64,000 nt of DNA, taken from assembly GCA_947176755.1 (NCBI GenBank), contig CAMWRW010000001.1, forward strand, positions 1 through 64,000, written 5' to 3'. Of the stretch, positions 1 to 64,000 are shown piece after piece (the stretch's first letter is position 1; the number at the start of each line of letters is the position of its first letter). The notes beneath the pieces were generated by a model. That model made no database searches, was not told the DNA's origin, and saw only the letters and a program-made list of their open reading frames with translations. Source of the DNA: an uncultured Porphyromonadaceae bacterium (GTDB lineage Bacteria > Bacteroidota > Bacteroidia > Bacteroidales > Muribaculaceae). The position numbers and the translations under genes are program-made.

Positions 1-23
1 AAGAAATATGATATTCATAATAC

Positions 24-1364
24 TTAATTAGATTTACCTGCAATCTGAATGATAATGAAATTGGATGCGTAAGGTAATGATGTGGAGTGAAGATATTTGG
101 GAGATTTATCTGACGAGTGGACACGGTAGAAACAATAGTTCCAGCCTTGTCCCATATCGGTGTATAAGGCCTCTTTCACACCCTGATAGAGAAGTGCGTC
201 AATGAAATTTCCAAATGACATCACACCTTGACTTTCATATAGTGCCAACTTATTGCCGGAATTAAGACAGAGGGCGCGGAATACGTTTCTATTTCCAAAC
301 GGACGAGTTGTCTGAACAGCTTTGCCATTGTGTATCATCATCTCTTGCGCAAAACCCATGCCTCCTTCTTGTGCAGCACTATCCAAAGCAGATGCGTAAT
401 CTTTGTAATGGAATTGAGGTCCGGAAGTCGAAGACCATGTGAACGCCCCGGTATTACGCTTACAGCTATAACCTTTGAAACGCTTGCCTCCGGCGACGTG
501 ATCTCCTGCCACATTTGCGTGCCCTTTATCAAACTCTGTTCCGGTAAAAGCGCCTGCAAAAGCTAATATAATTGAGTCATTATCCGGCGAAGGAATTTCG
601 CCACAAACCATATCCATTTTCAGCCCGGTCATATCCGGTTCGAGACAGATTAGGTCTCCAGACTCCGTTTTGATATGTGAAACCGATATTACGTTTGCAT
701 CGATATTCGTAAAATTCCTGATAATTGACTCTTTTATATCTGGATGAAGACCACGAGCTAAGTCAATAAACAATTTCACACGGGCTAACACCTCACGACC
801 TCGGTTGCGCCACCATGAAGTGCGTCGGCCCGGTGTCTTGGCATTGAATCCAATCGCATCAATTCCAAGATGCTTCGCCTGATACAAGGCTCGTTCATTA
901 TGATATTCTTGAGAAATAATGATTATCGAGTCCTGACAATACACATCACGCATTTTTGCAATGGAATTAAGTGTACGCGTACCGTCATAGTCAAGGATAA
1001 TCCGTGTAGAATCAACGCCCTGCTTCATCAAGGAATCGCGCATTGCCACAGGCTCGTCATAACCGTTTTCAGTGTTACGGTAATCTCCGCCACTGACAAC
1101 AAGCCAATCAACCTTTCCGGCTTTATATAGATCAGCCCCGGCTTTAATCCGATGGTCATAATAATAGTTCCTACGCCCATTCCAAGTTGAAATTGGCGAA
1201 GTCCCAAGAATAAGCCCCACCTTGCGATGCGGAATATTATCCACATCATCATAGGTCTTTCCTGAAGCATTTTTACCGACAAGAATATCACAAGTTGCTA
1301 TGACGGCAACGATTACTACAGTTATTGCTATGATCCAAATTATGATTCTACGCTTTTTCATCAA
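24..1364 (-). CDS. SanA/YdcF-like (DUF218) membrane-anchored protein with C-terminal phosphodiester-glycosidase-like domain
   Basis: N-terminal TM segment, then 'LILGTSPISTWNGRRNYYYDHRIKAGADLYKAGKVDWLVVSGGD' and 'ILDYDGTRTLNSIAKMRDVY' (DUF218/SanA motifs). An extra ~200 aa C-terminus carries 'GGMGFAQEMMIHNGKAV...ESQGVMSFGNFIDALLYQGVKEALYTDMG'. Confidence 0.75.
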   Translation of the reverse strand: MMKKRRIIIWIIAITVVIVAVIATCDILVGKNASGKTYDDVDNIPHRKVGLILGTSPISTWNGRRNYYYDHRIKAGADLYKAGKVDWLVVSGGDYRNTENGYDEPVAMRDSLMKQGVDSTRIILDYDGTRTLNSIAKMRDVYCQDSIIIISQEYHNERALYQAKHLGIDAIGFNAKTPGRRTSWWRNRGREVLARVKLFIDLARGLHPDIKESIIRNFTNIDANVISVSHIKTESGDLICLEPDMTGLKMDMVCGEIPSPDNDSIILAFAGAFTGTEFDKGHANVAGDHVAGGKRFKGYSCKRNTGAFTWSSTSGPQFHYKDYASALDSAAQEGGMGFAQEMMIHNGKAVQTTRPFGNRNVFRALCLNSGNKLALYESQGVMSFGNFIDALLYQGVKEALYTDMGQGWNYCFYRVHSSDKSPKYLHSTSLPYASNFIIIQIAGKSN

Positions 1365-2298
1365 TTACTTGATTTATAAAGGTTGTAATCTGCTGATGAT
1401 ACATGGCTCGATTATTCAGATTTTCAATATAATATTTCGGAACAGAGGAATACCCAAACTTTGCACCAAGGACTGCGCACGCAATCGCTCCATTCGTATC
1501 AGCATCGCCACCTTCGTTAACTATCGCCAACAGCCCTTCTTTAAATGAAGAAGCATGCCAATAACACCATAAAGCGGCGGCTAATGTTCTGAGGGTATAT
1601 CCAGTCGAATACTTTTGATCCAAATCAAGGGCTGAGATATCTATATTCCTATAAGCCAGTTCTACCCATTCAATTATTCTCTCATCAAACTTTTTAGCAA
1701 TCTCTTTTATATCATTGTATAATAGTCTATAGTTATTCCATACCAGATTATGAATAATCAATGAAGCAATTACGCATGAACCGATACAACGAGGGTCATA
1801 ATGGGTCAGTTTGCAAATTTCAGTTGCCTGAATTTCAACATTATCATGAGCAAGACCAACAACTGAAGTTCTCATTAACGCACCGTTGGGGGCACTCTCA
1901 CGATTGGATAAGTTCCACCAAAGTTCTGACCACATTTTGGGTTGTTCAACATAATCTCTCGTACATAATACCTTAAATGTATGACCACCAATATCCATAG
2001 GTTCTCCATTAAACCAGTCTTTGAAGTTTTGAGCGACCTTGTGAACATTGAATTTTCCATGCTCAAATGCAGACAGGATGCACAACATCATATCGGTATC
2101 ATCCGTCCATGCTCCAATTGGCCACCTCCCTCTGTGTGCATCTTGAATTATCTGTTCATACCTACATAAGCCATCGGGATATTTTTTACTAACTTCATCC
2201 TTTTTCATAAACTCCGAACCAAGGCCAAGAGCATCCCCGATAGCCTGCCCATACAGGCAGCCAAGCATTTTATCCTTTATGTTTTCAATATCATTCAT
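1348..2298 (-). CDS. ADP-ribosylglycohydrolase family protein
   Basis: 'GQAIGDALGLGSEF', 'AWTDDTDMMLCIL', 'NEGGDADTNGAIACAVLGAKFG' metal-binding ARH motifs, apparently intact. Confidence 0.92.
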   Translation of the reverse strand: MNDIENIKDKMLGCLYGQAIGDALGLGSEFMKKDEVSKKYPDGLCRYEQIIQDAHRGRWPIGAWTDDTDMMLCILSAFEHGKFNVHKVAQNFKDWFNGEPMDIGGHTFKVLCTRDYVEQPKMWSELWWNLSNRESAPNGALMRTSVVGLAHDNVEIQATEICKLTHYDPRCIGSCVIASLIIHNLVWNNYRLLYNDIKEIAKKFDERIIEWVELAYRNIDISALDLDQKYSTGYTLRTLAAALWCYWHASSFKEGLLAIVNEGGDADTNGAIACAVLGAKFGYSSVPKYYIENLNNRAMYHQQITTFINQVIDEKA

Positions 2299-2308
2299 TG
2301 TTACACAC

Positions 2309-3550
2309 TTAATTTAATTTTGCAATAAGTTCCTTTATATCAAGGGGTAGACGACTGAGGCATTCCTTAAGTATATAATCCGGAATCTCGCCATAGTAAG
2401 CTGCAGCAATTCCTCCTGTTATCGCAGCTTGAGTGTCGGAATCGCCTCCGTATGCCACTGCCAAACGTACTGCCGATTCATAATCATAACTTTCCAGGAA
2501 AGCAACGATTGCTTCGGGAACCGATCCTTGACAACTCACATCAACAGTATATCGGGGTTGTATGTCTGCATATTTTCTGTTCAGATCATAGCCAAAACGA
2601 TTTTCTATTTGCGCTTTGATTTCTTTTTTAGAAGAACCATGTAAAGCGACATATATTGCCAATGCGGTTGCTTGAGCTCCCTTTATAGCCTCCGGATGAT
2701 TATGACTTACAATAGCAGATTTCTCTGCTAATGCCAATGTTTCTTCCGTTGACTTTGCTAAAGCTCCGACAGCACTCACTCGCATGGCAGATCCGTTGCC
2801 CCAACTATTATAGGGCTGTGGGTTATCTTGTCTGAACCACCAATTAAAGTTACCTCCGTAGCCGGCTTTCGGATATTTACGACACCAATACTTCAGTTTG
2901 CCGACAAAGTCATTTCCATTCATCAGTGCATCAGCAACAGCTATCGAACATACAGTGTCATCTGTGAATCGACTTTGGTCTGTAAATAGTTCGAAATCCA
3001 GCCGTTTAGTTGAGCAAAACTCATACCACGAACCAATAATATCTCCACAGATAGCTCCAATCAGCACCAATGAACGCTTATTCAATAGTTTATTGTCAGT
3101 AGTTTTCAAACGTTCGATAAGAAGATTATTGATTGGACTACTTTGATCTGCAAGTATCTTCAAAGTCATTTCATCTCTTTTACCTCCAAAAAATTTCATC
3201 AGCACTTTATCGAAAACAGACTTTGATTCCACATAATCAAAGAGCGTCATGCAGGAGCGAAGTTTCATGGTGTCGGTAGATCCAAATACATCAGAAGGAT
3301 TGTCTGTCTTTAATGCGAGCAATGCGTAGCTTATTTCTCGTAGTCTCGGGCCAAGCAAAGGATGTTCAAGATATTCCTTCGCCTCCTCTGCATCTTTTAT
3401 AGAGTAGAAAATTGAGTTCATTGAAAATCCGAGTCCCTTTATCTGAGGAAAGATATACCACATCCAATGAGTGCGTTTTCTACCTGATTCTATTTCTTCC
3501 AAAGCACGATTATATGCTTCTCTTTGTACCTGTAAAAATTGTTCAATCAT
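2309..3550 (-). CDS. DUF1810-like N-terminal domain fused to ADP-ribosylglycohydrolase
   Basis: N-term 'QREAYNRALEEIESGRKRTHWMWYIFPQIKGLGFS' is DUF1810-like. C-term 'ICGDIIGSWYEF...RFTDDTVCSIAVADAL...AYGGDSDTQAAITGGIAAAYYG' is ARH. Confidence 0.88.
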   Translation of the reverse strand: MIEQFLQVQREAYNRALEEIESGRKRTHWMWYIFPQIKGLGFSMNSIFYSIKDAEEAKEYLEHPLLGPRLREISYALLALKTDNPSDVFGSTDTMKLRSCMTLFDYVESKSVFDKVLMKFFGGKRDEMTLKILADQSSPINNLLIERLKTTDNKLLNKRSLVLIGAICGDIIGSWYEFCSTKRLDFELFTDQSRFTDDTVCSIAVADALMNGNDFVGKLKYWCRKYPKAGYGGNFNWWFRQDNPQPYNSWGNGSAMRVSAVGALAKSTEETLALAEKSAIVSHNHPEAIKGAQATALAIYVALHGSSKKEIKAQIENRFGYDLNRKYADIQPRYTVDVSCQGSVPEAIVAFLESYDYESAVRLAVAYGGDSDTQAAITGGIAAAYYGEIPDYILKECLSRLPLDIKELIAKLN

Positions 3551-3671
3551 TTCTCAACAGTGTTTTAATTATCTATGTGTTCTCCCACCCTCCTTTACAC
3601 TATCAGGAAGCATATCTCCACAATTATAGATTATAACTGCTGCCGGAATTGCAAAATACATTACATGATAT

Positions 3672-5720
3672 CTATTTTGAATGGGTGATGATTAGTTTTT
3701 TACCGGGATTATCTATCTCTATAGAACCGAGTCGCCCGAGAACTGACTGACCAAGCAGAAGAGGAGCTTTCTGATTCCGGACAACAGAGGCTCTGACATT
3801 ACTAAGTTTTAACCCTCCGAAATCCACATCTCTAAGGTTTACGATTGTTCCCTCGGAAATATCTCCATTGGCATCTACGAACCTACCTGAGCCAACAAAG
3901 TCTTCTCGTTTCAGATAGCCATTCTTCAGCATGAAGTTGGCTTCGACCTGAGATAGAGAGACTATGCTTGCGCCCGTATCAAAAATGAAACTAAGGGGGA
4001 GTTCATTGATAGAGCATTTTACAGATACACAACCACCATCGGGAGTGAAGGGTATCTCTACCCGTTCACTCATCTGACCTTGTTCTGGCTCGATAACGTT
4101 TTCCTGTTCTTTAATAGCGATGTATTCATCCATGAGAGTTTTAAAGCCATCTGTTGCACGCAACGCTTCCAGATCATCATCTGACATAACATGGTGGAAT
4201 CTTCGGAATCCTTTTTCAAACGCGGTACGTAGGTAAGCCAGTGATGCATCAAGGTCTCCAAGTCGAGAATAGAAACATGCTCCATCATAGTAGTTCCCGC
4301 AATCTGTGGAATCATTAGCGATTACTCTTTCCATGAAGTCCACAGCTTTGTCTTTCTCGTCCAAGGCAAGAAAAGCGTACATAGCGCATGATGAATTATT
4401 TGGCACCGTATCAAGCTCAATAACTTTTCGATAGGCTGCCATCGCTTCGTTAGTCTTCCCTTTGCGCATCAGCATATCTCCTTTCCCCAGATAGGAATAA
4501 GCATTATCAGGATTAAGCATTATCGCCATATCGTAGTCTTCTAACGCTTTATCGGTCTGTCCGGAATTATCCTCAAAGAAGCCTCTGCGATAGTAACCAT
4601 AGAATAAATCAGGTGTCTTGTCGATGTATCTTGTCCATTCGTAAATTGCACCTTCAATATCTCCGGACTCTCCAAGTATATCGGCTTTAGAAGAAATAAG
4701 GTCAAGGTCGTCGGGCCTCATCTGTTGAGCCTGTGTAATGGCATCAAATGCCTGAGTATATTCTCCGAGTTCCTGATGGCAGTCCGCAATCATTTCAAGA
4801 AATACAGGATGGGCGTCAATGTCAAATGCTTTACGGGCGGCTTCAATCGCCTCGTTATATTTCTTTTTGCTCTGATACAATTGAGCGATATAGTATTGCC
4901 ATCCGGCATCATGAGGATTCTTTACCGACATTCCTCTCAGTTTAGTAATAACGAGCGTCAACTGATTGTCAGGAAATTCAAACAGATAATGATGAGCTTT
5001 GGCATCATTGTCGATTGACAATGATTTCATAATGTCATCAACTGCGTCAAGGTACTTACCCTGCTTGAGATAACTCTCCGCTCTGAAGGAATAGCCTGAA
5101 GAATAGTCATCATACATCTTGATAACAATGTTATATTGCCGGATCGCTTCATCGTAATTGCCAGAAGCGTATGCATTGCGACCAAGCCCCATATATCCCG
5201 TCTCGCTCGTAGGATTTACAGTGACCATACGCTTATAAATATCATTGGCATCAGAGTATCTCTCCATTTCATACAATAACTGACCGTAGATTTCAAGAAT
5301 ATCAGAATCATCAGGATTGATTTTTATAGCCTGATTGAAGTCATTGAGCGCCTGGACAGTATCCCCGGCAATGGTATAAAGGTGTGCGCGCGAGGCAAAT
5401 GCGCGAGCTACATACTCTTTGTCCTTTTTAGGCAATTTCTTGATTGCCATATTTACAGACTTCATAGCATCCCCGTAGTCTTCTGCCTCAGCCTGTAGAA
5501 TAGCGATTGTCATGTGGGCATAACCGTTACCCGGATTTTCTGTAATCTCTTTTGAGAGAAAATCCATTGCCTCAGACTTATTGCCCTTTTGGGCCTCCTC
5601 CATTGCGCGGGTAAAGTTGTAAGACTGCTTTGCGCTCTGAGGCTGAGCATATATATGAATTGAGCAGATAAGAGTGGTGACAAGAATAGACACCAGAGAT
5701 TTGAGTTTGCGACAAGTCAT
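3672..5720 (-). CDS. TPR-repeat protein with C-terminal retropepsin-like aspartic protease domain, signal peptide
   Basis: Many TPR units; C-terminal 'LSFIFDTGASIVSLS' (DTG catalytic motif) and 'LLLGQSVLGRLGSIEID'. Start placed at internal ATG 5720 (MTCRKLKSLVSILVTTLICSIHIYAQ, signal peptide) rather than 5795. Confidence 0.85.
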   Translation of the reverse strand: MTCRKLKSLVSILVTTLICSIHIYAQPQSAKQSYNFTRAMEEAQKGNKSEAMDFLSKEITENPGNGYAHMTIAILQAEAEDYGDAMKSVNMAIKKLPKKDKEYVARAFASRAHLYTIAGDTVQALNDFNQAIKINPDDSDILEIYGQLLYEMERYSDANDIYKRMVTVNPTSETGYMGLGRNAYASGNYDEAIRQYNIVIKMYDDYSSGYSFRAESYLKQGKYLDAVDDIMKSLSIDNDAKAHHYLFEFPDNQLTLVITKLRGMSVKNPHDAGWQYYIAQLYQSKKKYNEAIEAARKAFDIDAHPVFLEMIADCHQELGEYTQAFDAITQAQQMRPDDLDLISSKADILGESGDIEGAIYEWTRYIDKTPDLFYGYYRRGFFEDNSGQTDKALEDYDMAIMLNPDNAYSYLGKGDMLMRKGKTNEAMAAYRKVIELDTVPNNSSCAMYAFLALDEKDKAVDFMERVIANDSTDCGNYYDGACFYSRLGDLDASLAYLRTAFEKGFRRFHHVMSDDDLEALRATDGFKTLMDEYIAIKEQENVIEPEQGQMSERVEIPFTPDGGCVSVKCSINELPLSFIFDTGASIVSLSQVEANFMLKNGYLKREDFVGSGRFVDANGDISEGTIVNLRDVDFGGLKLSNVRASVVRNQKAPLLLGQSVLGRLGSIEIDNPGKKLIITHSK

Positions 5721-5791
5721 AAAGGCTTCGCCATCGCGCTTCGACCTTTGGCCGACTTGCGCTTTATGCTTGCACGCGAATACATCGTATT

Positions 5792-5953
5792 TCATTTCTT
5801 TTTGCCAAATATAGAGTTAATTATTGCGTTGCCGATTTTTCTCTCAATGCCGTTGCGTGTTGTAGGGATTCCGGTGGCTTTTGCGAAATCCCGCTTCATC
5901 TTGGAAACGCCGAGAGCGCGTTTCCAAGAGAAGCTGAGACCGGGGATTTTCAT
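5792..5953 (-). CDS. 53-aa basic small protein (MKIPGLSFSWKRALGVSKMKRDFAKATGIPTTRNGIERKIGNAIINSIFGKKK)
   Basis: Complete ORF read directly between the VWA and TPR-retropepsin genes. It is absent from the ORF track because of its size. ATG at 5953, TGA at 5792-5794. Confidence 0.6.
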   Translation of the reverse strand: MKIPGLSFSWKRALGVSKMKRDFAKATGIPTTRNGIERKIGNAIINSIFGKKK

Positions 5954-5956
5954 AGT

Positions 5957-6787
5957 TTAGAAATCGAAATTATCGCGTTCCTTCTTATACGAGGCATAGA
6001 CCTCTTTCATTTCATCATCGTCACAGGCATCCATCAAGACATCAAAATTACGACGAGCCTTCATAGATCCCCTTGACATTACCGATGCTCTGAGGAGTTC
6101 GGCAGTCTTGTAGCCGGTGTGAAACGGCACACTGACACCATTCGTCATAAGTGACAATTCTTTGAACCAAGGAGCATCAGTGATTGTCACTGTGTCAATT
6201 TTTATCTTATTGTAAGCCGCTTTCCTTGCCTCAATTCGCCAGTCAATCTGGCTTCCGTTGATGATATCTCTGTATGAATAACCAACTTCATGGGGCACTG
6301 CATCAGCAATAAGAAGTATAGAACGAGTTGACCCCTCACGCCACTGAGTCTCTTCCACTATTTTCTTGATGACAAGCTCGTAAAACTCCGGCCAGTCACC
6401 GCCGGAAGTGTCCCTGGAATTGCGCACAAACTTGATAAGATCGTTCTCATTGTCAGTCGGATTTATACACTGGTATGCATCACCGAAATCCTGCGCATTA
6501 TTCATATCGCAATAATCACCGAAAGCGACGATACCCAATCGTAGGTCTTCATTGTCTTTGAAGAGTTGTGGTATCAGTTCAGACACCTCTTTGCGCACAG
6601 CACCAATATATTGCGCCATTGACCCGGTCGTGTCAAACGCTATTACCATATCGAGTTTCCCGATATTCTTAGGAGCTACTTGGGCGAAGCCTTCTTCATT
6701 TTTTACCTCTGAGGTCTTTGTTGATGATGTCATAGTGACTGTCTCTTCTACGGTCACAGTCTTTTTCTTTTTTCTGAAAAGTCCCAT
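5957..6787 (-). CDS. VWA domain-containing protein
   Basis: 'LDMVIAFDTTGSMAQYIGAVRKEVSELIPQL' MIDAS-like motif and VWA-type spacing. Confidence 0.88.
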   Translation of the reverse strand: MGLFRKKKKTVTVEETVTMTSSTKTSEVKNEEGFAQVAPKNIGKLDMVIAFDTTGSMAQYIGAVRKEVSELIPQLFKDNEDLRLGIVAFGDYCDMNNAQDFGDAYQCINPTDNENDLIKFVRNSRDTSGGDWPEFYELVIKKIVEETQWREGSTRSILLIADAVPHEVGYSYRDIINGSQIDWRIEARKAAYNKIKIDTVTITDAPWFKELSLMTNGVSVPFHTGYKTAELLRASVMSRGSMKARRNFDVLMDACDDDEMKEVYASYKKERDNFDF

Positions 6788-6873
6788 AAAAATTTATTAT
6801 TTGTATTAATGGTTGTAAATATCAATACCTGAATTTTGAAAAGGTAAAATCCCGCAAAACGAACATCAGAAAG

Positions 6874-7368
6874 TTAATCCCCCGTTGTTCTTATATTGGA
6901 TAGATCTTTGTATCGATTAGGGACTTGTGTAATGCAACTTGGATATAGCTCCAGAATAGTCCGTATAATTCGTGGATACATCGACTGAATATCCTCCGTG
7001 TTGAAGCCTTCAGCCTTAAGAAGCAGACTGAAACAATCCACATATATCAGAAGGTCTCCGAATATGATATTCTTCCGTCGGCTGAGATGATCCATGACAA
7101 CGGCCATCAGTCCACCTATATGTCGGTCAAGAGCAGTATCGGCTTCCTTTATTTTAGACATAGCGAGGAGTTGCATACGACAGTCAGCCATAAACTTATC
7201 AAGAGTTTCTCCCCTTATGGCAGCCATAAGGTCAACGGAACCTGATAATAATTCAGTCGGACAAAATTCACTCGTCGCGACTATACCATCTTGATAAGGC
7301 ACCTCCACTATATAAGTCTGTGGGTCACCTTGTACCTCTATATCAAAATTTAGTTTAAGATTTTCCAT
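6874..7368 (-). CDS. hypothetical protein
   Basis: Colinear ORF in the operon. Start likely MENLKLNFDIEV at 7368. No recognised motif. Confidence 0.65.
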   Translation of the reverse strand: MENLKLNFDIEVQGDPQTYIVEVPYQDGIVATSEFCPTELLSGSVDLMAAIRGETLDKFMADCRMQLLAMSKIKEADTALDRHIGGLMAVVMDHLSRRKNIIFGDLLIYVDCFSLLLKAEGFNTEDIQSMYPRIIRTILELYPSCITQVPNRYKDLSNIRTTGD

Positions 7369-7424
7369 ACTTGTATATTCTAAGTTACAAAGAAATACCA
7401 CGCAAGATGGAATGGTAAACAGTT

Positions 7425-8297
7425 CTATGGGAAAATCTCAATAGAAGGGTGCTGAAAGCTTTGGAAAATGCCGCGATTCATATAGGACTTTTCGCTAAAG
7501 CATTTTCGCCATTGGCTAAAGTCGGCATTGCTTTTAAGAAGAATTGAGATATAATACGAAAGAGAGCCATATATTTTTCCGCTTGGAGCTTTGTACTCAA
7601 TGTTGCGTTCGTTTTCCTGACATGCTGTAACAACTGTGAGAATTGCTCCTTTAGTAAATTCTTTTGGCGACTTGACGGTTATTCGCCCCGGAGGAGTAAA
7701 AGCATAATTAGTTCCACGAACATATCTGATAAGTTCGGGATCAATATCGGTCATTTCATCCTTCTGAATACCCTTGCTGTAACAAGCATCTACGGCGACA
7801 AAAAGCTCACCATCATTTCCCAACTTTCGCTTAATGGCATCAAGCAACGGACACAACTCATCATCAATCAGATGATATTGACCCGAGTAAGTACCATTCA
7901 TTTTACGACTGTCTCGGCACGCATCGTAAGGAATAATCGACTCATCATATTTTTTCAATGCCCCCTCATCATGATTATCATCACGAATTGGTTGCCCATG
8001 CCCTGAAAAATGGAAATACACCCTATCCCCCTCTTGACTTCTTTCTGCAAGCTGAATCAGAGCTTCTACAATTCTTGCTTTTGTTGCCTGTTCATTTATC
8101 AAAGTAGTAATATCGCCAAATCCTCTCTTCTTAAGCAAGGGTCGGAGTAACGCCACATCATTATCACCATGTAAGACATTCCAGCCTGTTTTCATCCGGT
8201 CGTATTTGCCGATGCCAACAAGCAACGCGCGATTAGTTGCCAACCCCGTCAAAACTGAGACTGACAACAGAAAGGTCACTATAAGGCGTTTAATCAT
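7425..8297 (-). CDS. exported metacaspase-like (peptidase C14) protein
   Basis: Signal peptide MIKRLIVTFLLSVSVLTGLA, then 'RALLVGIGKYD', 'VYFHFSGHGQ' (His) and 'LFVAVDACYSKG' (Cys). Start at 8297 overlaps the upstream stop (TAATG). Confidence 0.88.
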   Translation of the reverse strand: MIKRLIVTFLLSVSVLTGLATNRALLVGIGKYDRMKTGWNVLHGDNDVALLRPLLKKRGFGDITTLINEQATKARIVEALIQLAERSQEGDRVYFHFSGHGQPIRDDNHDEGALKKYDESIIPYDACRDSRKMNGTYSGQYHLIDDELCPLLDAIKRKLGNDGELFVAVDACYSKGIQKDEMTDIDPELIRYVRGTNYAFTPPGRITVKSPKEFTKGAILTVVTACQENERNIEYKAPSGKIYGSLSYYISILLKSNADFSQWRKCFSEKSYMNRGIFQSFQHPSIEIFP

Positions 8298-8938
8298 TAT
8301 TTCAACTGGTTTAGTATCTTCTGGCATTGAGCAACAAATTCTTCATCATCAGCAAAGCGAATTGACATCGCTATCAACATCTCTTTAGCTTTTTTTCGGT
8401 CATGGATCTTCAAGTAAGCCATTGCGAGACGCATTCCGGCATCTTCTTGAGCTTGTATGTCATCTGACGGGGCCATTTTGTAAGCTCGTTCAAGGGTTGG
8501 AATATCATCCGAAGTTATTGACTCCCAACCTCGGGTTGAATCCGGGATATAGTTATAAGCTACGATCGTATTGTCAAGTTGGTTCAGACCTGCCTGACGG
8601 ACATTGTAAACGGAGAATATTCCCAGAATAAGAATCGCAGCAATAGAAGCGCCCCATGCCATTCTCTCGCGGAGATGACTCAGGCGAAAAACACGAGGTT
8701 TCGAACTCCGCCCTATAATGCTCAGGAGCTCGTCCTTGGAGATATTCTTCATAGCATGACCGAACTCGATATTCTCCTGTTCGGCCTCCTGACATATCCC
8801 CCTTAGTGTAAAAAGATACACACGAAAGTCAGTTGCAAAACTTTTATCAGAGCGTAATTTATCATCGAAAGACAACTTCTCCTCAATACTTAGGTCATCA
8901 TTAATATATCGCTCAAAAAGTTCTATGTTATTTTCCAT
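8297..8938 (-). CDS. single-pass membrane anti-sigma-factor-like protein
   Basis: Overlaps the 3' end of the sigma gene. N-terminal 'LFERYINDDLSIEEKLSFDDKLRSDKSFATDF', one TM 'MAWGASIAAILILGIFSV', C-terminal extracytoplasmic helical region. No obvious zinc (HxxxCxxC) motif. Confidence 0.7.
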   Translation of the reverse strand: MENNIELFERYINDDLSIEEKLSFDDKLRSDKSFATDFRVYLFTLRGICQEAEQENIEFGHAMKNISKDELLSIIGRSSKPRVFRLSHLRERMAWGASIAAILILGIFSVYNVRQAGLNQLDNTIVAYNYIPDSTRGWESITSDDIPTLERAYKMAPSDDIQAQEDAGMRLAMAYLKIHDRKKAKEMLIAMSIRFADDEEFVAQCQKILNQLK

Positions 8939-9587
8939 TTCGTTTCTTCTTTTCAGGTTTTTCAGCTATAATACCGGCATTATAAAGAGCGAGTTTGACC
9001 CTATAGATCAAGTCACGCATACAGAGCCATCTTCGAGCCTTGATCGCCTTGGCATTATCCGCGAGTGATTTGCCATTATCTCGATATGGAGCAACTTCTT
9101 CGGCAATCTCGGCATCTGACATTCCGCTCAAATATGTCTTACGAATGATTGAAGCACAGGGTTCCGGCGTATGATCCAGTTCATCACCCAATAAAGCTTG
9201 TGCCTCCGGATCATTATATAGCTCGGGCTCACCGTCCTGTGAGGGTAACTCTTTAAGTAGATCATTAATCTTTTGGGCCCTTGCCGATAGTTTATCACCA
9301 TCCTCCGGATTAGCTTCATCTAAGGAATCATGCCTTCCTATCATCCGGTATTTCTTACTTGCCATATTAAGACCGATACGAATTATATAATTGCTCCAGT
9401 CCCAATTTGTGCCAATCCGTCCTTCTTCAATATTCTGATGAATTGCAATGAAAACATCTTGATAGATATTTTCCGCATCGGCAAGGCGCATGTTGGTTTT
9501 CTTATATTTATCCATGAGAATGTCCGTGAAGTTGCCCCGCAACCTCATGTACCATTTCTGCACGATTTCTTCGTATGTTTCTGCCAT
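8928..9587 (-). CDS. ECF-type RNA polymerase sigma-70 family factor
   Basis: 'DAENIYQDVFIAIHQNIEEGRIG...WSNYIIRIGLNMASKKYR' (region 2-like). C-terminal 'TYLSGMSDAEIAEEVAPYRD...KAIKARRWLCMRDLIYRVK' (region 4-like). Confidence 0.75.
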   Translation of the reverse strand: MAETYEEIVQKWYMRLRGNFTDILMDKYKKTNMRLADAENIYQDVFIAIHQNIEEGRIGTNWDWSNYIIRIGLNMASKKYRMIGRHDSLDEANPEDGDKLSARAQKINDLLKELPSQDGEPELYNDPEAQALLGDELDHTPEPCASIIRKTYLSGMSDAEIAEEVAPYRDNGKSLADNAKAIKARRWLCMRDLIYRVKLALYNAGIIAEKPEKKKRNGK

Positions 9588-9602
9588 ATTATTGCATCTA
9601 CA

Positions 9603-12600
9603 TTATTCGATTAGTATAAAAGACGACCATATCTCAGGCTTGTCCGGCTGCTCACGTCTGATCCACTGCTGGGCACTCTGAAACGAATCATAAATATTAT
9701 TACCATGAGCTGCTTTTTCGTAAAAAGCATCCATAAACTGGGCGGTCCAATAGTCATCCACTTTTGTAAGTGTGCAAATGAGATTCTTAGTCCCGGCGAT
9801 ACGGAATGCACGTTGCAAACCCCAGACACCTTCGTTATCAATTTCTCCCAAACCGCTTTCACATGTTGAAAGTACCGTAAGATTGAGTTTCGGGAATGAT
9901 AAGAGTTCAATTTCTTCAGCTGTCAATAAATCATCATTCTCATCAAGAATATAAGGACTTTGCCACGAGATATTACCTTGTCTAAGGACTATCCCGCCGA
10001 CTTCTGTCAAACCTCCTGATAAGAACCGTCGTGCGACATGGTAATCTTCATTTGATGAATCTAAAGCAGCCTGAGAAAGTGTTTCATAATTCCGATAAAA
10101 GCCATGCGAGGAGAAATGTAAAGTTGAGACTTCATCTCCGGATAGTCCCGATACATTCCGTTCGGTTGCTTGATTATTCAAAAGAATGGTAAGCTTATCG
10201 CGATTTATATTTTTACTTATCAACTCTATTTCATACTCAACATTTGGAAGGTCAGTCCAATTCCCTCTGTCTGCCGGATCTCCGTCATTTATAGGTGAAT
10301 TATGGTCAGATACACCCACCACAACTACATTATTTCCGATCTCGCATGCGCCCCTATCTATCTCTGAAAGATGAAAAACTCTATGGAATTTAATTTGCTT
10401 ATAGTAGGGTAAGCCATTCGGACATAAATATTCCACCCCCAATCTATTCAACACGCCATCAGGACAGAAATATAGGTTTTCATAACCGTCAATGTAATCC
10501 GGCAACCACCTCCAGACAATTCTCGGATTAGAGAGAATATCCTCCTCCGTCCCAATCCGCACAAATTCTTTCATTCCATTCCTGTCAATCAGGAAAGCAC
10601 CATAGCTGATGCTTTTACCTACCGAATATTTCACAAACTCAACAGCAAAATCTTTATAAGATAATCGTTGTGCCACTTGTGCCAATGTTCGATCAAGTTC
10701 AGAGTAAAGTTTCTTCTCCGAAGACAATCTATTTCCAAGTTCGCGTTCCAATCTGAAAACATTGGCAGTCAACTCAGGAATATGAACGGAATCGTTGAAT
10801 GCTACAGCATTGTTTAATTCTTGTCTGACATGTTGGAGTTGGTTGACAACTTTCTTTGACGACCTCTTAATAGCGAGTTTTCTTTCAATCGTTTTCTTTT
10901 TTGTGTATAATAGGCCTTTGCGGAACAGACCTAGCTGAAGTGCAATCTCATAAGCCTCTTTAGACAATGCTCCGTCTATCATATTTGATAGGGGGATACT
11001 TAATGCTCGTTCTTCACCCCCGGAGAGTGTTAACAACCCGCCAATCATAGCAACCTTCACAATAGGAATCAGTTCATTCATTCGATTGATATACTCTTCC
11101 TGATTAAGATTATCACGAGCGATGGCTTCAGACTGTTGTATGATGCTTAGTTTCCGCAGTGGATTCAATGGCCAACTAAGAGCATCGTCGGCAGTATGTA
11201 GTGCATCTTGCCATTTATCAGAGTGCATCAAATAGGCTATTTCTGTCTTTGCCATCTCATAAGCATCCCGGGCATGTTCGGGTGCCTCTGCTAAGATTGA
11301 AAATTCCTTATAGAGGTTTTCAATATCCACTTCTGTAGTTGATTGTGGGCAAGCCAATTGAATAATACTACATAGGATTTTGGAATATTCCCCATGATAC
11401 GTCCCATAAGACTGTCTCACAATCTCCAATTGCCGGTCAAGTAATTGTAACGACTCATCCCTTTGGTCAAGCAAATACAAATTTGAAGCAAACTGACGAT
11501 TAAAACTAATCTTTCGGAGATCGGCAGCTGCAAGTTTCTGATAGTATTGATGGGCAGTCCGAAAAAGTCTATCGGCCTCCTTATAATCAAAGGTTGAAGA
11601 AGTAAAGGCAGCTAATTCAGAATAAGCCATACCCTTGCCTACATCAGAACAACCATATTGACGCGTATAATTCATTGCTTTTTCAATGGAGACTCTTTGT
11701 AGATAAGAATTATGTGTCAGAACCTTAGCCTTCCGACAAAAGTGTCTGATTTTTCGTTCTAAATCCATTGAGCCGGAATCCAAGTATCTTTCAGCAGAAT
11801 CATAATAATACAATGCAGTTGAAGAATCGGAAAAACTATATATGTAGCCCAGATTGTCGTGCCATACGAACTTTTCAAAAGGAGTGCATAGTATATCTTT
11901 CTCCTTCATGAAGATTTCTACCGCATCTTCTGTTCGTCCCATTTCTCCTAATGTACAAGCCTTATTAAGTCGCATTGATGAAATCGCGCGTTCGTCAGTT
12001 GAATACGTTATGGCAAAGTCATAGTGACGTATCGCTTCCTCATATCTGCCAAGATTTGAAAGTCCCAACGCCCAATAGTTATGCAACGTATTAAGGCTCT
12101 TTCCGGACACCTTCGGGGAAAGTCTTTCACACGCATCCACTAACTCTTGGAATCTCGATTGACTAAAGTATAAATTCACCAATCGCATAATGCGAGGTGT
12201 CAGATCTACTTCGGTCCCGATTGAGATTATTGAGTCTATCTGATGCTTATTGACATTAACATCAAATGATAATATTTCGTTATAAGTTTTGGCTACCGCA
12301 AGACTATCAACTTTGAGCGTAGGGTTCTTGTATTCCAAATACCCATTCCCGTTTTTGTAAAAATCCTCAAAGCAGACGTCCCATAGTCTATAAATTATGT
12401 CAAGAATATCCTTCCTGTCAGCATCCACACAGCGCTGAATGAAGCCTCTTCGGGAATATCCATTCAACAGTTCAAGACGACCACCGCCCTTATGATAAGC
12501 CGTCAACAATTCTCGATAGGTTGTAAGAGCACAATCCGTCGGCATATCATCAAGGAAGGAATCCAAGAAATCGACAAAAGACCGTTTGAAATCCCATTTC

Positions 12601-13115
12601 AGGGAATCTGACCACTCGAACTTAATCGGTGTATACCAACTGTTTTTATCCTTCTTAGTCTTTAACTTTCCCTTTTCAGTCAGAGAGGTTGAAGCATTCA
12701 GTCCGATTGAGGAATAGTTGAAAAAGTAAGAGAAGAATCCGGGAGGCATAGACGACTCCGCGAATTGTTCACTAAATTTCTTTGCTTTCTTAAAATCGTG
12801 TTTTACAAACTCGTAATAAGATAAGGCGTAGGCAGTGTTTAAGAAATGACTTACAGTATCGCGACGGATTATCTTCGTAGGAAAACTCTTAATTCTGCTT
12901 TCAATATGTTTCCGAGCCTCTTTCGTCAGTTTATAGTCAGGTTGAACAAACTCAACCATTTCAATAATGAGACTGTCCCGATGAGAAATAATCTCCTTTT
13001 TAGCTTCCGGCTTATGGAAGTTCATAGAATGGCCGAAACCGTGGAATCCGACAAGGAACACCACGGCAACTACTATCTGCGTTAAAAAACAGCGATGTAT
13101 TTCTGCCAATTTCAT
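9603..13115 (-). CDS. exported TPR-CHAT domain protease
   Basis: N-terminal signal/TM segment, TPR-rich middle, C-terminal CHAT domain with 'VSTLHFSSHGFY' (His) and 'LTVLSTCESGLGEIDNEGVWGLQRAFRIAG' (Cys). Confidence 0.93.
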   Translation of the reverse strand: MKLAEIHRCFLTQIVVAVVFLVGFHGFGHSMNFHKPEAKKEIISHRDSLIIEMVEFVQPDYKLTKEARKHIESRIKSFPTKIIRRDTVSHFLNTAYALSYYEFVKHDFKKAKKFSEQFAESSMPPGFFSYFFNYSSIGLNASTSLTEKGKLKTKKDKNSWYTPIKFEWSDSLKWDFKRSFVDFLDSFLDDMPTDCALTTYRELLTAYHKGGGRLELLNGYSRRGFIQRCVDADRKDILDIIYRLWDVCFEDFYKNGNGYLEYKNPTLKVDSLAVAKTYNEILSFDVNVNKHQIDSIISIGTEVDLTPRIMRLVNLYFSQSRFQELVDACERLSPKVSGKSLNTLHNYWALGLSNLGRYEEAIRHYDFAITYSTDERAISSMRLNKACTLGEMGRTEDAVEIFMKEKDILCTPFEKFVWHDNLGYIYSFSDSSTALYYYDSAERYLDSGSMDLERKIRHFCRKAKVLTHNSYLQRVSIEKAMNYTRQYGCSDVGKGMAYSELAAFTSSTFDYKEADRLFRTAHQYYQKLAAADLRKISFNRQFASNLYLLDQRDESLQLLDRQLEIVRQSYGTYHGEYSKILCSIIQLACPQSTTEVDIENLYKEFSILAEAPEHARDAYEMAKTEIAYLMHSDKWQDALHTADDALSWPLNPLRKLSIIQQSEAIARDNLNQEEYINRMNELIPIVKVAMIGGLLTLSGGEERALSIPLSNMIDGALSKEAYEIALQLGLFRKGLLYTKKKTIERKLAIKRSSKKVVNQLQHVRQELNNAVAFNDSVHIPELTANVFRLERELGNRLSSEKKLYSELDRTLAQVAQRLSYKDFAVEFVKYSVGKSISYGAFLIDRNGMKEFVRIGTEEDILSNPRIVWRWLPDYIDGYENLYFCPDGVLNRLGVEYLCPNGLPYYKQIKFHRVFHLSEIDRGACEIGNNVVVVGVSDHNSPINDGDPADRGNWTDLPNVEYEIELISKNINRDKLTILLNNQATERNVSGLSGDEVSTLHFSSHGFYRNYETLSQAALDSSNEDYHVARRFLSGGLTEVGGIVLRQGNISWQSPYILDENDDLLTAEEIELLSFPKLNLTVLSTCESGLGEIDNEGVWGLQRAFRIAGTKNLICTLTKVDDYWTAQFMDAFYEKAAHGNNIYDSFQSAQQWIRREQPDKPEIWSSFILIE

Positions 13116-13139
13116 TGATACATAAGTAAAACTTAAAAA

Positions 13140-13514
13140 TCAAGTTCGTGATATGAGGAGGTATATTAAAACTCCGTACACCACTAACGGACCTAAGACA
13201 CAAATTATTACTGAGTTTAATACATAATTACCTCCCCAACGATTGAACCAATTTAGAAAATCAACCGAATCTTGAAAAGCCCAATCACACCACTCTCGAA
13301 AGGTGTGTCGGGTGGCAATGAAAATTCCCAACCATGTAAACAACAAAGCTGCCGTTGAGTAAGGTTTATGTATCAAACAATCCAACATAATCGTCCACGA
13401 AAATGGAATCAGAAGATAGTAAAACACGATATTGACTTCATTGTAAGTCAATCCGGTCTTGCGACCTATCCATAATAATGAGTTGGCCACTATAGCGAAA
13501 GTCTGTCGCATCAT
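13140..13514 (-). CDS. hypothetical integral membrane protein
   Basis: 124 aa with several hydrophobic segments, colinear with the operon. Confidence 0.65.
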   Translation of the reverse strand: MMRQTFAIVANSLLWIGRKTGLTYNEVNIVFYYLLIPFSWTIMLDCLIHKPYSTAALLFTWLGIFIATRHTFREWCDWAFQDSVDFLNWFNRWGGNYVLNSVIICVLGPLVVYGVLIYLLISRT

Positions 13515-13543
13515 TCAATCAAATACTATCATTCCACAGCCTA

Positions 13544-14125
13544 TTACTTATTCTTATTCTTTTTCTTAATCTTCTCTACAATTGGCTTTGCAAAAGCATA
13601 TGCCTTACTTAATAATTGTATGATACTGCCTATAATAAGGCCTGCTATAACCATACAAAGGCTAGCCCCAAAGATCTGCCAGCAATACCACAGAAAGCCT
13701 TTTTTTAAATTAAATACATGCATAAGCCGAGTATCGTAATTGTTTGCATCGGGAGGATAGACTCTATACATTATCCAGGTATCGTTATTTTTCAGATTCC
13801 TTAATGTGAGGGTATTCATCGACATCTGCTCTATCACGAACCTTCCTTTTCCACCCGATTCAATGTCCTGCTTGTAAAGATTCAATGTATCTTTATGCAA
13901 TTTCCATGTTCCTGCGATAGTGTTGATTTCCGTTCCATCAGTACTATACGTCGTTTGCGTCATTACATCGTTAGCTAAAAATAATTTGATATACTCGTCA
14001 GCATAGGGCATCGACTGCCATTCCCCCTTAACTGTCTTTTCCTCTATTCCCAATTGCTCACACGACATAAGGATTAGAGAGAGGAATCCAATAACAATAA
14101 TATGAAGTAGTTTACTGATTCTCAT
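13544..14125 (-). CDS. hypothetical lipoprotein with C-terminal TM segment
   Basis: Lipobox-like 'GFLSLILMSCEQ'. Lipocalin-like 'VKGEWQSMPYADEYIKLFLANDV...GTWKLHKDTLNLYK'. C-terminal TM. Confidence 0.7.
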   Translation of the reverse strand: MRISKLLHIIVIGFLSLILMSCEQLGIEEKTVKGEWQSMPYADEYIKLFLANDVMTQTTYSTDGTEINTIAGTWKLHKDTLNLYKQDIESGGKGRFVIEQMSMNTLTLRNLKNNDTWIMYRVYPPDANNYDTRLMHVFNLKKGFLWYCWQIFGASLCMVIAGLIIGSIIQLLSKAYAFAKPIVEKIKKKNKNK

Positions 14126-14148
14126 TTTTTAATTTGATTACAAAATCA

Positions 14149-15495
14149 TTACCATAATGACATCTTAGGTTTATTTTGAGAGGATGGATCTTTTATGCCT
14201 TTTAGAAAATTTTTAGCATCCTCATTACCGTCATCAGCCGCATTGCGGATCCACAATAGACCGATTCGTTTGTCCTGCTTCACACCAATACCCTCATAAT
14301 AGAATATACCCAACCGATATTCAGCCGGGCTATAATGCTGTGATGCTGAGGACTTGTATAATTCAAAAGCCTTGCTATCATCCCGAGCTAAATGTTGTCC
14401 CATCTCATACATTAACCCCAACTTATACTGACTATCCGAATAACAGCTGTCAAGAGCCAATTCACGAATTGTTTTAAGCCCACGCTCAACGTTCTTCTTG
14501 GTAGTAATTTTGTTGAGACAAATCTCAGCTATGTTCTTTTTTGCATCTATATAACCATGGTCCGCAGCTTTAGTGTACCATTCAAGGGCCTTGTAAAAAT
14601 CCGTTTCAGTACCGTAGCCATTAAAGTAACAATATGCAAGATTCCGCTGAGCTACTGCTAATCCCTGATTGGCAGCTTTCGTATACCATTCCACTGCCTT
14701 GCTCAGATTCTTCTCAACTCCCTTTCCATTGTAATAACAGATGGCGAGATTAAACTGAGCGTTTGATTCACCTTGCTCGGCAGCTTTCGTATACCATTCC
14801 ACTGCCTTGCTCAGATCCTTCTCGACTCCTTCTCCATTGTAATAACAGATGGCGAGATTAAACTGAGCGATTGCATTACCTTGTCCGGCAGCTTTCGCAT
14901 ACCATTCCACTGCCTTGCTCAGATTCTTCTCAACTCCTTCTCCCCTGTAGTAACAGGTGGCGAGATTCCGCTGAGCTACTGCATCACCTTGTTCGGCAGC
15001 TTTCGCATACCATTCCACAGCCTTGCTCGGATTCTTCTCAACACCTATACCCAAGTTATATTGAATTCCAAGCCCATTCATGGCGAAAGGAATCCCCTTT
15101 TCCGCTCCTTGTTGAAAGAGATGGAAACTCTTCTTCCAATCCTTTTCGCAACCTTTGCCATTGGCATAAAGATAGCCTACTACTGATTGAATAGCACCTG
15201 TGGTATCATTTTGGTTCTCTTGAATCCACCCTTTTAGAAAGGTAGTACTGATGGAGTCCCTCAGAATCTTTCTAACAGAATCTCCGCTAATTCGATTGGC
15301 TTTGAAATCCTGCATGGCTCTAAGAAATACCTCTTCAGTTATAATTCTGGTCTTTATTGAATTATCATTACTCTCGATCTCAGTAATCTCCGGAGCACCA
15401 TTCTCTTTAGCTTTATCATCATTCTTGACTGTACATCCTACCATAAAGGGGATCAATAAGAACCAAATTACAATATACTTCATTTCAATCTTCAT
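14149..15495 (-). CDS. Sel1-repeat lipoprotein
   Basis: Lipobox 'FLLIPFMVGCTV'; tandem 36-aa Sel1 units 'AVEWYAKAAEQGDAVAQRNLATCYYRGEGVEKNLSK'. Confidence 0.92.
   Translation of the reverse strand: MKIEMKYIVIWFLLIPFMVGCTVKNDDKAKENGAPEITEIESNDNSIKTRIITEEVFLRAMQDFKANRISGDSVRKILRDSISTTFLKGWIQENQNDTTGAIQSVVGYLYANGKGCEKDWKKSFHLFQQGAEKGIPFAMNGLGIQYNLGIGVEKNPSKAVEWYAKAAEQGDAVAQRNLATCYYRGEGVEKNLSKAVEWYAKAAGQGNAIAQFNLAICYYNGEGVEKDLSKAVEWYTKAAEQGESNAQFNLAICYYNGKGVEKNLSKAVEWYTKAANQGLAVAQRNLAYCYFNGYGTETDFYKALEWYTKAADHGYIDAKKNIAEICLNKITTKKNVERGLKTIRELALDSCYSDSQYKLGLMYEMGQHLARDDSKAFELYKSSASQHYSPAEYRLGIFYYEGIGVKQDKRIGLLWIRNAADDGNEDAKNFLKGIKDPSSQNKPKMSLW
14671..15030 (-). repeat. 108-bp tandem repeat encoding near-identical Sel1 units
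   Basis: 'ggcagctttcg(t/c)ataccattccac(t/a)gccttgctc(a/g)gat' recurs at about 14671, 14779, 14887 and 14995, exactly 108 bp apart. Confidence 0.9.
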
Positions 15496-15557
15496 CTAAA
15501 GACCAATTATTCCTTTCATGTATAATACTATAAAACTCTCATCTGCATAACACCTGA

Positions 15558-16634
15558 TTATTTCTGATCAAGCAGGTTATGCAGTTTGTTGATTCTGACA
15601 CCATAGTTGAAACTTTGGGTATTGCTCAGGCCAGCATTATTTACCGCGACAAGCTCACCTCTCGAATTCACAACAGGCGCTCCACTGCTTCCCGGAAGTG
15701 CCGGTATCGAATACATCAGGCGCGAAGGCTGCTTCTGACTTATATTTCCTTGATTTATCTGAGCCATCAGACCTTCGGAGGTGAGAGCCAAGGAAGGGCC
15801 GAGATTGAAACCGAGAAGATACAACTGCTCATTCTTATCTTTTTGAATCCGCTTAATGATGTCTTCATAGAACGAATAGTTTTCAAGAGGATCTTTTGAT
15901 GGTATGGGGAAGACATATTTCCCAAGTGGAGTAGCCTTATCTTTTAATTGGAGCACGGCAAGATCGTTCTCTTCATCCTCCTTAGTTACGACACATGGCG
16001 TGAAGTCAGAATCATTGGTGATATGAGTATCATTATATGCCACACTAACCACAGTCACCCCCGACACGTCAAAGCGAGCAGGGTCAATTGCCGCCAGGTC
16101 TCTATAGCGTTGTCTATGCTCTTCCATCTGTTCTTCTAAAGCCGAAATGAAAAGTTGATTTTCCCAGTCATCTTCCCAATTATATGAATAGAGTCCATCA
16201 TACAGTTCCTCCTGTCGAATGTTCAACTGCCAAAGCAACTCCGACATTTGATTATACTCATCGTTAAGCGCACTCTTTCCGTAATCGATCGCTGCCCTTA
16301 TCACATTCCTGACTTCCTCCTCATTTGTTTTGGAGGTTATCACATGATGGGCCGTTACTATTTCTCCCTTGTCAGACACGAAGAATCCTGAACCATAAGC
16401 GGTAGATGATATAATGGAATCTGCACTGGAGGTGACGTTTGCCAATGATCCATCACTCTCCAGCCCCGTGAAATACATTTTCTCTCCGTTTGGGAAAGTC
16501 AATACCTGGTATCGTTCCACTTTTATCAGCACCAATCCGGACTTCATTTCGCTATATATCTCTTCCGAATTCCTAATGCATGAGATAAGGGACAAAGACA
16601 ACAAGCATAAAACACATATTTTTAATCCGGCCAT
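15558..16634 (-). CDS. trypsin-like serine protease lipoprotein
   Basis: Lipobox 'LLSLSLISCIR'; 'GEIVTAHHVIT' (His), 'EENDLAVLQL' (Asp), 'PALPGSSGAPVVN' (Ser). Confidence 0.85.
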   Translation of the reverse strand: MAGLKICVLCLLSLSLISCIRNSEEIYSEMKSGLVLIKVERYQVLTFPNGEKMYFTGLESDGSLANVTSSADSIISSTAYGSGFFVSDKGEIVTAHHVITSKTNEEEVRNVIRAAIDYGKSALNDEYNQMSELLWQLNIRQEELYDGLYSYNWEDDWENQLFISALEEQMEEHRQRYRDLAAIDPARFDVSGVTVVSVAYNDTHITNDSDFTPCVVTKEDEENDLAVLQLKDKATPLGKYVFPIPSKDPLENYSFYEDIIKRIQKDKNEQLYLLGFNLGPSLALTSEGLMAQINQGNISQKQPSRLMYSIPALPGSSGAPVVNSRGELVAVNNAGLSNTQSFNYGVRINKLHNLLDQK

Positions 16635-16681
16635 GCGAATCTATTTTATTAGGTGAGTCAATCTTAGGTTAACAATGATGC

Positions 16682-16945
16682 AACAAAAAGAAGCGTGAAC
16701 TTCATTACTATGCTACCATACTGAGGCTCTGGACTGCCATCTACGAGTAACAAGTAAAAAGCTCACGCTTTTGGCATATATGACAGTTCATGAGAACTGG
16801 GATATACACTTCAGCGTGAGCGCCATTGCTTGCTATCTGCGTAGATTGAAAATTGTCCAGATTTTCAGTATCAGATAACCGAGTGTTTGACGCTCATCTT
16901 CGATATGTCTGCAATATGCTCAATAATGGGCATACGGCAGATGCA
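16682..16945 (-). ncRNA. candidate structured RNA / attenuator-like leader upstream of the protease operon
   Basis: Minus strand: hairpins at 16908-16941 and 16834-16877. Terminator-like stem GCTCACGCT/AGCGTGAGC (16821-16813 with 16769-16761), followed by TTTTT. A competing partner AAGTTCACGC (16702-16693) is followed by TTCTTTTTG. Confidence 0.55.
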
Positions 16946-16970
16946 AAGTTACAAAGAATTTGTCAAACAA
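16943..16970 (-). promoter_or_regulatory. putative Bacteroides-type promoter for the structured RNA/leader
   Basis: Minus strand TTG ... TAACTTTGC, matching the TAnnTTTG -7 consensus. The -33 spacing is shorter than ideal. Confidence 0.45.
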
Positions 16971-17081
16971 GCGTAAACAATGGCTGTTTTTTACTTTGAT
17001 CCTCTCATTGTTACCGTTTTAGCTTAATTATGATATATTTCCAAGTATAAAAATGACACCGATTACTCCAAGAATGCCTAA

Positions 17082-17297
17082 TCATATCATTCCTGGTGCC
17101 TCTCTTTTGCCATCCTTGTGTTTGAAATTTCCCATCCAAAAGCAACCGATAGTAGCAATAAGTAGTCCAATTAATAATAATGGTGTAGGAATGGTCATGC
17201 CATTATCTCCATAATCCATCCGTGAGTCGGAAGGATCTATGGCAAATGCGTTTGCTGCTATAAGAGCTGCGCTCAGAGTTGATAAAACTTTTTTCAT
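17082..17297 (-). CDS. small exported/membrane hypothetical protein
   Basis: 71 aa: signal peptide MKKVLSTLSAALIAANAFA and one TM segment. Confidence 0.6.
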   Translation of the reverse strand: MKKVLSTLSAALIAANAFAIDPSDSRMDYGDNGMTIPTPLLLIGLLIATIGCFWMGNFKHKDGKREAPGMI

Positions 17298-17353
17298 CTC
17301 GTTAGAAATTTATGTTCCTTGTTCATATATACCAACTCTTGAAAATGGTAAAT

Positions 17354-17396
17354 AAAAAAATTGCTCTATACTTTCTTATAGAGCAATTTTTTATTT
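17354..17396. terminator. bidirectional rho-independent terminator
   Basis: aaaaaaattgctctata-ctttc-ttatagagcaatttttt. Confidence 0.8.
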
Positions 17397-17551
17397 AAGC
17401 GATGAATATGGCCACAGAGTCTGTCGCCCTCCGAGGGTGAATTTACTTGTGTCTTTTATTGTTGCTGCGGCAATGTATGATGTAGGCTTATTGATGTTGA
17501 TATTGCCCCCGGGCTATGTTGGCCGGGGGGGGGGTGCTCGGCGGAAAGCGG

Positions 17552-18931
17552 TTATTTTGCGCGGAGCTTGTCGGAGGACACTATGGTAAGCGTTTGCACT
17601 CCTAATCGGGCCTCGAGATATTTGCGGAATTTCTCCGTGGAGGCTGCCGTCATCGGCCTTTGATAGCGGACAAGCACGATGTTCATCGTGTCAAGGCGTG
17701 AGGTCGCCACGCTGCTAACTATCGCCCGCGTCACCGCAATATCCGCAACTTCCGGGAACAATACTTTGATTTCGGGAGATATCGTGGCTCCGATCGTATC
17801 GTTCCGCGCACTCGCCGCGTTGGCATTCCGCAATGAATCTATCGTCTCGCGCTGTGAATTGATCGTGTTTTGTGTCACTTGGTACATATCCCTCAACATT
17901 GAGGATGTCACCGACGTAGCATCAAAATCCACATTCGGGTTGTCGCCCTGAATGATTCGGAGATGCGTGCCGGCAAGATGATATTCGGAGAGTTTGTCGG
18001 TGAGCGCAAGCGTCAGAGAATCCTGCGGCAATATCTTTCCAACCAGCGAGACGGTCAGCGTCTTGTTATCGCCATCCATCGTGGCCGTAGAATGAAGCAC
18101 CTGTGTATTAGGGAAATTAAACTGTTGGCTCACGAATTTCTCACAGTTGATATTAAACGATGATTGCCTGTACATCCTGAAAGTCAGATAAGCCGCCGGA
18201 ATCATCGTCAGGATTGCAATTGTCGACACGATTCGTCTCACGCGCTTTGCCCTTGCCGGATTCGAGAAATCCTTCACCTTGTATTTCATCAGCCTCACCC
18301 CTACTGTCGTGGCGCATGCAATGAAAACCGAATTGATAAAGAATAGGAAAAGTGCACCGAAGAAATAATGCATCTGGAAAGTAGCCAGACCGTATCCTAC
18401 CGTACAAAGCGGCGGCATCAGGGCCGTAGCGATCGCCACTCCGGGAATCACGTTGCCTTTCACCTTGCTCCCTATCGCAAGAATGCCCGCCGCACCGCCG
18501 AAAAATCCGATAAACACATCGTAGATAGTAGGCGAAGTCCGGGCCAGCAACTCACTATGTCCCTCGCTCACAGGAGAAATAAGGAAATAGACTGTGGAAG
18601 TCGCAACGCTGAAGAGCGTGGCCATCATCAGATTGCGGAACGACCGCTTCATCAAGTCAAAATCCTGAATCCCGACAGCCAGTCCGAGCCCGATGATTGG
18701 CCCCATAAGAGGCGATATGAGCATCGCGCCGATAATCACGGCCGTAGAATTCGTGTTCAGGCCCAGCGACGCAATGAAGATGGCGATTATCAGGATCAGG
18801 ATATTCGTTCCGCGGAATGATACCCCCTCACGGATGGCGACTTCTGCATCGGCCTGCGGAATCAGATCGCCCGAAAGATCGAAATAGCTCGCGAGTTCAC
18901 TTTTCAACCCCTTAAAGTCAGAAAATTTCAT
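17552..18931 (-). CDS. DUF389 family membrane protein
   Basis: 'AIFIASLGLNTNSTAVIIGAMLISPLMGPIIGLGLAVG', 'VIPGVAIATALMPPLCTVGYGLA': characteristic DUF389 motifs. Confidence 0.92.
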   Translation of the reverse strand: MKFSDFKGLKSELASYFDLSGDLIPQADAEVAIREGVSFRGTNILILIIAIFIASLGLNTNSTAVIIGAMLISPLMGPIIGLGLAVGIQDFDLMKRSFRNLMMATLFSVATSTVYFLISPVSEGHSELLARTSPTIYDVFIGFFGGAAGILAIGSKVKGNVIPGVAIATALMPPLCTVGYGLATFQMHYFFGALFLFFINSVFIACATTVGVRLMKYKVKDFSNPARAKRVRRIVSTIAILTMIPAAYLTFRMYRQSSFNINCEKFVSQQFNFPNTQVLHSTATMDGDNKTLTVSLVGKILPQDSLTLALTDKLSEYHLAGTHLRIIQGDNPNVDFDATSVTSSMLRDMYQVTQNTINSQRETIDSLRNANAASARNDTIGATISPEIKVLFPEVADIAVTRAIVSSVATSRLDTMNIVLVRYQRPMTAASTEKFRKYLEARLGVQTLTIVSSDKLRAK

Positions 18932-18956
18932 ATCAGATGTTCAGTTGAGAATAGCG

Positions 18957-18967
18957 ATGCAAAGATA
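18957..18967 (-). promoter_or_regulatory. -7-like element of the DUF389 promoter
   Basis: Minus strand TATCTTTGC, about 30 nt upstream of the DUF389 ATG. Confidence 0.4.
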
Positions 18968-19050
18968 ACTATTGCATGGGAATCCGAGCGAAAAAATCAC
19001 GCGAAATCCGCTCCGTCCAAATCCCAAAGCTCCAATCCCTCAGCCCTCTC

Positions 19051-19352
19051 TTAGACCCCAACCAACAAGAAATGTTAATGCCAGGGCGGCATATTTTCGA
19101 GGGAATTTTGTCAATCTCATAGGGAGCAATGCGAGCATTGTGACCGGAGAGAGTGGCAAAATTCACCGAAAAGATGCCGGAAAAAGGTAATTTTCTTGAT
19201 GGAACTTTAAATTACTTCCGTCTCGCAGAGATACCCCATCTTCAGTCTTTTGGTTCAGTCGCTTAGCCCGCTAAGCTCCTTCACACTGCAAGGCTGAATC
19301 TGTGGCATCTCTGCGACCCTGGCATTAACATTTCTTGCGGGTTGGGGTCTTA
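19051..19352. repeat. nested inverted-repeat (MITE-like) element
   Basis: 36-bp arms 19051-19086 and 19317-19352 (33/36 inverted identity). Inner arms CGGCATATTTTCGAGGGAATTTTG (19087-19110) and CAAAATTCACCGAAAAGATGCCG (19157-19179). Further stem CGCAGAGAT/ATCTCTGCG (19224-19232 with 19307-19315). Confidence 0.75.
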
Positions 19353-20101
19353 GGATAAATAAATCGTGCCAGTCCGTATAGATATCGTCTGAATCCCGGA
19401 CGATACTTAAGCAGCCTGTCAAACCAACCCAGATGGGGGTTGACGAGCTTCACGACATAACCCACATAGAACATCGCGAAGAGCGTGCCCGGCCCGACCA
19501 CGGTCCACGGCCAAGATCCGAAGAAACAGAATCCGGAGATCACGGCAAGAATCACCAGGGTCGTGTCGACACATATTTTCACAATCGGAAACGGACGCCC
19601 CGTGACACGCGCGATTGCAACCTGAATCCCCTCTCCGGGCATCGTCACCGACCCGCACCGGATTTCAATTGCCACCGCACATCCCAACACCGTCGCGCCC
19701 GCCAACTGGGCGATTATCTGCGCCGGAAGCGTCTCGTAGGAAGAGAAATAAGAAGTGAGCCACATATTTACATCCAGCAGACATCCGAACACGAAACCAA
19801 TCAAAAGTTGGAAAAGCTGAATCGGGTCAAACCGCCGCCTGAGCACGGCTATCTGAGCCGCGACCAAAATTACATTCATAATATTGGTGTAGCCTCCGAT
19901 TGTCAGACCCGGAGCGAGCCCCGCCTCCCCGGCAAGACTGAAGGCCATCGGAATAGATGAAATCACCCCGCTCCCGAGATTGGAACGCACGCACAAAGCC
20001 ACTCCGAATGTCATGAAAAACATTGAAAGCAACAGCAGCACGTGTTGCCACACGAATCCTATCACCCTCTCTTTTCTCAATTTCAATTCATTAGTGTTCA
20101 T
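19325..20101 (-). CDS. YitT/YczE-like multi-TM membrane protein
   Basis: 'MFFMTFGVALCVRSNLGSGVISSIPMAFSL', 'LFQLLIGFVFGCLLDVNMWL'. Start placed at MNTNELKLRKERV (20101), because the longer ORF overlaps the upstream gene. Confidence 0.75.
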   Translation of the reverse strand: MNTNELKLRKERVIGFVWQHVLLLLSMFFMTFGVALCVRSNLGSGVISSIPMAFSLAGEAGLAPGLTIGGYTNIMNVILVAAQIAVLRRRFDPIQLFQLLIGFVFGCLLDVNMWLTSYFSSYETLPAQIIAQLAGATVLGCAVAIEIRCGSVTMPGEGIQVAIARVTGRPFPIVKICVDTTLVILAVISGFCFFGSWPWTVVGPGTLFAMFYVGYVVKLVNPHLGWFDRLLKYRPGFRRYLYGLARFIYPKTPTRKKC

Positions 20102-20114
20102 ATTCACGCTGCAA

Positions 20115-21047
20115 CTATTTGCCTGTTTTATGACGTGGAAACATCTTGCGAACATGGAGCAACGCCTTGTCGACCTTCTTATCGGCCACAACAATTGTCG
20201 TGGCCAACACAATAAAGAGCGCCCCCGAAATTTCCCGCGAAGAAATATGCTGATTAAGCACGACCACACTCAGCAGCACGGCCGTGACCGGTTCGAGCGC
20301 TCCGAGAATAGCCGTCGGCGTAGACCCGATAAGCTGGATTGCCCGCGTCGTGCAGGCAAGCGAGACCACGGTCGGCACAATCGCCAGAGCCCCGAGATTC
20401 AGCCAACCCAATTTGTCGGCGGGGAGTGTCAGACTTTTCCCGGAAAGAATCATCACCAGATAAACGCCGCATCCCCATGCAAGCACATAAAAGAGCAGCT
20501 TCGTCGTGGGAATAAGCTTAATCCTCTCCGACACATTGACAAAGATAATATAGAGCGCATAAGTGAGGGCCGAAACCATCACGAGCAGACATCCGAACCC
20601 ACTGAGGCGAGTGTCGCCCTGCGGCTTGGTCAACAGTAAAAGCCCACCGCTCATCACCGCCAGACACACGGCCGTCGACACCTTGAATTTCTCATGATAG
20701 AAACATATCATCAGCACCGCCACCATAATCGGGTAGACAAAAAGAAGCGTCGACGCGATGCCCGAATTCATATAATTATAGCTTTCAAACAATGAAAGCG
20801 ACGAGAAAGCCATCAGAATTCCGAGCACAGCCGTCGGAGCCACATCCTCTTTAGCAATCCGAAAAGAAACCCCTCTCGCCAGCATAATTAATGCAAGCAG
20901 CGGCAACCCCAGCAGATAGCGGAAAAGAAGGACGGACACCGGATTCATTCCCCCCTCGTAAAGAGGCACGGCAAAAGCCGGATTCGTACCGTAGGCCGCC
21001 GCAGCCAGTGCGGCCAGAAAATAACCTTTGAAATCAGAGATTTTCAT
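20115..21047 (-). CDS. EamA/DMT family transporter
   Basis: Ten hydrophobic helices with repeated EamA halves; 'GSTPTAILGALEPVTAVLLSVVVLNQHIS'. Start at MKISDFKGYF (21047). Confidence 0.88.
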   Translation of the reverse strand: MKISDFKGYFLAALAAAAYGTNPAFAVPLYEGGMNPVSVLLFRYLLGLPLLALIMLARGVSFRIAKEDVAPTAVLGILMAFSSLSLFESYNYMNSGIASTLLFVYPIMVAVLMICFYHEKFKVSTAVCLAVMSGGLLLLTKPQGDTRLSGFGCLLVMVSALTYALYIIFVNVSERIKLIPTTKLLFYVLAWGCGVYLVMILSGKSLTLPADKLGWLNLGALAIVPTVVSLACTTRAIQLIGSTPTAILGALEPVTAVLLSVVVLNQHISSREISGALFIVLATTIVVADKKVDKALLHVRKMFPRHKTGK

Positions 21048-21108
21048 TGCGAGTGACAGTTGAAAAGCCACTGCAAAGTTAGCCAAAAATCACGAAATAA
21101 GTCACGGA

Positions 21109-22545
21109 TCAATTTCTCCGGCGGAGCAACGATACGGCCTCCTCCCAGATCGGACGCTCGAAGAATCTTATCATCAGGAGATAAGCAGCAGCGCCGACAA
21201 GAAGACCCGTCAACAGCTGCCAACCCGCCCCGGGCACGACCATAGTCAGCAGCCACGCTCCCCCGCCCGCGATCGAAGCGAGAAGGAAAATGGGCAGATA
21301 GTCGCGCATCTGGCGCCATATCGACAGACCGATAAGAGGACGTGAATAATAAGCCGTGGCAGCAATCGAGAAAAGAGAATAGGCCGCGAATCCCCAGCAG
21401 ATTGCCGCAAGCCCATGTTTCATGGTCAGGATAAGGAAAAGCGTGGCCACCCCTTTCTTAAGAATCTCGATTCGCAGCGCCAGATCAGTCCGCCCCTTTA
21501 CATAGAGCATGTTAAGGTTGATATTGCACAAATGGTCGGTCACCCAAGCCAGCGAAAGAATTCGGAGCAGCGGCACGATGGGAAGCCATTTGTCGGTGAG
21601 CAGGAATATCACGAGCGGTTCCGCAAGCCCGACCACAGCCGCCATCACAGGAAAAATCAACGCCGAAGAATATGTGATATATTTCGAATAGGCCCTTGCC
21701 AACCTCTCATTGTCATCCTGCATACGGCTCAGCACGGGAAATGCCACGCGCCCAACCACAAGCGAAAGCGTCTGCGACGGAAAGCGGGCGAACAGTTCGG
21801 CCCGGTTGAAGTAACCGAGTTGCCTCTGGCTATAGAACTTTCCGATCACGATCGTATAAAGATTATAGAAAATCTGATGAATAAGGTTGGCGCCCAGCAA
21901 GCGCGACGAATAGCTGAAGAGCCGCCTGAACGCCGGCATCGAGAAAGGCTTTTTCGGCCACCATCGGGCCGCGAAAATCAGCAACACGGAAATAAGGAAA
22001 ATCTTGATAAGCGACATCCAGACCAGCGACCAGACCCCGCGGCCGGCGTAGGCCATCCAGATCGCCACCCCACCGCTCACGACCGAGCTTACCGACGAGA
22101 CAATTGCCAGCCGTTTGAACTGCAGATTGATATAGAGCCTCGTCTGATGGACCGAGCCAATTGCTCCCAGAATCAGAATCACGCACAAAAGCCTGAGAAT
22201 CCCCGTCAATTCCGGAGCATGATAGAAATCGGAAATCCAAGGCGCAGCCACAAACAAAATTCCATAAAGCAGAAACGACAGGCCGAGGTTAAACCAGAAC
22301 ACGGTCGAGAAATCCGTCTCATTCCGGTCCTTGCGTTGGATCAGCGCGTTGGAGAAGCCGCAATCGATAATAGTCTGGGAAATCTGCAGAAAGACCGTAC
22401 ACATCGCAATCAGACCGAAGTCTGCCGGTAGAAGAAGACGCGCAAGAATGATATTGACAAGGAAATTGATTCCCTGCGTACCGAATTTTTCGATGGAGCT
22501 CCAGATCACTCCCTTCGCCGTTTCTTTCTTCAGGTCTTCCGCCAT
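21109..22545 (-). CDS. MOP-superfamily lipopolysaccharide/polysaccharide flippase (WzxC-like)
   Basis: 'KGVIWSSIEKFGTQGINFLVNIILARLLLPADFGLIAMCTVF' N-terminus; 12-14 TM. Confidence 0.9.
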   Translation of the reverse strand: MAEDLKKETAKGVIWSSIEKFGTQGINFLVNIILARLLLPADFGLIAMCTVFLQISQTIIDCGFSNALIQRKDRNETDFSTVFWFNLGLSFLLYGILFVAAPWISDFYHAPELTGILRLLCVILILGAIGSVHQTRLYINLQFKRLAIVSSVSSVVSGGVAIWMAYAGRGVWSLVWMSLIKIFLISVLLIFAARWWPKKPFSMPAFRRLFSYSSRLLGANLIHQIFYNLYTIVIGKFYSQRQLGYFNRAELFARFPSQTLSLVVGRVAFPVLSRMQDDNERLARAYSKYITYSSALIFPVMAAVVGLAEPLVIFLLTDKWLPIVPLLRILSLAWVTDHLCNINLNMLYVKGRTDLALRIEILKKGVATLFLILTMKHGLAAICWGFAAYSLFSIAATAYYSRPLIGLSIWRQMRDYLPIFLLASIAGGGAWLLTMVVPGAGWQLLTGLLVGAAAYLLMIRFFERPIWEEAVSLLRRRN

Positions 22546-22701
22546 GATATGCGCTTGTCAGGTTAGGAATGCGAAGTTAGTCATTTTTAACCACATTTCC
22601 ACCCTTGTCTTAACATATTTTGATTATTTAGATTATGTCGCGTCGCGCGGGCGGCAAGAAAAATAATCCCTCCAAATATTTCCGCTACCGGAAAGAGTGA
22701 T

Positions 22702-22709
22702 TAACTTTG
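22702..22709 (+). promoter_or_regulatory. -7 element (TAACTTTG) of the hemerythrin-like regulator promoter
   Basis: TAACTTTG at 22702-22709, matching TAnnTTTG. Confidence 0.5.
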
Positions 22710-22748
22710 CATACTGAATACCCGGAAACGATTACAGACCGCTTAGTC

Positions 22749-23711
22749 ATGATTACGGAAAAGAAAAAAGGATATACTCCGGAGACCCGCATGCGTGAAA
22801 TGATCCGCGACAATGCCATGCTGCTCCCTGCCATCAGCCGCTTTAACATAGCCTTCGGGTTCGGCGATAACGACATCAGAAGCGTATGCAAGGAAAACGA
22901 CGTTGACATGCCGACATTTCTATGTGTATGCAACCTGCTGACCGGCTACGAATACGACCTTTCCACAGTCAGTCTCGAATCCCTCATGGGCTATCTCAAA
23001 CGCGCTCACACCTCATTCCTCGACGTCGAGCTCCCCAAGATCCGCCATTATCTGATCGACTCGCTCAACTATTCCTCCAACGAGCTCTCGCTGCTCCTGA
23101 TGCGCTTCTACGACGACTACGTCCAGGAAGTCCGTCGCCACATGGAGCATGAAAACGATGTCATTTTCTCATACGTCTCCGACCTTCTCGCAGGTCATCC
23201 CCACGACGATTTCAAAATCAGCACCTACTCCGAAAGCCATCAGGACACGGTCGAGAAACTCAACGAGCTCAAAGACATCTTCATCTACCATTACAAGCAG
23301 AAAGACAACTCCCGGCTCAGCGGAGCGCTCCTCGACATTATAATTTGCGAACGCGACATGCTTTCCCATTTCGAAGTGGAAAGTCGCCTTCTGATTCCCC
23401 TCGTCGAGCAACTGGAGCAGAGCCTCGACCGAACCAACCGGATGCCCTCCCGGGCCGAAACCGACCGTCCCGATGAGCAACCCGCCTTTTCGCCGGCCTC
23501 ACTCAGCGAACGTGAAAAAGATATCGTAAGATGTATCGCGCGGGGAAAAGTCAACAAAGAGATCGCCGACGAACTCTGCATCTCGGTCCATACCGTCGCC
23601 ACCCACCGACGAAACATATCGGCCAAGCTCGACATCCACACCTCCGCCGGCCTCGTAATCTACGCCATCATCAATCACCTCGTCGACATTTCCGACGTAA
23701 CCCCCATATAA
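22749..23711 (+). CDS. hemerythrin-like (RIC/ScdA-type) domain fused to LuxR HTH regulator
   Basis: ScdA-like N-terminus, His-rich helices ('RRHMEHENDVIF', 'ESHQDTVEKL', 'MLSHFEVESRLLIPLVEQLE'). LuxR HTH 'LSEREKDIVRCIARGKVNKEIADELCISVHTVATHRRNISAKLDIH'. Start at 22749, because the 22707 TTG start overlaps a -7 promoter element. Confidence 0.8.
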   Translation: MITEKKKGYTPETRMREMIRDNAMLLPAISRFNIAFGFGDNDIRSVCKENDVDMPTFLCVCNLLTGYEYDLSTVSLESLMGYLKRAHTSFLDVELPKIRHYLIDSLNYSSNELSLLLMRFYDDYVQEVRRHMEHENDVIFSYVSDLLAGHPHDDFKISTYSESHQDTVEKLNELKDIFIYHYKQKDNSRLSGALLDIIICERDMLSHFEVESRLLIPLVEQLEQSLDRTNRMPSRAETDRPDEQPAFSPASLSEREKDIVRCIARGKVNKEIADELCISVHTVATHRRNISAKLDIHTSAGLVIYAIINHLVDISDVTPI

Positions 23712-25894
23712 TGCCATCTCTCCAACTTCCCCCATCGGCCGCCGACATAAAAGAGGCGTTGCGCAAATATTACGGATATTCCGAATTTCGTCCCGGCCAG
23801 GAAGAGGCCGTCGGCGCCATCCTCTCCGGGCGCGATGCCGTCGTGTTGATGCCGACGGGCGGCGGCAAATCCCTCTGCTTCCAGCTTCCCGCGCTCGTCT
23901 CGGAAGGCTGTTGCATAGTTGTATCCCCGCTCATCGCCCTGATGAACGACCAGGTTGAAGCGCTCAGGGCCAACGGACTGCCGGCGCGCGCCGTCAACTC
24001 GATGAATCTCGAGGCCGACAATCAGGCCGCCTACGAAGCCGCCGCGCGAGGCCAACTCAAATTGCTCTATATCTCCCCCGAGCGTCTCCTTGCGGATCTC
24101 GACCATATCTCCCACAATATCCGCATCTCCTTCGTGGCCATCGACGAAGCCCATTGCATCTCCCAGTGGGGCCACGACTTCCGCCCCGTCTATACCGAGC
24201 TCAAACGCATTCGCCAGCAATGGCCCCATGTGCCCGTGATGGCCCTCACAGCCACCGCCGACCGCCTCACCCGCGACGACATCTCCGCGGCCCTCGGACT
24301 CAAAGACCCCTATTCCTACATCGGCTCGTTCGACCGCCCCAACCTCTCGCTGCAGGTCGTCACGGGAGCGTCCCAGCGCGAGCGCCTGAAAACGATAGCG
24401 AGCCTCGTCGACAAATATCACGACGACTGCGGAATCGTTTACTGCCTCAGCCGAAAAAAGACTGAAGCAATGGCCGCGAAACTCGAAGAAACAGGAATCC
24501 GCACAGGATGTTACCACGCCGGCCTCACTCCCGAACAACGCCATCGCGTACAACGTGATTTCGTCAACGGAAAGCTCCAGGCAATATGCGCCACGGTCGC
24601 TTTCGGAATGGGAATCGACAAAAGCAACGTCCGATGGGTTGTCCACAACAACATCCCCGGCAATATCGAGAGCTATTATCAGGAGATTGGCCGCGCCGGG
24701 CGCGACGGACTCCCCGCCGAGACAATCCTCTTTTATTCCTATTCCGACATCATCACCCGACGTTCGTTTGCCGAAGAATCGGGCCGGACAGAGATCAACT
24801 CAAGTAAACTTGATTTCATGCAGCGCTACGCCGAGGCCAACGTCTGCCGGAGGCGAATCCTGATGAGTTATTTCAGCGAAGATTTCGACCACGATTGCGG
24901 CAATTGCGACAACTGTCGCAATCCGCGTCCGAAACTCGACGCCACCATTCTCGCCCAGAAAGCTCTCAGCGCCATCCTTCGGACCGGAAGTTCCGAAGGA
25001 ATGAACGTCATTATCGACATCCTTCGCGGCTCCGGCCGCAAACAACTCTTTGACAAGGGCTACGACCGGCTTCCCACCTACGGCGTAGGCCGCGACCTGT
25101 CGGCCCAGGAATGGCACGCCTATATCCTCCAGATGATTCAACTCGGACTGATTGAAGTTGCCTACGACGACAACTTCCACCTTCGGCCGACCGAAGCAGG
25201 ACTGAAAGTAGTGCGCCGGGAACGCCCCGTGGAACTCGCCGTGTACGTTCGTCCCGATCGACAGACAAACAAAGAGCCGTCGCGCACACGCCGCGCAAAG
25301 GCTGCCGACCCCGAGCTGACCCTTCACGACCGCATCCTGCAAAATCTGAAAGCTCAACGCCGAAAACTGGCCGACAGCGAGCAGATAGCCGACTATATGG
25401 TGCTCTCCGACGCCACCCTTCACGCCATCGCCGACAAGAATCCGGCCGCACTCCGCGACCTTGTCGGCATCGAAGGCCTGAGCCTCGTCAAACTCGCCAA
25501 ATATTACCGTCCGATTCTGCTCGCCCTCAAACATGCACGCAATCAGTCGGGCTCGTTGCCGGCCGGTCTTAGTGAAGAAGTCAGCGGAATCCTCTTCAAC
25601 GGCGGCATGGAAGTAGAAGAAATCGCATCGGCGAGAGCCCTCTCCGCAAGCACAGTCGTCGGCCATCTCTGCCGACTCTACAAACAGGGGGAGAACATCA
25701 ACCTCTGGCGCATCGTGCCCCAAGAGACCTATTACACGGTCAAAACCCTGATAGACTCAGCCCACTCCGACCTCGCCATGCAGGGAGCGGAAGCCAATCA
25801 GACGCCCGGACAGTATCTTTCCTCGGTCTACGGCATCCCCGGGTCACTCTACGGCCGGGTCAACGCCATCCGTCAGGCCCTTGAAAAGAAATAA
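23711..25894 (+). CDS. recQ: ATP-dependent DNA helicase RecQ
   Basis: 'YGYSEFRPGQEEAVGAIL', 'LMPTGGGKSLCFQLPAL', 'AIDEAHCISQWGHDFRP', 'GIVYCLSRKKTE', 'QEIGRAGRDGLPAETILFYS', zinc Cys cluster. ATG at 23711 overlaps the upstream TAA. Confidence 0.96.
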   Translation: MPSLQLPPSAADIKEALRKYYGYSEFRPGQEEAVGAILSGRDAVVLMPTGGGKSLCFQLPALVSEGCCIVVSPLIALMNDQVEALRANGLPARAVNSMNLEADNQAAYEAAARGQLKLLYISPERLLADLDHISHNIRISFVAIDEAHCISQWGHDFRPVYTELKRIRQQWPHVPVMALTATADRLTRDDISAALGLKDPYSYIGSFDRPNLSLQVVTGASQRERLKTIASLVDKYHDDCGIVYCLSRKKTEAMAAKLEETGIRTGCYHAGLTPEQRHRVQRDFVNGKLQAICATVAFGMGIDKSNVRWVVHNNIPGNIESYYQEIGRAGRDGLPAETILFYSYSDIITRRSFAEESGRTEINSSKLDFMQRYAEANVCRRRILMSYFSEDFDHDCGNCDNCRNPRPKLDATILAQKALSAILRTGSSEGMNVIIDILRGSGRKQLFDKGYDRLPTYGVGRDLSAQEWHAYILQMIQLGLIEVAYDDNFHLRPTEAGLKVVRRERPVELAVYVRPDRQTNKEPSRTRRAKAADPELTLHDRILQNLKAQRRKLADSEQIADYMVLSDATLHAIADKNPAALRDLVGIEGLSLVKLAKYYRPILLALKHARNQSGSLPAGLSEEVSGILFNGGMEVEEIASARALSASTVVGHLCRLYKQGENINLWRIVPQETYYTVKTLIDSAHSDLAMQGAEANQTPGQYLSSVYGIPGSLYGRVNAIRQALEKK

Positions 25895-25950
25895 AAAGAA
25901 TATCCGGCTCCACGGCCAATCCCAAACCCGGTCGCAAAACTGCGCGGGAA

Positions 25951-25981
25951 TTGGAATATTTCAAAAAAAGCGTTAACTTTG
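25951..25981 (+). promoter_or_regulatory. Bacteroides-type promoter for the capsule/EPS locus
   Basis: TTG (25951-25953) - N20 - TAACTTTG (25974-25981). Confidence 0.7.
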
Positions 25982-26024
25982 TCCTCTGCAGGAGTCACGT
26001 TTATTCCTGCGGGCAGCCTGACGT

Positions 26025-26690
26025 ATGCCCGATTCCGGGCCGTCCGGAATCGCTAAAGCCATATCCGACAAACAGATGGCTAAGACATCCGAACAACCGA
26101 CATCTACGTCGGCGACCGCTGTCGCCGACGGCGCCGTAGGCATGCCCGGAAGCGACGGAATCGAACGCCGCTGGTACGTTGCCATAGTCAATCCGCGACA
26201 CGAAAAGAAAGTGGCCGAGCGTCTCTCCGAGCAGGGCTACGAATCATTCGTAGCCACCCAGCGGGAGCGTCATCTATGGGCCAACGGACGCAAAAAGATG
26301 GTCGACAGGGTTGTGATCAGCTCAATCGTATTCATCCGGGTCTCGGAGGCAGAGCGGCGTCGCGTTGTCACGCTCCCCTACATATTGCGGTTTATGGTTA
26401 ACCGCGCCGTCGACACGGGGGGATTGAACCGGCCGCCGGCCGTGATTCCCGACGTGCAGATCGACCGACTCCGCTTCATGCTCGGCCAGACCGACACGCC
26501 CGTCGGATTCGTGCCCACGGCCTATCGCATAAAAGACAACGTGCGCGTCATCCGCGGACAATTCAAAGGACTCGAAGGGGCGGTGATGGCCAACAACGAC
26601 GGAACGACCACACTCACCGTAGGGCTGGATCTTCTCGGAGGAGCCACAGTAAAGATAGACCCCCACGACGTAGAAAAAATAGAGAATTGA
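26025..26690 (+). CDS. UpxY-family (NusG-like) transcription antiterminator
   Basis: 'RRWYVAIVNPRHEKKVAERLSEQGYESFVATQRERHLWANGRKKMVDRVVISSIVFIRV' and KOW-like 'DNVRVIRGQFKGLEGAV'. True start could be 26076. Confidence 0.9.
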   Translation: MPDSGPSGIAKAISDKQMAKTSEQPTSTSATAVADGAVGMPGSDGIERRWYVAIVNPRHEKKVAERLSEQGYESFVATQRERHLWANGRKKMVDRVVISSIVFIRVSEAERRRVVTLPYILRFMVNRAVDTGGLNRPPAVIPDVQIDRLRFMLGQTDTPVGFVPTAYRIKDNVRVIRGQFKGLEGAVMANNDGTTTLTVGLDLLGGATVKIDPHDVEKIEN

Positions 26691-27757
26691 TGAAAATATT
26701 GGTCACCGGTGCCGCCGGCTTCATCGGCAGCGCGACAGTAAGGAAACTTCTCGAGCAAGGCCACTCCGTTGTTGGCCTTGACAATGTCAACGACTATTAC
26801 GAGCAATCCCTCAAGCTGGCAAGACTGCGCCTCTGCGGAATCGAAACCCCGGAGCGCGCCGCCGACCTCCGTTGGTACAAATTCTTCCCCTCCTCACTCG
26901 CCGACGGACGCTATCGTTTCATCCGCATGAACCTCGAAGACACCGACGCCCTCGCCATGCTCTTCGCCAACGAAGGCTTCGATGCCGTCGTCAACCTCGG
27001 CGGACAGGCCGGCGTCCGCTATTCGATTGAAAATCCGAAAGCCTACGTCGAAAGCAATGTCGACGGATTCATCAATATTCTCGAAGGATGTCGCCATAAC
27101 GGCGTCAAACATCTCGTCTACGCCTCCTCCTCAAGCGTCTACGGTCTCAACGGACAGGTCCCCTTCTCCGAACACCACGGCATCGCCCATCCCGTGAGCA
27201 TCTACGCCGCCACCAAGAAGAGCAACGAACTCATGGCCCACGCCTACTCGAAACTCTTCAACCTCCCTACAACCGGCCTGAGATTCTTCACCGTCTACGG
27301 ACCCTGGGGACGTCCCGACATGTCGCCATTCCTCTTCATCGACGCCATTCTTCACGACCGTCCCATCAAAGTTTTCAACAATGGCGACATGCTGCGCGAC
27401 TTCACCTACATCGATGACATCGTGGAAGGAATCGTGCGCGTCATTCCCAAAATCCCGGAAGGGAATCCGGAATGGGACGAAAAGAATCCCGACCCCGCCA
27501 CCTCTCCGGCACCCTACAGAATTTTCAACATCGGCAACCAGCATCCGACCCGCCTGATGGACTACATCGAATGTATCGAGCGCGCCACAGGCCGGGCAGC
27601 CCGCAAAGAATACATGCCCATGCAGGCCGGCGACGTCTATCAGACCTACGCCGACTCCTCGGCGCTCGCCGCCGTCACAGGATTCCATCCCGACACCGAC
27701 CTCAGCGAAGGCATCGGGCGCACGGTCGAATGGTTTAAAGAATATTTCAAACTCTGA
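26687..27757 (+). CDS. NAD-dependent epimerase (UDP-glucuronate 4-epimerase-like)
   Basis: '[41 protein letters not shown]', '[16 protein letters not shown]', '[15 protein letters not shown]'. Confidence 0.93.
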
Positions 27758-27762
27758 AAGAG

Positions 27763-29073
27763 ATGGATAGATATAACATCGCCGTAGCCGGCACAGGCTA
27801 CGTAGGACTCTCGCTTGCCACGCTGCTCTCCCAGCACAATCATGTCACGGCCGTTGACATCGTGCCTGAGAAAGTCGACCTCATAAACTCCCGTCGCTCC
27901 CCGATTCAGGATGACTACATCGAGAAATATCTCGCCGAGAAAGAGCTCGACCTCACCGCAACCCTCGACGGAGCCGACGCTTACAGAAACGCCGACTTCG
28001 TCGTGATCGCAGCTCCGACGAACTACGACCCGGTGAAAAATTATTTCGACACCCACAACATCGAAGACGTGATCGACCTCGTTCTCTCGGTCAATCCCGA
28101 TGCCGTGCTCGTGATAAAGTCGACTATCCCCGTCGGCTATTGCCGCAGTCTCTACGTGAAATATGCCCGTCGCGGAGCCAAACGTCTCAACCTCCTCTTC
28201 TTCCCGGAATTTCTGCGCGAATCGAAAGCGCTTTACGACAACCTCTACCCCTCCAGAATAATCGCCGGCATTCCCAAGATTATCGACAACCCCGACTTTA
28301 AGGAAGAAAACGACGCCATAAGCAGTCTCACGGATGTGGAGGCTCTCGACCGCGCCGCCCATGTATTCGCCGAACTTCTCCGCCAGGGAGCAGAGAAGAA
28401 GGATATTCCGACCCTCTACATGGGGATGAAGGAAGCCGAGGCCGTGAAGCTCTTCGCCAACACCTACCTCGCGTTGCGTGTCAGCTATTTCAACGAACTT
28501 GACACCTACGCCGAAGTCAAGGGCCTCGACTCGCGGGCGATCATCGAAGGAATAGGTCTGGACCCCCGGATCGGCACCCACTACAACAATCCCTCCTTCG
28601 GCTACGGCGGCTACTGCCTTCCCAAAGACACCAAGCAACTTCTCGCCAACTACGCCGACGTTCCCCAGAACATGATGTCGGCCATTGTCGAAAGCAACCG
28701 CACACGCAAAGACTTCATCGCCGACCAGGTTCTGAAGCTCGCCGGCTGGTATGACTCCAACTCCCATTACGACAGCTCCCGGGAGGGCACATGCGTGATC
28801 GGAGTCTACCGACTGACAATGAAGTCGAACTCCGACAACTTCCGTCAGAGCAGCATCCAGGGCGTGATGAAGCGCATAAAGGCAAAAGGGGCCACCGTGA
28901 TCATCTACGAACCGACCCTTCCCGACGGCACGACATTCTTCGGATCGCTCGTGGTCAACGACCTTGAGAAATTCAAGCGCGAGAGCCGCGCAATCCTTGC
29001 CAACCGCACCACCCCCGACCTGGCCGATGTCGCCGAAAAAGTCTACACCCGCGACATCTTCGCCCGCGACTGA
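27763..29073 (+). CDS. UDP-glucose/nucleotide-sugar 6-dehydrogenase
   Basis: '[34 protein letters not shown]', '[17 protein letters not shown]'. Confidence 0.94.
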
Positions 29074-29093
29074 ACTCACCCCGCAACTCACTC

Positions 29094-30623
29094 ATGGCAG
29101 AAGAGACCCCGCAACCCCTGACCTCAGGAAAACGAGCGGCTAAAAACACACTCTTCCTCTATATCCGGATGCTCATCGTGATGGGCGTCACGATTTTCAC
29201 GTCGCGAGTCATTCTGCAGTCTCTCGGCGAGGTCGACTTCGGTGTCTATAACGTTGTCGGAGGAATAGCCTTCTCTTTCGGCTTTTTCTCCTCCTCGATG
29301 ACAAATGCCGCCCAGCGCTATCTGAGCATTGGCCATGGCCAGCGCAACATCACCAAAGTAAAGGAGTTCTTCAATCTCATCACGATCCTTTACATCATAG
29401 CCTGCGGATTGGTCCTGCTGATCGGAGGATGTCTCGGCTTCTGGATCGTGTCGAAACTCAACATTCCGGATTCCTCCTATTGGGCCGGGGTCGTCGTGTT
29501 CTACACCACCCTCGTGTCGCTTACCATCACGCTCTTTGCCTCCGCCTACGATTCCGTGCTGATTGCCCGCGAGAGCATGAAAGTCTACGCCTATCTGAGC
29601 ATAGCGGAAGCCCTGCTGAAACTGGGCATCGCCTACCTGATTTTTGACGCCCCCTCCCATCGCCTACAGATCTACGCCCTGCTCCTCCTCGGAGTCACCG
29701 TGATTATAAAGGGAATCCTGATGACCTACTGCATACGGAAGTTTCCGGAGTGCAAATTCAAGCTCAAATGGGAGCCGGCCAAACTGAAAGGGATACTCGG
29801 CTTTATGGGATGGAACGGAGTCGGCACTCTGATGTTCATGGTCAACGAACAGGGCATCAACATCCTGCTCAACCTCTTCTTCGGCCCCATCGTCAATGCC
29901 GCGCGAGGGATTGCAAGCCAGGTGAACACAGCGATCGGACATTTCTCCAACAACTTTTTCATGGCGCTCAATCCGCAGATTATAAAAAGTTATGCCTCGG
30001 GAGAAACGAACGGCACAATCAGACTGACATTTCGTGCGAGCCTCTTTTCCTTCTATCTTCTCTGGATGTTGTGTCTGCCCGTGATGCTACGACGCGATTA
30101 TATTCTCCACTTGTGGCTTAAGGAGGTTCCGAACTACACTTCGCAATTCCTCTTCTGGATTCTGATCTACAGTCTTGTAAATGTGCTGACCAATCCTCAA
30201 TGGACACTCATCCGGGCCATAGGGAAACTTAAGCAATACATAATCAACGGATGCATCACGATGATAGGAGCAATCCCGATCGGCTGGTTACTCTTCAAGC
30301 TCGATTTTCCTCCTGTCTCGATATTCATAGTCATGGTAGCTCTCCGATGTCTCTATGTCGTAATGTCGCTCTACACTATCCATCATTATATCGACTATCC
30401 GATCAGCCAATACTTCAAGCAAGTTATACTTCCGATCGCAGCCGTATGTGTCGCCTCCGGGTTGATAATGAATATCGTGAACCAATGGATTCCCGAGAAT
30501 CTTGCGGGCTTAATCGGGAATACACTGTGCAGCGTTATAGTGACAATATTCACAATCCTTCTTTTCATCGGCAGCGACAGCAGGCAACAGCTTCTGTCGA
30601 TGATAAAAAGCAAGATTAAATGA
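29094..30623 (+). CDS. polysaccharide biosynthesis (MOP) flippase
   Basis: 'AAKNTLFLYIRMLIVMGVTIFTSRVILQSLGEVDFGVYNVVGG', 12-14 TM. Confidence 0.9.
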   Translation: MAEETPQPLTSGKRAAKNTLFLYIRMLIVMGVTIFTSRVILQSLGEVDFGVYNVVGGIAFSFGFFSSSMTNAAQRYLSIGHGQRNITKVKEFFNLITILYIIACGLVLLIGGCLGFWIVSKLNIPDSSYWAGVVVFYTTLVSLTITLFASAYDSVLIARESMKVYAYLSIAEALLKLGIAYLIFDAPSHRLQIYALLLLGVTVIIKGILMTYCIRKFPECKFKLKWEPAKLKGILGFMGWNGVGTLMFMVNEQGINILLNLFFGPIVNAARGIASQVNTAIGHFSNNFFMALNPQIIKSYASGETNGTIRLTFRASLFSFYLLWMLCLPVMLRRDYILHLWLKEVPNYTSQFLFWILIYSLVNVLTNPQWTLIRAIGKLKQYIINGCITMIGAIPIGWLLFKLDFPPVSIFIVMVALRCLYVVMSLYTIHHYIDYPISQYFKQVILPIAAVCVASGLIMNIVNQWIPENLAGLIGNTLCSVIVTIFTILLFIGSDSRQQLLSMIKSKIK

Positions 30624-31477
30624 ATCTCGGCAAACTGCTGCAAAAATTTAAAGATCCGGTATTTCGGGCTAAATTCGACTCCCGCTACGGCTTGGGAAGG
30701 GTTGAAGCCTTTCTTGCCGGCCATTGGTTTAACCCTCTGGCTACCCTCTGGCTGAATTTTCGGTCATTTCCCATTCGACAGGCCGTAAGATTCCCTTTCT
30801 GGGTCTACGGACGGCCCCGCTTTTACTCTCTTTCAGGGACAATGCGTATGGCGGGTAAATTCAAAAGTGGAGCAGTAAAGTTCAACGTTGTCAAACAGGG
30901 AGCTCCCCGGACGATGCGCGTAAGCTCTGAAATCTGCAACCGAGGTGCGATAGTTTTTGAGGGAAACTGTGAAATCGGCACCGGGAATAAAATAATCACC
31001 TCATTCGGCAAAACCCTTTCATTAGGACATAATCTCGTGTTGACCGACCACATCTCCATTACCGTTACAAAATCGGTTAAAATCGGCGGAAACACAAGAA
31101 TAGCCTCGGGTACCCTTATAATGGATACCGATTATCATTTTATCGCGGACCTTAACCGAAAGCAGATTTCGCCACGTTCGAAACCGATTGCAATAGGAAA
31201 CGGCGTTTGGATTAGCAGTAATTGCACAATCCTTAAAGGATCTGTCATTCCCGATTACGCCATCCTTGGGAGCAATACAGTGACAAACTCGGATTTCGGG
31301 AAATACACTGACGGGTGCCTCATAGTCGGCCAGCCGGCAAAGGTTGTGAAGGAGAACGTATGTATTCTAAATAATACGGCAATAGAGTCGGAAGTCTGGA
31401 AACATCTGGGGAAACAGAATGGACTTCCGTTCGATCTCGACATAACGGATCGGGAAGAAATCGTCAAATTTGATTGA
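30620..31477 (+). CDS. left-handed beta-helix acyltransferase
   Basis: Hexapeptide-repeat region 'NRGAIVFEGNCEIGTGNKIITSFGKTLSLG...VWISSNCTILKGSVIPDYAILGSNTVTN'. Confidence 0.85.
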   Translation: MNLGKLLQKFKDPVFRAKFDSRYGLGRVEAFLAGHWFNPLATLWLNFRSFPIRQAVRFPFWVYGRPRFYSLSGTMRMAGKFKSGAVKFNVVKQGAPRTMRVSSEICNRGAIVFEGNCEIGTGNKIITSFGKTLSLGHNLVLTDHISITVTKSVKIGGNTRIASGTLIMDTDYHFIADLNRKQISPRSKPIAIGNGVWISSNCTILKGSVIPDYAILGSNTVTNSDFGKYTDGCLIVGQPAKVVKENVCILNNTAIESEVWKHLGKQNGLPFDLDITDREEIVKFD

Positions 31478-32589
31478 GCATGAAAATTCTCATTCAAGTC
31501 CATAGAATGATTGGTGGAGGAGCGGAACGCGTTGCCGCAAGCTGGGCCAACGGCTTGGCCAAACTCGGCGACGACGTGATGATTCTCAGCGATCATTCCG
31601 CAGGAACATATCCCTTGGACCCGAAAGTCAAACTCATTCAAAAGGATTTACTCAGCCCTGCAAACAATTCCTTAATCAAGAAATTAAGGAATAAAACATT
31701 GGCACCCCTCAAAACATTCCGTCAGATTCGATCGATATTAGCCTCCGAAAAGCCGGATGCGATAGTCAATGTCTTATACCACAATCACATTATTGCCTTG
31801 TTGGCGCGGTGTTTCTCCCGGCATAAGTGTCCGATCATCATGACCGACCACAATCCTTACGAACGACCGGAGAATGCAAAAATGCCCCTTCGCAAACGAA
31901 TAAATAAGTTTTTCGACAATCGCTTCTTTGACAAAGTGACCGTATTGACCGGCCCCGACAAGGAGATTCTTAATCGGAAAGGAATTCGGAATGTGGAAGT
32001 GCTCCACAACCCTCTTTTTCTTGCGCCTGTGAAAGAAATTCCCGAAAAGGAGAATATAGTCATGGCTTGCGGGCGCATCAATGACTGGCATTACAAAGGT
32101 TTCGACATCCTTATGAAAGCCTGGAGCGAGGTTGGCCCGCGTCATCCGGAATGGAAACTGAGAATTGTCGGAGCCGGCTCGGAAGCCAACAAAAACAAGT
32201 TGAAGCAGATAGCCGGAGCAGGAGCCGACAGTCTCGAATTTGTGGAATATACAACCGACATCATCGGGGAGTATCGGAAAGCGGCAATCTTCGTCCTCTC
32301 CTCGCGATATGAAGGCTGGGGATTAGTAATGGTGGAAGCCCTCAGTCAAGGTTGCGCCGTGATAGCGAGCAACTACAAAGGACGTCAGGCAGAAGCGATT
32401 CGGGACGGAGAGAACGGATTGCTTGTGCCGCCCGAAAATGTCGGGGAACTGAAAAATAAATTGAATCTTCTGATTGAAGATAAAAAATTGCGGGAAACAC
32501 TTCAGAAAGAAGCTCCAAGGAATTTAGAAGAGTACAGCGAAGAAAAGACCGCGGCCCGACTCAAAGGGATTATCCGTTCATCGATTTAA
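31474..32589 (+). CDS. GT4-family glycosyltransferase
   Basis: 'IGGGAERVAASWANGLAKLG', '[49 protein letters not shown]'. Confidence 0.93.
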   Translation: MSMKILIQVHRMIGGGAERVAASWANGLAKLGDDVMILSDHSAGTYPLDPKVKLIQKDLLSPANNSLIKKLRNKTLAPLKTFRQIRSILASEKPDAIVNVLYHNHIIALLARCFSRHKCPIIMTDHNPYERPENAKMPLRKRINKFFDNRFFDKVTVLTGPDKEILNRKGIRNVEVLHNPLFLAPVKEIPEKENIVMACGRINDWHYKGFDILMKAWSEVGPRHPEWKLRIVGAGSEANKNKLKQIAGAGADSLEFVEYTTDIIGEYRKAAIFVLSSRYEGWGLVMVEALSQGCAVIASNYKGRQAEAIRDGENGLLVPPENVGELKNKLNLLIEDKKLRETLQKEAPRNLEEYSEEKTAARLKGIIRSSI

Positions 32590-32656
32590 TTCAAGGAGAA
32601 TAGCGCGCTCCAACCGACTCAACTCATAAACCCTAAAACTCATAAACCTGCGGCTT

Positions 32657-33775
32657 GTGACGCACCATATAGATCAGAACGCCACCTATCCGGTTGAAAA
32701 GGCAAGACGAGTATTCAGATTCGACTCTTTCCCTGAATTTCTTGTGTTGATCGGTTATATTTGCGCCTGCCTGAGCTCCTTTTTCATCTGGCACTTTAAG
32801 GGAGCCGACAGCTTGTTCAGATACCTCACAGCCGTCCCTATTCTTCTTTCGATCAATTGGCTCAAGCTTGACCGCGACAGGATTATCCTATTATTGTTCC
32901 TCGGCATCGCTCTGCTTGCGCGCCGCCTTCTGGTGATATGGACTCTGTGCGCATTCGCATATCAGGTGGGATATCTAAGGATTCCGGTCAGGAAACTGGG
33001 GAAACTCGGAGTAGCGTGCATTTCATGTATGCTCATTGTCCAGTTAGGGGGCGTTCTGTTCGGAGTCTATGAAAATAAGGGTTATTCATTTGAAAAAACG
33101 GGGAATTTAATCTACGACCTCGGCACGGGGAACCCTAACTCCATCGGAGGAATTCTCTTCTTCTACAACCTCTGCTGGTATGTAGTGCTGAAAAATCGTC
33201 ATCGCCTTCTCTTCTTCATAACAGTATCCTTCATCTCGATTGTTGGCTATTCGATATGCGGCTCCCGCACATCCCTCTACGGGTCTATCATACTGATGGC
33301 TTTGGCCGCCGCTCTATGGATCGGGGCAATCAGGAAATGGATGAGGTGGCTGATAGCGTTTCTGCCGGTCGTGTTGACCTTCATGACATTCTGGCTGGCG
33401 GCCAATATAGAGGACAACGAAGAAATCAACGATGTCACGAGCAAACGCCTCTTATTTGTTGTCAGGCTTACCAAGGAATATGACACCCGCGAATGGATCG
33501 TCGGGGCCCCGCGTGAAGATGATGATCCGCTCGACAATGTCTATCTCGCCCTGACCATGACCGGAGGGTTGACATTGATAGTGGTCTACTGCGCAGGCTT
33601 CGCCGTGGCAAACATCTGCTACTTCGACAAAGTAAAAAAATATGTTCCCTATATGATCGCCCTCTCCGCCGGAGGAATCGGAGAAACATATTTTGCCGGG
33701 CCAAACTCCGCGGCCATGATTTACTGGATTGTGGTGATGTACCCATACTTTAAATACAAACCCAAACTTAATTGA
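32657..33775 (+). CDS. O-antigen/polysaccharide polymerase-like (Wzy) membrane protein
   Basis: Multi-TM protein in a glycosyltransferase operon; 'SRTSLYGSIILMALAAALWIG' loop; no other Wzy candidate. Confidence 0.65.
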   Translation: MTHHIDQNATYPVEKARRVFRFDSFPEFLVLIGYICACLSSFFIWHFKGADSLFRYLTAVPILLSINWLKLDRDRIILLLFLGIALLARRLLVIWTLCAFAYQVGYLRIPVRKLGKLGVACISCMLIVQLGGVLFGVYENKGYSFEKTGNLIYDLGTGNPNSIGGILFFYNLCWYVVLKNRHRLLFFITVSFISIVGYSICGSRTSLYGSIILMALAAALWIGAIRKWMRWLIAFLPVVLTFMTFWLAANIEDNEEINDVTSKRLLFVVRLTKEYDTREWIVGAPREDDDPLDNVYLALTMTGGLTLIVVYCAGFAVANICYFDKVKKYVPYMIALSAGGIGETYFAGPNSAAMIYWIVVMYPYFKYKPKLN

Positions 33776-33821
33776 TTCCTGCAGGCGGCACCGATATTTC
33801 GAGAAGGAGAAAGAGTCCGAT

Positions 33822-34961
33822 ATGAAAATGAGGACCATCTATCTGATTTCTAAAATTGCCGGACGACTCAAGTTGTCAGGCCTCTTTTCGCATATAATTA
33901 CACGCATTATTCCCCCCGGACGAGAAAAACTTATCGAAGCCGGGGATGAGCTTGCAAGACTCGAAGAGGAATGGCCCGATAAGGGAAAATCATGTTTGTG
34001 TGAGAATAACGTGGCCGAAAATCCGGAGTATGATATTCAGGTTATCATTGCGGCCTACAATAGCGCCTCGACAATAGAGGAGTGTGTTGAGTCTGTTCTG
34101 AATCAGAACAGCAATGCCAAAATATTGCTCACTATTGTTGACGACGGTTCGACCGATGCGACAGGGCGATTGATAGATAACTATGGCTCACATCCTGATG
34201 TAGAGATAATCCATCAGGAGAACAGGGGGCATTCCGGAGCCCGCAACACCGCCCTCCGCATTCTCCGCGGCCGCTATCTCACGTTTGTCGACGCCGACGA
34301 CATGCTGCCCCCCGACGCACTCGACACTCTCTATCAGGCTGCCGTAAGCCTCGGCTCCGATATAGTGCAGGGGAGCTATCAGACGATCGACATGGAGGGC
34401 AGGGTATTGCGCCGACATATTTTACCGCAGCGGACCGCCGACGGCAAAATGCTCGGATATCCCTGGGGGAAATTATATCGCTCCTCACTCTTCTCCCACA
34501 TTCAGTTTCCGGAAGGATATTGGTTTGAAGACACACTGATGGCCATTATGCTTTTCTGTGTGATCGATAAATCCCGGCAAGTGAGCATCTCCAAGATTGT
34601 CTACAACTACAGGGTAAACCCTGTGGGAGTCACCGCCACTGCAAGCAAGAGCAGGAAAGTTGTCGACAGTCTGTGGGTGACCCGCCGCCTTTATGCCGAT
34701 AGAGAAAAGATCGGTTCTCCTCTCTCCGGGAATGATTATCCGCAATTTCTCCGGCAGTGTGCAATCAATCTCAAACGAGTTGATTCCTACGGCGACCCTC
34801 GGTTGACAGAACTTGTGTTCGATATCCAGAGAAGTCTGCGGCAGCAATTCTTTCTCCCGGTTCCTGAAATTCCCTCCGAACTGAAGCCCGTTCACGCCTA
34901 TCTGCAAGCCGGAAATCTCGAAGGATTTAGAATAATCACATCCTTTATTCGAAAAAACTAA
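33822..34961 (+). CDS. GT2-family glycosyltransferase
   Basis: 'VIIAAYNSASTIEECVESVLNQNSNAKILLTIVDDGSTDATG', 'LTFVDADDMLPPDAL'. Confidence 0.93.
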   Translation: MKMRTIYLISKIAGRLKLSGLFSHIITRIIPPGREKLIEAGDELARLEEEWPDKGKSCLCENNVAENPEYDIQVIIAAYNSASTIEECVESVLNQNSNAKILLTIVDDGSTDATGRLIDNYGSHPDVEIIHQENRGHSGARNTALRILRGRYLTFVDADDMLPPDALDTLYQAAVSLGSDIVQGSYQTIDMEGRVLRRHILPQRTADGKMLGYPWGKLYRSSLFSHIQFPEGYWFEDTLMAIMLFCVIDKSRQVSISKIVYNYRVNPVGVTATASKSRKVVDSLWVTRRLYADREKIGSPLSGNDYPQFLRQCAINLKRVDSYGDPRLTELVFDIQRSLRQQFFLPVPEIPSELKPVHAYLQAGNLEGFRIITSFIRKN

Positions 34962-34976
34962 CCCCGCTTCCCTGTT

Positions 34977-35864
34977 ATGAATCTCCGGAATTTCATATTT
35001 AGATTCACCCGTAAATACATGCGCTTTCTGCCTGATTCAACCTATCTGCGTCTTCAATATTGGGGATTCACCGGAAGGAAGCTGAACCTCAGGAATCCTC
35101 GCCGTTTCACGGAAAAAATCCAGTGGCTGAAAATTCACGATCGCAAGCCGGTTCACACCGAAATGGTCGACAAGGCGAAAGCAAAAGATTGGGTAAAAAG
35201 CCGGATAGATTCAAAATATCTGATTCCGACAATCGGAGTCTACGATTCATGGGAAGCAATCGATTTCAGCCGTCTCCCGCAAAGATTCGTCATAAAGACC
35301 ACCCACGGCGGAGGAAGCACCGGAGTTGTGGTCGTTGAGAATAAAGCGAAGCTGAACCACGCCAACGCGCGTCAAAAAATTATCCATTCCCTTGCCAATC
35401 AGAAAGCCACACCCGTTCTGAGGGAATATCAATACAAGGATATCGAGGGGCGCATCCTGATCGAACAATATGTCGAACCTGATCTTAAAGGAGATCTCGA
35501 AGATTATAAATTCTTCTGCTTCAACGGCGAGCCGAGATTTTGCCAGGTGATCCGCGACAGAAATACGCAGGAAACCATTGACTTCTACGACATGAATTGG
35601 CAACATCAGCCTTTCGTCGGGCTCAATCCCGACGTCAGTCATGGGGCTATTCCCGTCGCCAAGCCGGAATGTCTTGAGGAGATGATCGATATCTGCCGGA
35701 AACTCTCAAAGGATGAAAAATTCCTGCGTGTCGATCTCTATTATGCCGGCGGAAAAATCCTCTTTGGCGAAGTCACCCTCCATCCTGCCACAGGATTGGG
35801 TTTCTTCAATCCGGATGAATATGATTTAATCTTGGGCGACCTGCTCGACCTGAATAAAAACTGA
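34977..35864 (+). CDS. TupA-like ATP-grasp glycosyltransferase-associated protein
   Basis: 'RFTEKIQWLKIHDRKPVHTEMVDKAKAKDWVKSRI...PQRFVIKTTHGGGSTGVVVV...VDLYYAGGKILFGEVTLHPATGLGFF'. Confidence 0.88.
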   Translation: MNLRNFIFRFTRKYMRFLPDSTYLRLQYWGFTGRKLNLRNPRRFTEKIQWLKIHDRKPVHTEMVDKAKAKDWVKSRIDSKYLIPTIGVYDSWEAIDFSRLPQRFVIKTTHGGGSTGVVVVENKAKLNHANARQKIIHSLANQKATPVLREYQYKDIEGRILIEQYVEPDLKGDLEDYKFFCFNGEPRFCQVIRDRNTQETIDFYDMNWQHQPFVGLNPDVSHGAIPVAKPECLEEMIDICRKLSKDEKFLRVDLYYAGGKILFGEVTLHPATGLGFFNPDEYDLILGDLLDLNKN

Positions 35865-35871
35865 AAAGAAA

Positions 35872-36948
35872 TTGGCACGCAGCGTTCTCATATTTCTTAT
35901 CAATGGATTAGGGGGAGCCGAAAAGGTGAGCCTTGATATTTCCCGGTTCCTGCACGACGACGGGTGGGAGGTTAACTACGCCGTTGTCGGCGTTGAGGAT
36001 GGCATTAATCCGCAGCTCACTCCCCGTTTTCTCCCAGGAGCAAGAGTGGAATTCATAAAATGGAAATCGCAGTTATCCCTGTTGAAAAATCTCCGGAACA
36101 CTATCCGCGACGTAAAGCCTGACGTGGTATTTTCCTCTGCAATGCACATCAATCAGAGGTTACTCCTGCTCTCCCCCCTCTTCCCGAAAATAAAATTCAT
36201 CGTCCGCAACGACAATTATCTCTACACTCTTCCCAAACTAAAAAAGACGACCCTCAGATTGACCTATCCTCTCGCGGATGGAATCATCTCCCAGACAGAG
36301 GAAATGGAAGAAGAGCTTGTCGCCATCGGCCTCTCGCCGCGAAAGATTCACACCCTCCACAATCCTGTCAATCTCGAATATATCCTCAAGCAAGCAGCGG
36401 AAGAGTCGCCGTTTCCCGACGACGGCCGGACTCGGTTCGTGGCTGTCGGGCGGACCGCCCGACAGAAAGGATTCGACATTCTGATCGAAGCCTTTTTCAA
36501 GGTTCAGACACGCCTTCCGGAAAGTGAACTCTATATCGTAGGGAACACCGATTATATGGGAGGAGAAAACTACCGCGCCTTGAAAAAGCGCATTAATGAA
36601 CTGGGAATCGAACAGAAAGTGCATTTCACCGGGTTTCAACATAATCCTTATAAATATATCCGGAATTCCGACGTATTCGTTCTCTCCTCCCGTTATGAAG
36701 GTCTGCCCAACGTATTGATAGAATCGCAGTTTCTCGGAGTTCCGGCCGCAGCTTTCACCTGCATCCCCATCATATCGCGGATAATCGACGAAGGGAAATC
36801 CGGATTTACAGCAACGCCGGGCGATCCAGATTCGCTTGCGGAAGCAATGGTCCGGGCCTCGCAACTGAGCCAATTCCAGCCGGTCTATACTCCGGCAGCC
36901 CCCACCGATTTCGTCAAACTCTTCGACTCTCTCATAAAGCAAGCATAA
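35872..36948 (+). CDS. GT4-family glycosyltransferase
   Basis: '[19 protein letters not shown]', '[29 protein letters not shown]'; TTG start. Confidence 0.9.
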
Positions 36949-36981
36949 TTTCGGAAATTCCGTTTCCGAAAGGTGCCGTCG

Positions 36982-36998
36982 GCTCCCCGGAATTCAAC
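36982..36998 (+). repeat. 17-bp direct repeat, left copy
   Basis: GCTCCCCGGAATTCAAC, identical to 37606-37622. Confidence 0.85.
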
Positions 36999-37031
36999 CT
37001 CCTCCCCGATCCCGCAACACGAATCAACTCC

Positions 37032-37604
37032 ATGATAACCGATAAGGCCACTCTTAAAGCATATATCAAGGCCGACTTCGAGGCCCACGGCTTTAAATAT
37101 CCCTTTTTAGGGAGATTCACCTACGGAGAGAATTCCGTTATGTTCCGTTATCTGAAAAATCTGCGGAGGTGGGAATATCGCATCAACAAGCCCCAGCGCC
37201 CGTGGGACAGGTTGTTAAGACTATACCATTATTTCCGTTGGCGCCGTCTGAACATAAAATATCAACTTTATATCAAACCAAACTGCGTCGGCCCCGGCTT
37301 GCACCTCGTCCATCACGGCTATCGCCGGATTGATTCCATAAAATCGATCGGAAAGAACTGCACGATACTCCCGATGGTGCTCATCGGGAAAAAAGACCCC
37401 GGAGCCGATACATCTCAATCGACCATCGGCGACAACTGCTATATCGGAGCCGGAGCGTTGATAATGAATCCCGTGAACATCGGCAACAACGTGACTATAG
37501 GAGCCGGGTCGGTTGTCACCAAGGACATTCCTGACAATTGCGTTGTCGCCGGCAACCCTGCCAGAATAATCAGGATGAAAGAACCTCCCGCGCCTACGCG
37601 CTGA
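37032..37604 (+). CDS. serine acetyltransferase-like hexapeptide acetyltransferase
   Basis: '[98 protein letters not shown]'. Confidence 0.92.
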
Positions 37605-37605
37605 A

Positions 37606-37622
37606 GCTCCCCGGAATTCAAC
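37606..37622 (+). repeat. 17-bp direct repeat, right copy
   Basis: GCTCCCCGGAATTCAAC, starting just after the acetyltransferase stop codon. Confidence 0.85.
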
Positions 37623-37669
37623 TGATAATAAAATTTTTCTTCCATTCGTTAAATCATAAAAGGATTAAA

Positions 37670-38464
37670 ATGAATCTCCCGTTTCCTCATATCTCCGACC
37701 ACAAGACATATCCCTCGACTTTTCTGTTTGCAGTAGAATGGAGAATCCATTTCAATATGGTCAGGAACGTTCAAAACTACCCTTTCTTCCGGGATTTTAT
37801 CAAAACTACGTTTGGAATAGAGTTAGGATTGGAGAATTTTCTTTCCATGAGTATCATTCCTCTCAAGTATACTCGGATGAATGAGAAAGTAAAGGTTAAA
37901 TTCACCGACAATTTCGCGGAATTCAAATTTGAAGCAGACGGTTATTCATCTTTTCAGGATTCTATTTCACCATTGCTAAAGCCTTTTTTAGAAATGTTGA
38001 AAAAAATCAATTCCGAGGTTTTTGATATGGTATGTAATAAAAAGAATCTCCTAATGATCAGACGGTCTGAACCCGGCGACGAGAAAGAACTTTTCGCCGG
38101 AATTTTCAGCAAAGAATTATTGTCTTATCCATCCTATCTGCTAAAAAAGGCGGAATTGGAAGAGGATCAGAAACCATCCGCTCGACTTATCGACATCTCA
38201 AATTCAGGCAATTCACTTCAGATTGTTTACGGAGCTTACTTCAAAAAGAGAGATGAGAAAATCCGACCTGAAACAGGACAATTTCTCCTCTATGATTACG
38301 GCCTGATGATGGAGTCTCAGATGAAATATAGACTACAGACAAATCAGGCGGGAAATTACATAGAAACCGCGCAGGAGATGAATAATTATATGTATGACTT
38401 ATTCCGGTGGGCTTTTAATACAGACGTATATAAAGCAATGGAATCAAAACCGATAGAAGTATGA
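37670..38464 (+). CDS. unknown protein (possibly TIGR04255-like)
   Basis: 264 aa from MNLPFPHISDHKTYPS (37670). ATGA overlap with the next gene. The pattern of beta-rich N-terminus and 'LLYDYGLMMESQ...MNNYMYDLFRWAFNTDVYKAME' is only suggestive. Confidence 0.6.
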   Translation: MNLPFPHISDHKTYPSTFLFAVEWRIHFNMVRNVQNYPFFRDFIKTTFGIELGLENFLSMSIIPLKYTRMNEKVKVKFTDNFAEFKFEADGYSSFQDSISPLLKPFLEMLKKINSEVFDMVCNKKNLLMIRRSEPGDEKELFAGIFSKELLSYPSYLLKKAELEEDQKPSARLIDISNSGNSLQIVYGAYFKKRDEKIRPETGQFLLYDYGLMMESQMKYRLQTNQAGNYIETAQEMNNYMYDLFRWAFNTDVYKAMESKPIEV

Positions 38465-38982
38465 TTTCAGCAGCCGTAGCATATCCCGCTTGGGAGGAAT
38501 CAACCGCCATCGCAATAGTGCGCCCGCAGCCTGCACATGAATTGGATGGAAACTTTTTCACCTTCCTTAAACAGTCGGAATCCAACGGCGAGCCCCTATG
38601 CTGGATTGACCGTCTGGGATTCTCACTTGAAAAGAAAGCCAAAGAGGTAAAAAAATTTACATTTTTAAGAAACTGGCAAATTCGTCATATCGAACGCGCC
38701 ACGCCTGCAATGCTCTCTATGATACTCAAAATGGAAGCTGCCCTATCTCCTGAAATTGAAAAATTCGATTTTGGAGAAATCATGGAGAATCATAATACTT
38801 ACGTTTCATTAATTCTGTCAGAATCCCTTCGTATCAACCTGAACGTTTATGATGGGGATTTCTCCACTTTTTACCTGACCTATTATTCAATGGGAAAACC
38901 GGTGCGTCAAGATTTGTTGGATTTTAATGAAACAATTGAAGCCTTTAGAGCTGTTCGTAACGCCCTTAACAATCGGCAATAA
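38461..38982 (+). CDS. unknown protein
   Basis: 173 aa, translationally coupled to the upstream gene (ATGA). Confidence 0.65.
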   Translation: MISAAVAYPAWEESTAIAIVRPQPAHELDGNFFTFLKQSESNGEPLCWIDRLGFSLEKKAKEVKKFTFLRNWQIRHIERATPAMLSMILKMEAALSPEIEKFDFGEIMENHNTYVSLILSESLRINLNVYDGDFSTFYLTYYSMGKPVRQDLLDFNETIEAFRAVRNALNNRQ

Positions 38983-38996
38983 TCAGTTTTTATAAA

Positions 38997-39815
38997 ATGC
39001 TCCCTTATCCGAAAGAGATTCTACCTTCTATAAAGTATAAACGATCCTTTGAGATTTCCAATCTTGAAAAAGATAAACATTACTTTCTCCACAGAAGATC
39101 TGAACTTGAAAGGTCAGAATGTTTTTACGACGGTATTGAAGATATCGTTCATTTAAAACCTGGTGCAATCACCCACTTGCTGAATTTATCTGTCAACATC
39201 GTGGGAGGTAAATTTGTGCCCGGAAGGCATGCTTTATGGGTTCAGAAAAATGGAGGAGAACTGGATTGGGAAGAAGAGGAAATCATCATTGACAATTTTA
39301 AGGATAAATACATATTGCTTAAAGGCGACTTTCCTCAATTTTGGTTTTGTATTAAAGACTTGCAGGGAGTCTCTCTGAAATATCCCAGAACATTCAATAA
39401 GGAAACTGATGCCGAAGGTTATGCTGTTATCAAGCCATCCGAGACTGAACTCGCCGAGAATGGCGATTTAAAGAAAATTAATGAGGACATTGATTTACTC
39501 AACAATCTTTTTGAAAATTCAGGGAAAGAACCTGATAATAAAAAGAAGAAGAAAGCCAAAATTAAGAAGAATGTTGAGTTTCTCACTAAAGGAAGAATCC
39601 AGGTTGAGCATAGACCAACAAAATTAAATTATTGGCATTGTCAAGTATATACGGAAACGCAATTGGCAAACGGCTCATTCGAGAGAACACCGGAGAAAAA
39701 GAAAGCACAATGGATTGTTGACATTCTGCACGCACTTGATGAAAAGTTAAGGCTTTCACTTCTCTTGCAATGTCCTGCATATACAGAAATATCCCCTCAA
39801 GTTTACATGAAGTAA
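38997..39815 (+). CDS. unknown protein
   Basis: 272 aa with a lysine-rich linker 'EPDNKKKKKAKIKKN'; starts 14 nt after the previous stop. Confidence 0.7.
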   Translation: MLPYPKEILPSIKYKRSFEISNLEKDKHYFLHRRSELERSECFYDGIEDIVHLKPGAITHLLNLSVNIVGGKFVPGRHALWVQKNGGELDWEEEEIIIDNFKDKYILLKGDFPQFWFCIKDLQGVSLKYPRTFNKETDAEGYAVIKPSETELAENGDLKKINEDIDLLNNLFENSGKEPDNKKKKKAKIKKNVEFLTKGRIQVEHRPTKLNYWHCQVYTETQLANGSFERTPEKKKAQWIVDILHALDEKLRLSLLLQCPAYTEISPQVYMK

Positions 39816-39845
39816 CTTTTCAATTAAAATTGATTGAATAATTAA

Positions 39846-40847
39846 ATGAAGAAAAAGAAAGTTATCCAAATAAAATCTGAACTATACAAAATCACCGGCA
39901 TCCAGCGCGTGATGATGGATATCCATCATGCTCTTCAAGATAATTTTGATTGCCGGATTATGGGAAAGGAGACTTTCAGCGAGGTTAATCCTAATCTCGG
40001 AATTAGCGAATCCGACTATAGCCGGTTCACAAATCCTCTGTCGCTGAAAGACTCCGTGGTGATTATCCACGAACGCCGTCTTTTGCCCCTGATGTGGATT
40101 CTGACACGCATGCCGGGGCTTAATATCCATTGTATCTATATCCACCATAATGAATTATGCGGCCGTAAGAGACTCTCATTGTTCCCCGACAACATTGTGG
40201 CCATCTCCGACCGCGGGATAGAAAACCTCACCGGATATTTTAATTATCCTGCTTCCTCAATCACAAAAATCCATAATTGCGTAAAAGAAACCGGCCCATA
40301 TTCAAAGCGCACAAAAAAAATCAATCCCGAAGAAATAAAAATTCTTTATCCGGCGAGAATCAACGATGTGAAGCGCCAGCTTGAGATTGTTGAGAGGCTT
40401 AATGGGAAACTTGATCCGCGCGTAAGGATTCTTTTTGCCGGAATCGGTCCGAATTACGAAGCGTTGAAGAAAACATGCGACGGGAATCCGCAATTCGTGG
40501 CTCTCGGATTTCGAGACGATGTTCCGGATTTGATGAAGGAGAGTGATTTCACGATGCTCTTCTCCAAACATGAAGGCCTCCCGATCTCCCTCATCGAGTC
40601 CTGCCAATGCGGAACGCCTGCAATATGCAACGATGTCGGAGGAAACACGGAAATAATATCCGATGGCGAAAATGGGTTTGTCTGCAATGACTGGGATTCA
40701 CTTCTCCGCACACTCAACCGGCTGCCCGACCTCTCTCAGGAAGAAATCGACAGGATGTCGGCCCGCGCCCGCGAATCATACGAGAAGAATTTCAGATTCG
40801 ACACGTTCAAACAAAAATACACCGAACTCATTAACTCAATCATATAA
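39846..40847 (+). CDS. GT4-family glycosyltransferase
   Basis: 'TMLFSKHEGLPISLIESCQCGTPAICNDVGGNTEIISDGENGFV'. Confidence 0.92.
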   Translation: MKKKKVIQIKSELYKITGIQRVMMDIHHALQDNFDCRIMGKETFSEVNPNLGISESDYSRFTNPLSLKDSVVIIHERRLLPLMWILTRMPGLNIHCIYIHHNELCGRKRLSLFPDNIVAISDRGIENLTGYFNYPASSITKIHNCVKETGPYSKRTKKINPEEIKILYPARINDVKRQLEIVERLNGKLDPRVRILFAGIGPNYEALKKTCDGNPQFVALGFRDDVPDLMKESDFTMLFSKHEGLPISLIESCQCGTPAICNDVGGNTEIISDGENGFVCNDWDSLLRTLNRLPDLSQEEIDRMSARARESYEKNFRFDTFKQKYTELINSII

Positions 40848-42040
40848 TGCCCCAATTAGCCTCGAAAGAGACCTGCACCGGATGTGCGGCCTGTGGAAAC
40901 ATCTGCCCTCACGATGCGATTACGCTCCGGCCCAATGAAGAAGGATTTCTTCAGCCCTCAATCAATCCGGAGAAATGCGTGGAATGTAAATTATGCGAAA
41001 AGGCTTGTCCTATTGTCAACGGTAAAGACCTGAAGCATCCTGAAGTTACCCAGGTTTATGCTTTATGGGATAACCGGACAAGAACGGAAAGCAGTTCGGG
41101 AGGTGCTTTCTCAGCCTTCGCCCGCAACGTGCTCGATAAGGGTGGTGTAGTTTTTGGGGCAGCTTGGACAGATGAATTCACCTGCGGACACATAGAATGC
41201 ACTTCTCCCAAAGAACTATCCCGGCTCCGCGGATCAAAATATGTTCAAAGCGACATCAATAATACATTCAAAGCCGCCAAGGCCGCATTGACGGAAGGCA
41301 AACCGGTGTTGTTCACCGGGACGCCTTGTCAGATCGCAGGGTTGAGATCATTCCTCCTGAAACCTTATCCCAACCTTCTCACAATCGACATCGTTTGCCA
41401 CGGAGTCCCTTCCAACGTGCTATTTAAAAATTATATATCAAAATTAAAAGCGGAATATCCTCAATATCGGGATGCCACAGGATTCAGTTTCAGGAATCTG
41501 AAAGGTTGGGGTCTGCAACCGGCAGTACGCCTTCAAGACAAATCCATGAAACATCTGTCAGGAATCCCCAATCTCTATATGCATGGTTTTAATAGAGGTA
41601 TGATTTTCAGAGAATCATGCTATGATTGCCATTTCAACGGACTCTCACGAGTCGGCGACCTGACCATTGCCGATTTCTGGGGTCTCGGTAGGCAGGGAAC
41701 ACCTTTTAGCCATAATCAGACGCAAGGGGTTTCGCTTGTTCTTGCAAATTCCGAGGCAGGTCGGCAAGCACTCGGCGAACTAAAGGACTGCTTTATAGAA
41801 CCCCGTGCTGTAGAAGAAGCCATTCCCTACAATCATAATTTGGTTGCGTCCACGAAATTATCTCCGGATCGCGAGACGTTGATTGCCGCATTTAATAATC
41901 CAGAACTGACGCTTAAGGAAATCAGCAACAGTTTCCACCTGACCAACAAAACACTTAAAGGAAGAATCAAGTCGTTACTCAAAAAATCAGGCTTGTTCTG
42001 GCCGGTTAAATCCTTAATTGAGAAAATCAGAGCTTTATGA
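40847..42040 (+). CDS. F420 hydrogenase/dehydrogenase beta-subunit family protein with 4Fe-4S domains
   Basis: 'ETCTGCAACGNICPHDAI...PEKCVECKLCEKACPIV', 'VLFTGTPCQIAGLRSFL', 'DIVCHGVPSNVLFKNY'. Confidence 0.93.
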   Translation: MPQLASKETCTGCAACGNICPHDAITLRPNEEGFLQPSINPEKCVECKLCEKACPIVNGKDLKHPEVTQVYALWDNRTRTESSSGGAFSAFARNVLDKGGVVFGAAWTDEFTCGHIECTSPKELSRLRGSKYVQSDINNTFKAAKAALTEGKPVLFTGTPCQIAGLRSFLLKPYPNLLTIDIVCHGVPSNVLFKNYISKLKAEYPQYRDATGFSFRNLKGWGLQPAVRLQDKSMKHLSGIPNLYMHGFNRGMIFRESCYDCHFNGLSRVGDLTIADFWGLGRQGTPFSHNQTQGVSLVLANSEAGRQALGELKDCFIEPRAVEEAIPYNHNLVASTKLSPDRETLIAAFNNPELTLKEISNSFHLTNKTLKGRIKSLLKKSGLFWPVKSLIEKIRAL

Positions 42041-43110
42041 AAGTCGGAATCCTTTCCATGCAGCAGATCACCAATTACGGGTCTTTCTTGCAGGCATACG
42101 GTTTGAAATCTATCTTGGAAAGCCTTGGGCATTCCGTGGAATTTATCAACATCGTTCCCGGCAAACAGCTCCACGAGTATAAGAAAGGAAAATTCCATCG
42201 CCTGTCGCTCATTGCGAAAAGGCTGATGGTGAGGAATCCTTTCAAACAAATAAAATACTCCCTGCTGCTTCACCGACGTTTCGACTCTGAGTTCAAACCC
42301 GAACTCGGGGTAATTCCGGGAGAGAATAATTCTCGCTTCGATGCCGTCGTGATCGGTAGCGACGAGGTGTTCAATATTGCGCAGCAGACTTGGTTCGGAT
42401 ATTCCCCCCAACTGTTCGGGCAAGGATTGGACACAGATAAGTTGATAAGTTATGCAGCGTGCTTCGGCGCAACGACCACGGATATTCTCCATAAACTGGG
42501 ATTATCGGAGGAAATAGCCGGACTGCTTAATAACTTCAATGCCATCTCTGTCAGAGACCGCAACAGCTGTGACACCGTGAAGAAGCTGACGGGCAAAATG
42601 CCGGAACTCAACATAGATCCAGTGCTTGCCTACGACTTCGGCAAAGAGATAAGCCTGCCGGAACGCGATGACGACTATATGCTTATTTATACATATCCGG
42701 GAAGAATGAACTCCCCGCGAGAAATAAAGGCAATTAAGGATTACGCCCGTCGCCACAATCTGAAAATAATATCAATCGCCGACTATTTCGATTGGGTCGA
42801 TGAAGTTGTCACGCCCCATCCATTTGAAGTGCTGGGATATTTCAAGAAAGCCAAATGCATCGTTACCGACACGTTTCATGGTTCAGTGATGTCAATGAAA
42901 TATAATCGGCCGTTTGCCGTGATTGTGCGCGACATGAACTCCAATAAACTGAGTTTCCTGATGAAACAATTCGGCCTTGAGGCGCGCATCGCGTCAGACC
43001 CGGCGCAAATTTCCGACATTCTCAACAACAAAATCAACTTTGATTCTGTTAATTTAACAATAGCCGACGAAAGAGAGAAGAGTTTACAATATCTCTCACT
43101 CAATTTATAA
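42037..43110 (+). CDS. polysaccharide pyruvyl transferase family protein
   Basis: 'MKVGILSMQQITNYGSFLQAYGLKSILESLGHSVEFIN', 'VVIGSDEVFNI', 'KAKCIVTDTFHGSVMSMKYNRPFAV'. Confidence 0.92.
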   Translation: MKVGILSMQQITNYGSFLQAYGLKSILESLGHSVEFINIVPGKQLHEYKKGKFHRLSLIAKRLMVRNPFKQIKYSLLLHRRFDSEFKPELGVIPGENNSRFDAVVIGSDEVFNIAQQTWFGYSPQLFGQGLDTDKLISYAACFGATTTDILHKLGLSEEIAGLLNNFNAISVRDRNSCDTVKKLTGKMPELNIDPVLAYDFGKEISLPERDDDYMLIYTYPGRMNSPREIKAIKDYARRHNLKIISIADYFDWVDEVVTPHPFEVLGYFKKAKCIVTDTFHGSVMSMKYNRPFAVIVRDMNSNKLSFLMKQFGLEARIASDPAQISDILNNKINFDSVNLTIADEREKSLQYLSLNL

Positions 43111-43163
43111 AGCATTTGAAACCTTAATCTGATTCCACTTTATCAACCTTAGATTATCAAACC

Positions 43164-43916
43164 ATGCATCTACACAATTTTCTCGTAAAACTCAAGACCT
43201 CCTCAAAGGGTTATCCTGAGTCGACTTTCGGCGGGAAACATCGTGCCTATACGTGTGTGAATGCCTTTTCATATCATATTGTGCGCCGCAATCTGGAAAC
43301 CTATAACAAGCTCGACGGCATCTTTGTCGACGGCATCTTTATGTGCAAGATGCTCAACTGGTTCTGGCGTCTTCCGATTCCCCGCCTGAGTTTTGATATG
43401 ACAGGAATTGCTCCCGACCTTTTTTCCACTCTGGAGAAAGATGGCCGATCGATTTATTTCATCGGAGCGAAACCCGACGAGATACGCCTTTCCGTGGAAA
43501 ATATATCCTCTTCATATCCGGCAATGAAAATTGCAGGATACCGTGACGGATATTTCAAAGACAGTGCCGACCGCAGCAGAGTGATAAAGGAACTCATTGC
43601 GCAGAATCCGGATTTTCTGATTGTGGGTATGGGCTCGCCCCTTCAGGAGAAATTCGCCATAGATATCCGCGAGGCCGGCTATCAGGGCACAGTCTTCACC
43701 TGCGGCGGTTTTCTTCATCAGACATCCGCTTCAATTCAGTATTATCCCGACTGGATAAACAAATATAACCTGCGAGCCTTCTACCGTCTTTATCGGGAGA
43801 AGGGAATGTTCCGGAGGCTTTTCAATGTGCTTATACAATTTCCGGCTTTATTCACTTACGATACAGTGAGGTCATATTTCTCCACTCGCAAACAGATTGC
43901 ATCCACAAAAAATTAA
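43164..43916 (+). CDS. WecB/TagA/CpsF family glycosyltransferase
   Basis: 'LDGIFVDGIFMCKML...LSFDMTGIAPDLFSTLEKDGRSIYFIGAKPDEI', 'PDFLIVGMGSPLQEKF'. Confidence 0.92.
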   Translation: MHLHNFLVKLKTSSKGYPESTFGGKHRAYTCVNAFSYHIVRRNLETYNKLDGIFVDGIFMCKMLNWFWRLPIPRLSFDMTGIAPDLFSTLEKDGRSIYFIGAKPDEIRLSVENISSSYPAMKIAGYRDGYFKDSADRSRVIKELIAQNPDFLIVGMGSPLQEKFAIDIREAGYQGTVFTCGGFLHQTSASIQYYPDWINKYNLRAFYRLYREKGMFRRLFNVLIQFPALFTYDTVRSYFSTRKQIASTKN

Positions 43917-43983
43917 CGGCATACTGTAAATTTCTTAGGGACGCATCCGTGTTCCTGATTTTCACCGTATAATAACCTACAAT

Positions 43984-44020
43984 AAGTGCCTGAGACGATA
44001 ATGTTTCAGGCACTTTTTTT
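43984..44020 (+). terminator. rho-independent terminator after the capsule block
   Basis: agtgcctgagac-gataat-gtttcaggcact followed by a T-run. Confidence 0.85.
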
Positions 44021-44036
44021 AGTTTAAGGTAATAAG

Positions 44037-44381
44037 TCAGGGATTGGTTTGACTATCCTTGGCGTAGACATAAACCCAACAGGAATCTTTTCTCCCCCCG
44101 TTATCGGGACGTGCGCCGACATCAAATCCACGCGAATCCATAACCTTCTCAACTTCCCCCGCTTGAGCTCGACTCAAGGTTTTTACCTCCGCGATATTTT
44201 CAGAACTGTGGTCGTTTTCACGTCTGTCGCAGTTGTTGGTAATTCCACAGTAATAATCGTCGGGATTAAAGTCCTTTCCTTTTCTCTTCGAATCTTCTCT
44301 CGCTTCATTTTCCAAATAATCAGCCACTTGATCGGCTGTCACTTTGATGGTCTTGCCACCTTTTAATTTAAAATTCACCAT
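44037..44381 (-). CDS. small GIY-YIG-like protein
   Basis: 'DDYYCGITNNCDRRENDHSSENI' resembles Y-x-G-I-T-(x)n-R-R-x-x-x-H; C-terminal 'CWVYVYAK'. Confidence 0.5.
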   Translation of the reverse strand: MVNFKLKGGKTIKVTADQVADYLENEAREDSKRKGKDFNPDDYYCGITNNCDRRENDHSSENIAEVKTLSRAQAGEVEKVMDSRGFDVGARPDNGGRKDSCWVYVYAKDSQTNP

Positions 44382-44454
44382 GATTTTATTTATTTAATTA
44401 ATTATTAATCTTGCTCTCATGCAAGTCTTTTCACTTATATTCTAATTTACTATG

Positions 44455-44485
44455 CAAATATACTGATTTTTCTTTAAATTTCCAA
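44455..44485 (-). promoter_or_regulatory. promoter of the GIY-YIG-like gene
   Basis: Minus strand TTG-N20-TATATTTG. Confidence 0.6.
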
Positions 44486-44562
44486 ATATTTTTCTAATTT
44501 TTATTTATTTTAACATATCGGCAATTTGGCACGCTTTTTCAGGTCGGGAATCATGTTGCTTT

Positions 44563-44700
44563 CGATGCGATTTTATGATGTTCGACGCGCTGATTACTTT
44601 TTTCAGTGCGTTGATTACTTTTTTCGGCGCGGACGCGATTATACTATGTTCGGCGCGTTTATTACTGCTTTCGGCGCGGACGCGATTAATCGCGTCCCTA
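44563..44700. repeat. REP-like direct repeat, left copy, ending in a perfect 20-bp palindrome
   Basis: 'gatgcgattttatgatgttcgacgcgctgattactttttt...ggcgcggacgcgattaatcgcgtccctac'; palindrome GGACGCGATTAATCGCGTCC at 44678-44697. Confidence 0.85.
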
Positions 44701-44738
44701 CTGGGATGGCCGTTTCCGTTGTTCGACCCGATTTTCAA

Positions 44739-45290
44739 TTAAACAGGCGTGTGTCCGGCAGAAGTTTGCGCTTTTTCGCTTGCTATTATTTTGTTCGCTT
44801 CTTTACGCCATTTCCCGAATTTGTCTTTCAACTTGTTTTCGTCAATTTCTCCTGACCGGAATTTTTTCGCTAACATTTTCAATAAGTCTTGCTCGGAAAT
44901 GACTTTTATCCTATTCACATCCTCTGACTTTATGATCGCGTGAATGTAGGATGCAAGCTGACCCATATCGCTAATTGTATGGAGCATGAAATTTTTATGC
45001 CTCTGCTTCTGGCTGTCGAACCCTGTCACTCCATCCTGCGCCTCCAAAGGCACGTTCCATCCATATTGCGCTTCTATCTCTTCTCTACGCAAAAGAACAA
45101 AACATAATTCTTCTAATTTATCTTTGGTAAGTGCTGTCGCAAGAGCCATATCACTTAGATTGGAGAGATCTTCATCCACTTCCCAAACCGATAGCTCATG
45201 ATTGGATGTGACAAGGTCGGAGACTGAGTCTGAATCTCCATCAGGACGCCCGTTCCATCTCTTTATGTCAATTTTCCTCAGATAATACAT
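44739..45290 (-). CDS. unknown protein (third gene of a three-gene cassette)
   Basis: 183 aa; overlaps the 3' end of the upstream gene by 23 nt. Confidence 0.7.
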   Translation of the reverse strand: MYYLRKIDIKRWNGRPDGDSDSVSDLVTSNHELSVWEVDEDLSNLSDMALATALTKDKLEELCFVLLRREEIEAQYGWNVPLEAQDGVTGFDSQKQRHKNFMLHTISDMGQLASYIHAIIKSEDVNRIKVISEQDLLKMLAKKFRSGEIDENKLKDKFGKWRKEANKIIASEKAQTSAGHTPV

Positions 45291-46014
45291 ATTTCTGCTC
45301 GAGGCTTTTCAACACGGCATCATATTGAAGGCGGACAAGAAAGGATTCGGGGCGTGTCAGTTTCGTCATCAGATTGTAGACCTCACGCGTTGCCCAATGA
45401 TCAAATATTGAAATCACGGCCGACTTCACCTCATCTCCTTCAAGCGCCATGGCCGAAGTGACAATCAATATGCCATAGTCGGCGATCTCTTCATAATCAA
45501 ACGTGCGGAGCAGGTTGAGCAGCTTTACAACCGGACGCGGATCCCGGTCTGCACGGCAAAGCAATTTTCGCTGCACTCTCCCCAACAATGCTAAACTTCC
45601 CGGTCGGTTTTCTTCATACAGCGAATGTAACCAGTGTTCCAATATTTCATCACTTCCAAAATCTAACAATCGAAGAAATTCTGATATATGCTGGTCGGCG
45701 AATTCCTCTCCCTCTTTTCTAATGCTTTCTTTGGGGGTTGCATATTGGTCTGTGTCAGATTCAAAATCTATATCACTCTCGGGTTTCAGCGGTTTTCTCC
45801 CGATTTCTCGGATAATATACTGATTGTTCTTAAAAGATCTGTAAGAATCCAATAAATCGGAGATATAGAATTCATCCGGGACTTCAAATATACTTGACCG
45901 AAATCGGCGCGATTTTACATGCTCGCTGCTGATAGACTCCCCTCCCCTCTTCTCTTCATATAGAATCTCAAAGGATGGAGTCTTAATCATAGTCTCCTTA
46001 TCATATATGGTCAT
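45268..46014 (-). CDS. unknown protein (second gene of a three-gene cassette)
   Basis: 248 aa, one nt after the first gene. Confidence 0.7.
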   Translation of the reverse strand: MTIYDKETMIKTPSFEILYEEKRGGESISSEHVKSRRFRSSIFEVPDEFYISDLLDSYRSFKNNQYIIREIGRKPLKPESDIDFESDTDQYATPKESIRKEGEEFADQHISEFLRLLDFGSDEILEHWLHSLYEENRPGSLALLGRVQRKLLCRADRDPRPVVKLLNLLRTFDYEEIADYGILIVTSAMALEGDEVKSAVISIFDHWATREVYNLMTKLTRPESFLVRLQYDAVLKSLEQKYVLSEEN

Positions 46015-46015
46015 C

Positions 46016-46681
46016 CTATTCCTCGATTATTGAAATTGCCTTGGAGATGAACAAGGGAATAAGTCCCGTCACATTTTCTATCGGTTCGCCAGGAATTGAA
46101 TTTATATCATATTCTGTCGTACATACCAATCCGGACTCCGCATGAGATACACGGATTGATTTCACATTATTCATCTCACATTCTTTTTCTCCCTCGGCAG
46201 AGGTTAATGGCTCGACACGGGCCACTCTCCTGCTATATTCCCTAACTGACCTATCGCTGAATTCTTCCCGTGGAATTCCTAAGCGGGGCAGGTCCTCTTC
46301 ATATATTGATCTGTGCGTCCGGCTGCCTACGGCTACTCTCGAAAATCCTTCGGGATTATTCTCAAATATAATCTCTATCAGTTTATCAATGGTCTCTTTA
46401 AATTTCGACCATTCTTCCTCTCCTTTTAAAATTATGTCGATTCGTTCGGATGTGACCGACACTGTGATGTGATTAGGGGAGGTAGCGATAAAATCTACGG
46501 TCATCACCTCTTTCTGCTCAACTCTTTTTTCCGCACCAATCACTTTGAGCTTGATTGCCGGAGACACGGAAGGTAATAGTCCGAGTTTCATCATGGGATC
46601 AAAATATCCTATGATGGCTTCATTACTTAAATCTTTATCTATCAATGGGAAGAGAGTGATTCTTTTTGTGTCTTTGTTCAT
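46016..46681 (-). CDS. unknown protein, possibly TIGR04255-like (first gene of a three-gene cassette)
   Basis: 221 aa; own promoter upstream. Family resemblance is weak and judged by eye. Confidence 0.65.
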   Translation of the reverse strand: MNKDTKRITLFPLIDKDLSNEAIIGYFDPMMKLGLLPSVSPAIKLKVIGAEKRVEQKEVMTVDFIATSPNHITVSVTSERIDIILKGEEEWSKFKETIDKLIEIIFENNPEGFSRVAVGSRTHRSIYEEDLPRLGIPREEFSDRSVREYSRRVARVEPLTSAEGEKECEMNNVKSIRVSHAESGLVCTTEYDINSIPGEPIENVTGLIPLFISKAISIIEE

Positions 46682-46719
46682 GGAGTCTGCTGAGGAAAGG
46701 TAGAACTTTTATTTTTACG

Positions 46720-46749
46720 CAAATATATTGCTTTCTGTTTATATAACAA
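46720..46749 (-). promoter_or_regulatory. promoter of the three-gene cassette
   Basis: Minus strand TTG (46749-46747) - N19 - TATATTTG (46727-46720). Confidence 0.7.
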
Positions 46750-46838
46750 CTATTTTCGCTATTTATTTTGATTTCTTCGTTTCCGCTTGCTAACCCGAAT
46801 GGGTGTTGTGGACGCGTTTGATTACTGTTTTCGGCACG

Positions 46839-47014
46839 GACGCGATTTTATGATGTTCGACGCGCTGATTACTTTTTATGGTGCGTTGATTATCGTTTTC
46901 GGCGCGTTGATTACTTTTTCGGCGCGTTGATTACTTTTTCGGCGCGGACGCGATTTTACTATGTTCGGTGCGTTGATTACTTTTCCGGCGCGGACGCGAT
47001 TAATCGCGTCCCTA
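46839..47014. repeat. REP-like direct repeat, right copy, expanded by 20-bp tandem units
   Basis: 'gacgcgattttatgatgttcgacgcgctgattacttttta', then repeats of 'ggcgcgttgattactttttc', then 'ggcgcggacgcgattaatcgcgtccctac'; palindrome at 46992-47011. Confidence 0.88.
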
Positions 47015-47156
47015 CCGAGTCGGTGCAATCGGGGTTCGGCGGTTTTGATGTCGGCGCGATCGGGGTCGAATAGGATTTGCGCAAGTCTCCTATTTTTCGT
47101 AATTTTGCCAATTGTTGATATCCCCGGATTTCCTAATCTTTTTCTATGTTTAAGCG

Positions 47157-48370
47157 ATGAAAATTGGTATTCTTAAAGAAACTAAATCTCCTGTAGATAA
47201 CCGCGTGGCTCTTACGCCTCTCCAAATTCGCAATCTCCGGTCGATTTATCCTAATCTGGATTTTTTCGTCCAACCCTCTCCGACTCGCGCTTTCTCTGAC
47301 CGCGAATATGCCGATTTGGGTATCCCCGTCGCTGAAAATATGGAAGAATGCGATGTGCTCCTCGGTATTAAAGAGGCCAACCCCGATACTCTTATCCCCG
47401 GTAAACATTATTTCTTCTTCGGCCACGTTGCAAAAATGCAACTCTATAACAAGCCTTTGCTCCGAGAAATGGTGAATAAACATCTCACTTTTTCAGACTG
47501 GGAGTATCTTGTTGATAATCAGGGGGGAGATTGGTAGCCTTCGGTTGGTATGCCGGAGTTGTCGGTGTTTATTACACTCTGCGCGGCTGGGGAATGCGCA
47601 CGGGAACGGCCCTGCTGCCCGAGCCTCACATTGACTTCTCCAAGGAAGAGATTATTGACCATCTGAGGAATGCACGACTTGCCCCTGCCAAAATCCTTCT
47701 CACCGGAAACGGGCGTGTATCACAAGGAGCACAATATGTGCTCGACCGTATTGGAGCCCGGAAAGTTTCCGTCAAGGAATATCTTGAAATTTCCAGTCCG
47801 ACGGGCCTTGTATATACCGTGGCCGGACCGGCCGAACTCGTAAAGCCTTCCGACCCGTCGGCTGAATTCGACCATGAGGAGTTTGTTGCCGCTCCTGAGA
47901 AGTATGTCTCAGACTTTGAAAAATTTGCCGACACCACCGACATCCTTATCACTGGCCACTTCTGGTCGCCCGACCAGCCGGTCTATCTCACAAAGGAACT
48001 CTGCACCCGCCCCGAATTCAGAATCCGAATGATCGGCGACATCACATGCGACATCGAAGGATCAATCAAATCCACAATCCGATCATCGACTCACGCCTCT
48101 CCCTTCTACGACTATAATCCACTGACGGGCGCGGAAGAAGCCCCCTTTACCTCGGCTGACAACATCACAGTCATGGCGGTCGACACATGCCCGAACGCAC
48201 TCCCCCGCGAGACAAGTGAGTTTTTCGGCGACAAATTTATAGCTACCGTCCTCCCCGACCTTATCACGCGCGGGATGGAGTCTGAGATTGTCAACCGCTC
48301 CTCAATCGTGGTCGATGGGAAAATAAACTCTCCTTTCAGCTATCTTGAAAACTATCTCAAATCAAACTGA
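47157..48370 (+). pseudogene. alanine dehydrogenase/saccharopine dehydrogenase-family gene split by a frameshift
   Basis: 47157-47537 encodes 'MKIGILKETKSPVDNRVALTPLQIRNL...DNQGGDW*'. The next frame resumes '..GGRLVAFGWYAGVVGVYYTLRGWGMRTG...'. The break is at the G6 run 47522-47527. Confidence 0.85.
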
Positions 48371-48375
48371 GCCAC

Positions 48376-49467
48376 ATGGATATAAAAAGTGTTAAGAAGC
48401 AGATTGCTTCATTGCCGCTCGTGCGCGATTTCTTTCATTGGAAAAGCGAACGTCATATCTATAATCTGGAAAAAGAACGCTTCATGAAAGAGGCGGCCGA
48501 CGCCGTGGCCAACCTTCCGGAGTCAGAACGCAAAGCTATTCTTGACGAATACGCGGAAGTGTTCAAAAAATATCGGTTCTCATATCCTGAATATTTCTAT
48601 CAATATAATATCGCGGATGTTTCACAGGAAGAGCGCGATAAATTTATTTCCCGGTCGGAAGTTCAGTGTTTTTACCGAAAGCTCAATAATCCGGCCGAAA
48701 GATTCCGCTTCCATAACAAGGCCGCGTTCCTACGCGACTTCGCCCCTTTCATCCATAGAAAATGGCTGTTGGCCGGAAAAGGAGAAAACTCTTCTCTCGA
48801 CCAAATTATCGAGCTGCTTCATTCCGACGTGATAATTAAGCCGCTTTGCTCCAGCTTTGGGGTGGGTGTAAGTAAAATCAAAGGCTCTGAACTGACGTCC
48901 GCCGAGAGAGAAGAGACGGCTGTCAAACTCCTTGCCGGAGAGTCCACGCTTGTCGAGGAGTGCATCCGCGGATGCGAGGAGCTGGAGTCTTTCCATCCAT
49001 CATCGCTCAACACGGTGCGTGTCGTAACGGAAAATTCCACGGGTACACCCACACTCTTCCACTCATTCGTAAAATTTGGCCGAGGAGGGAGTGTTATTGA
49101 CAATGCCCACGACTGCGGAGGTCTGTTAGCTGAAATCGACATTAAAACCGGCGTGGTATGCTCAAATGCCATAACAACGATTTTGGGGGATTCCGACCAT
49201 GAATATCACCCGGATTCCCACAAGCAATTTAAGGGGCTGAAAATTCCTCACTGGGAGAAGATGATCAACACCTGCATAGAGGCTCATAAAAAATCATCCT
49301 TAATGCTGATCGGATGGGACGTGGCCATTACTCAGGAAGGGGAGATTGAGATTGTGGAAGGGAATCATGCTCCGGACGTCGACGCATGGCAACATCCTCT
49401 CAAGAGAGGAATCAAAGAAAAATTCATGAAGGTCGTCGAGGGATATAAAAGAAGAATGAAGAAATGA
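48376..49467 (+). CDS. sugar-transfer-associated ATP-grasp protein
   Basis: 'VIIKPLCSSFGVGVSKIKG', 'LVEECIRGCEELESFHPSSLNTVRVVT', 'GWDVAITQEGEIEIVEGNHAPDVDAWQ'. Confidence 0.87.
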   Translation: MDIKSVKKQIASLPLVRDFFHWKSERHIYNLEKERFMKEAADAVANLPESERKAILDEYAEVFKKYRFSYPEYFYQYNIADVSQEERDKFISRSEVQCFYRKLNNPAERFRFHNKAAFLRDFAPFIHRKWLLAGKGENSSLDQIIELLHSDVIIKPLCSSFGVGVSKIKGSELTSAEREETAVKLLAGESTLVEECIRGCEELESFHPSSLNTVRVVTENSTGTPTLFHSFVKFGRGGSVIDNAHDCGGLLAEIDIKTGVVCSNAITTILGDSDHEYHPDSHKQFKGLKIPHWEKMINTCIEAHKKSSLMLIGWDVAITQEGEIEIVEGNHAPDVDAWQHPLKRGIKEKFMKVVEGYKRRMKK

Positions 49468-50360
49468 ACAGGCATATCAAACGGGCATTAAAATATTTCC
49501 TCAATCACGGGTTAAGGTCAGTGATTGGAGACAAGGCGTTCCTCAAAGCCCGCTATAGACTCGAAATGGGGAAAAAACTTGATTTGTCGCATCCCGTCAC
49601 GATGAACGAGAAACTTCAATGGCTCAAACTTAACAATCGCCACGACGAGATGACCCTCATGGTCGACAAGATAAAGGTGAAGGATCTCGTTGCCGCCCGC
49701 ATAGGGAAGGAATATATTATCCCGACGCTCGCCGTGTGGGACAGGCCCGAAGATATTTCCCTTAAAGATCTTCCCGACCGCTTCGTGATAAAGACCAACC
49801 ATAGCGGAGGCAACACGGGAGTCATTGTTTGCAGCGACAAAAGGCGTGCGGACCTCGACGCGATAAGAGCCCGGATGGCCCGCTCCCTGAAATCTGATGA
49901 TATCTACAAGAGCTATGGAGAATGGCCCTACAAAAATGTGGAACGGAAGATATTTGCAGAAATGAACCTCGGAGAATCTCCCGTTGACTATAAGTTCTAT
50001 TGTTTCAATGGGAAAGCCGACAGCGTGATGCTATGCACGGAACGCTCCACAGGCCACCCGAAATTCTATTTCTTCGACAAGGACTGGAATCTCCGGCGTT
50101 ACAACAAACGCGGCAAGGAGGCTCCCGAAGGCTTCACGTTGCCGAAGCCGGAAGGAATGGACAAGATGTTTGAAATCGCGGCCAAACTATCCGAGGGAAT
50201 CCCGTTTGTAAGAGTCGACCTTTACAATGTCAACGGTAAAATCTATTTCGGAGAACTGACCTTCTTCCCAGCATCAGGTTTCGACGCCAACCGACTCCCC
50301 GAAACGGATGCCTATTTCGGCAACATGATCGACCTCTCGCTTGCTGTAAATGAGGAATGA
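49464..50360 (+). CDS. TupA-like ATP-grasp protein (second copy)
   Basis: 'VTMNEKLQWLKLNNRHDEMTLMVDKIKVKDLVAARIGKEYIIPTLAVWDRPEDISLKDLPDRFVIKTNHSGGNTGVIV'. Confidence 0.88.
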   Translation: MNRHIKRALKYFLNHGLRSVIGDKAFLKARYRLEMGKKLDLSHPVTMNEKLQWLKLNNRHDEMTLMVDKIKVKDLVAARIGKEYIIPTLAVWDRPEDISLKDLPDRFVIKTNHSGGNTGVIVCSDKRRADLDAIRARMARSLKSDDIYKSYGEWPYKNVERKIFAEMNLGESPVDYKFYCFNGKADSVMLCTERSTGHPKFYFFDKDWNLRRYNKRGKEAPEGFTLPKPEGMDKMFEIAAKLSEGIPFVRVDLYNVNGKIYFGELTFFPASGFDANRLPETDAYFGNMIDLSLAVNEE

Positions 50361-50387
50361 GGAATTAGGAATGGGGAATGGGGAATT

Positions 50388-50417
50388 TTGTGGGTTCATG
50401 GAATTTTTGTAATTTTG
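50388..50417 (+). promoter_or_regulatory. promoter upstream of the Wza-like gene
   Basis: TTG (50388-50390) - N19 - TAATTTTG (50410-50417). Confidence 0.7.
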
Positions 50418-50484
50418 CGGAAGCAAGATTCGGCGGGTCGTGTCCGGTCGGGTCCTCGAATTATCTAACCTTCCATCACTCTAT

Positions 50485-52893
50485 ATGAGACTACGTTATC
50501 TTTTTTCTGCAGGTCTGCTTGCCGTCGCTCTTCTCGCGGCTGCGATGACCGATGACGAGGTAATCAATTATATCCGCACCCAGTCAGCCAATGGCAAGAC
50601 CGACCAACAGATTGGTCAGGAGCTTATGGCGCAGGGTGTAAGCCAGGCTCAGGTCCGCCGGATCAAGGCTAAATATCAAGCCGACGGTTCGGAGGTTGTC
50701 GGCACTCCTGTTTCGGCCCAATCGGCGTCGCTGCAGGATAACGGTCGCAACACTCCCCCTGAAACAATGGGAGATAACACGGGGATGGTGGTTGATTCTT
50801 ACGCTCCGGCGGCAGAAGCGGCGGCCCGCGAAGTCTACGGTCACGACCTCTTCAATTCCCGCTCGCTCTCCTTTCAACCCAACAGCAACACGGCGACACC
50901 GCGTAACTACCGTCTCGGCCCCGGCGACGAAGTGATCATCGATGTCTGGGGAGCGTCGGAAGAACATCTCCGCCAGACAATCTCTCCCGAGGGCTCGATC
51001 ATGATTTCCCGCCTCGGTCCCGTCCATCTCAACGGCAAGACAATCGAAGAGGCCAACAAATATATCAAACAGCTCTTCGCCACGAAATATGCCGGCGTCG
51101 GCGACGACCAGACCGACATCAGCGTAAATCTGGGCGACATCCGCTCGATCCAGATCGACATCATGGGAGAGGTCTCAACTCCCGGCACATTCCAGCTGTC
51201 GCCCTTCTCGACCGTGTTCCATGCCCTCTACAATGCGGGAGGAATCAACAATATCGGCTCGATGCGAAACATCTACGTTCTCCGAAACGGTAAGCGTGTC
51301 GCCACGGTTGACATCTATGACTATCTCTTCAACGGCAAACAGACCGGCAACATACGCCTTCAGGAGGGCGACGTGATTATCGTGCCTCCCTACGAGCAGG
51401 TGGTCAGCATCTCGGGCAACGTGAAGCGCCCGATGTATTATGAGGTGAAGGATGGGGAGACAATGTCATCTCTGATTGAATATGCCGGAGGTTTCACGGG
51501 CGACGCCTATCAGGGGATGATCCGCCTGCAGCGCCAGAACGGAGCTGAAAACGAACTCTACAACATTGACCAAGGGGAATTTGCAAGCTATCGTCTTAAG
51601 GATGGCGATGTGGTGACGGTGGGCGAAGTGCTCGACCGGTTCTCCAACCGTGTCGAACTGAAGGGAGCCGTGACTCGCCCGGGCCTTTACGCCCTCGGCA
51701 ACGGCACGACAACCCTGATGGATCTCATCGGGAAAGCACAGGGATTTACGGACGACGCCTATCTCGGCCGCGCGCTTCTTTACCGCGAAGGCCCCGACCT
51801 GTCGCTGGAAGTCATCCCCCTCGATCTCAACGCCATCAAATCGGGATATGAAGCCGATATCGTCCTGCAGAAAAATGATGTGATCGAGATTGCCAGCGTG
51901 CAGCTGCTTGAGGAGAGGGGCGACTTCACGATCTTAGGAAAAGTGACCAACCCGGGCACATATTCTTACATGGCCAACACCACAGTGGAGGATCTGATTC
52001 TCCGCGCCGGCGGTCTGCGCGAGGGCGCATCTGCCGTGAGAGTCGACATCGCCCGCCGCATTGTAGACCCGAAGGCCATCAACGAAAATCAGCAGATTGC
52101 AGAAATATACACTGTCAACATCCTCGGGGGACTGGGAAGCAAACGCAACTCCGCAAGCGAGTTCGTCCTTAAGCCTTACGACCGCGTCACTGTCCGGACC
52201 TCCCCGGCCTATATGGCGCAGAAAACCGTTGCAATCAACGGAGAAGTAGTTTTCCCCGGTCAGTACACCCTGGCACGTCGCAACGAACGACTGTCGGAAC
52301 TCGTGAACCGTTCGGGCGGCCTCGTTGAAGGAGCCTATACGAAGGGTGCATATCTTCGCCGCAAACTGACCGATGATGAAATGCAGGAGCGCAGGAATGT
52401 GATTCGCGTCGCAATGCAGAATCAGAGTGCGGAGACCGACTCGATTTCTGAAGACAAACTGAATATTGCAACCAACTACACCGTCGGCATCGACCTTCCG
52501 AAGGCTCTCGCCAATCCGGGAAGCTCCTACGACCTCGTGCTGCAACCCGACGACGAACTGTTCGTGCCCGCCCAGCAGAGCACGGTCAAGATATCCGGAG
52601 AGGTGCTCTATCCCAACACGGTGGTCTACGAACCGGGTAAAAAAATCAGTTACTACGTCAACGAGGCCGGCGGCTACGGTCAGCAAGCTAAAAAGAACAA
52701 GACTTTCGTGATTTATATGAACGGACAGGTCGACAAGGTCGGACGAAACACGGTGATCGAGCCGGGAAGTCATATCATCGTGCCCTCGAAAGAGATGAAC
52801 GGTGCCAACTGGTGGGAGCGTATCATCCCGATGATCTCCGGATTAGGCTCCGTGGCAACTATGGCGGCAGCCCTCGCAAATCTGTTCAAGTAA
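50485..52893 (+). CDS. polysaccharide export outer-membrane protein (Wza-like, SLBB repeats)
   Basis: 'YRLGPGDEVIIDVWGASEEHLRQTISPEGSIMISRLGPVHLNGKTIEEANKYI'; repeated SLBB units. Start at MRLRYLFSAGLLAVALLAAA (signal peptide). Confidence 0.93.
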   Translation: MRLRYLFSAGLLAVALLAAAMTDDEVINYIRTQSANGKTDQQIGQELMAQGVSQAQVRRIKAKYQADGSEVVGTPVSAQSASLQDNGRNTPPETMGDNTGMVVDSYAPAAEAAAREVYGHDLFNSRSLSFQPNSNTATPRNYRLGPGDEVIIDVWGASEEHLRQTISPEGSIMISRLGPVHLNGKTIEEANKYIKQLFATKYAGVGDDQTDISVNLGDIRSIQIDIMGEVSTPGTFQLSPFSTVFHALYNAGGINNIGSMRNIYVLRNGKRVATVDIYDYLFNGKQTGNIRLQEGDVIIVPPYEQVVSISGNVKRPMYYEVKDGETMSSLIEYAGGFTGDAYQGMIRLQRQNGAENELYNIDQGEFASYRLKDGDVVTVGEVLDRFSNRVELKGAVTRPGLYALGNGTTTLMDLIGKAQGFTDDAYLGRALLYREGPDLSLEVIPLDLNAIKSGYEADIVLQKNDVIEIASVQLLEERGDFTILGKVTNPGTYSYMANTTVEDLILRAGGLREGASAVRVDIARRIVDPKAINENQQIAEIYTVNILGGLGSKRNSASEFVLKPYDRVTVRTSPAYMAQKTVAINGEVVFPGQYTLARRNERLSELVNRSGGLVEGAYTKGAYLRRKLTDDEMQERRNVIRVAMQNQSAETDSISEDKLNIATNYTVGIDLPKALANPGSSYDLVLQPDDELFVPAQQSTVKISGEVLYPNTVVYEPGKKISYYVNEAGGYGQQAKKNKTFVIYMNGQVDKVGRNTVIEPGSHIIVPSKEMNGANWWERIIPMISGLGSVATMAAALANLFK

Positions 52894-52908
52894 AAATAGT
52901 GTAGCGTC

Positions 52909-54021
52909 ATGACACATTCCGATTCAGATAATATCACCAACGAGGAGAACAAATCAAATGAAGGTTTCGACCTGATCGAGGCTTTAAAGGCAATATGGAA
53001 AGGACGCAAACTTGTGTTCATCTCCTGCGGAATTGCCTTCGTGATCTCCTTAATCATCGCTTTCAGTATTCCGAAAGAATATACGACCAATGTTGTCCTC
53101 GCCCCTGAATCGTCGGATAACAAAAGCGTGACCGGAGGGCTCAGTGCATTGGCAGCTGCAGCAGGAGTTGGCTTGGGTTCAAGTCAGGATGCAGTCTATC
53201 CCAAACTCTATCCGGAAATTATGAAGTCGCTTCCCTTTGTCGTTTCCCTCTTCGACGTGGAAGTGAAGACCTCGGAAAATCAGGAAGTGACCGTTAAGGA
53301 ATATCTTGAGAATGACATCAAGAGTCCTTGGTGGAGCGTGATTACCAATCTTCCCCGGAATATTATCGGAGCTTTATCATCCGACAATAATTCCGACGCA
53401 GTCGGAGGAGACGCCACAAAGGGTCCGGATCCATTCAAACTTTCGAGAAAGGAAACGATGCTGGCCCGTACCATTCAAGGCCGCGTTACGGGAATGTTTG
53501 ACAGAAAGACGTCAATCGTGACGATTTCCGTGACCATGCAGGACCCGATGGTGGCCGCTATGCTCGCTGACACGGCTGTGAACCACCTCCGCGAATATGT
53601 AACCAACTACCGCACGTCGAAGGCCCGCAAAGATATGGAATATCTTGAGCAGCTCAATAATGAAGCCCGCGCCAATTACTATGCCGCCCAGCAGCGTTTC
53701 GCCGATTATCTCGACACGCACCAGGGAATTGTGCTGAATTCGGCCCGGACTGTTCGCGACAGACTGGAAAACGAGGCAATGGTGGCCTTCAATCTCTATA
53801 ATCAGACAACTCAGCAACTGCAGCTTGCTAAAGCAAAGGTGCAGGAGGAGACTCCGGTCTTCGCCGTGATCACTCCGTCGACCGTTGCCCTCAAGCCCTC
53901 GGCCCCGCGAAAGGGCTGGATCATCGTCGGCCTGACTTTCCTCACTTTTGTCGGCTCATGCTGCTGGATTCTCTTCATCAGCCCAATACTCAATCAAAAG
54001 CGAACCAAGAAAGAGGCTTAA
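52909..54021 (+). CDS. Wzz/chain-length determinant protein
   Basis: 'IEALKAIWKGRKLVFISCGIAFVISLIIAFSIPKEYTTNVVLAPE'; coiled-coil; C-terminal TM. Confidence 0.92.
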   Translation: MTHSDSDNITNEENKSNEGFDLIEALKAIWKGRKLVFISCGIAFVISLIIAFSIPKEYTTNVVLAPESSDNKSVTGGLSALAAAAGVGLGSSQDAVYPKLYPEIMKSLPFVVSLFDVEVKTSENQEVTVKEYLENDIKSPWWSVITNLPRNIIGALSSDNNSDAVGGDATKGPDPFKLSRKETMLARTIQGRVTGMFDRKTSIVTISVTMQDPMVAAMLADTAVNHLREYVTNYRTSKARKDMEYLEQLNNEARANYYAAQQRFADYLDTHQGIVLNSARTVRDRLENEAMVAFNLYNQTTQQLQLAKAKVQEETPVFAVITPSTVALKPSAPRKGWIIVGLTFLTFVGSCCWILFISPILNQKRTKKEA

Positions 54022-54027
54022 TCCCGG

Positions 54028-55086
54028 ATGCGACACGCACACGTTAACGAGAGCCACTTGCGACGCGATCTGACGCGCCTTTTCACAGCTTTTCTATTGG
54101 CTCTTCCGACAGCATTTTTTCCTCTTCAGGCACGCGACCTGGGGGATATGCTCAATGATGTGGCCAATTCGATGTCGGCCGCAGTCTTCGCAGAGAGTTT
54201 TGACCTTGACGGGATAGCATCCTCCATGTCCGGGAATCAACCCTCCGCAGCCTCCGGCGGATCCTTCGACTTCGACCGGATCGCAAACTCCATGTCAGGC
54301 GGCCGCACAAGCGAATTCGACGGGGTTGCCGAAGCGATGTCAATTACCGGCACACTCGACTTCGTCTCCAACGCTTTCTCCGGATCTTCCAATAATTATC
54401 TGACCACTTACGGTCCGGGCCGGACAGGCCAAGGTCATTCCGCGATGCTCCCTGCCGGATCGCTGCTTCCGATCTCGGGAGTGATTACGTCGCGTTTCGG
54501 CTGGCGCCCGCGATTCAACAGAATGCACAAGGGAGTGGATATCGCCCTGCATATCGGCGACACGGTCCGCGCGGCAGTCTCCGGACGGGTGGCCCGCGTC
54601 GATACCGACCCGAAAGGGTATGGTCTTTTCGTTGTGCTCACACATGAGAACGGGCTGGAAACAAGATATGCCCACCTTAGTCAATCCCTCGTCTGGACCG
54701 GGCAAATGATTGCCGCCGGCGAACCGCTTGCATTGGGAGGGAATACGGGAAATTCAACCGGGCCGCATCTTCACTTTGAAACTCGCGTGAACGGCACGGC
54801 AGTTGACCCGACGACCATGTTTGATTTCACACGTCCCGGCGGCGCCGTGGAAGATAACGGAATTTATGCCGGCGGCCATTACTCCGGCAACCGGACATGG
54901 TTGGCTTCCTCTTCAACAAAAGCCCCGAAACAATCTGCCGACCGTTCGACGTATGTGGTTAAAATCGGAGACACGGTGCAGTCCGTGGCCCGCACGGCCG
55001 GTATTTCCGTGCTTACCCTTTGCCGGCTCAATATGCTCTCGACTTACGAGGCTCTCGAACCGGGCAGGATGCTCAGGTTGCGCTGA
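54028..55086 (+). CDS. M23-family peptidase with LysM-like C-terminus
   Basis: 'SRFGWRPRFNRMHKGVDIALHIGDTVRAAVSGRV', 'TGNSTGPHLHFETRVNG'; 'YVVKIGDTVQSVARTAGISVLTLCRLN'. Confidence 0.93.
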   Translation: MRHAHVNESHLRRDLTRLFTAFLLALPTAFFPLQARDLGDMLNDVANSMSAAVFAESFDLDGIASSMSGNQPSAASGGSFDFDRIANSMSGGRTSEFDGVAEAMSITGTLDFVSNAFSGSSNNYLTTYGPGRTGQGHSAMLPAGSLLPISGVITSRFGWRPRFNRMHKGVDIALHIGDTVRAAVSGRVARVDTDPKGYGLFVVLTHENGLETRYAHLSQSLVWTGQMIAAGEPLALGGNTGNSTGPHLHFETRVNGTAVDPTTMFDFTRPGGAVEDNGIYAGGHYSGNRTWLASSSTKAPKQSADRSTYVVKIGDTVQSVARTAGISVLTLCRLNMLSTYEALEPGRMLRLR

Positions 55087-55126
55087 TTTCTTTAGCCATT
55101 ACAAGTTCACTTCAGCCATTACAAAC

Positions 55127-56089
55127 TCAATCCTTCCTTTTTTCAACAATCTTATTTGCGGACTCCGCGCTGACTGACGTCGCTTCTTGCGGCGTTTTTC
55201 TTTCCGAACGCTCGACAAGGAACACCGATACGAGCATCAGCAGGATCGCGAGAATCTGCCACCAGGAGAACAGATCCTGACCCAGGATATAGCTGGCGAT
55301 CGCGGCCACGATTAGAATCAGGTCGCCATAGAGAGAAACGACCGTGGCGGGAAGTATCTTCAAGGCGAAGTCCTGAAGCAGATAAGAAAGGAAGCTCGGG
55401 AAAATCAGGACGAAAAGCAAAACGAGCATAGGAACGGAGAAAATGTTCTGATGAAGCACGGGGGCATCCCAACCCGTGAAGCATACGACCACGGCGGCCG
55501 CAACCGCGCCTCCGAAGAATGTCCATTTCGACACTGTCGCCGCGCTGAGCCGCTTGAGATAGATCTTCTCGATCACGAGATATGCCGAATACAGCACGGC
55601 CGACATAAGGCAGAACATGTTCCCCTTGAAAGGATCGGAAGCCACAGCCGACGACTTCTGGGTCAGCACGCAAAGCATCGCCCCACCGAAACCGATAAGA
55701 ATGCCGAGGACTTTTCCGACGGTCGCTTTCTCCGTGCGCAGGCAGAGACAGATGATAAACACGAAGACGGGCTGCAGACTGATAAAAATGGAAGAAGAGA
55801 TTGGAGTCGTGTAACTCAATCCTTCCAGCAACGACCACATATATCCGAACACGAACACCAGTCCGATTGCGAAAAGAGCCGCGATATCCCTGAAACGGGC
55901 TTTAGGTTCTTTTTTATGCCGGAAGAAACCCCAGATCCAGAAAAGCAACGAACCGATTCCGAGACGGAGCACAACGCCCGACATGGCATTCATCCAGCCG
56001 GGAAGAAGGTAGCGGAGAGCATTCTCGTTAAGGCCTGAGAACGTCTTGGCCGCAAACATATATAGATTGCCTTTTAGTTTTGACTGCAT
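55127..56089 (-). CDS. EamA/DMT family transporter
   Basis: Two EamA halves; start placed at MQSKLKGNLYMFAAK (56089). Confidence 0.88.
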   Translation of the reverse strand: MQSKLKGNLYMFAAKTFSGLNENALRYLLPGWMNAMSGVVLRLGIGSLLFWIWGFFRHKKEPKARFRDIAALFAIGLVFVFGYMWSLLEGLSYTTPISSSIFISLQPVFVFIICLCLRTEKATVGKVLGILIGFGGAMLCVLTQKSSAVASDPFKGNMFCLMSAVLYSAYLVIEKIYLKRLSAATVSKWTFFGGAVAAAVVVCFTGWDAPVLHQNIFSVPMLVLLFVLIFPSFLSYLLQDFALKILPATVVSLYGDLILIVAAIASYILGQDLFSWWQILAILLMLVSVFLVERSERKTPQEATSVSAESANKIVEKRKD

Positions 56090-56160
56090 ACTTGTATAAC
56101 CGCACTTCCCGACGATAAGTTTACAAGAAGCACACGACAACAGGATACGCTTTAAATAAT

Positions 56161-56190
56161 TTGGATTTAGGTAAAAAAATGTTAACTTTG
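56161..56190 (+). promoter_or_regulatory. promoter upstream of the WecA-like gene
   Basis: TTG (56161-56163) - N19 - TAACTTTG (56183-56190). Confidence 0.75.
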
Positions 56191-56269
56191 CAATTAAATC
56201 TAATGGGGAGGGCATTTTCCCTTAGAATCTCTCCCGACATGAACAACAACTGATTACGACCTTATTATA

Positions 56270-57376
56270 ATGAATGTCTGGTTAATTAACTGCTTGGCAG
56301 TATGGCTGCTGAGTATAGTGCTGAGTGGATTCGTGATCCCTCAGATCTTGCTTATTGCTTTCAGGAAGAAACTTTTTGATGTTCCCGACGAACGAAAGAT
56401 CCACAAAAGCCTTGTGCCCCGCCTCGGCGGCATCTCTTTCGTGCCGGTAATCATGTTCTCGCTGGTGCTTCTCTTAGGTATCGGCATCCTGCTTGACGAG
56501 GGAATCGCCCCGGCTTTCGGCAACGCGGCCCTTTCCCTCTCGTTCGGCTTCTGCGGGCTCATGCTTCTCTTTCTGGTAGGCATTGCCGACGATCTTATCG
56601 GAATCAAATACCGCGCGAAATTCGTAGCCCAGATTTTCTGCGGCATCATGTTTATCTGCGGAGGAGTGTGGCTCGATGACTTCCACGGACTTCTCGGCAT
56701 CAACGAACTTCCGGAATGGATCGGCTGGCCATTGACGATTCTTGTCGTGATTTATATTGTCAACTCGATCAATCTTATCGACGGTATCGACGGGCTCGCT
56801 TCCGGACTGTCGGGAATCGCCTGCCTCTATTTCGGCGTGATGTTCTTCCTGATGGAGAGCTATGTGCTGTCGATGCTTGCGCTCGCCACACTCGGCGTGC
56901 TGATTCCGTTCTTTTATTTTAATGTGTTCGGCGACGCACGCAAACGAAAGAAGATTTTCATGGGCGACACGGGAGCCCTCACAATCGGCATGATCCTCTG
57001 TTTCCTCGCCCTGCAGATGGCCTCGGTGGAGAAAGTGTCGTTCAGCTCGGCTAACCCTTTCATCCTCGCATTCGCTCCGCTGATCGTGCCCTGCTTCGAT
57101 GTCATCCGCGTGTATCTTCATCGCGTCCGCAACGGAAAGAACCCCTTCCTTCCCGACAAGAACCATATCCATCACAAACTGCTGGCAATCGGCATGCCGC
57201 AGCGAATGGCTATGGTGTCGATTCTTTCCGTATCGCTCGCTCTCACCCTGCTGAATATCTGGCTCTCGATATATATCAACATCAACATTCTTTTGATTAT
57301 CGACATCCTGATCTGGGTTGCAATCAATATCTGGCTATCACGTCGCGCGGCTGCCCACCCGGCCGTTGACGCCTGA
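56270..57376 (+). CDS. undecaprenyl-phosphate sugar-1-phosphate transferase (MraY/WecA family)
   Basis: 'VPDERKIHKSLVPRLGGISF', 'GIADDLIGIKYRAKF', 'NSINLIDGIDGLASGLSGIA', 'DKNHIHHKLLAIG'. Confidence 0.95.
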   Translation: MNVWLINCLAVWLLSIVLSGFVIPQILLIAFRKKLFDVPDERKIHKSLVPRLGGISFVPVIMFSLVLLLGIGILLDEGIAPAFGNAALSLSFGFCGLMLLFLVGIADDLIGIKYRAKFVAQIFCGIMFICGGVWLDDFHGLLGINELPEWIGWPLTILVVIYIVNSINLIDGIDGLASGLSGIACLYFGVMFFLMESYVLSMLALATLGVLIPFFYFNVFGDARKRKKIFMGDTGALTIGMILCFLALQMASVEKVSFSSANPFILAFAPLIVPCFDVIRVYLHRVRNGKNPFLPDKNHIHHKLLAIGMPQRMAMVSILSVSLALTLLNIWLSIYININILLIIDILIWVAINIWLSRRAAAHPAVDA

Positions 57377-57393
57377 GCCTCCCGATAGCATAT

Positions 57394-57440
57394 ATAAAAA
57401 TATCGCAAGTCCCGACTCCGGAACTTGCGATATTTTTATA
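57394..57440. terminator. rho-independent terminator
   Basis: aaaaatatcgcaagt-cccgactccgga-acttgcgatattttt. Confidence 0.88.
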
Positions 57441-57725
57441 TATCTGTTTATGAGTTTATCTGTGGATAGGCTTATCTGTGGTAAACCCATAAACTCCACC
57501 ACACCCGCACGGCTGCAAATGAACTGTAAGAATGTCGAGGTTGTTAAAATTAATGAATTTATTCTTCTTCCTGTCTGCATAACATCCCGGCGGCAGCGCC
57601 TGCGAATTGTAATCATGGCGGAGATAGCGGCCATTTCGCTTTAGAAAGCCCGGAATTGAAAGAATTGTTCGCTTATACTAACATACTTTTATCTACTGAT
57701 CATATACTAATATACTCCCGAAGAT

Positions 57726-59414
57726 ATGTTTGATATATTGCGCGAATATCCGACTCTCGCCCTATTACTCACCGTCGGCCTCGGCTTCCTGATCGGGCGC
57801 ATCAAGATCGGCAATTTCTCTCTTGGTCCTGTCACATCGGTACTTATTGTCGGTATCGTCGTAGGACAACTCGACATTCCCATGTCAGGACCGGTGAAAA
57901 TGCTCTTCTTTATGCTGTTTCTTTTCTCGATCGGCTATAGCGTGGGGCCCGACTTTTTCAGGTCTTTGAAGGGAAGCGGAGGGCGTCAGGCCCTGTTTGC
58001 CGTCTGCATGAGCACGGTTATTTTCCTGACTGTACTCGGAATGGCCAAACTATTTTCTTACACGAAAGGGGAAACAGTCGGACTATTTTCCGGCTCCGAG
58101 ACATGTTCGGCCCTTTTGGGCGTCGGAAGCGAATCTATCTCCAGATTACCCTGGCCCAAGGCGAAGATTGATCAGGAGGTCAACATTATTCCGGTTTGCT
58201 ATGCCGTGACATATATATTCGGCACGCTCGGGACCGTTATACTCCTCGGGAATTTCGGACCTGCGCTTTTGGGAGGAAAAGAGAAAGTAAAGCGGCAGAC
58301 GGCCGAACTGGAAAAGGAACTGAACATGACCGAGGGTTCGACAGACCCTTCTAAGGTGAAAGCTCTTCGGGCTGTGGCCTATCGCGCTTACATCGTAAGC
58401 GATTCTTTCTTTTCCGAACCGAGAAGTGTCAGCGAGACGGAGGTCCGGTTTCATAATAAGGGACTTGCAATATTTCTGGACCGCATCCGCCACAAAGGAC
58501 AGATTTCACTTCCCCACTATGACGACATGATTTCCTTGGGAGATGAGGTCGTGTTATGCGGACCGAGGGAGAGCGTGGTCGCTGCCGGTGAATATATAGG
58601 GAAAGAGACGGCCAACGGCGATTTGCTTGACTATCCTCTCGACAGAGTCGGGATCGTCGTGGCAAAGAAAGAATTCATCGGCAACCCTCTCCATGAGTTG
58701 CGCCGGAGTAAACGCCTTGAGGGAGTTGTGATTCGCGACGCGATGCGCGATGGAGAGGTTCTCGAGATTAAGAGCGACACCGTTTTTCAACATGGCGACC
58801 GTCTCACTATCCTCGGCCAATCTCAGCGTCTTAAGAAAGCGGCCCGGCATATCGGCCATATCGACCGGCCCTCTTCCCAGAACGACATAATGTTCATTAT
58901 GCTCGCCATCTTTATCGGGGGACTCTTCGGCGCGATGAGCTTCTGGATCGGCAGCATTCCGGTGAGCTTCGGCACGTCGGGGGGCGCACTGGTGGCCGGA
59001 CTCTTGTTCGGCTGGTTGCGTTCACGCCGCCCAACCTACGGGAATATCGCCCCCGGGGCGCTCGACCTGATGAATAAGTTAGGACTGAACGTCTTTATCG
59101 CCGTTGTCGGGATTGAGGCTGCCCCTTCGTTTATAGCAGGTCTGAAGTCTGTTGGGCCGATGCTTTTGGTAATAGGGGCGTTATGCACGCTAATTCCGCT
59201 TTTCGTCGGTCTTTTCCTCGGCCACAAAGTGTTCAAATTCAATCCTGCGATCACATTGGGATGTTGCTGCGGCACACGCACCTGCACCGCCGCCTTGGGA
59301 GCCGTCCAATCGGCCATCGGCAGTTCGTTGCCCGCAATCGGATACACGGTGACTTACGCCGTCTCCAATCTGCTGCTTGTCCTCTGGGGAGTTGTGACGG
59401 TAATTCTTGTCTGA
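57726..59414 (+). CDS. AspT/YidE/YbjL-family putative transporter with RCK_C domains
   Basis: Duplicated membrane halves, 'FFMLFLFSIGYSVGPDFFRSLKGSGGRQALFAV', central TrkA-C-like regions, 'PAITLGCCCGTRTCTAALGAVQ'. Confidence 0.92.
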   Translation: MFDILREYPTLALLLTVGLGFLIGRIKIGNFSLGPVTSVLIVGIVVGQLDIPMSGPVKMLFFMLFLFSIGYSVGPDFFRSLKGSGGRQALFAVCMSTVIFLTVLGMAKLFSYTKGETVGLFSGSETCSALLGVGSESISRLPWPKAKIDQEVNIIPVCYAVTYIFGTLGTVILLGNFGPALLGGKEKVKRQTAELEKELNMTEGSTDPSKVKALRAVAYRAYIVSDSFFSEPRSVSETEVRFHNKGLAIFLDRIRHKGQISLPHYDDMISLGDEVVLCGPRESVVAAGEYIGKETANGDLLDYPLDRVGIVVAKKEFIGNPLHELRRSKRLEGVVIRDAMRDGEVLEIKSDTVFQHGDRLTILGQSQRLKKAARHIGHIDRPSSQNDIMFIMLAIFIGGLFGAMSFWIGSIPVSFGTSGGALVAGLLFGWLRSRRPTYGNIAPGALDLMNKLGLNVFIAVVGIEAAPSFIAGLKSVGPMLLVIGALCTLIPLFVGLFLGHKVFKFNPAITLGCCCGTRTCTAALGAVQSAIGSSLPAIGYTVTYAVSNLLLVLWGVVTVILV

Positions 59415-59425
59415 GGATAACGTGA

Positions 59426-59474
59426 GATAAAAATTACCCTGCCGCCTTCTGATAGGCAGCAGGGGTTCTATTTC
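59426..59474. terminator. bidirectional terminator between convergent genes
   Basis: ataaaaattaccctgccgcct-tctgat-aggcagcaggggttctattt. Confidence 0.7.
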
Positions 59475-59524
59475 AGGTTCAGAGTTGCCACGCCACGGAA
59501 CGGACCGAGCGAGACAAGAGAGGA

Positions 59525-61609
59525 TTATTTCATTACTTTCACAGCTTTTCCGCGGACAACACGGATGAAGATACCCTTGTCGGGATTCTCTACCCGCTGG
59601 CCCTGGAGGTTGAACCATACGGCCTCAGCCTCATCATCACCGGTGAGCGCCACTCCGGTGGGATCGGTGACGGTCAGCTTATTGGTTGAGAAGTCGACCT
59701 TAAAGGAATACGTGCCGGGAAGAATCATCCAGCTGGTTGCAGAAGAAGCAGACACTCCGACCGGGAAGCGAGCCACATCCGCCGACTCGTTGACAACAAT
59801 AAGTTCGTCGGGAGTCATCGATCCGTAACGGTCAGAGCTGTTGACCTCGTCCCAGTCTGCCCCCTTGGCGGTCACGAAGGAGAAGTAACCATAATCAGAC
59901 TTCGCGGGAGCTTCGATAGTGGCTGTGCATGTGAAGACATTTCCTGATTTTGTCATCGGAATTGCGGCCGTCGTATCCCAATGGCCCTCGGGGATGTTAC
60001 CCAGCAGGAAGAGAGCGGAGGGAGCGGTCACATCCTGATTGCCGCCACCGCCGCTACCGGCGGAATAGACGCCTTCGTCGCCTGAAGTGGAATATAAATG
60101 GCCGTCGATTGCAATCATATCTCCGGTCTTGGTTGCATCACCGTCGCCGGCATTGAAGAGACAGCCGGTTGTTCCGGCAGGACACGTATAGCTCCACACA
60201 TTGCCCTCCTTGGCCATCGCCACGCCGGGCCATGCGGATTCCGTTGAGCCCCAATAATGAATATAAGGGGTTGTCCAGCCCTTGTCGTTCTTGAAATAGA
60301 TTTTCACCTCTTTGGTGGGGTCGACCGGTTCGGTCGGTGTGGTGCCTCCACCTTGTGCAGTTGTCCAGATTTCATAACCGTTGCCGGAGGCTTTCTTGGT
60401 GTAACCTGAGCCGGGAGTTTTCGACGAATTGCCGATCTTTACCCAGAGTTTACCCTTCGAACCGGTCACCTCGGCCACATAGCAACCGTTGGTATCGATC
60501 ACGTTTACAGCCGAAGTGTTGCTGATGCCGGCCCCTTTTCGAGCGGAAATCATTGCTTGAATCTGCGACTTGTACTGCTTGTAATGGGGATAGAACACAC
60601 AGGGCGTGCCGGGCGAGGAGAGCATGAAAGCATTCGCCATCAGAACGTCGCCCGTGTATTTGGAGCCGTCGCGGTAGGTGTCGTGGTTATCAACGAATGT
60701 CACCGACTGCTGGGCATATCCGAAATGAATCATACCGGCCGGCTGATCGGTCGTGCCGTTGGCTTTCCAAACGAGTTCTCCATAGTTGGATCCGCCGCCG
60801 TTGAACGCCTTGTTGAGCTGATATTTGAACGGAAAATCGAATGCGGCGGAAGTTTTTCCTGTCCCTTCGATCCATTCCTTGACAAGATCATAATTGCCAT
60901 CCCAGTACTCTCCGACGCTGAACGAGACATTGTTGGCCTCGTTGTACATCTTCGTGTAATAAGGAGAATAGCCCTTCACGAAGTCGTAGCGGACACCGGA
61001 ATAACCGTAGTCGGTCATCAGGCATTTGATATAATCCTTGCAGTTTGTCTGAACGTTGGCATTGGTATGATCGAGGTCGCGCGAACCGCTCCAGCCTTCA
61101 CCCGTGTCGTAGTTCCCGGTCGGTTTTGCCTGGCCTGAGGCATCCTTCACTTCGTCGTCTTTACAGATTCCTTCCGGGCCGATTTTGTAGGTCTTCCCAT
61201 TCCACGTTTCAGAGGGGAAATTGGTCCAGTTGCTCACACCGCTCCTGTGGTTGATAACGACGTCGGCAATGATTCCCGTGCCTTTCTGTTTGAAAGTCTT
61301 AATCATGCTGCGGAGTTCCGCTTCCGTGCCGAACGAGGAGTTATGGTTGGTGAACCAATAGACCGGGTGATAACCCATCGAGGGACTTCCCTCCGATTTC
61401 GCGGAGTTGGGAACCCAGATAAGGCTGAAATACTGCGAAAGTTCGTCAGAGGCATTTTCAAGTGCTTTCCAGGAAGTCTCGGTGTAGGAATCCCAGTAGA
61501 ATCCCTGAAGCATGACCCCTTCGTAGTTGGCAGGCCAGCCGGCGGCGGACGCTGCGTTTGCAACCCCTCCGGCAATTAATGCCAGAGTTGCAAGTTTCTT
61601 GAGTTTCAT
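59525..61609 (-). CDS. GH13 alpha-amylase with starch-binding regions and C-terminal NLQGQRV-type domain
   Basis: 'GVMLQGFYWDSYTETSWKAL', 'GIIADVVINHRSG', 'GVRYDFVKGY', 'SVGEYWDG', 'FVDNHDTYRDGSKY'; C-term 'VWFNLQGQRVENPDKGIFIRVVRGKAVKVMK'. Confidence 0.95.
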   Translation of the reverse strand: MKLKKLATLALIAGGVANAASAAGWPANYEGVMLQGFYWDSYTETSWKALENASDELSQYFSLIWVPNSAKSEGSPSMGYHPVYWFTNHNSSFGTEAELRSMIKTFKQKGTGIIADVVINHRSGVSNWTNFPSETWNGKTYKIGPEGICKDDEVKDASGQAKPTGNYDTGEGWSGSRDLDHTNANVQTNCKDYIKCLMTDYGYSGVRYDFVKGYSPYYTKMYNEANNVSFSVGEYWDGNYDLVKEWIEGTGKTSAAFDFPFKYQLNKAFNGGGSNYGELVWKANGTTDQPAGMIHFGYAQQSVTFVDNHDTYRDGSKYTGDVLMANAFMLSSPGTPCVFYPHYKQYKSQIQAMISARKGAGISNTSAVNVIDTNGCYVAEVTGSKGKLWVKIGNSSKTPGSGYTKKASGNGYEIWTTAQGGGTTPTEPVDPTKEVKIYFKNDKGWTTPYIHYWGSTESAWPGVAMAKEGNVWSYTCPAGTTGCLFNAGDGDATKTGDMIAIDGHLYSTSGDEGVYSAGSGGGGNQDVTAPSALFLLGNIPEGHWDTTAAIPMTKSGNVFTCTATIEAPAKSDYGYFSFVTAKGADWDEVNSSDRYGSMTPDELIVVNESADVARFPVGVSASSATSWMILPGTYSFKVDFSTNKLTVTDPTGVALTGDDEAEAVWFNLQGQRVENPDKGIFIRVVRGKAVKVMK

Positions 61610-61757
61610 GTAATTATTATCTTAGGTTGATTATAAAACTTATTGATGATTATGCTCGCCGGGAGCATTAGGTAGTTCTTTGGATGCTGATTTCGGCAAT
61701 TTCCATATATGACCTTGCAAAATTAATAAAAATCGGCAAACAAGCACCTATAACTAT

Positions 61758-61793
61758 GTAAAAAAGCGCCCTTTACGGGGGCGCTTTTTATTA
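61758..61793. terminator. bidirectional rho-independent terminator
   Basis: aaaaaagcgccc-tttac-gggggcgcttttt. Confidence 0.88.
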
Positions 61794-61816
61794 TTAAGGT
61801 TATTGGATAAACCTCT

Positions 61817-63592
61817 TTATTTCGCAATCTTGATTGCTTTGCCATTCTCAACGCGGATGAACACGCCGTTTGCGGGGTCTTCCACACGCTGACCCTGGAG
61901 GTTGAAGTAGATAACTTCACCATTCTCAAGATTGATTTCAGCTACGCCGCTGGGATCGGATACGGTGAGAACGACCGTCTCGGGATTGAAAGTGAACTTG
62001 TAAGTACCTTCCAGGGTTGATTCCCAGTTTTCAAGGCCATAGTTGGTTGCCTCGAAAGTGCCTACGGCATTCATAGCGGAAGCGCTGTTGGCAGCACCGA
62101 ACCAGTCGCTCTGTGCGCCGTTGTCAGCCTGCATCACACCAAATGTGCCGGCTACGACGTCGCCTGTCCAGCTCCAGCCCTCTGCGGTTTCTTCCATCTC
62201 CTTTTCAATCCATTCAGCACCGTCGAAGATTGTGCCCTTGAGCACGTATGTGTAGTTATGTTCAACTTCCTTGGCGATGAACTTGATGGTGTTTGCGGAG
62301 GGGTTGTAGATGATTTCGTAACCACCTTCAAGAGTGGAGCTGCTGTTGAGAATGCCGGTCAGGCTGTATTCAACACCTGCTTCAGTCACTTTTGCGCCGC
62401 CACCTTTCCATGCGGTCTGATTGCCGTCGGCGTCCATGATTTTGATACCGAAGCTACCTGCCACGCAGTTGGCTTCTCCTACCCAGAGACCGTCGGTAAG
62501 AACAAGGGGAAGGGTCGACCAGTTGGGATCGCCGAAGATGTTTCCATGAATACCGTAGAACTCGGTGGGTTCGGGATCATCACCGCCACCACCGGGCGTA
62601 CCGGTGATTGTAAGCTCGAAAGTCTCAGCATTGAAAGAGAGCGTCAAGTCGGTAGCTTCCTGATCGAGGAGCTCGCAGTTGCCCACGCCGTTGCTACTGC
62701 TGAGAAGGTAAGACTCACCAAAGGCGATCTTTGCTTCGTCGTAGCCAAACCATGAGCCGTCTACAACGAGCTTGAAGCCTTCCTGAAGAGCGTCGATCTT
62801 ATAAGTGAAGTTCGTGCCGTCGGTAGTAGTGAACTTGTCAGCGGTAGTGCTCCATGAGTTGAAGTCGCCGGCAAGATAAACCTCTGTCTCGGCGGGAGTA
62901 TCGCCACCTGCCTGACCGGAGATAGTCACCTGGGCAGAAGAGAAGTTGTTCTCCTGAACGAACTTAATGGTCACGTCGCCACCCCTTGCAAGCGAGGTAT
63001 TGGCATCACCGGGTTCGAATGTGTAAGTTCCGTTTTCAAGTTTCTTCTGAGTGCAGGTCAGCTCACGCGTACCCCACGCGCCGCCGTAAATCTTGAATTC
63101 CTGATTTGCTCCGATCGAAGCAGTAAGAGAGTAGTTGACACCGTCAGTGGTCTTGAACTTATAGGCATTGCTGTTGCCCCAGCCTGTCATCGCTCCGACG
63201 AGGAACATAACGGGGAACTCATCATCAGATGTGCTGGTAACATATTTGCCGTCGACGATATTTGCAATGGGGTCGATGCTGCCGCCATTTGCCTTGATGC
63301 TGGCCGAGCCGTAAACTGCGCCGTCAACAACTTCGAGGTTGGAAGTCTGAAGGTCGTCAGCCCAAACCGTGTTGCTACCGCGGAAAATGATCTCCGCGTT
63401 GTTCAGTTCTGCAGCATAGAGCGTGTGGCCGTCGATTGTCACTGCGGAGAGTTCCTCAAGATAGTCGGGAGTCCAGCTATAGCCGTAAACCGAAGTCCAT
63501 TCAGTACCCTCGTTGTTAAAATAGACAGTAGCCGCATTTGCCGTCATGGCACCAAGAGCCACAGCAGCGAGTGCAAGTAGAGTTTTTTTCAT
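61817..63592 (-). CDS. SusE/SusF-like starch-binding outer-membrane protein with C-terminal NLQGQRV-type domain
   Basis: Signal peptide MKKTLLALAAVALGAMTANA; repeated beta modules ending 'FNPETVVLTVSDP', 'FNAETFELTITG', 'YNPSANTIKFIAKE'. C-term 'YFNLQGQRVEDPANGVFIRVENGKAIKIAK'. Adjacent to the amylase. Confidence 0.75.
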   Translation of the reverse strand: MKKTLLALAAVALGAMTANAATVYFNNEGTEWTSVYGYSWTPDYLEELSAVTIDGHTLYAAELNNAEIIFRGSNTVWADDLQTSNLEVVDGAVYGSASIKANGGSIDPIANIVDGKYVTSTSDDEFPVMFLVGAMTGWGNSNAYKFKTTDGVNYSLTASIGANQEFKIYGGAWGTRELTCTQKKLENGTYTFEPGDANTSLARGGDVTIKFVQENNFSSAQVTISGQAGGDTPAETEVYLAGDFNSWSTTADKFTTTDGTNFTYKIDALQEGFKLVVDGSWFGYDEAKIAFGESYLLSSSNGVGNCELLDQEATDLTLSFNAETFELTITGTPGGGGDDPEPTEFYGIHGNIFGDPNWSTLPLVLTDGLWVGEANCVAGSFGIKIMDADGNQTAWKGGGAKVTEAGVEYSLTGILNSSSTLEGGYEIIYNPSANTIKFIAKEVEHNYTYVLKGTIFDGAEWIEKEMEETAEGWSWTGDVVAGTFGVMQADNGAQSDWFGAANSASAMNAVGTFEATNYGLENWESTLEGTYKFTFNPETVVLTVSDPSGVAEINLENGEVIYFNLQGQRVEDPANGVFIRVENGKAIKIAK

Positions 63593-63715
63593 ACGTCTGT
63601 TGTTATTGATTTATTTTGATATAGAAGTCTTAGGTAACGCTTTGGAAGTTAAAGCAGGGGCAATGAAGTCGCGAGTCAATTTTTCAAAGTGACACGACGG
63701 CAGACCTTTGCTCTG

Positions 63716-63745
63716 CAAAATTAGCTTTTTTAATCAACATTACAA
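63716..63745 (-). promoter_or_regulatory. promoter of the SusE/F-like gene
   Basis: Minus strand TTG (63745-63743) - N19 - TAATTTTG (63723-63716). Confidence 0.7.
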
Positions 63746-63749
63746 AAAT

Positions 63750-64000
63750 TTACTTAATTTTTTCAATTCCTTTGCCAAGCATATCAAGGGCGAAGTCAAG
63801 AATCGCGTCCTTCCCCTCTGCAAGCTCTGCAGCAGGGGAATGGACCTCGCAACCTTCCGAGGGATCAATTCCGGACTCGGTCGACTGCATCGCCGCGTCG
63901 TACATCGGCGAGGCCGAAAAACGTATCGCCCAGCCATTGGGAAGCTCCGAGGTAAAGGGAAGGCCGCCTCCCCCGCCGGTGCGCGCCCCGACTATCTTCA
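63750..64000 (-). CDS. C-terminal fragment of an S41-family peptidase (truncated by the window edge)
   Basis: Direct translation gives 'KIVGARTGGGGGLPFTSELPNGWAIRFSASPMYDAAMQSTESGIDPSEGCEVHSPAAELAEGKDAILDFALDMLGKGIEKIK*'. Confidence 0.75.
   Translation of the reverse strand, partial: KIVGARTGGGGGLPFTSELPNGWAIRFSASPMYDAAMQSTESGIDPSEGCEVHSPAAELAEGKDAILDFALDMLGKGIEKIK

Follow-up and report, generated by a model that had tools for sequence, protein, structure and literature searches.

What do three tightly coupled genes, bracketed by long repeats in an uncultured Porphyromonadaceae genome, do together, and are the repeats what carries them from place to place? They lie in the window, the stretch of 64,000 nucleotides analysed here, where the first-pass annotation described a minus-strand trio with its own promoter and read the repeat geometry as that of a discrete mobile cassette. 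The features concerned are the following.

ca. 44563-44701, minus strand: REP array downstream of gene C, with GTAG and the palindrome at its minus-strand start
44739-45290, minus strand: gene C, ORF of 183 aa
45268-46014, minus strand: gene B, ORF of 248 aa
46016-46681, minus strand: gene A, first of the operon, ORF of 221 aa
46720-46749, minus strand: promoter-like TTG-N19-TATATTTG upstream of gene A, read from the sequence
ca. 46807-47015, minus strand: REP array upstream of gene A, in the same orientation, with the GTAG-tagged palindrome on the minus strand

The three ORFs and their tight coupling are as originally described, with a 1-nt gap between A and B and a 23-nt overlap between B and C. 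The proposed promoter is likewise present upstream of gene A, and we take it to be compatible with the Bacteroidetes TAnnTTTG -7 element. The base composition of the trio is ordinary (42.8%), 30% of segments of equal size being equally low. The genes are rare in their own family: gene C occurs in 2 of 397 genomes and gene B in 1 of 297.

Homology of the A-B-C module

Used alone, window B or C finds no match among phages and viral contigs. The sole route to all further relatives is one distant C homologue in the congener G238, detected among 397 family genomes. This homologue, too, is the third of three adjacent genes, preceded in its polysaccharide locus by a nucleotide-sugar dehydrogenase and a PIN-like ORF. 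A genome-contig scan with one gamma-proteobacterial C returned no match. Profiles built from foreign trios, free of any window sequence (25 A, 28 B and 29 C proteins), were run against all window ORFs of at least 100 aa, and each selects its own counterpart: gene A at E=6.3e-6 (next window ORF 3.8), gene B at E=7.8e-11 (next 10) and gene C at E=2.2e-22 (next 11). By BLAST, window B also aligns with the B protein of a Klebsiella plasmid (34.5% over 84 aa, E 1.8e-8). With three profile matches, the order A-B-C and close coupling, the window trio is a member of an A-B-C module.

The order A-B-C is found in every locus with enough DNA, A being undetected only in L071, and the A/B and B/C spacing is mostly between -35 and +20 nt. 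Median pairwise identity is 18.6% for A, 17.8% for B and 27.6% for C. The pairwise distance matrices of the three proteins are correlated (Mantel r 0.76-0.81, reached by 0 of 5000 permutations), a correlation that measures co-inheritance and is not proof of physical contact. Three coupled genes held at 18-28% median identity across phyla, phages, plasmids and chromosomes are likely to be selected as a unit.

Window A, B and C are without a match above cut-off in Pfam, NCBIfam and PADLOC 2.0.0, and for the trio proteins of the relatives Pfam and NCBIfam give nothing except TIGR04255 in two A proteins. The annotated trio records examined are labelled as hypothetical proteins, and a literature search on the trio accessions and on TIGR04255 found no reports.

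The three proteins

Gene C is the most conserved of the three, with the invariant residues R5, W12, D21, T28, S34, W36 and H98. Window C matches phrog_10743 at E=2.1e-9 over residues 2-160, most of its length, and the C protein of G238 does so at 2.5e-14. The structural model of window C (pLDDT 91) has no match at E<=0.001 among PDB and viral folds. Gene A is fast-changing, as is B in its N-terminal part; the C-terminal segment of B is conserved and looks helical-repeat-like. For gene A (model pLDDT 86), AdoMetDC, phosphoglucomutase and helix-grip fold candidates were dropped at TM <=0.29. TIGR04255 matches 2 of 20 A members, the best at 3.7e-33, with no match in window A. One such A protein appears from its sequence to sit in the trio of L073, and at L073:3141-6516 an Hsp70/actin-like ATPase gene stands directly ahead of the TIGR04255-B-C genes.

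No member of the module is more divergent than the window copy, which has a C end branch of 4.06 and may therefore have changed role. A C tree that joins the window and G238 copies in one clade is not rejected (p 0.29), and transfer between the two is thus not proved.

In some phages it is C that is lost. Matches to C occur in 12 Acinetobacter phage records, 8 of which retain only approximately its first 52 residues, and in B1251 the C ORF is reduced to 61 aa beside intact A and B genes. If C is the component that carries the cost, such loss of C with A and B kept is to be expected. In Acinetobacter phages such as JX403940.1 (41175-41360), C is cut after 52 residues and its 3' part is replaced, with A and B intact.

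Distribution across phages, plasmids and chromosomes

Sought beyond its own family, the trio is found in phages, in plasmids and in unrelated phyla. Its carriers include Acinetobacter temperate phages and small plasmids (4-8 kb) of Klebsiella, Enterobacter and Acinetobacter. It is present in 42 viral contigs, around 26 of which are near-identical Acinetobacter copies in a set skewed to phages by construction, and in 14 chromosomes or MAGs, among them Pseudomonadota, Bacteroidota, Spirochaetota, Planctomycetota, Victivallales, a Lachnospiraceae and a Deltaproteobacterium (taxa as labelled in the records). This horizontal spread, together with the rarity of the genes in their own family, upholds the mobile character proposed for the cassette; the part of that proposal in which the repeats define or move it is not supported, as set out below.

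In E. coli the trios lie in P2-like prophages, with the replication endonuclease gene on one side and the portal gene on the other (the gpA-gpQ slot). The E. coli trio of strain N61 consists of WP_032235580, WP_000240425 and WP_000221711. The same P2-like slot, between replication endonuclease and portal, holds the trio in Pantoea (L080) and in another host (L060); these two copies belong to different C clades, a difference that implies separate arrivals. In P2 this slot carries old and tin, and across E. coli it shows 1,650 different arrangements, several of which have been proven to act in defence (PMC9122126). It is also home to 4 of 21 systems recovered by a functional screen (PMC9519451). 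The window copy itself is not within a P2 prophage.

Outside this slot the settings vary, and at unannotated loci the neighbour labels are a reading of the ORFs. On a 4375-bp Klebsiella plasmid the trio is the main non-plasmid cargo. It occupies an accessory region in lambdoid-type prophages, lies near the endolysin in Acinetobacter phages, adjoins integrases in L053 and L067, and sits within a mobilisable element in L072. In L073 it stands beside AbiE-like genes and a helicase, in L009 next to a PIN toxin-like ORF and in L020 next to RelB/YafQ. In L076, L077 and L079 it is alone amid housekeeping genes on chromosomes, not in defence islands.

Function of the module

Homology, gene order, junctions, co-inheritance, mobile-element context and position in the P2 tin/old hotspot are direct observations. 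Read with them, the window trio is probably a divergent copy of a horizontally moving A-B-C module that would most likely protect its host and the resident element against other phages. The best reading, drawn from sequence comparison, is an uncatalogued three-component anti-phage module of abortive or toxin-antitoxin-like type, with C as the probable effector. The bolder statement, that this is an undescribed anti-phage immune system spanning several phyla, repeatedly lodged at the P2 tin/old hotspot, carried also by minimal plasmids and armed with an effector C for whose fold no PDB counterpart was found, is put forward tentatively, as a possibility somewhat short of probable. Against a defensive role count the stand-alone chromosomal copies in L076, L077 and L079 outside defence islands, the lack of a PADLOC 2.0.0 match, and the folds of A and C, which match nothing informative in the PDB. 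The phage bias of the viral-contig set and the high divergence of the window copy weigh on the same side.

As a mechanism, A, B and C may form one complex, in which A, as the fast-changing partner, would sense or bind a cue of infection together with the variable part of B; A and B would thus have sensor or adaptor roles. C would then be an effector kept inactive until infection, and active C would arrest growth or phage production, probably in an abortive or toxin-antitoxin-like manner.

The reading that survives best beside this one takes the trio as a three-component toxin-antitoxin (addiction) unit which mainly stabilises plasmids and prophages, with phage defence as a secondary effect. 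It draws on the trio being the main cargo of tiny plasmids, on the other toxin-antitoxin genes that adjoin it in L009, L020 and L073, and on those phages that drop C and keep A and B. We regard it as unlikely, however, since stand-alone chromosomal copies exist, no toxin or antitoxin model of Pfam, NCBIfam or PADLOC matches, and the P2 slot favours defence. It is yet harder to credit a role in lysogenic conversion or phage physiology apart from immunity, in which the trio would for example change host metabolism or aid the carrier phage. Such a role would suit the copies that lie close to the endolysin of Acinetobacter phages and those in the accessory region of the lambdoid-type prophages, but there are plasmid and chromosome copies without phage genes nearby, and unrelated phage types carry the trio in accessory slots.

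The E. coli P2-like prophage copies and the 4.4-kb Klebsiella plasmid open the function of the trio to direct test with laboratory strains and standard phages.

The flanking repeats

The same-orientation repeats and their common palindrome are real. The two arrays share 126 alignable bp at 88% identity, with a flank-to-flank alignment score of 174, where shuffled sequences reach no more than 27, and the palindrome GGACGCGATTAATCGCGTCC occurs exactly at 44678-44697 and 46992-47011, a spacing of 2314 bp. On the minus strand both arrays have GTAG first and then a perfect hairpin, for which the RNA form gives approximately -13 to -16 kcal/mol. This combination of tag and hairpin characterises the GTAG-tagged REP elements (PMC3733652), and the flanking palindromes have both the tag beside a short hairpin and dispersal in the genome.

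The source genome searched for repeats is a 2.27-Mb assembly in 97 contigs, with a gene content suggestive of a gut Bacteroidales, and GGACGCGATTAATCGCGTCC has two further sites elsewhere in it. Approximately 15 palindrome copies are present genome-wide (<=2 mismatches to a degenerate core), at least 7 of which are grouped on contig C90. The long array occurs only at the two flanks of the trio, and the rest of the genome shares only the 26-30 bp REP core. Among 61 congeneric genomes, 16 carry the GTAG-palindrome. One of these, G320, has 57 forward and 54 reverse GTAG-REP matches, with 0 for a reversed control pattern; its total of more than 100 is far above that of all other congeners examined, and a recent REP expansion in this genome is likely.

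A RAYT gene had been suggested as something to look for, and a RAYT-like ORF of 188 aa with the HUH motif PNHIHFV does lie among the REP cluster of contig C90 (L010:1379-1945, minus strand), with REPs around and inside it. Profile support for this ORF is weak: there is no Y1_Tnp match, and the comparison with the TnpA-REP structure 4er8 reaches only E=0.21. Two REP palindromes are in frame within its coding sequence. Adjoining the left REP array of the window is a 114-aa ORF (44037-44381, minus strand) whose weak GIY-YIG match, E 0.0047, is below cut-off.

That the trio is a REP-bounded cassette, moved or deleted via its flanking repeats, is very improbable despite the long same-orientation arrays at both ends, found nowhere else in the genome, and the RAYT-like gene, since the 500-bp flanks of the 25 other trio loci show no repeats above chance (0/25) and congeners carry REPs without the trio; as a general mechanism, REP-bounded movement is largely refuted. 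For the same reasons the flanking REPs are local decoration and do not define a cassette: they are best read as ordinary RAYT-type repeats settled in two intergenic gaps. The outcome that the first-pass annotation named as refuting its view, repeats spread through genomes apart from the cassette, is in substance what is observed, given GTAG-REPs in congeners that lack the trio. Locally, deletion of the trio by recombination between the flanking arrays is possible. In an empty-site comparison, the dehydrogenase gene that flanks the trio has a DNA match in 0 of 60 congeners, and at the protein level only alanine-dehydrogenase-like paralogues are found; no relative is close enough for the comparison to inform, and neither an empty site nor a repeat-repeat junction was found.

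Other features of the window

An alanine-dehydrogenase/transhydrogenase-like gene (47157-48370, plus strand) lies in two frames near a G run, a split that is either a frameshift or an assembly error. A second three-gene set is located at 37667-39815 (plus strand; 265, 173 and 272 aa) in a polysaccharide locus and is without database matches. Considered as a possible relative of the module, it was rejected, being unrelated to A, B or C in a profile search. Further away, at 3672-16634 (minus strand), a run of genes reads as TPR/retropepsin-like, VWA, caspase-like, sigma factor, CHAT-like and trypsin-like, and looks like a conflict or signalling locus.

Comparison with known systems

The GTAG REP/RAYT elements (PMC3733652, PMC8266576) share with the window palindrome a GTAG ahead of it on one strand and clustering around a RAYT-like gene. 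They account for the repeats of the window, not for the trio.

Among defence systems, the exotoxin-A-like/SecB-chaperone system (PMC9519451) is also a three-gene operon, from a prophage-rich E. coli defence set. In the trio, no SecB-like or ADP-ribosyltransferase/exotoxin-like match is found with Pfam, NCBIfam, PADLOC or the PDB. The SecB-associated three-gene system is presumably CmdTAC or PD-T4-9.

A likeness in position is offered by 3HP (Rst_3HP), described as a P2-hotspot system of three genes that have no predicted domains and are active against P1 (PMC9122126). The E. coli trios share with it the P2-like prophage slot and three genes without known domains. Searched without a positive control, the window, Klebsiella, Acinetobacter and E. 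coli trios match no PADLOC 2.0.0 family at E<=10, and the module is missed by that release. Users of PADLOC 2.0.0 report 3HP calls (PMC10855318), which places 3HP in the release; the trio is therefore not filed under 3HP, and its identification as 3HP was set aside, with the same reservation as to the control. It could stand under another name in a later DefenseFinder or in the DefensePredictor validation set (PMC13092281).

Two family entries touch the module itself. The PHROGs v4 entry matched by gene C, phrog_10743, is a single-gene entry without an assigned function and with no mention of an A-B-C module. TIGR04255, a sporadically distributed NCBIfam family, is not matched by window A or by most A proteins, yet at least one trio has a member of it as its A protein.
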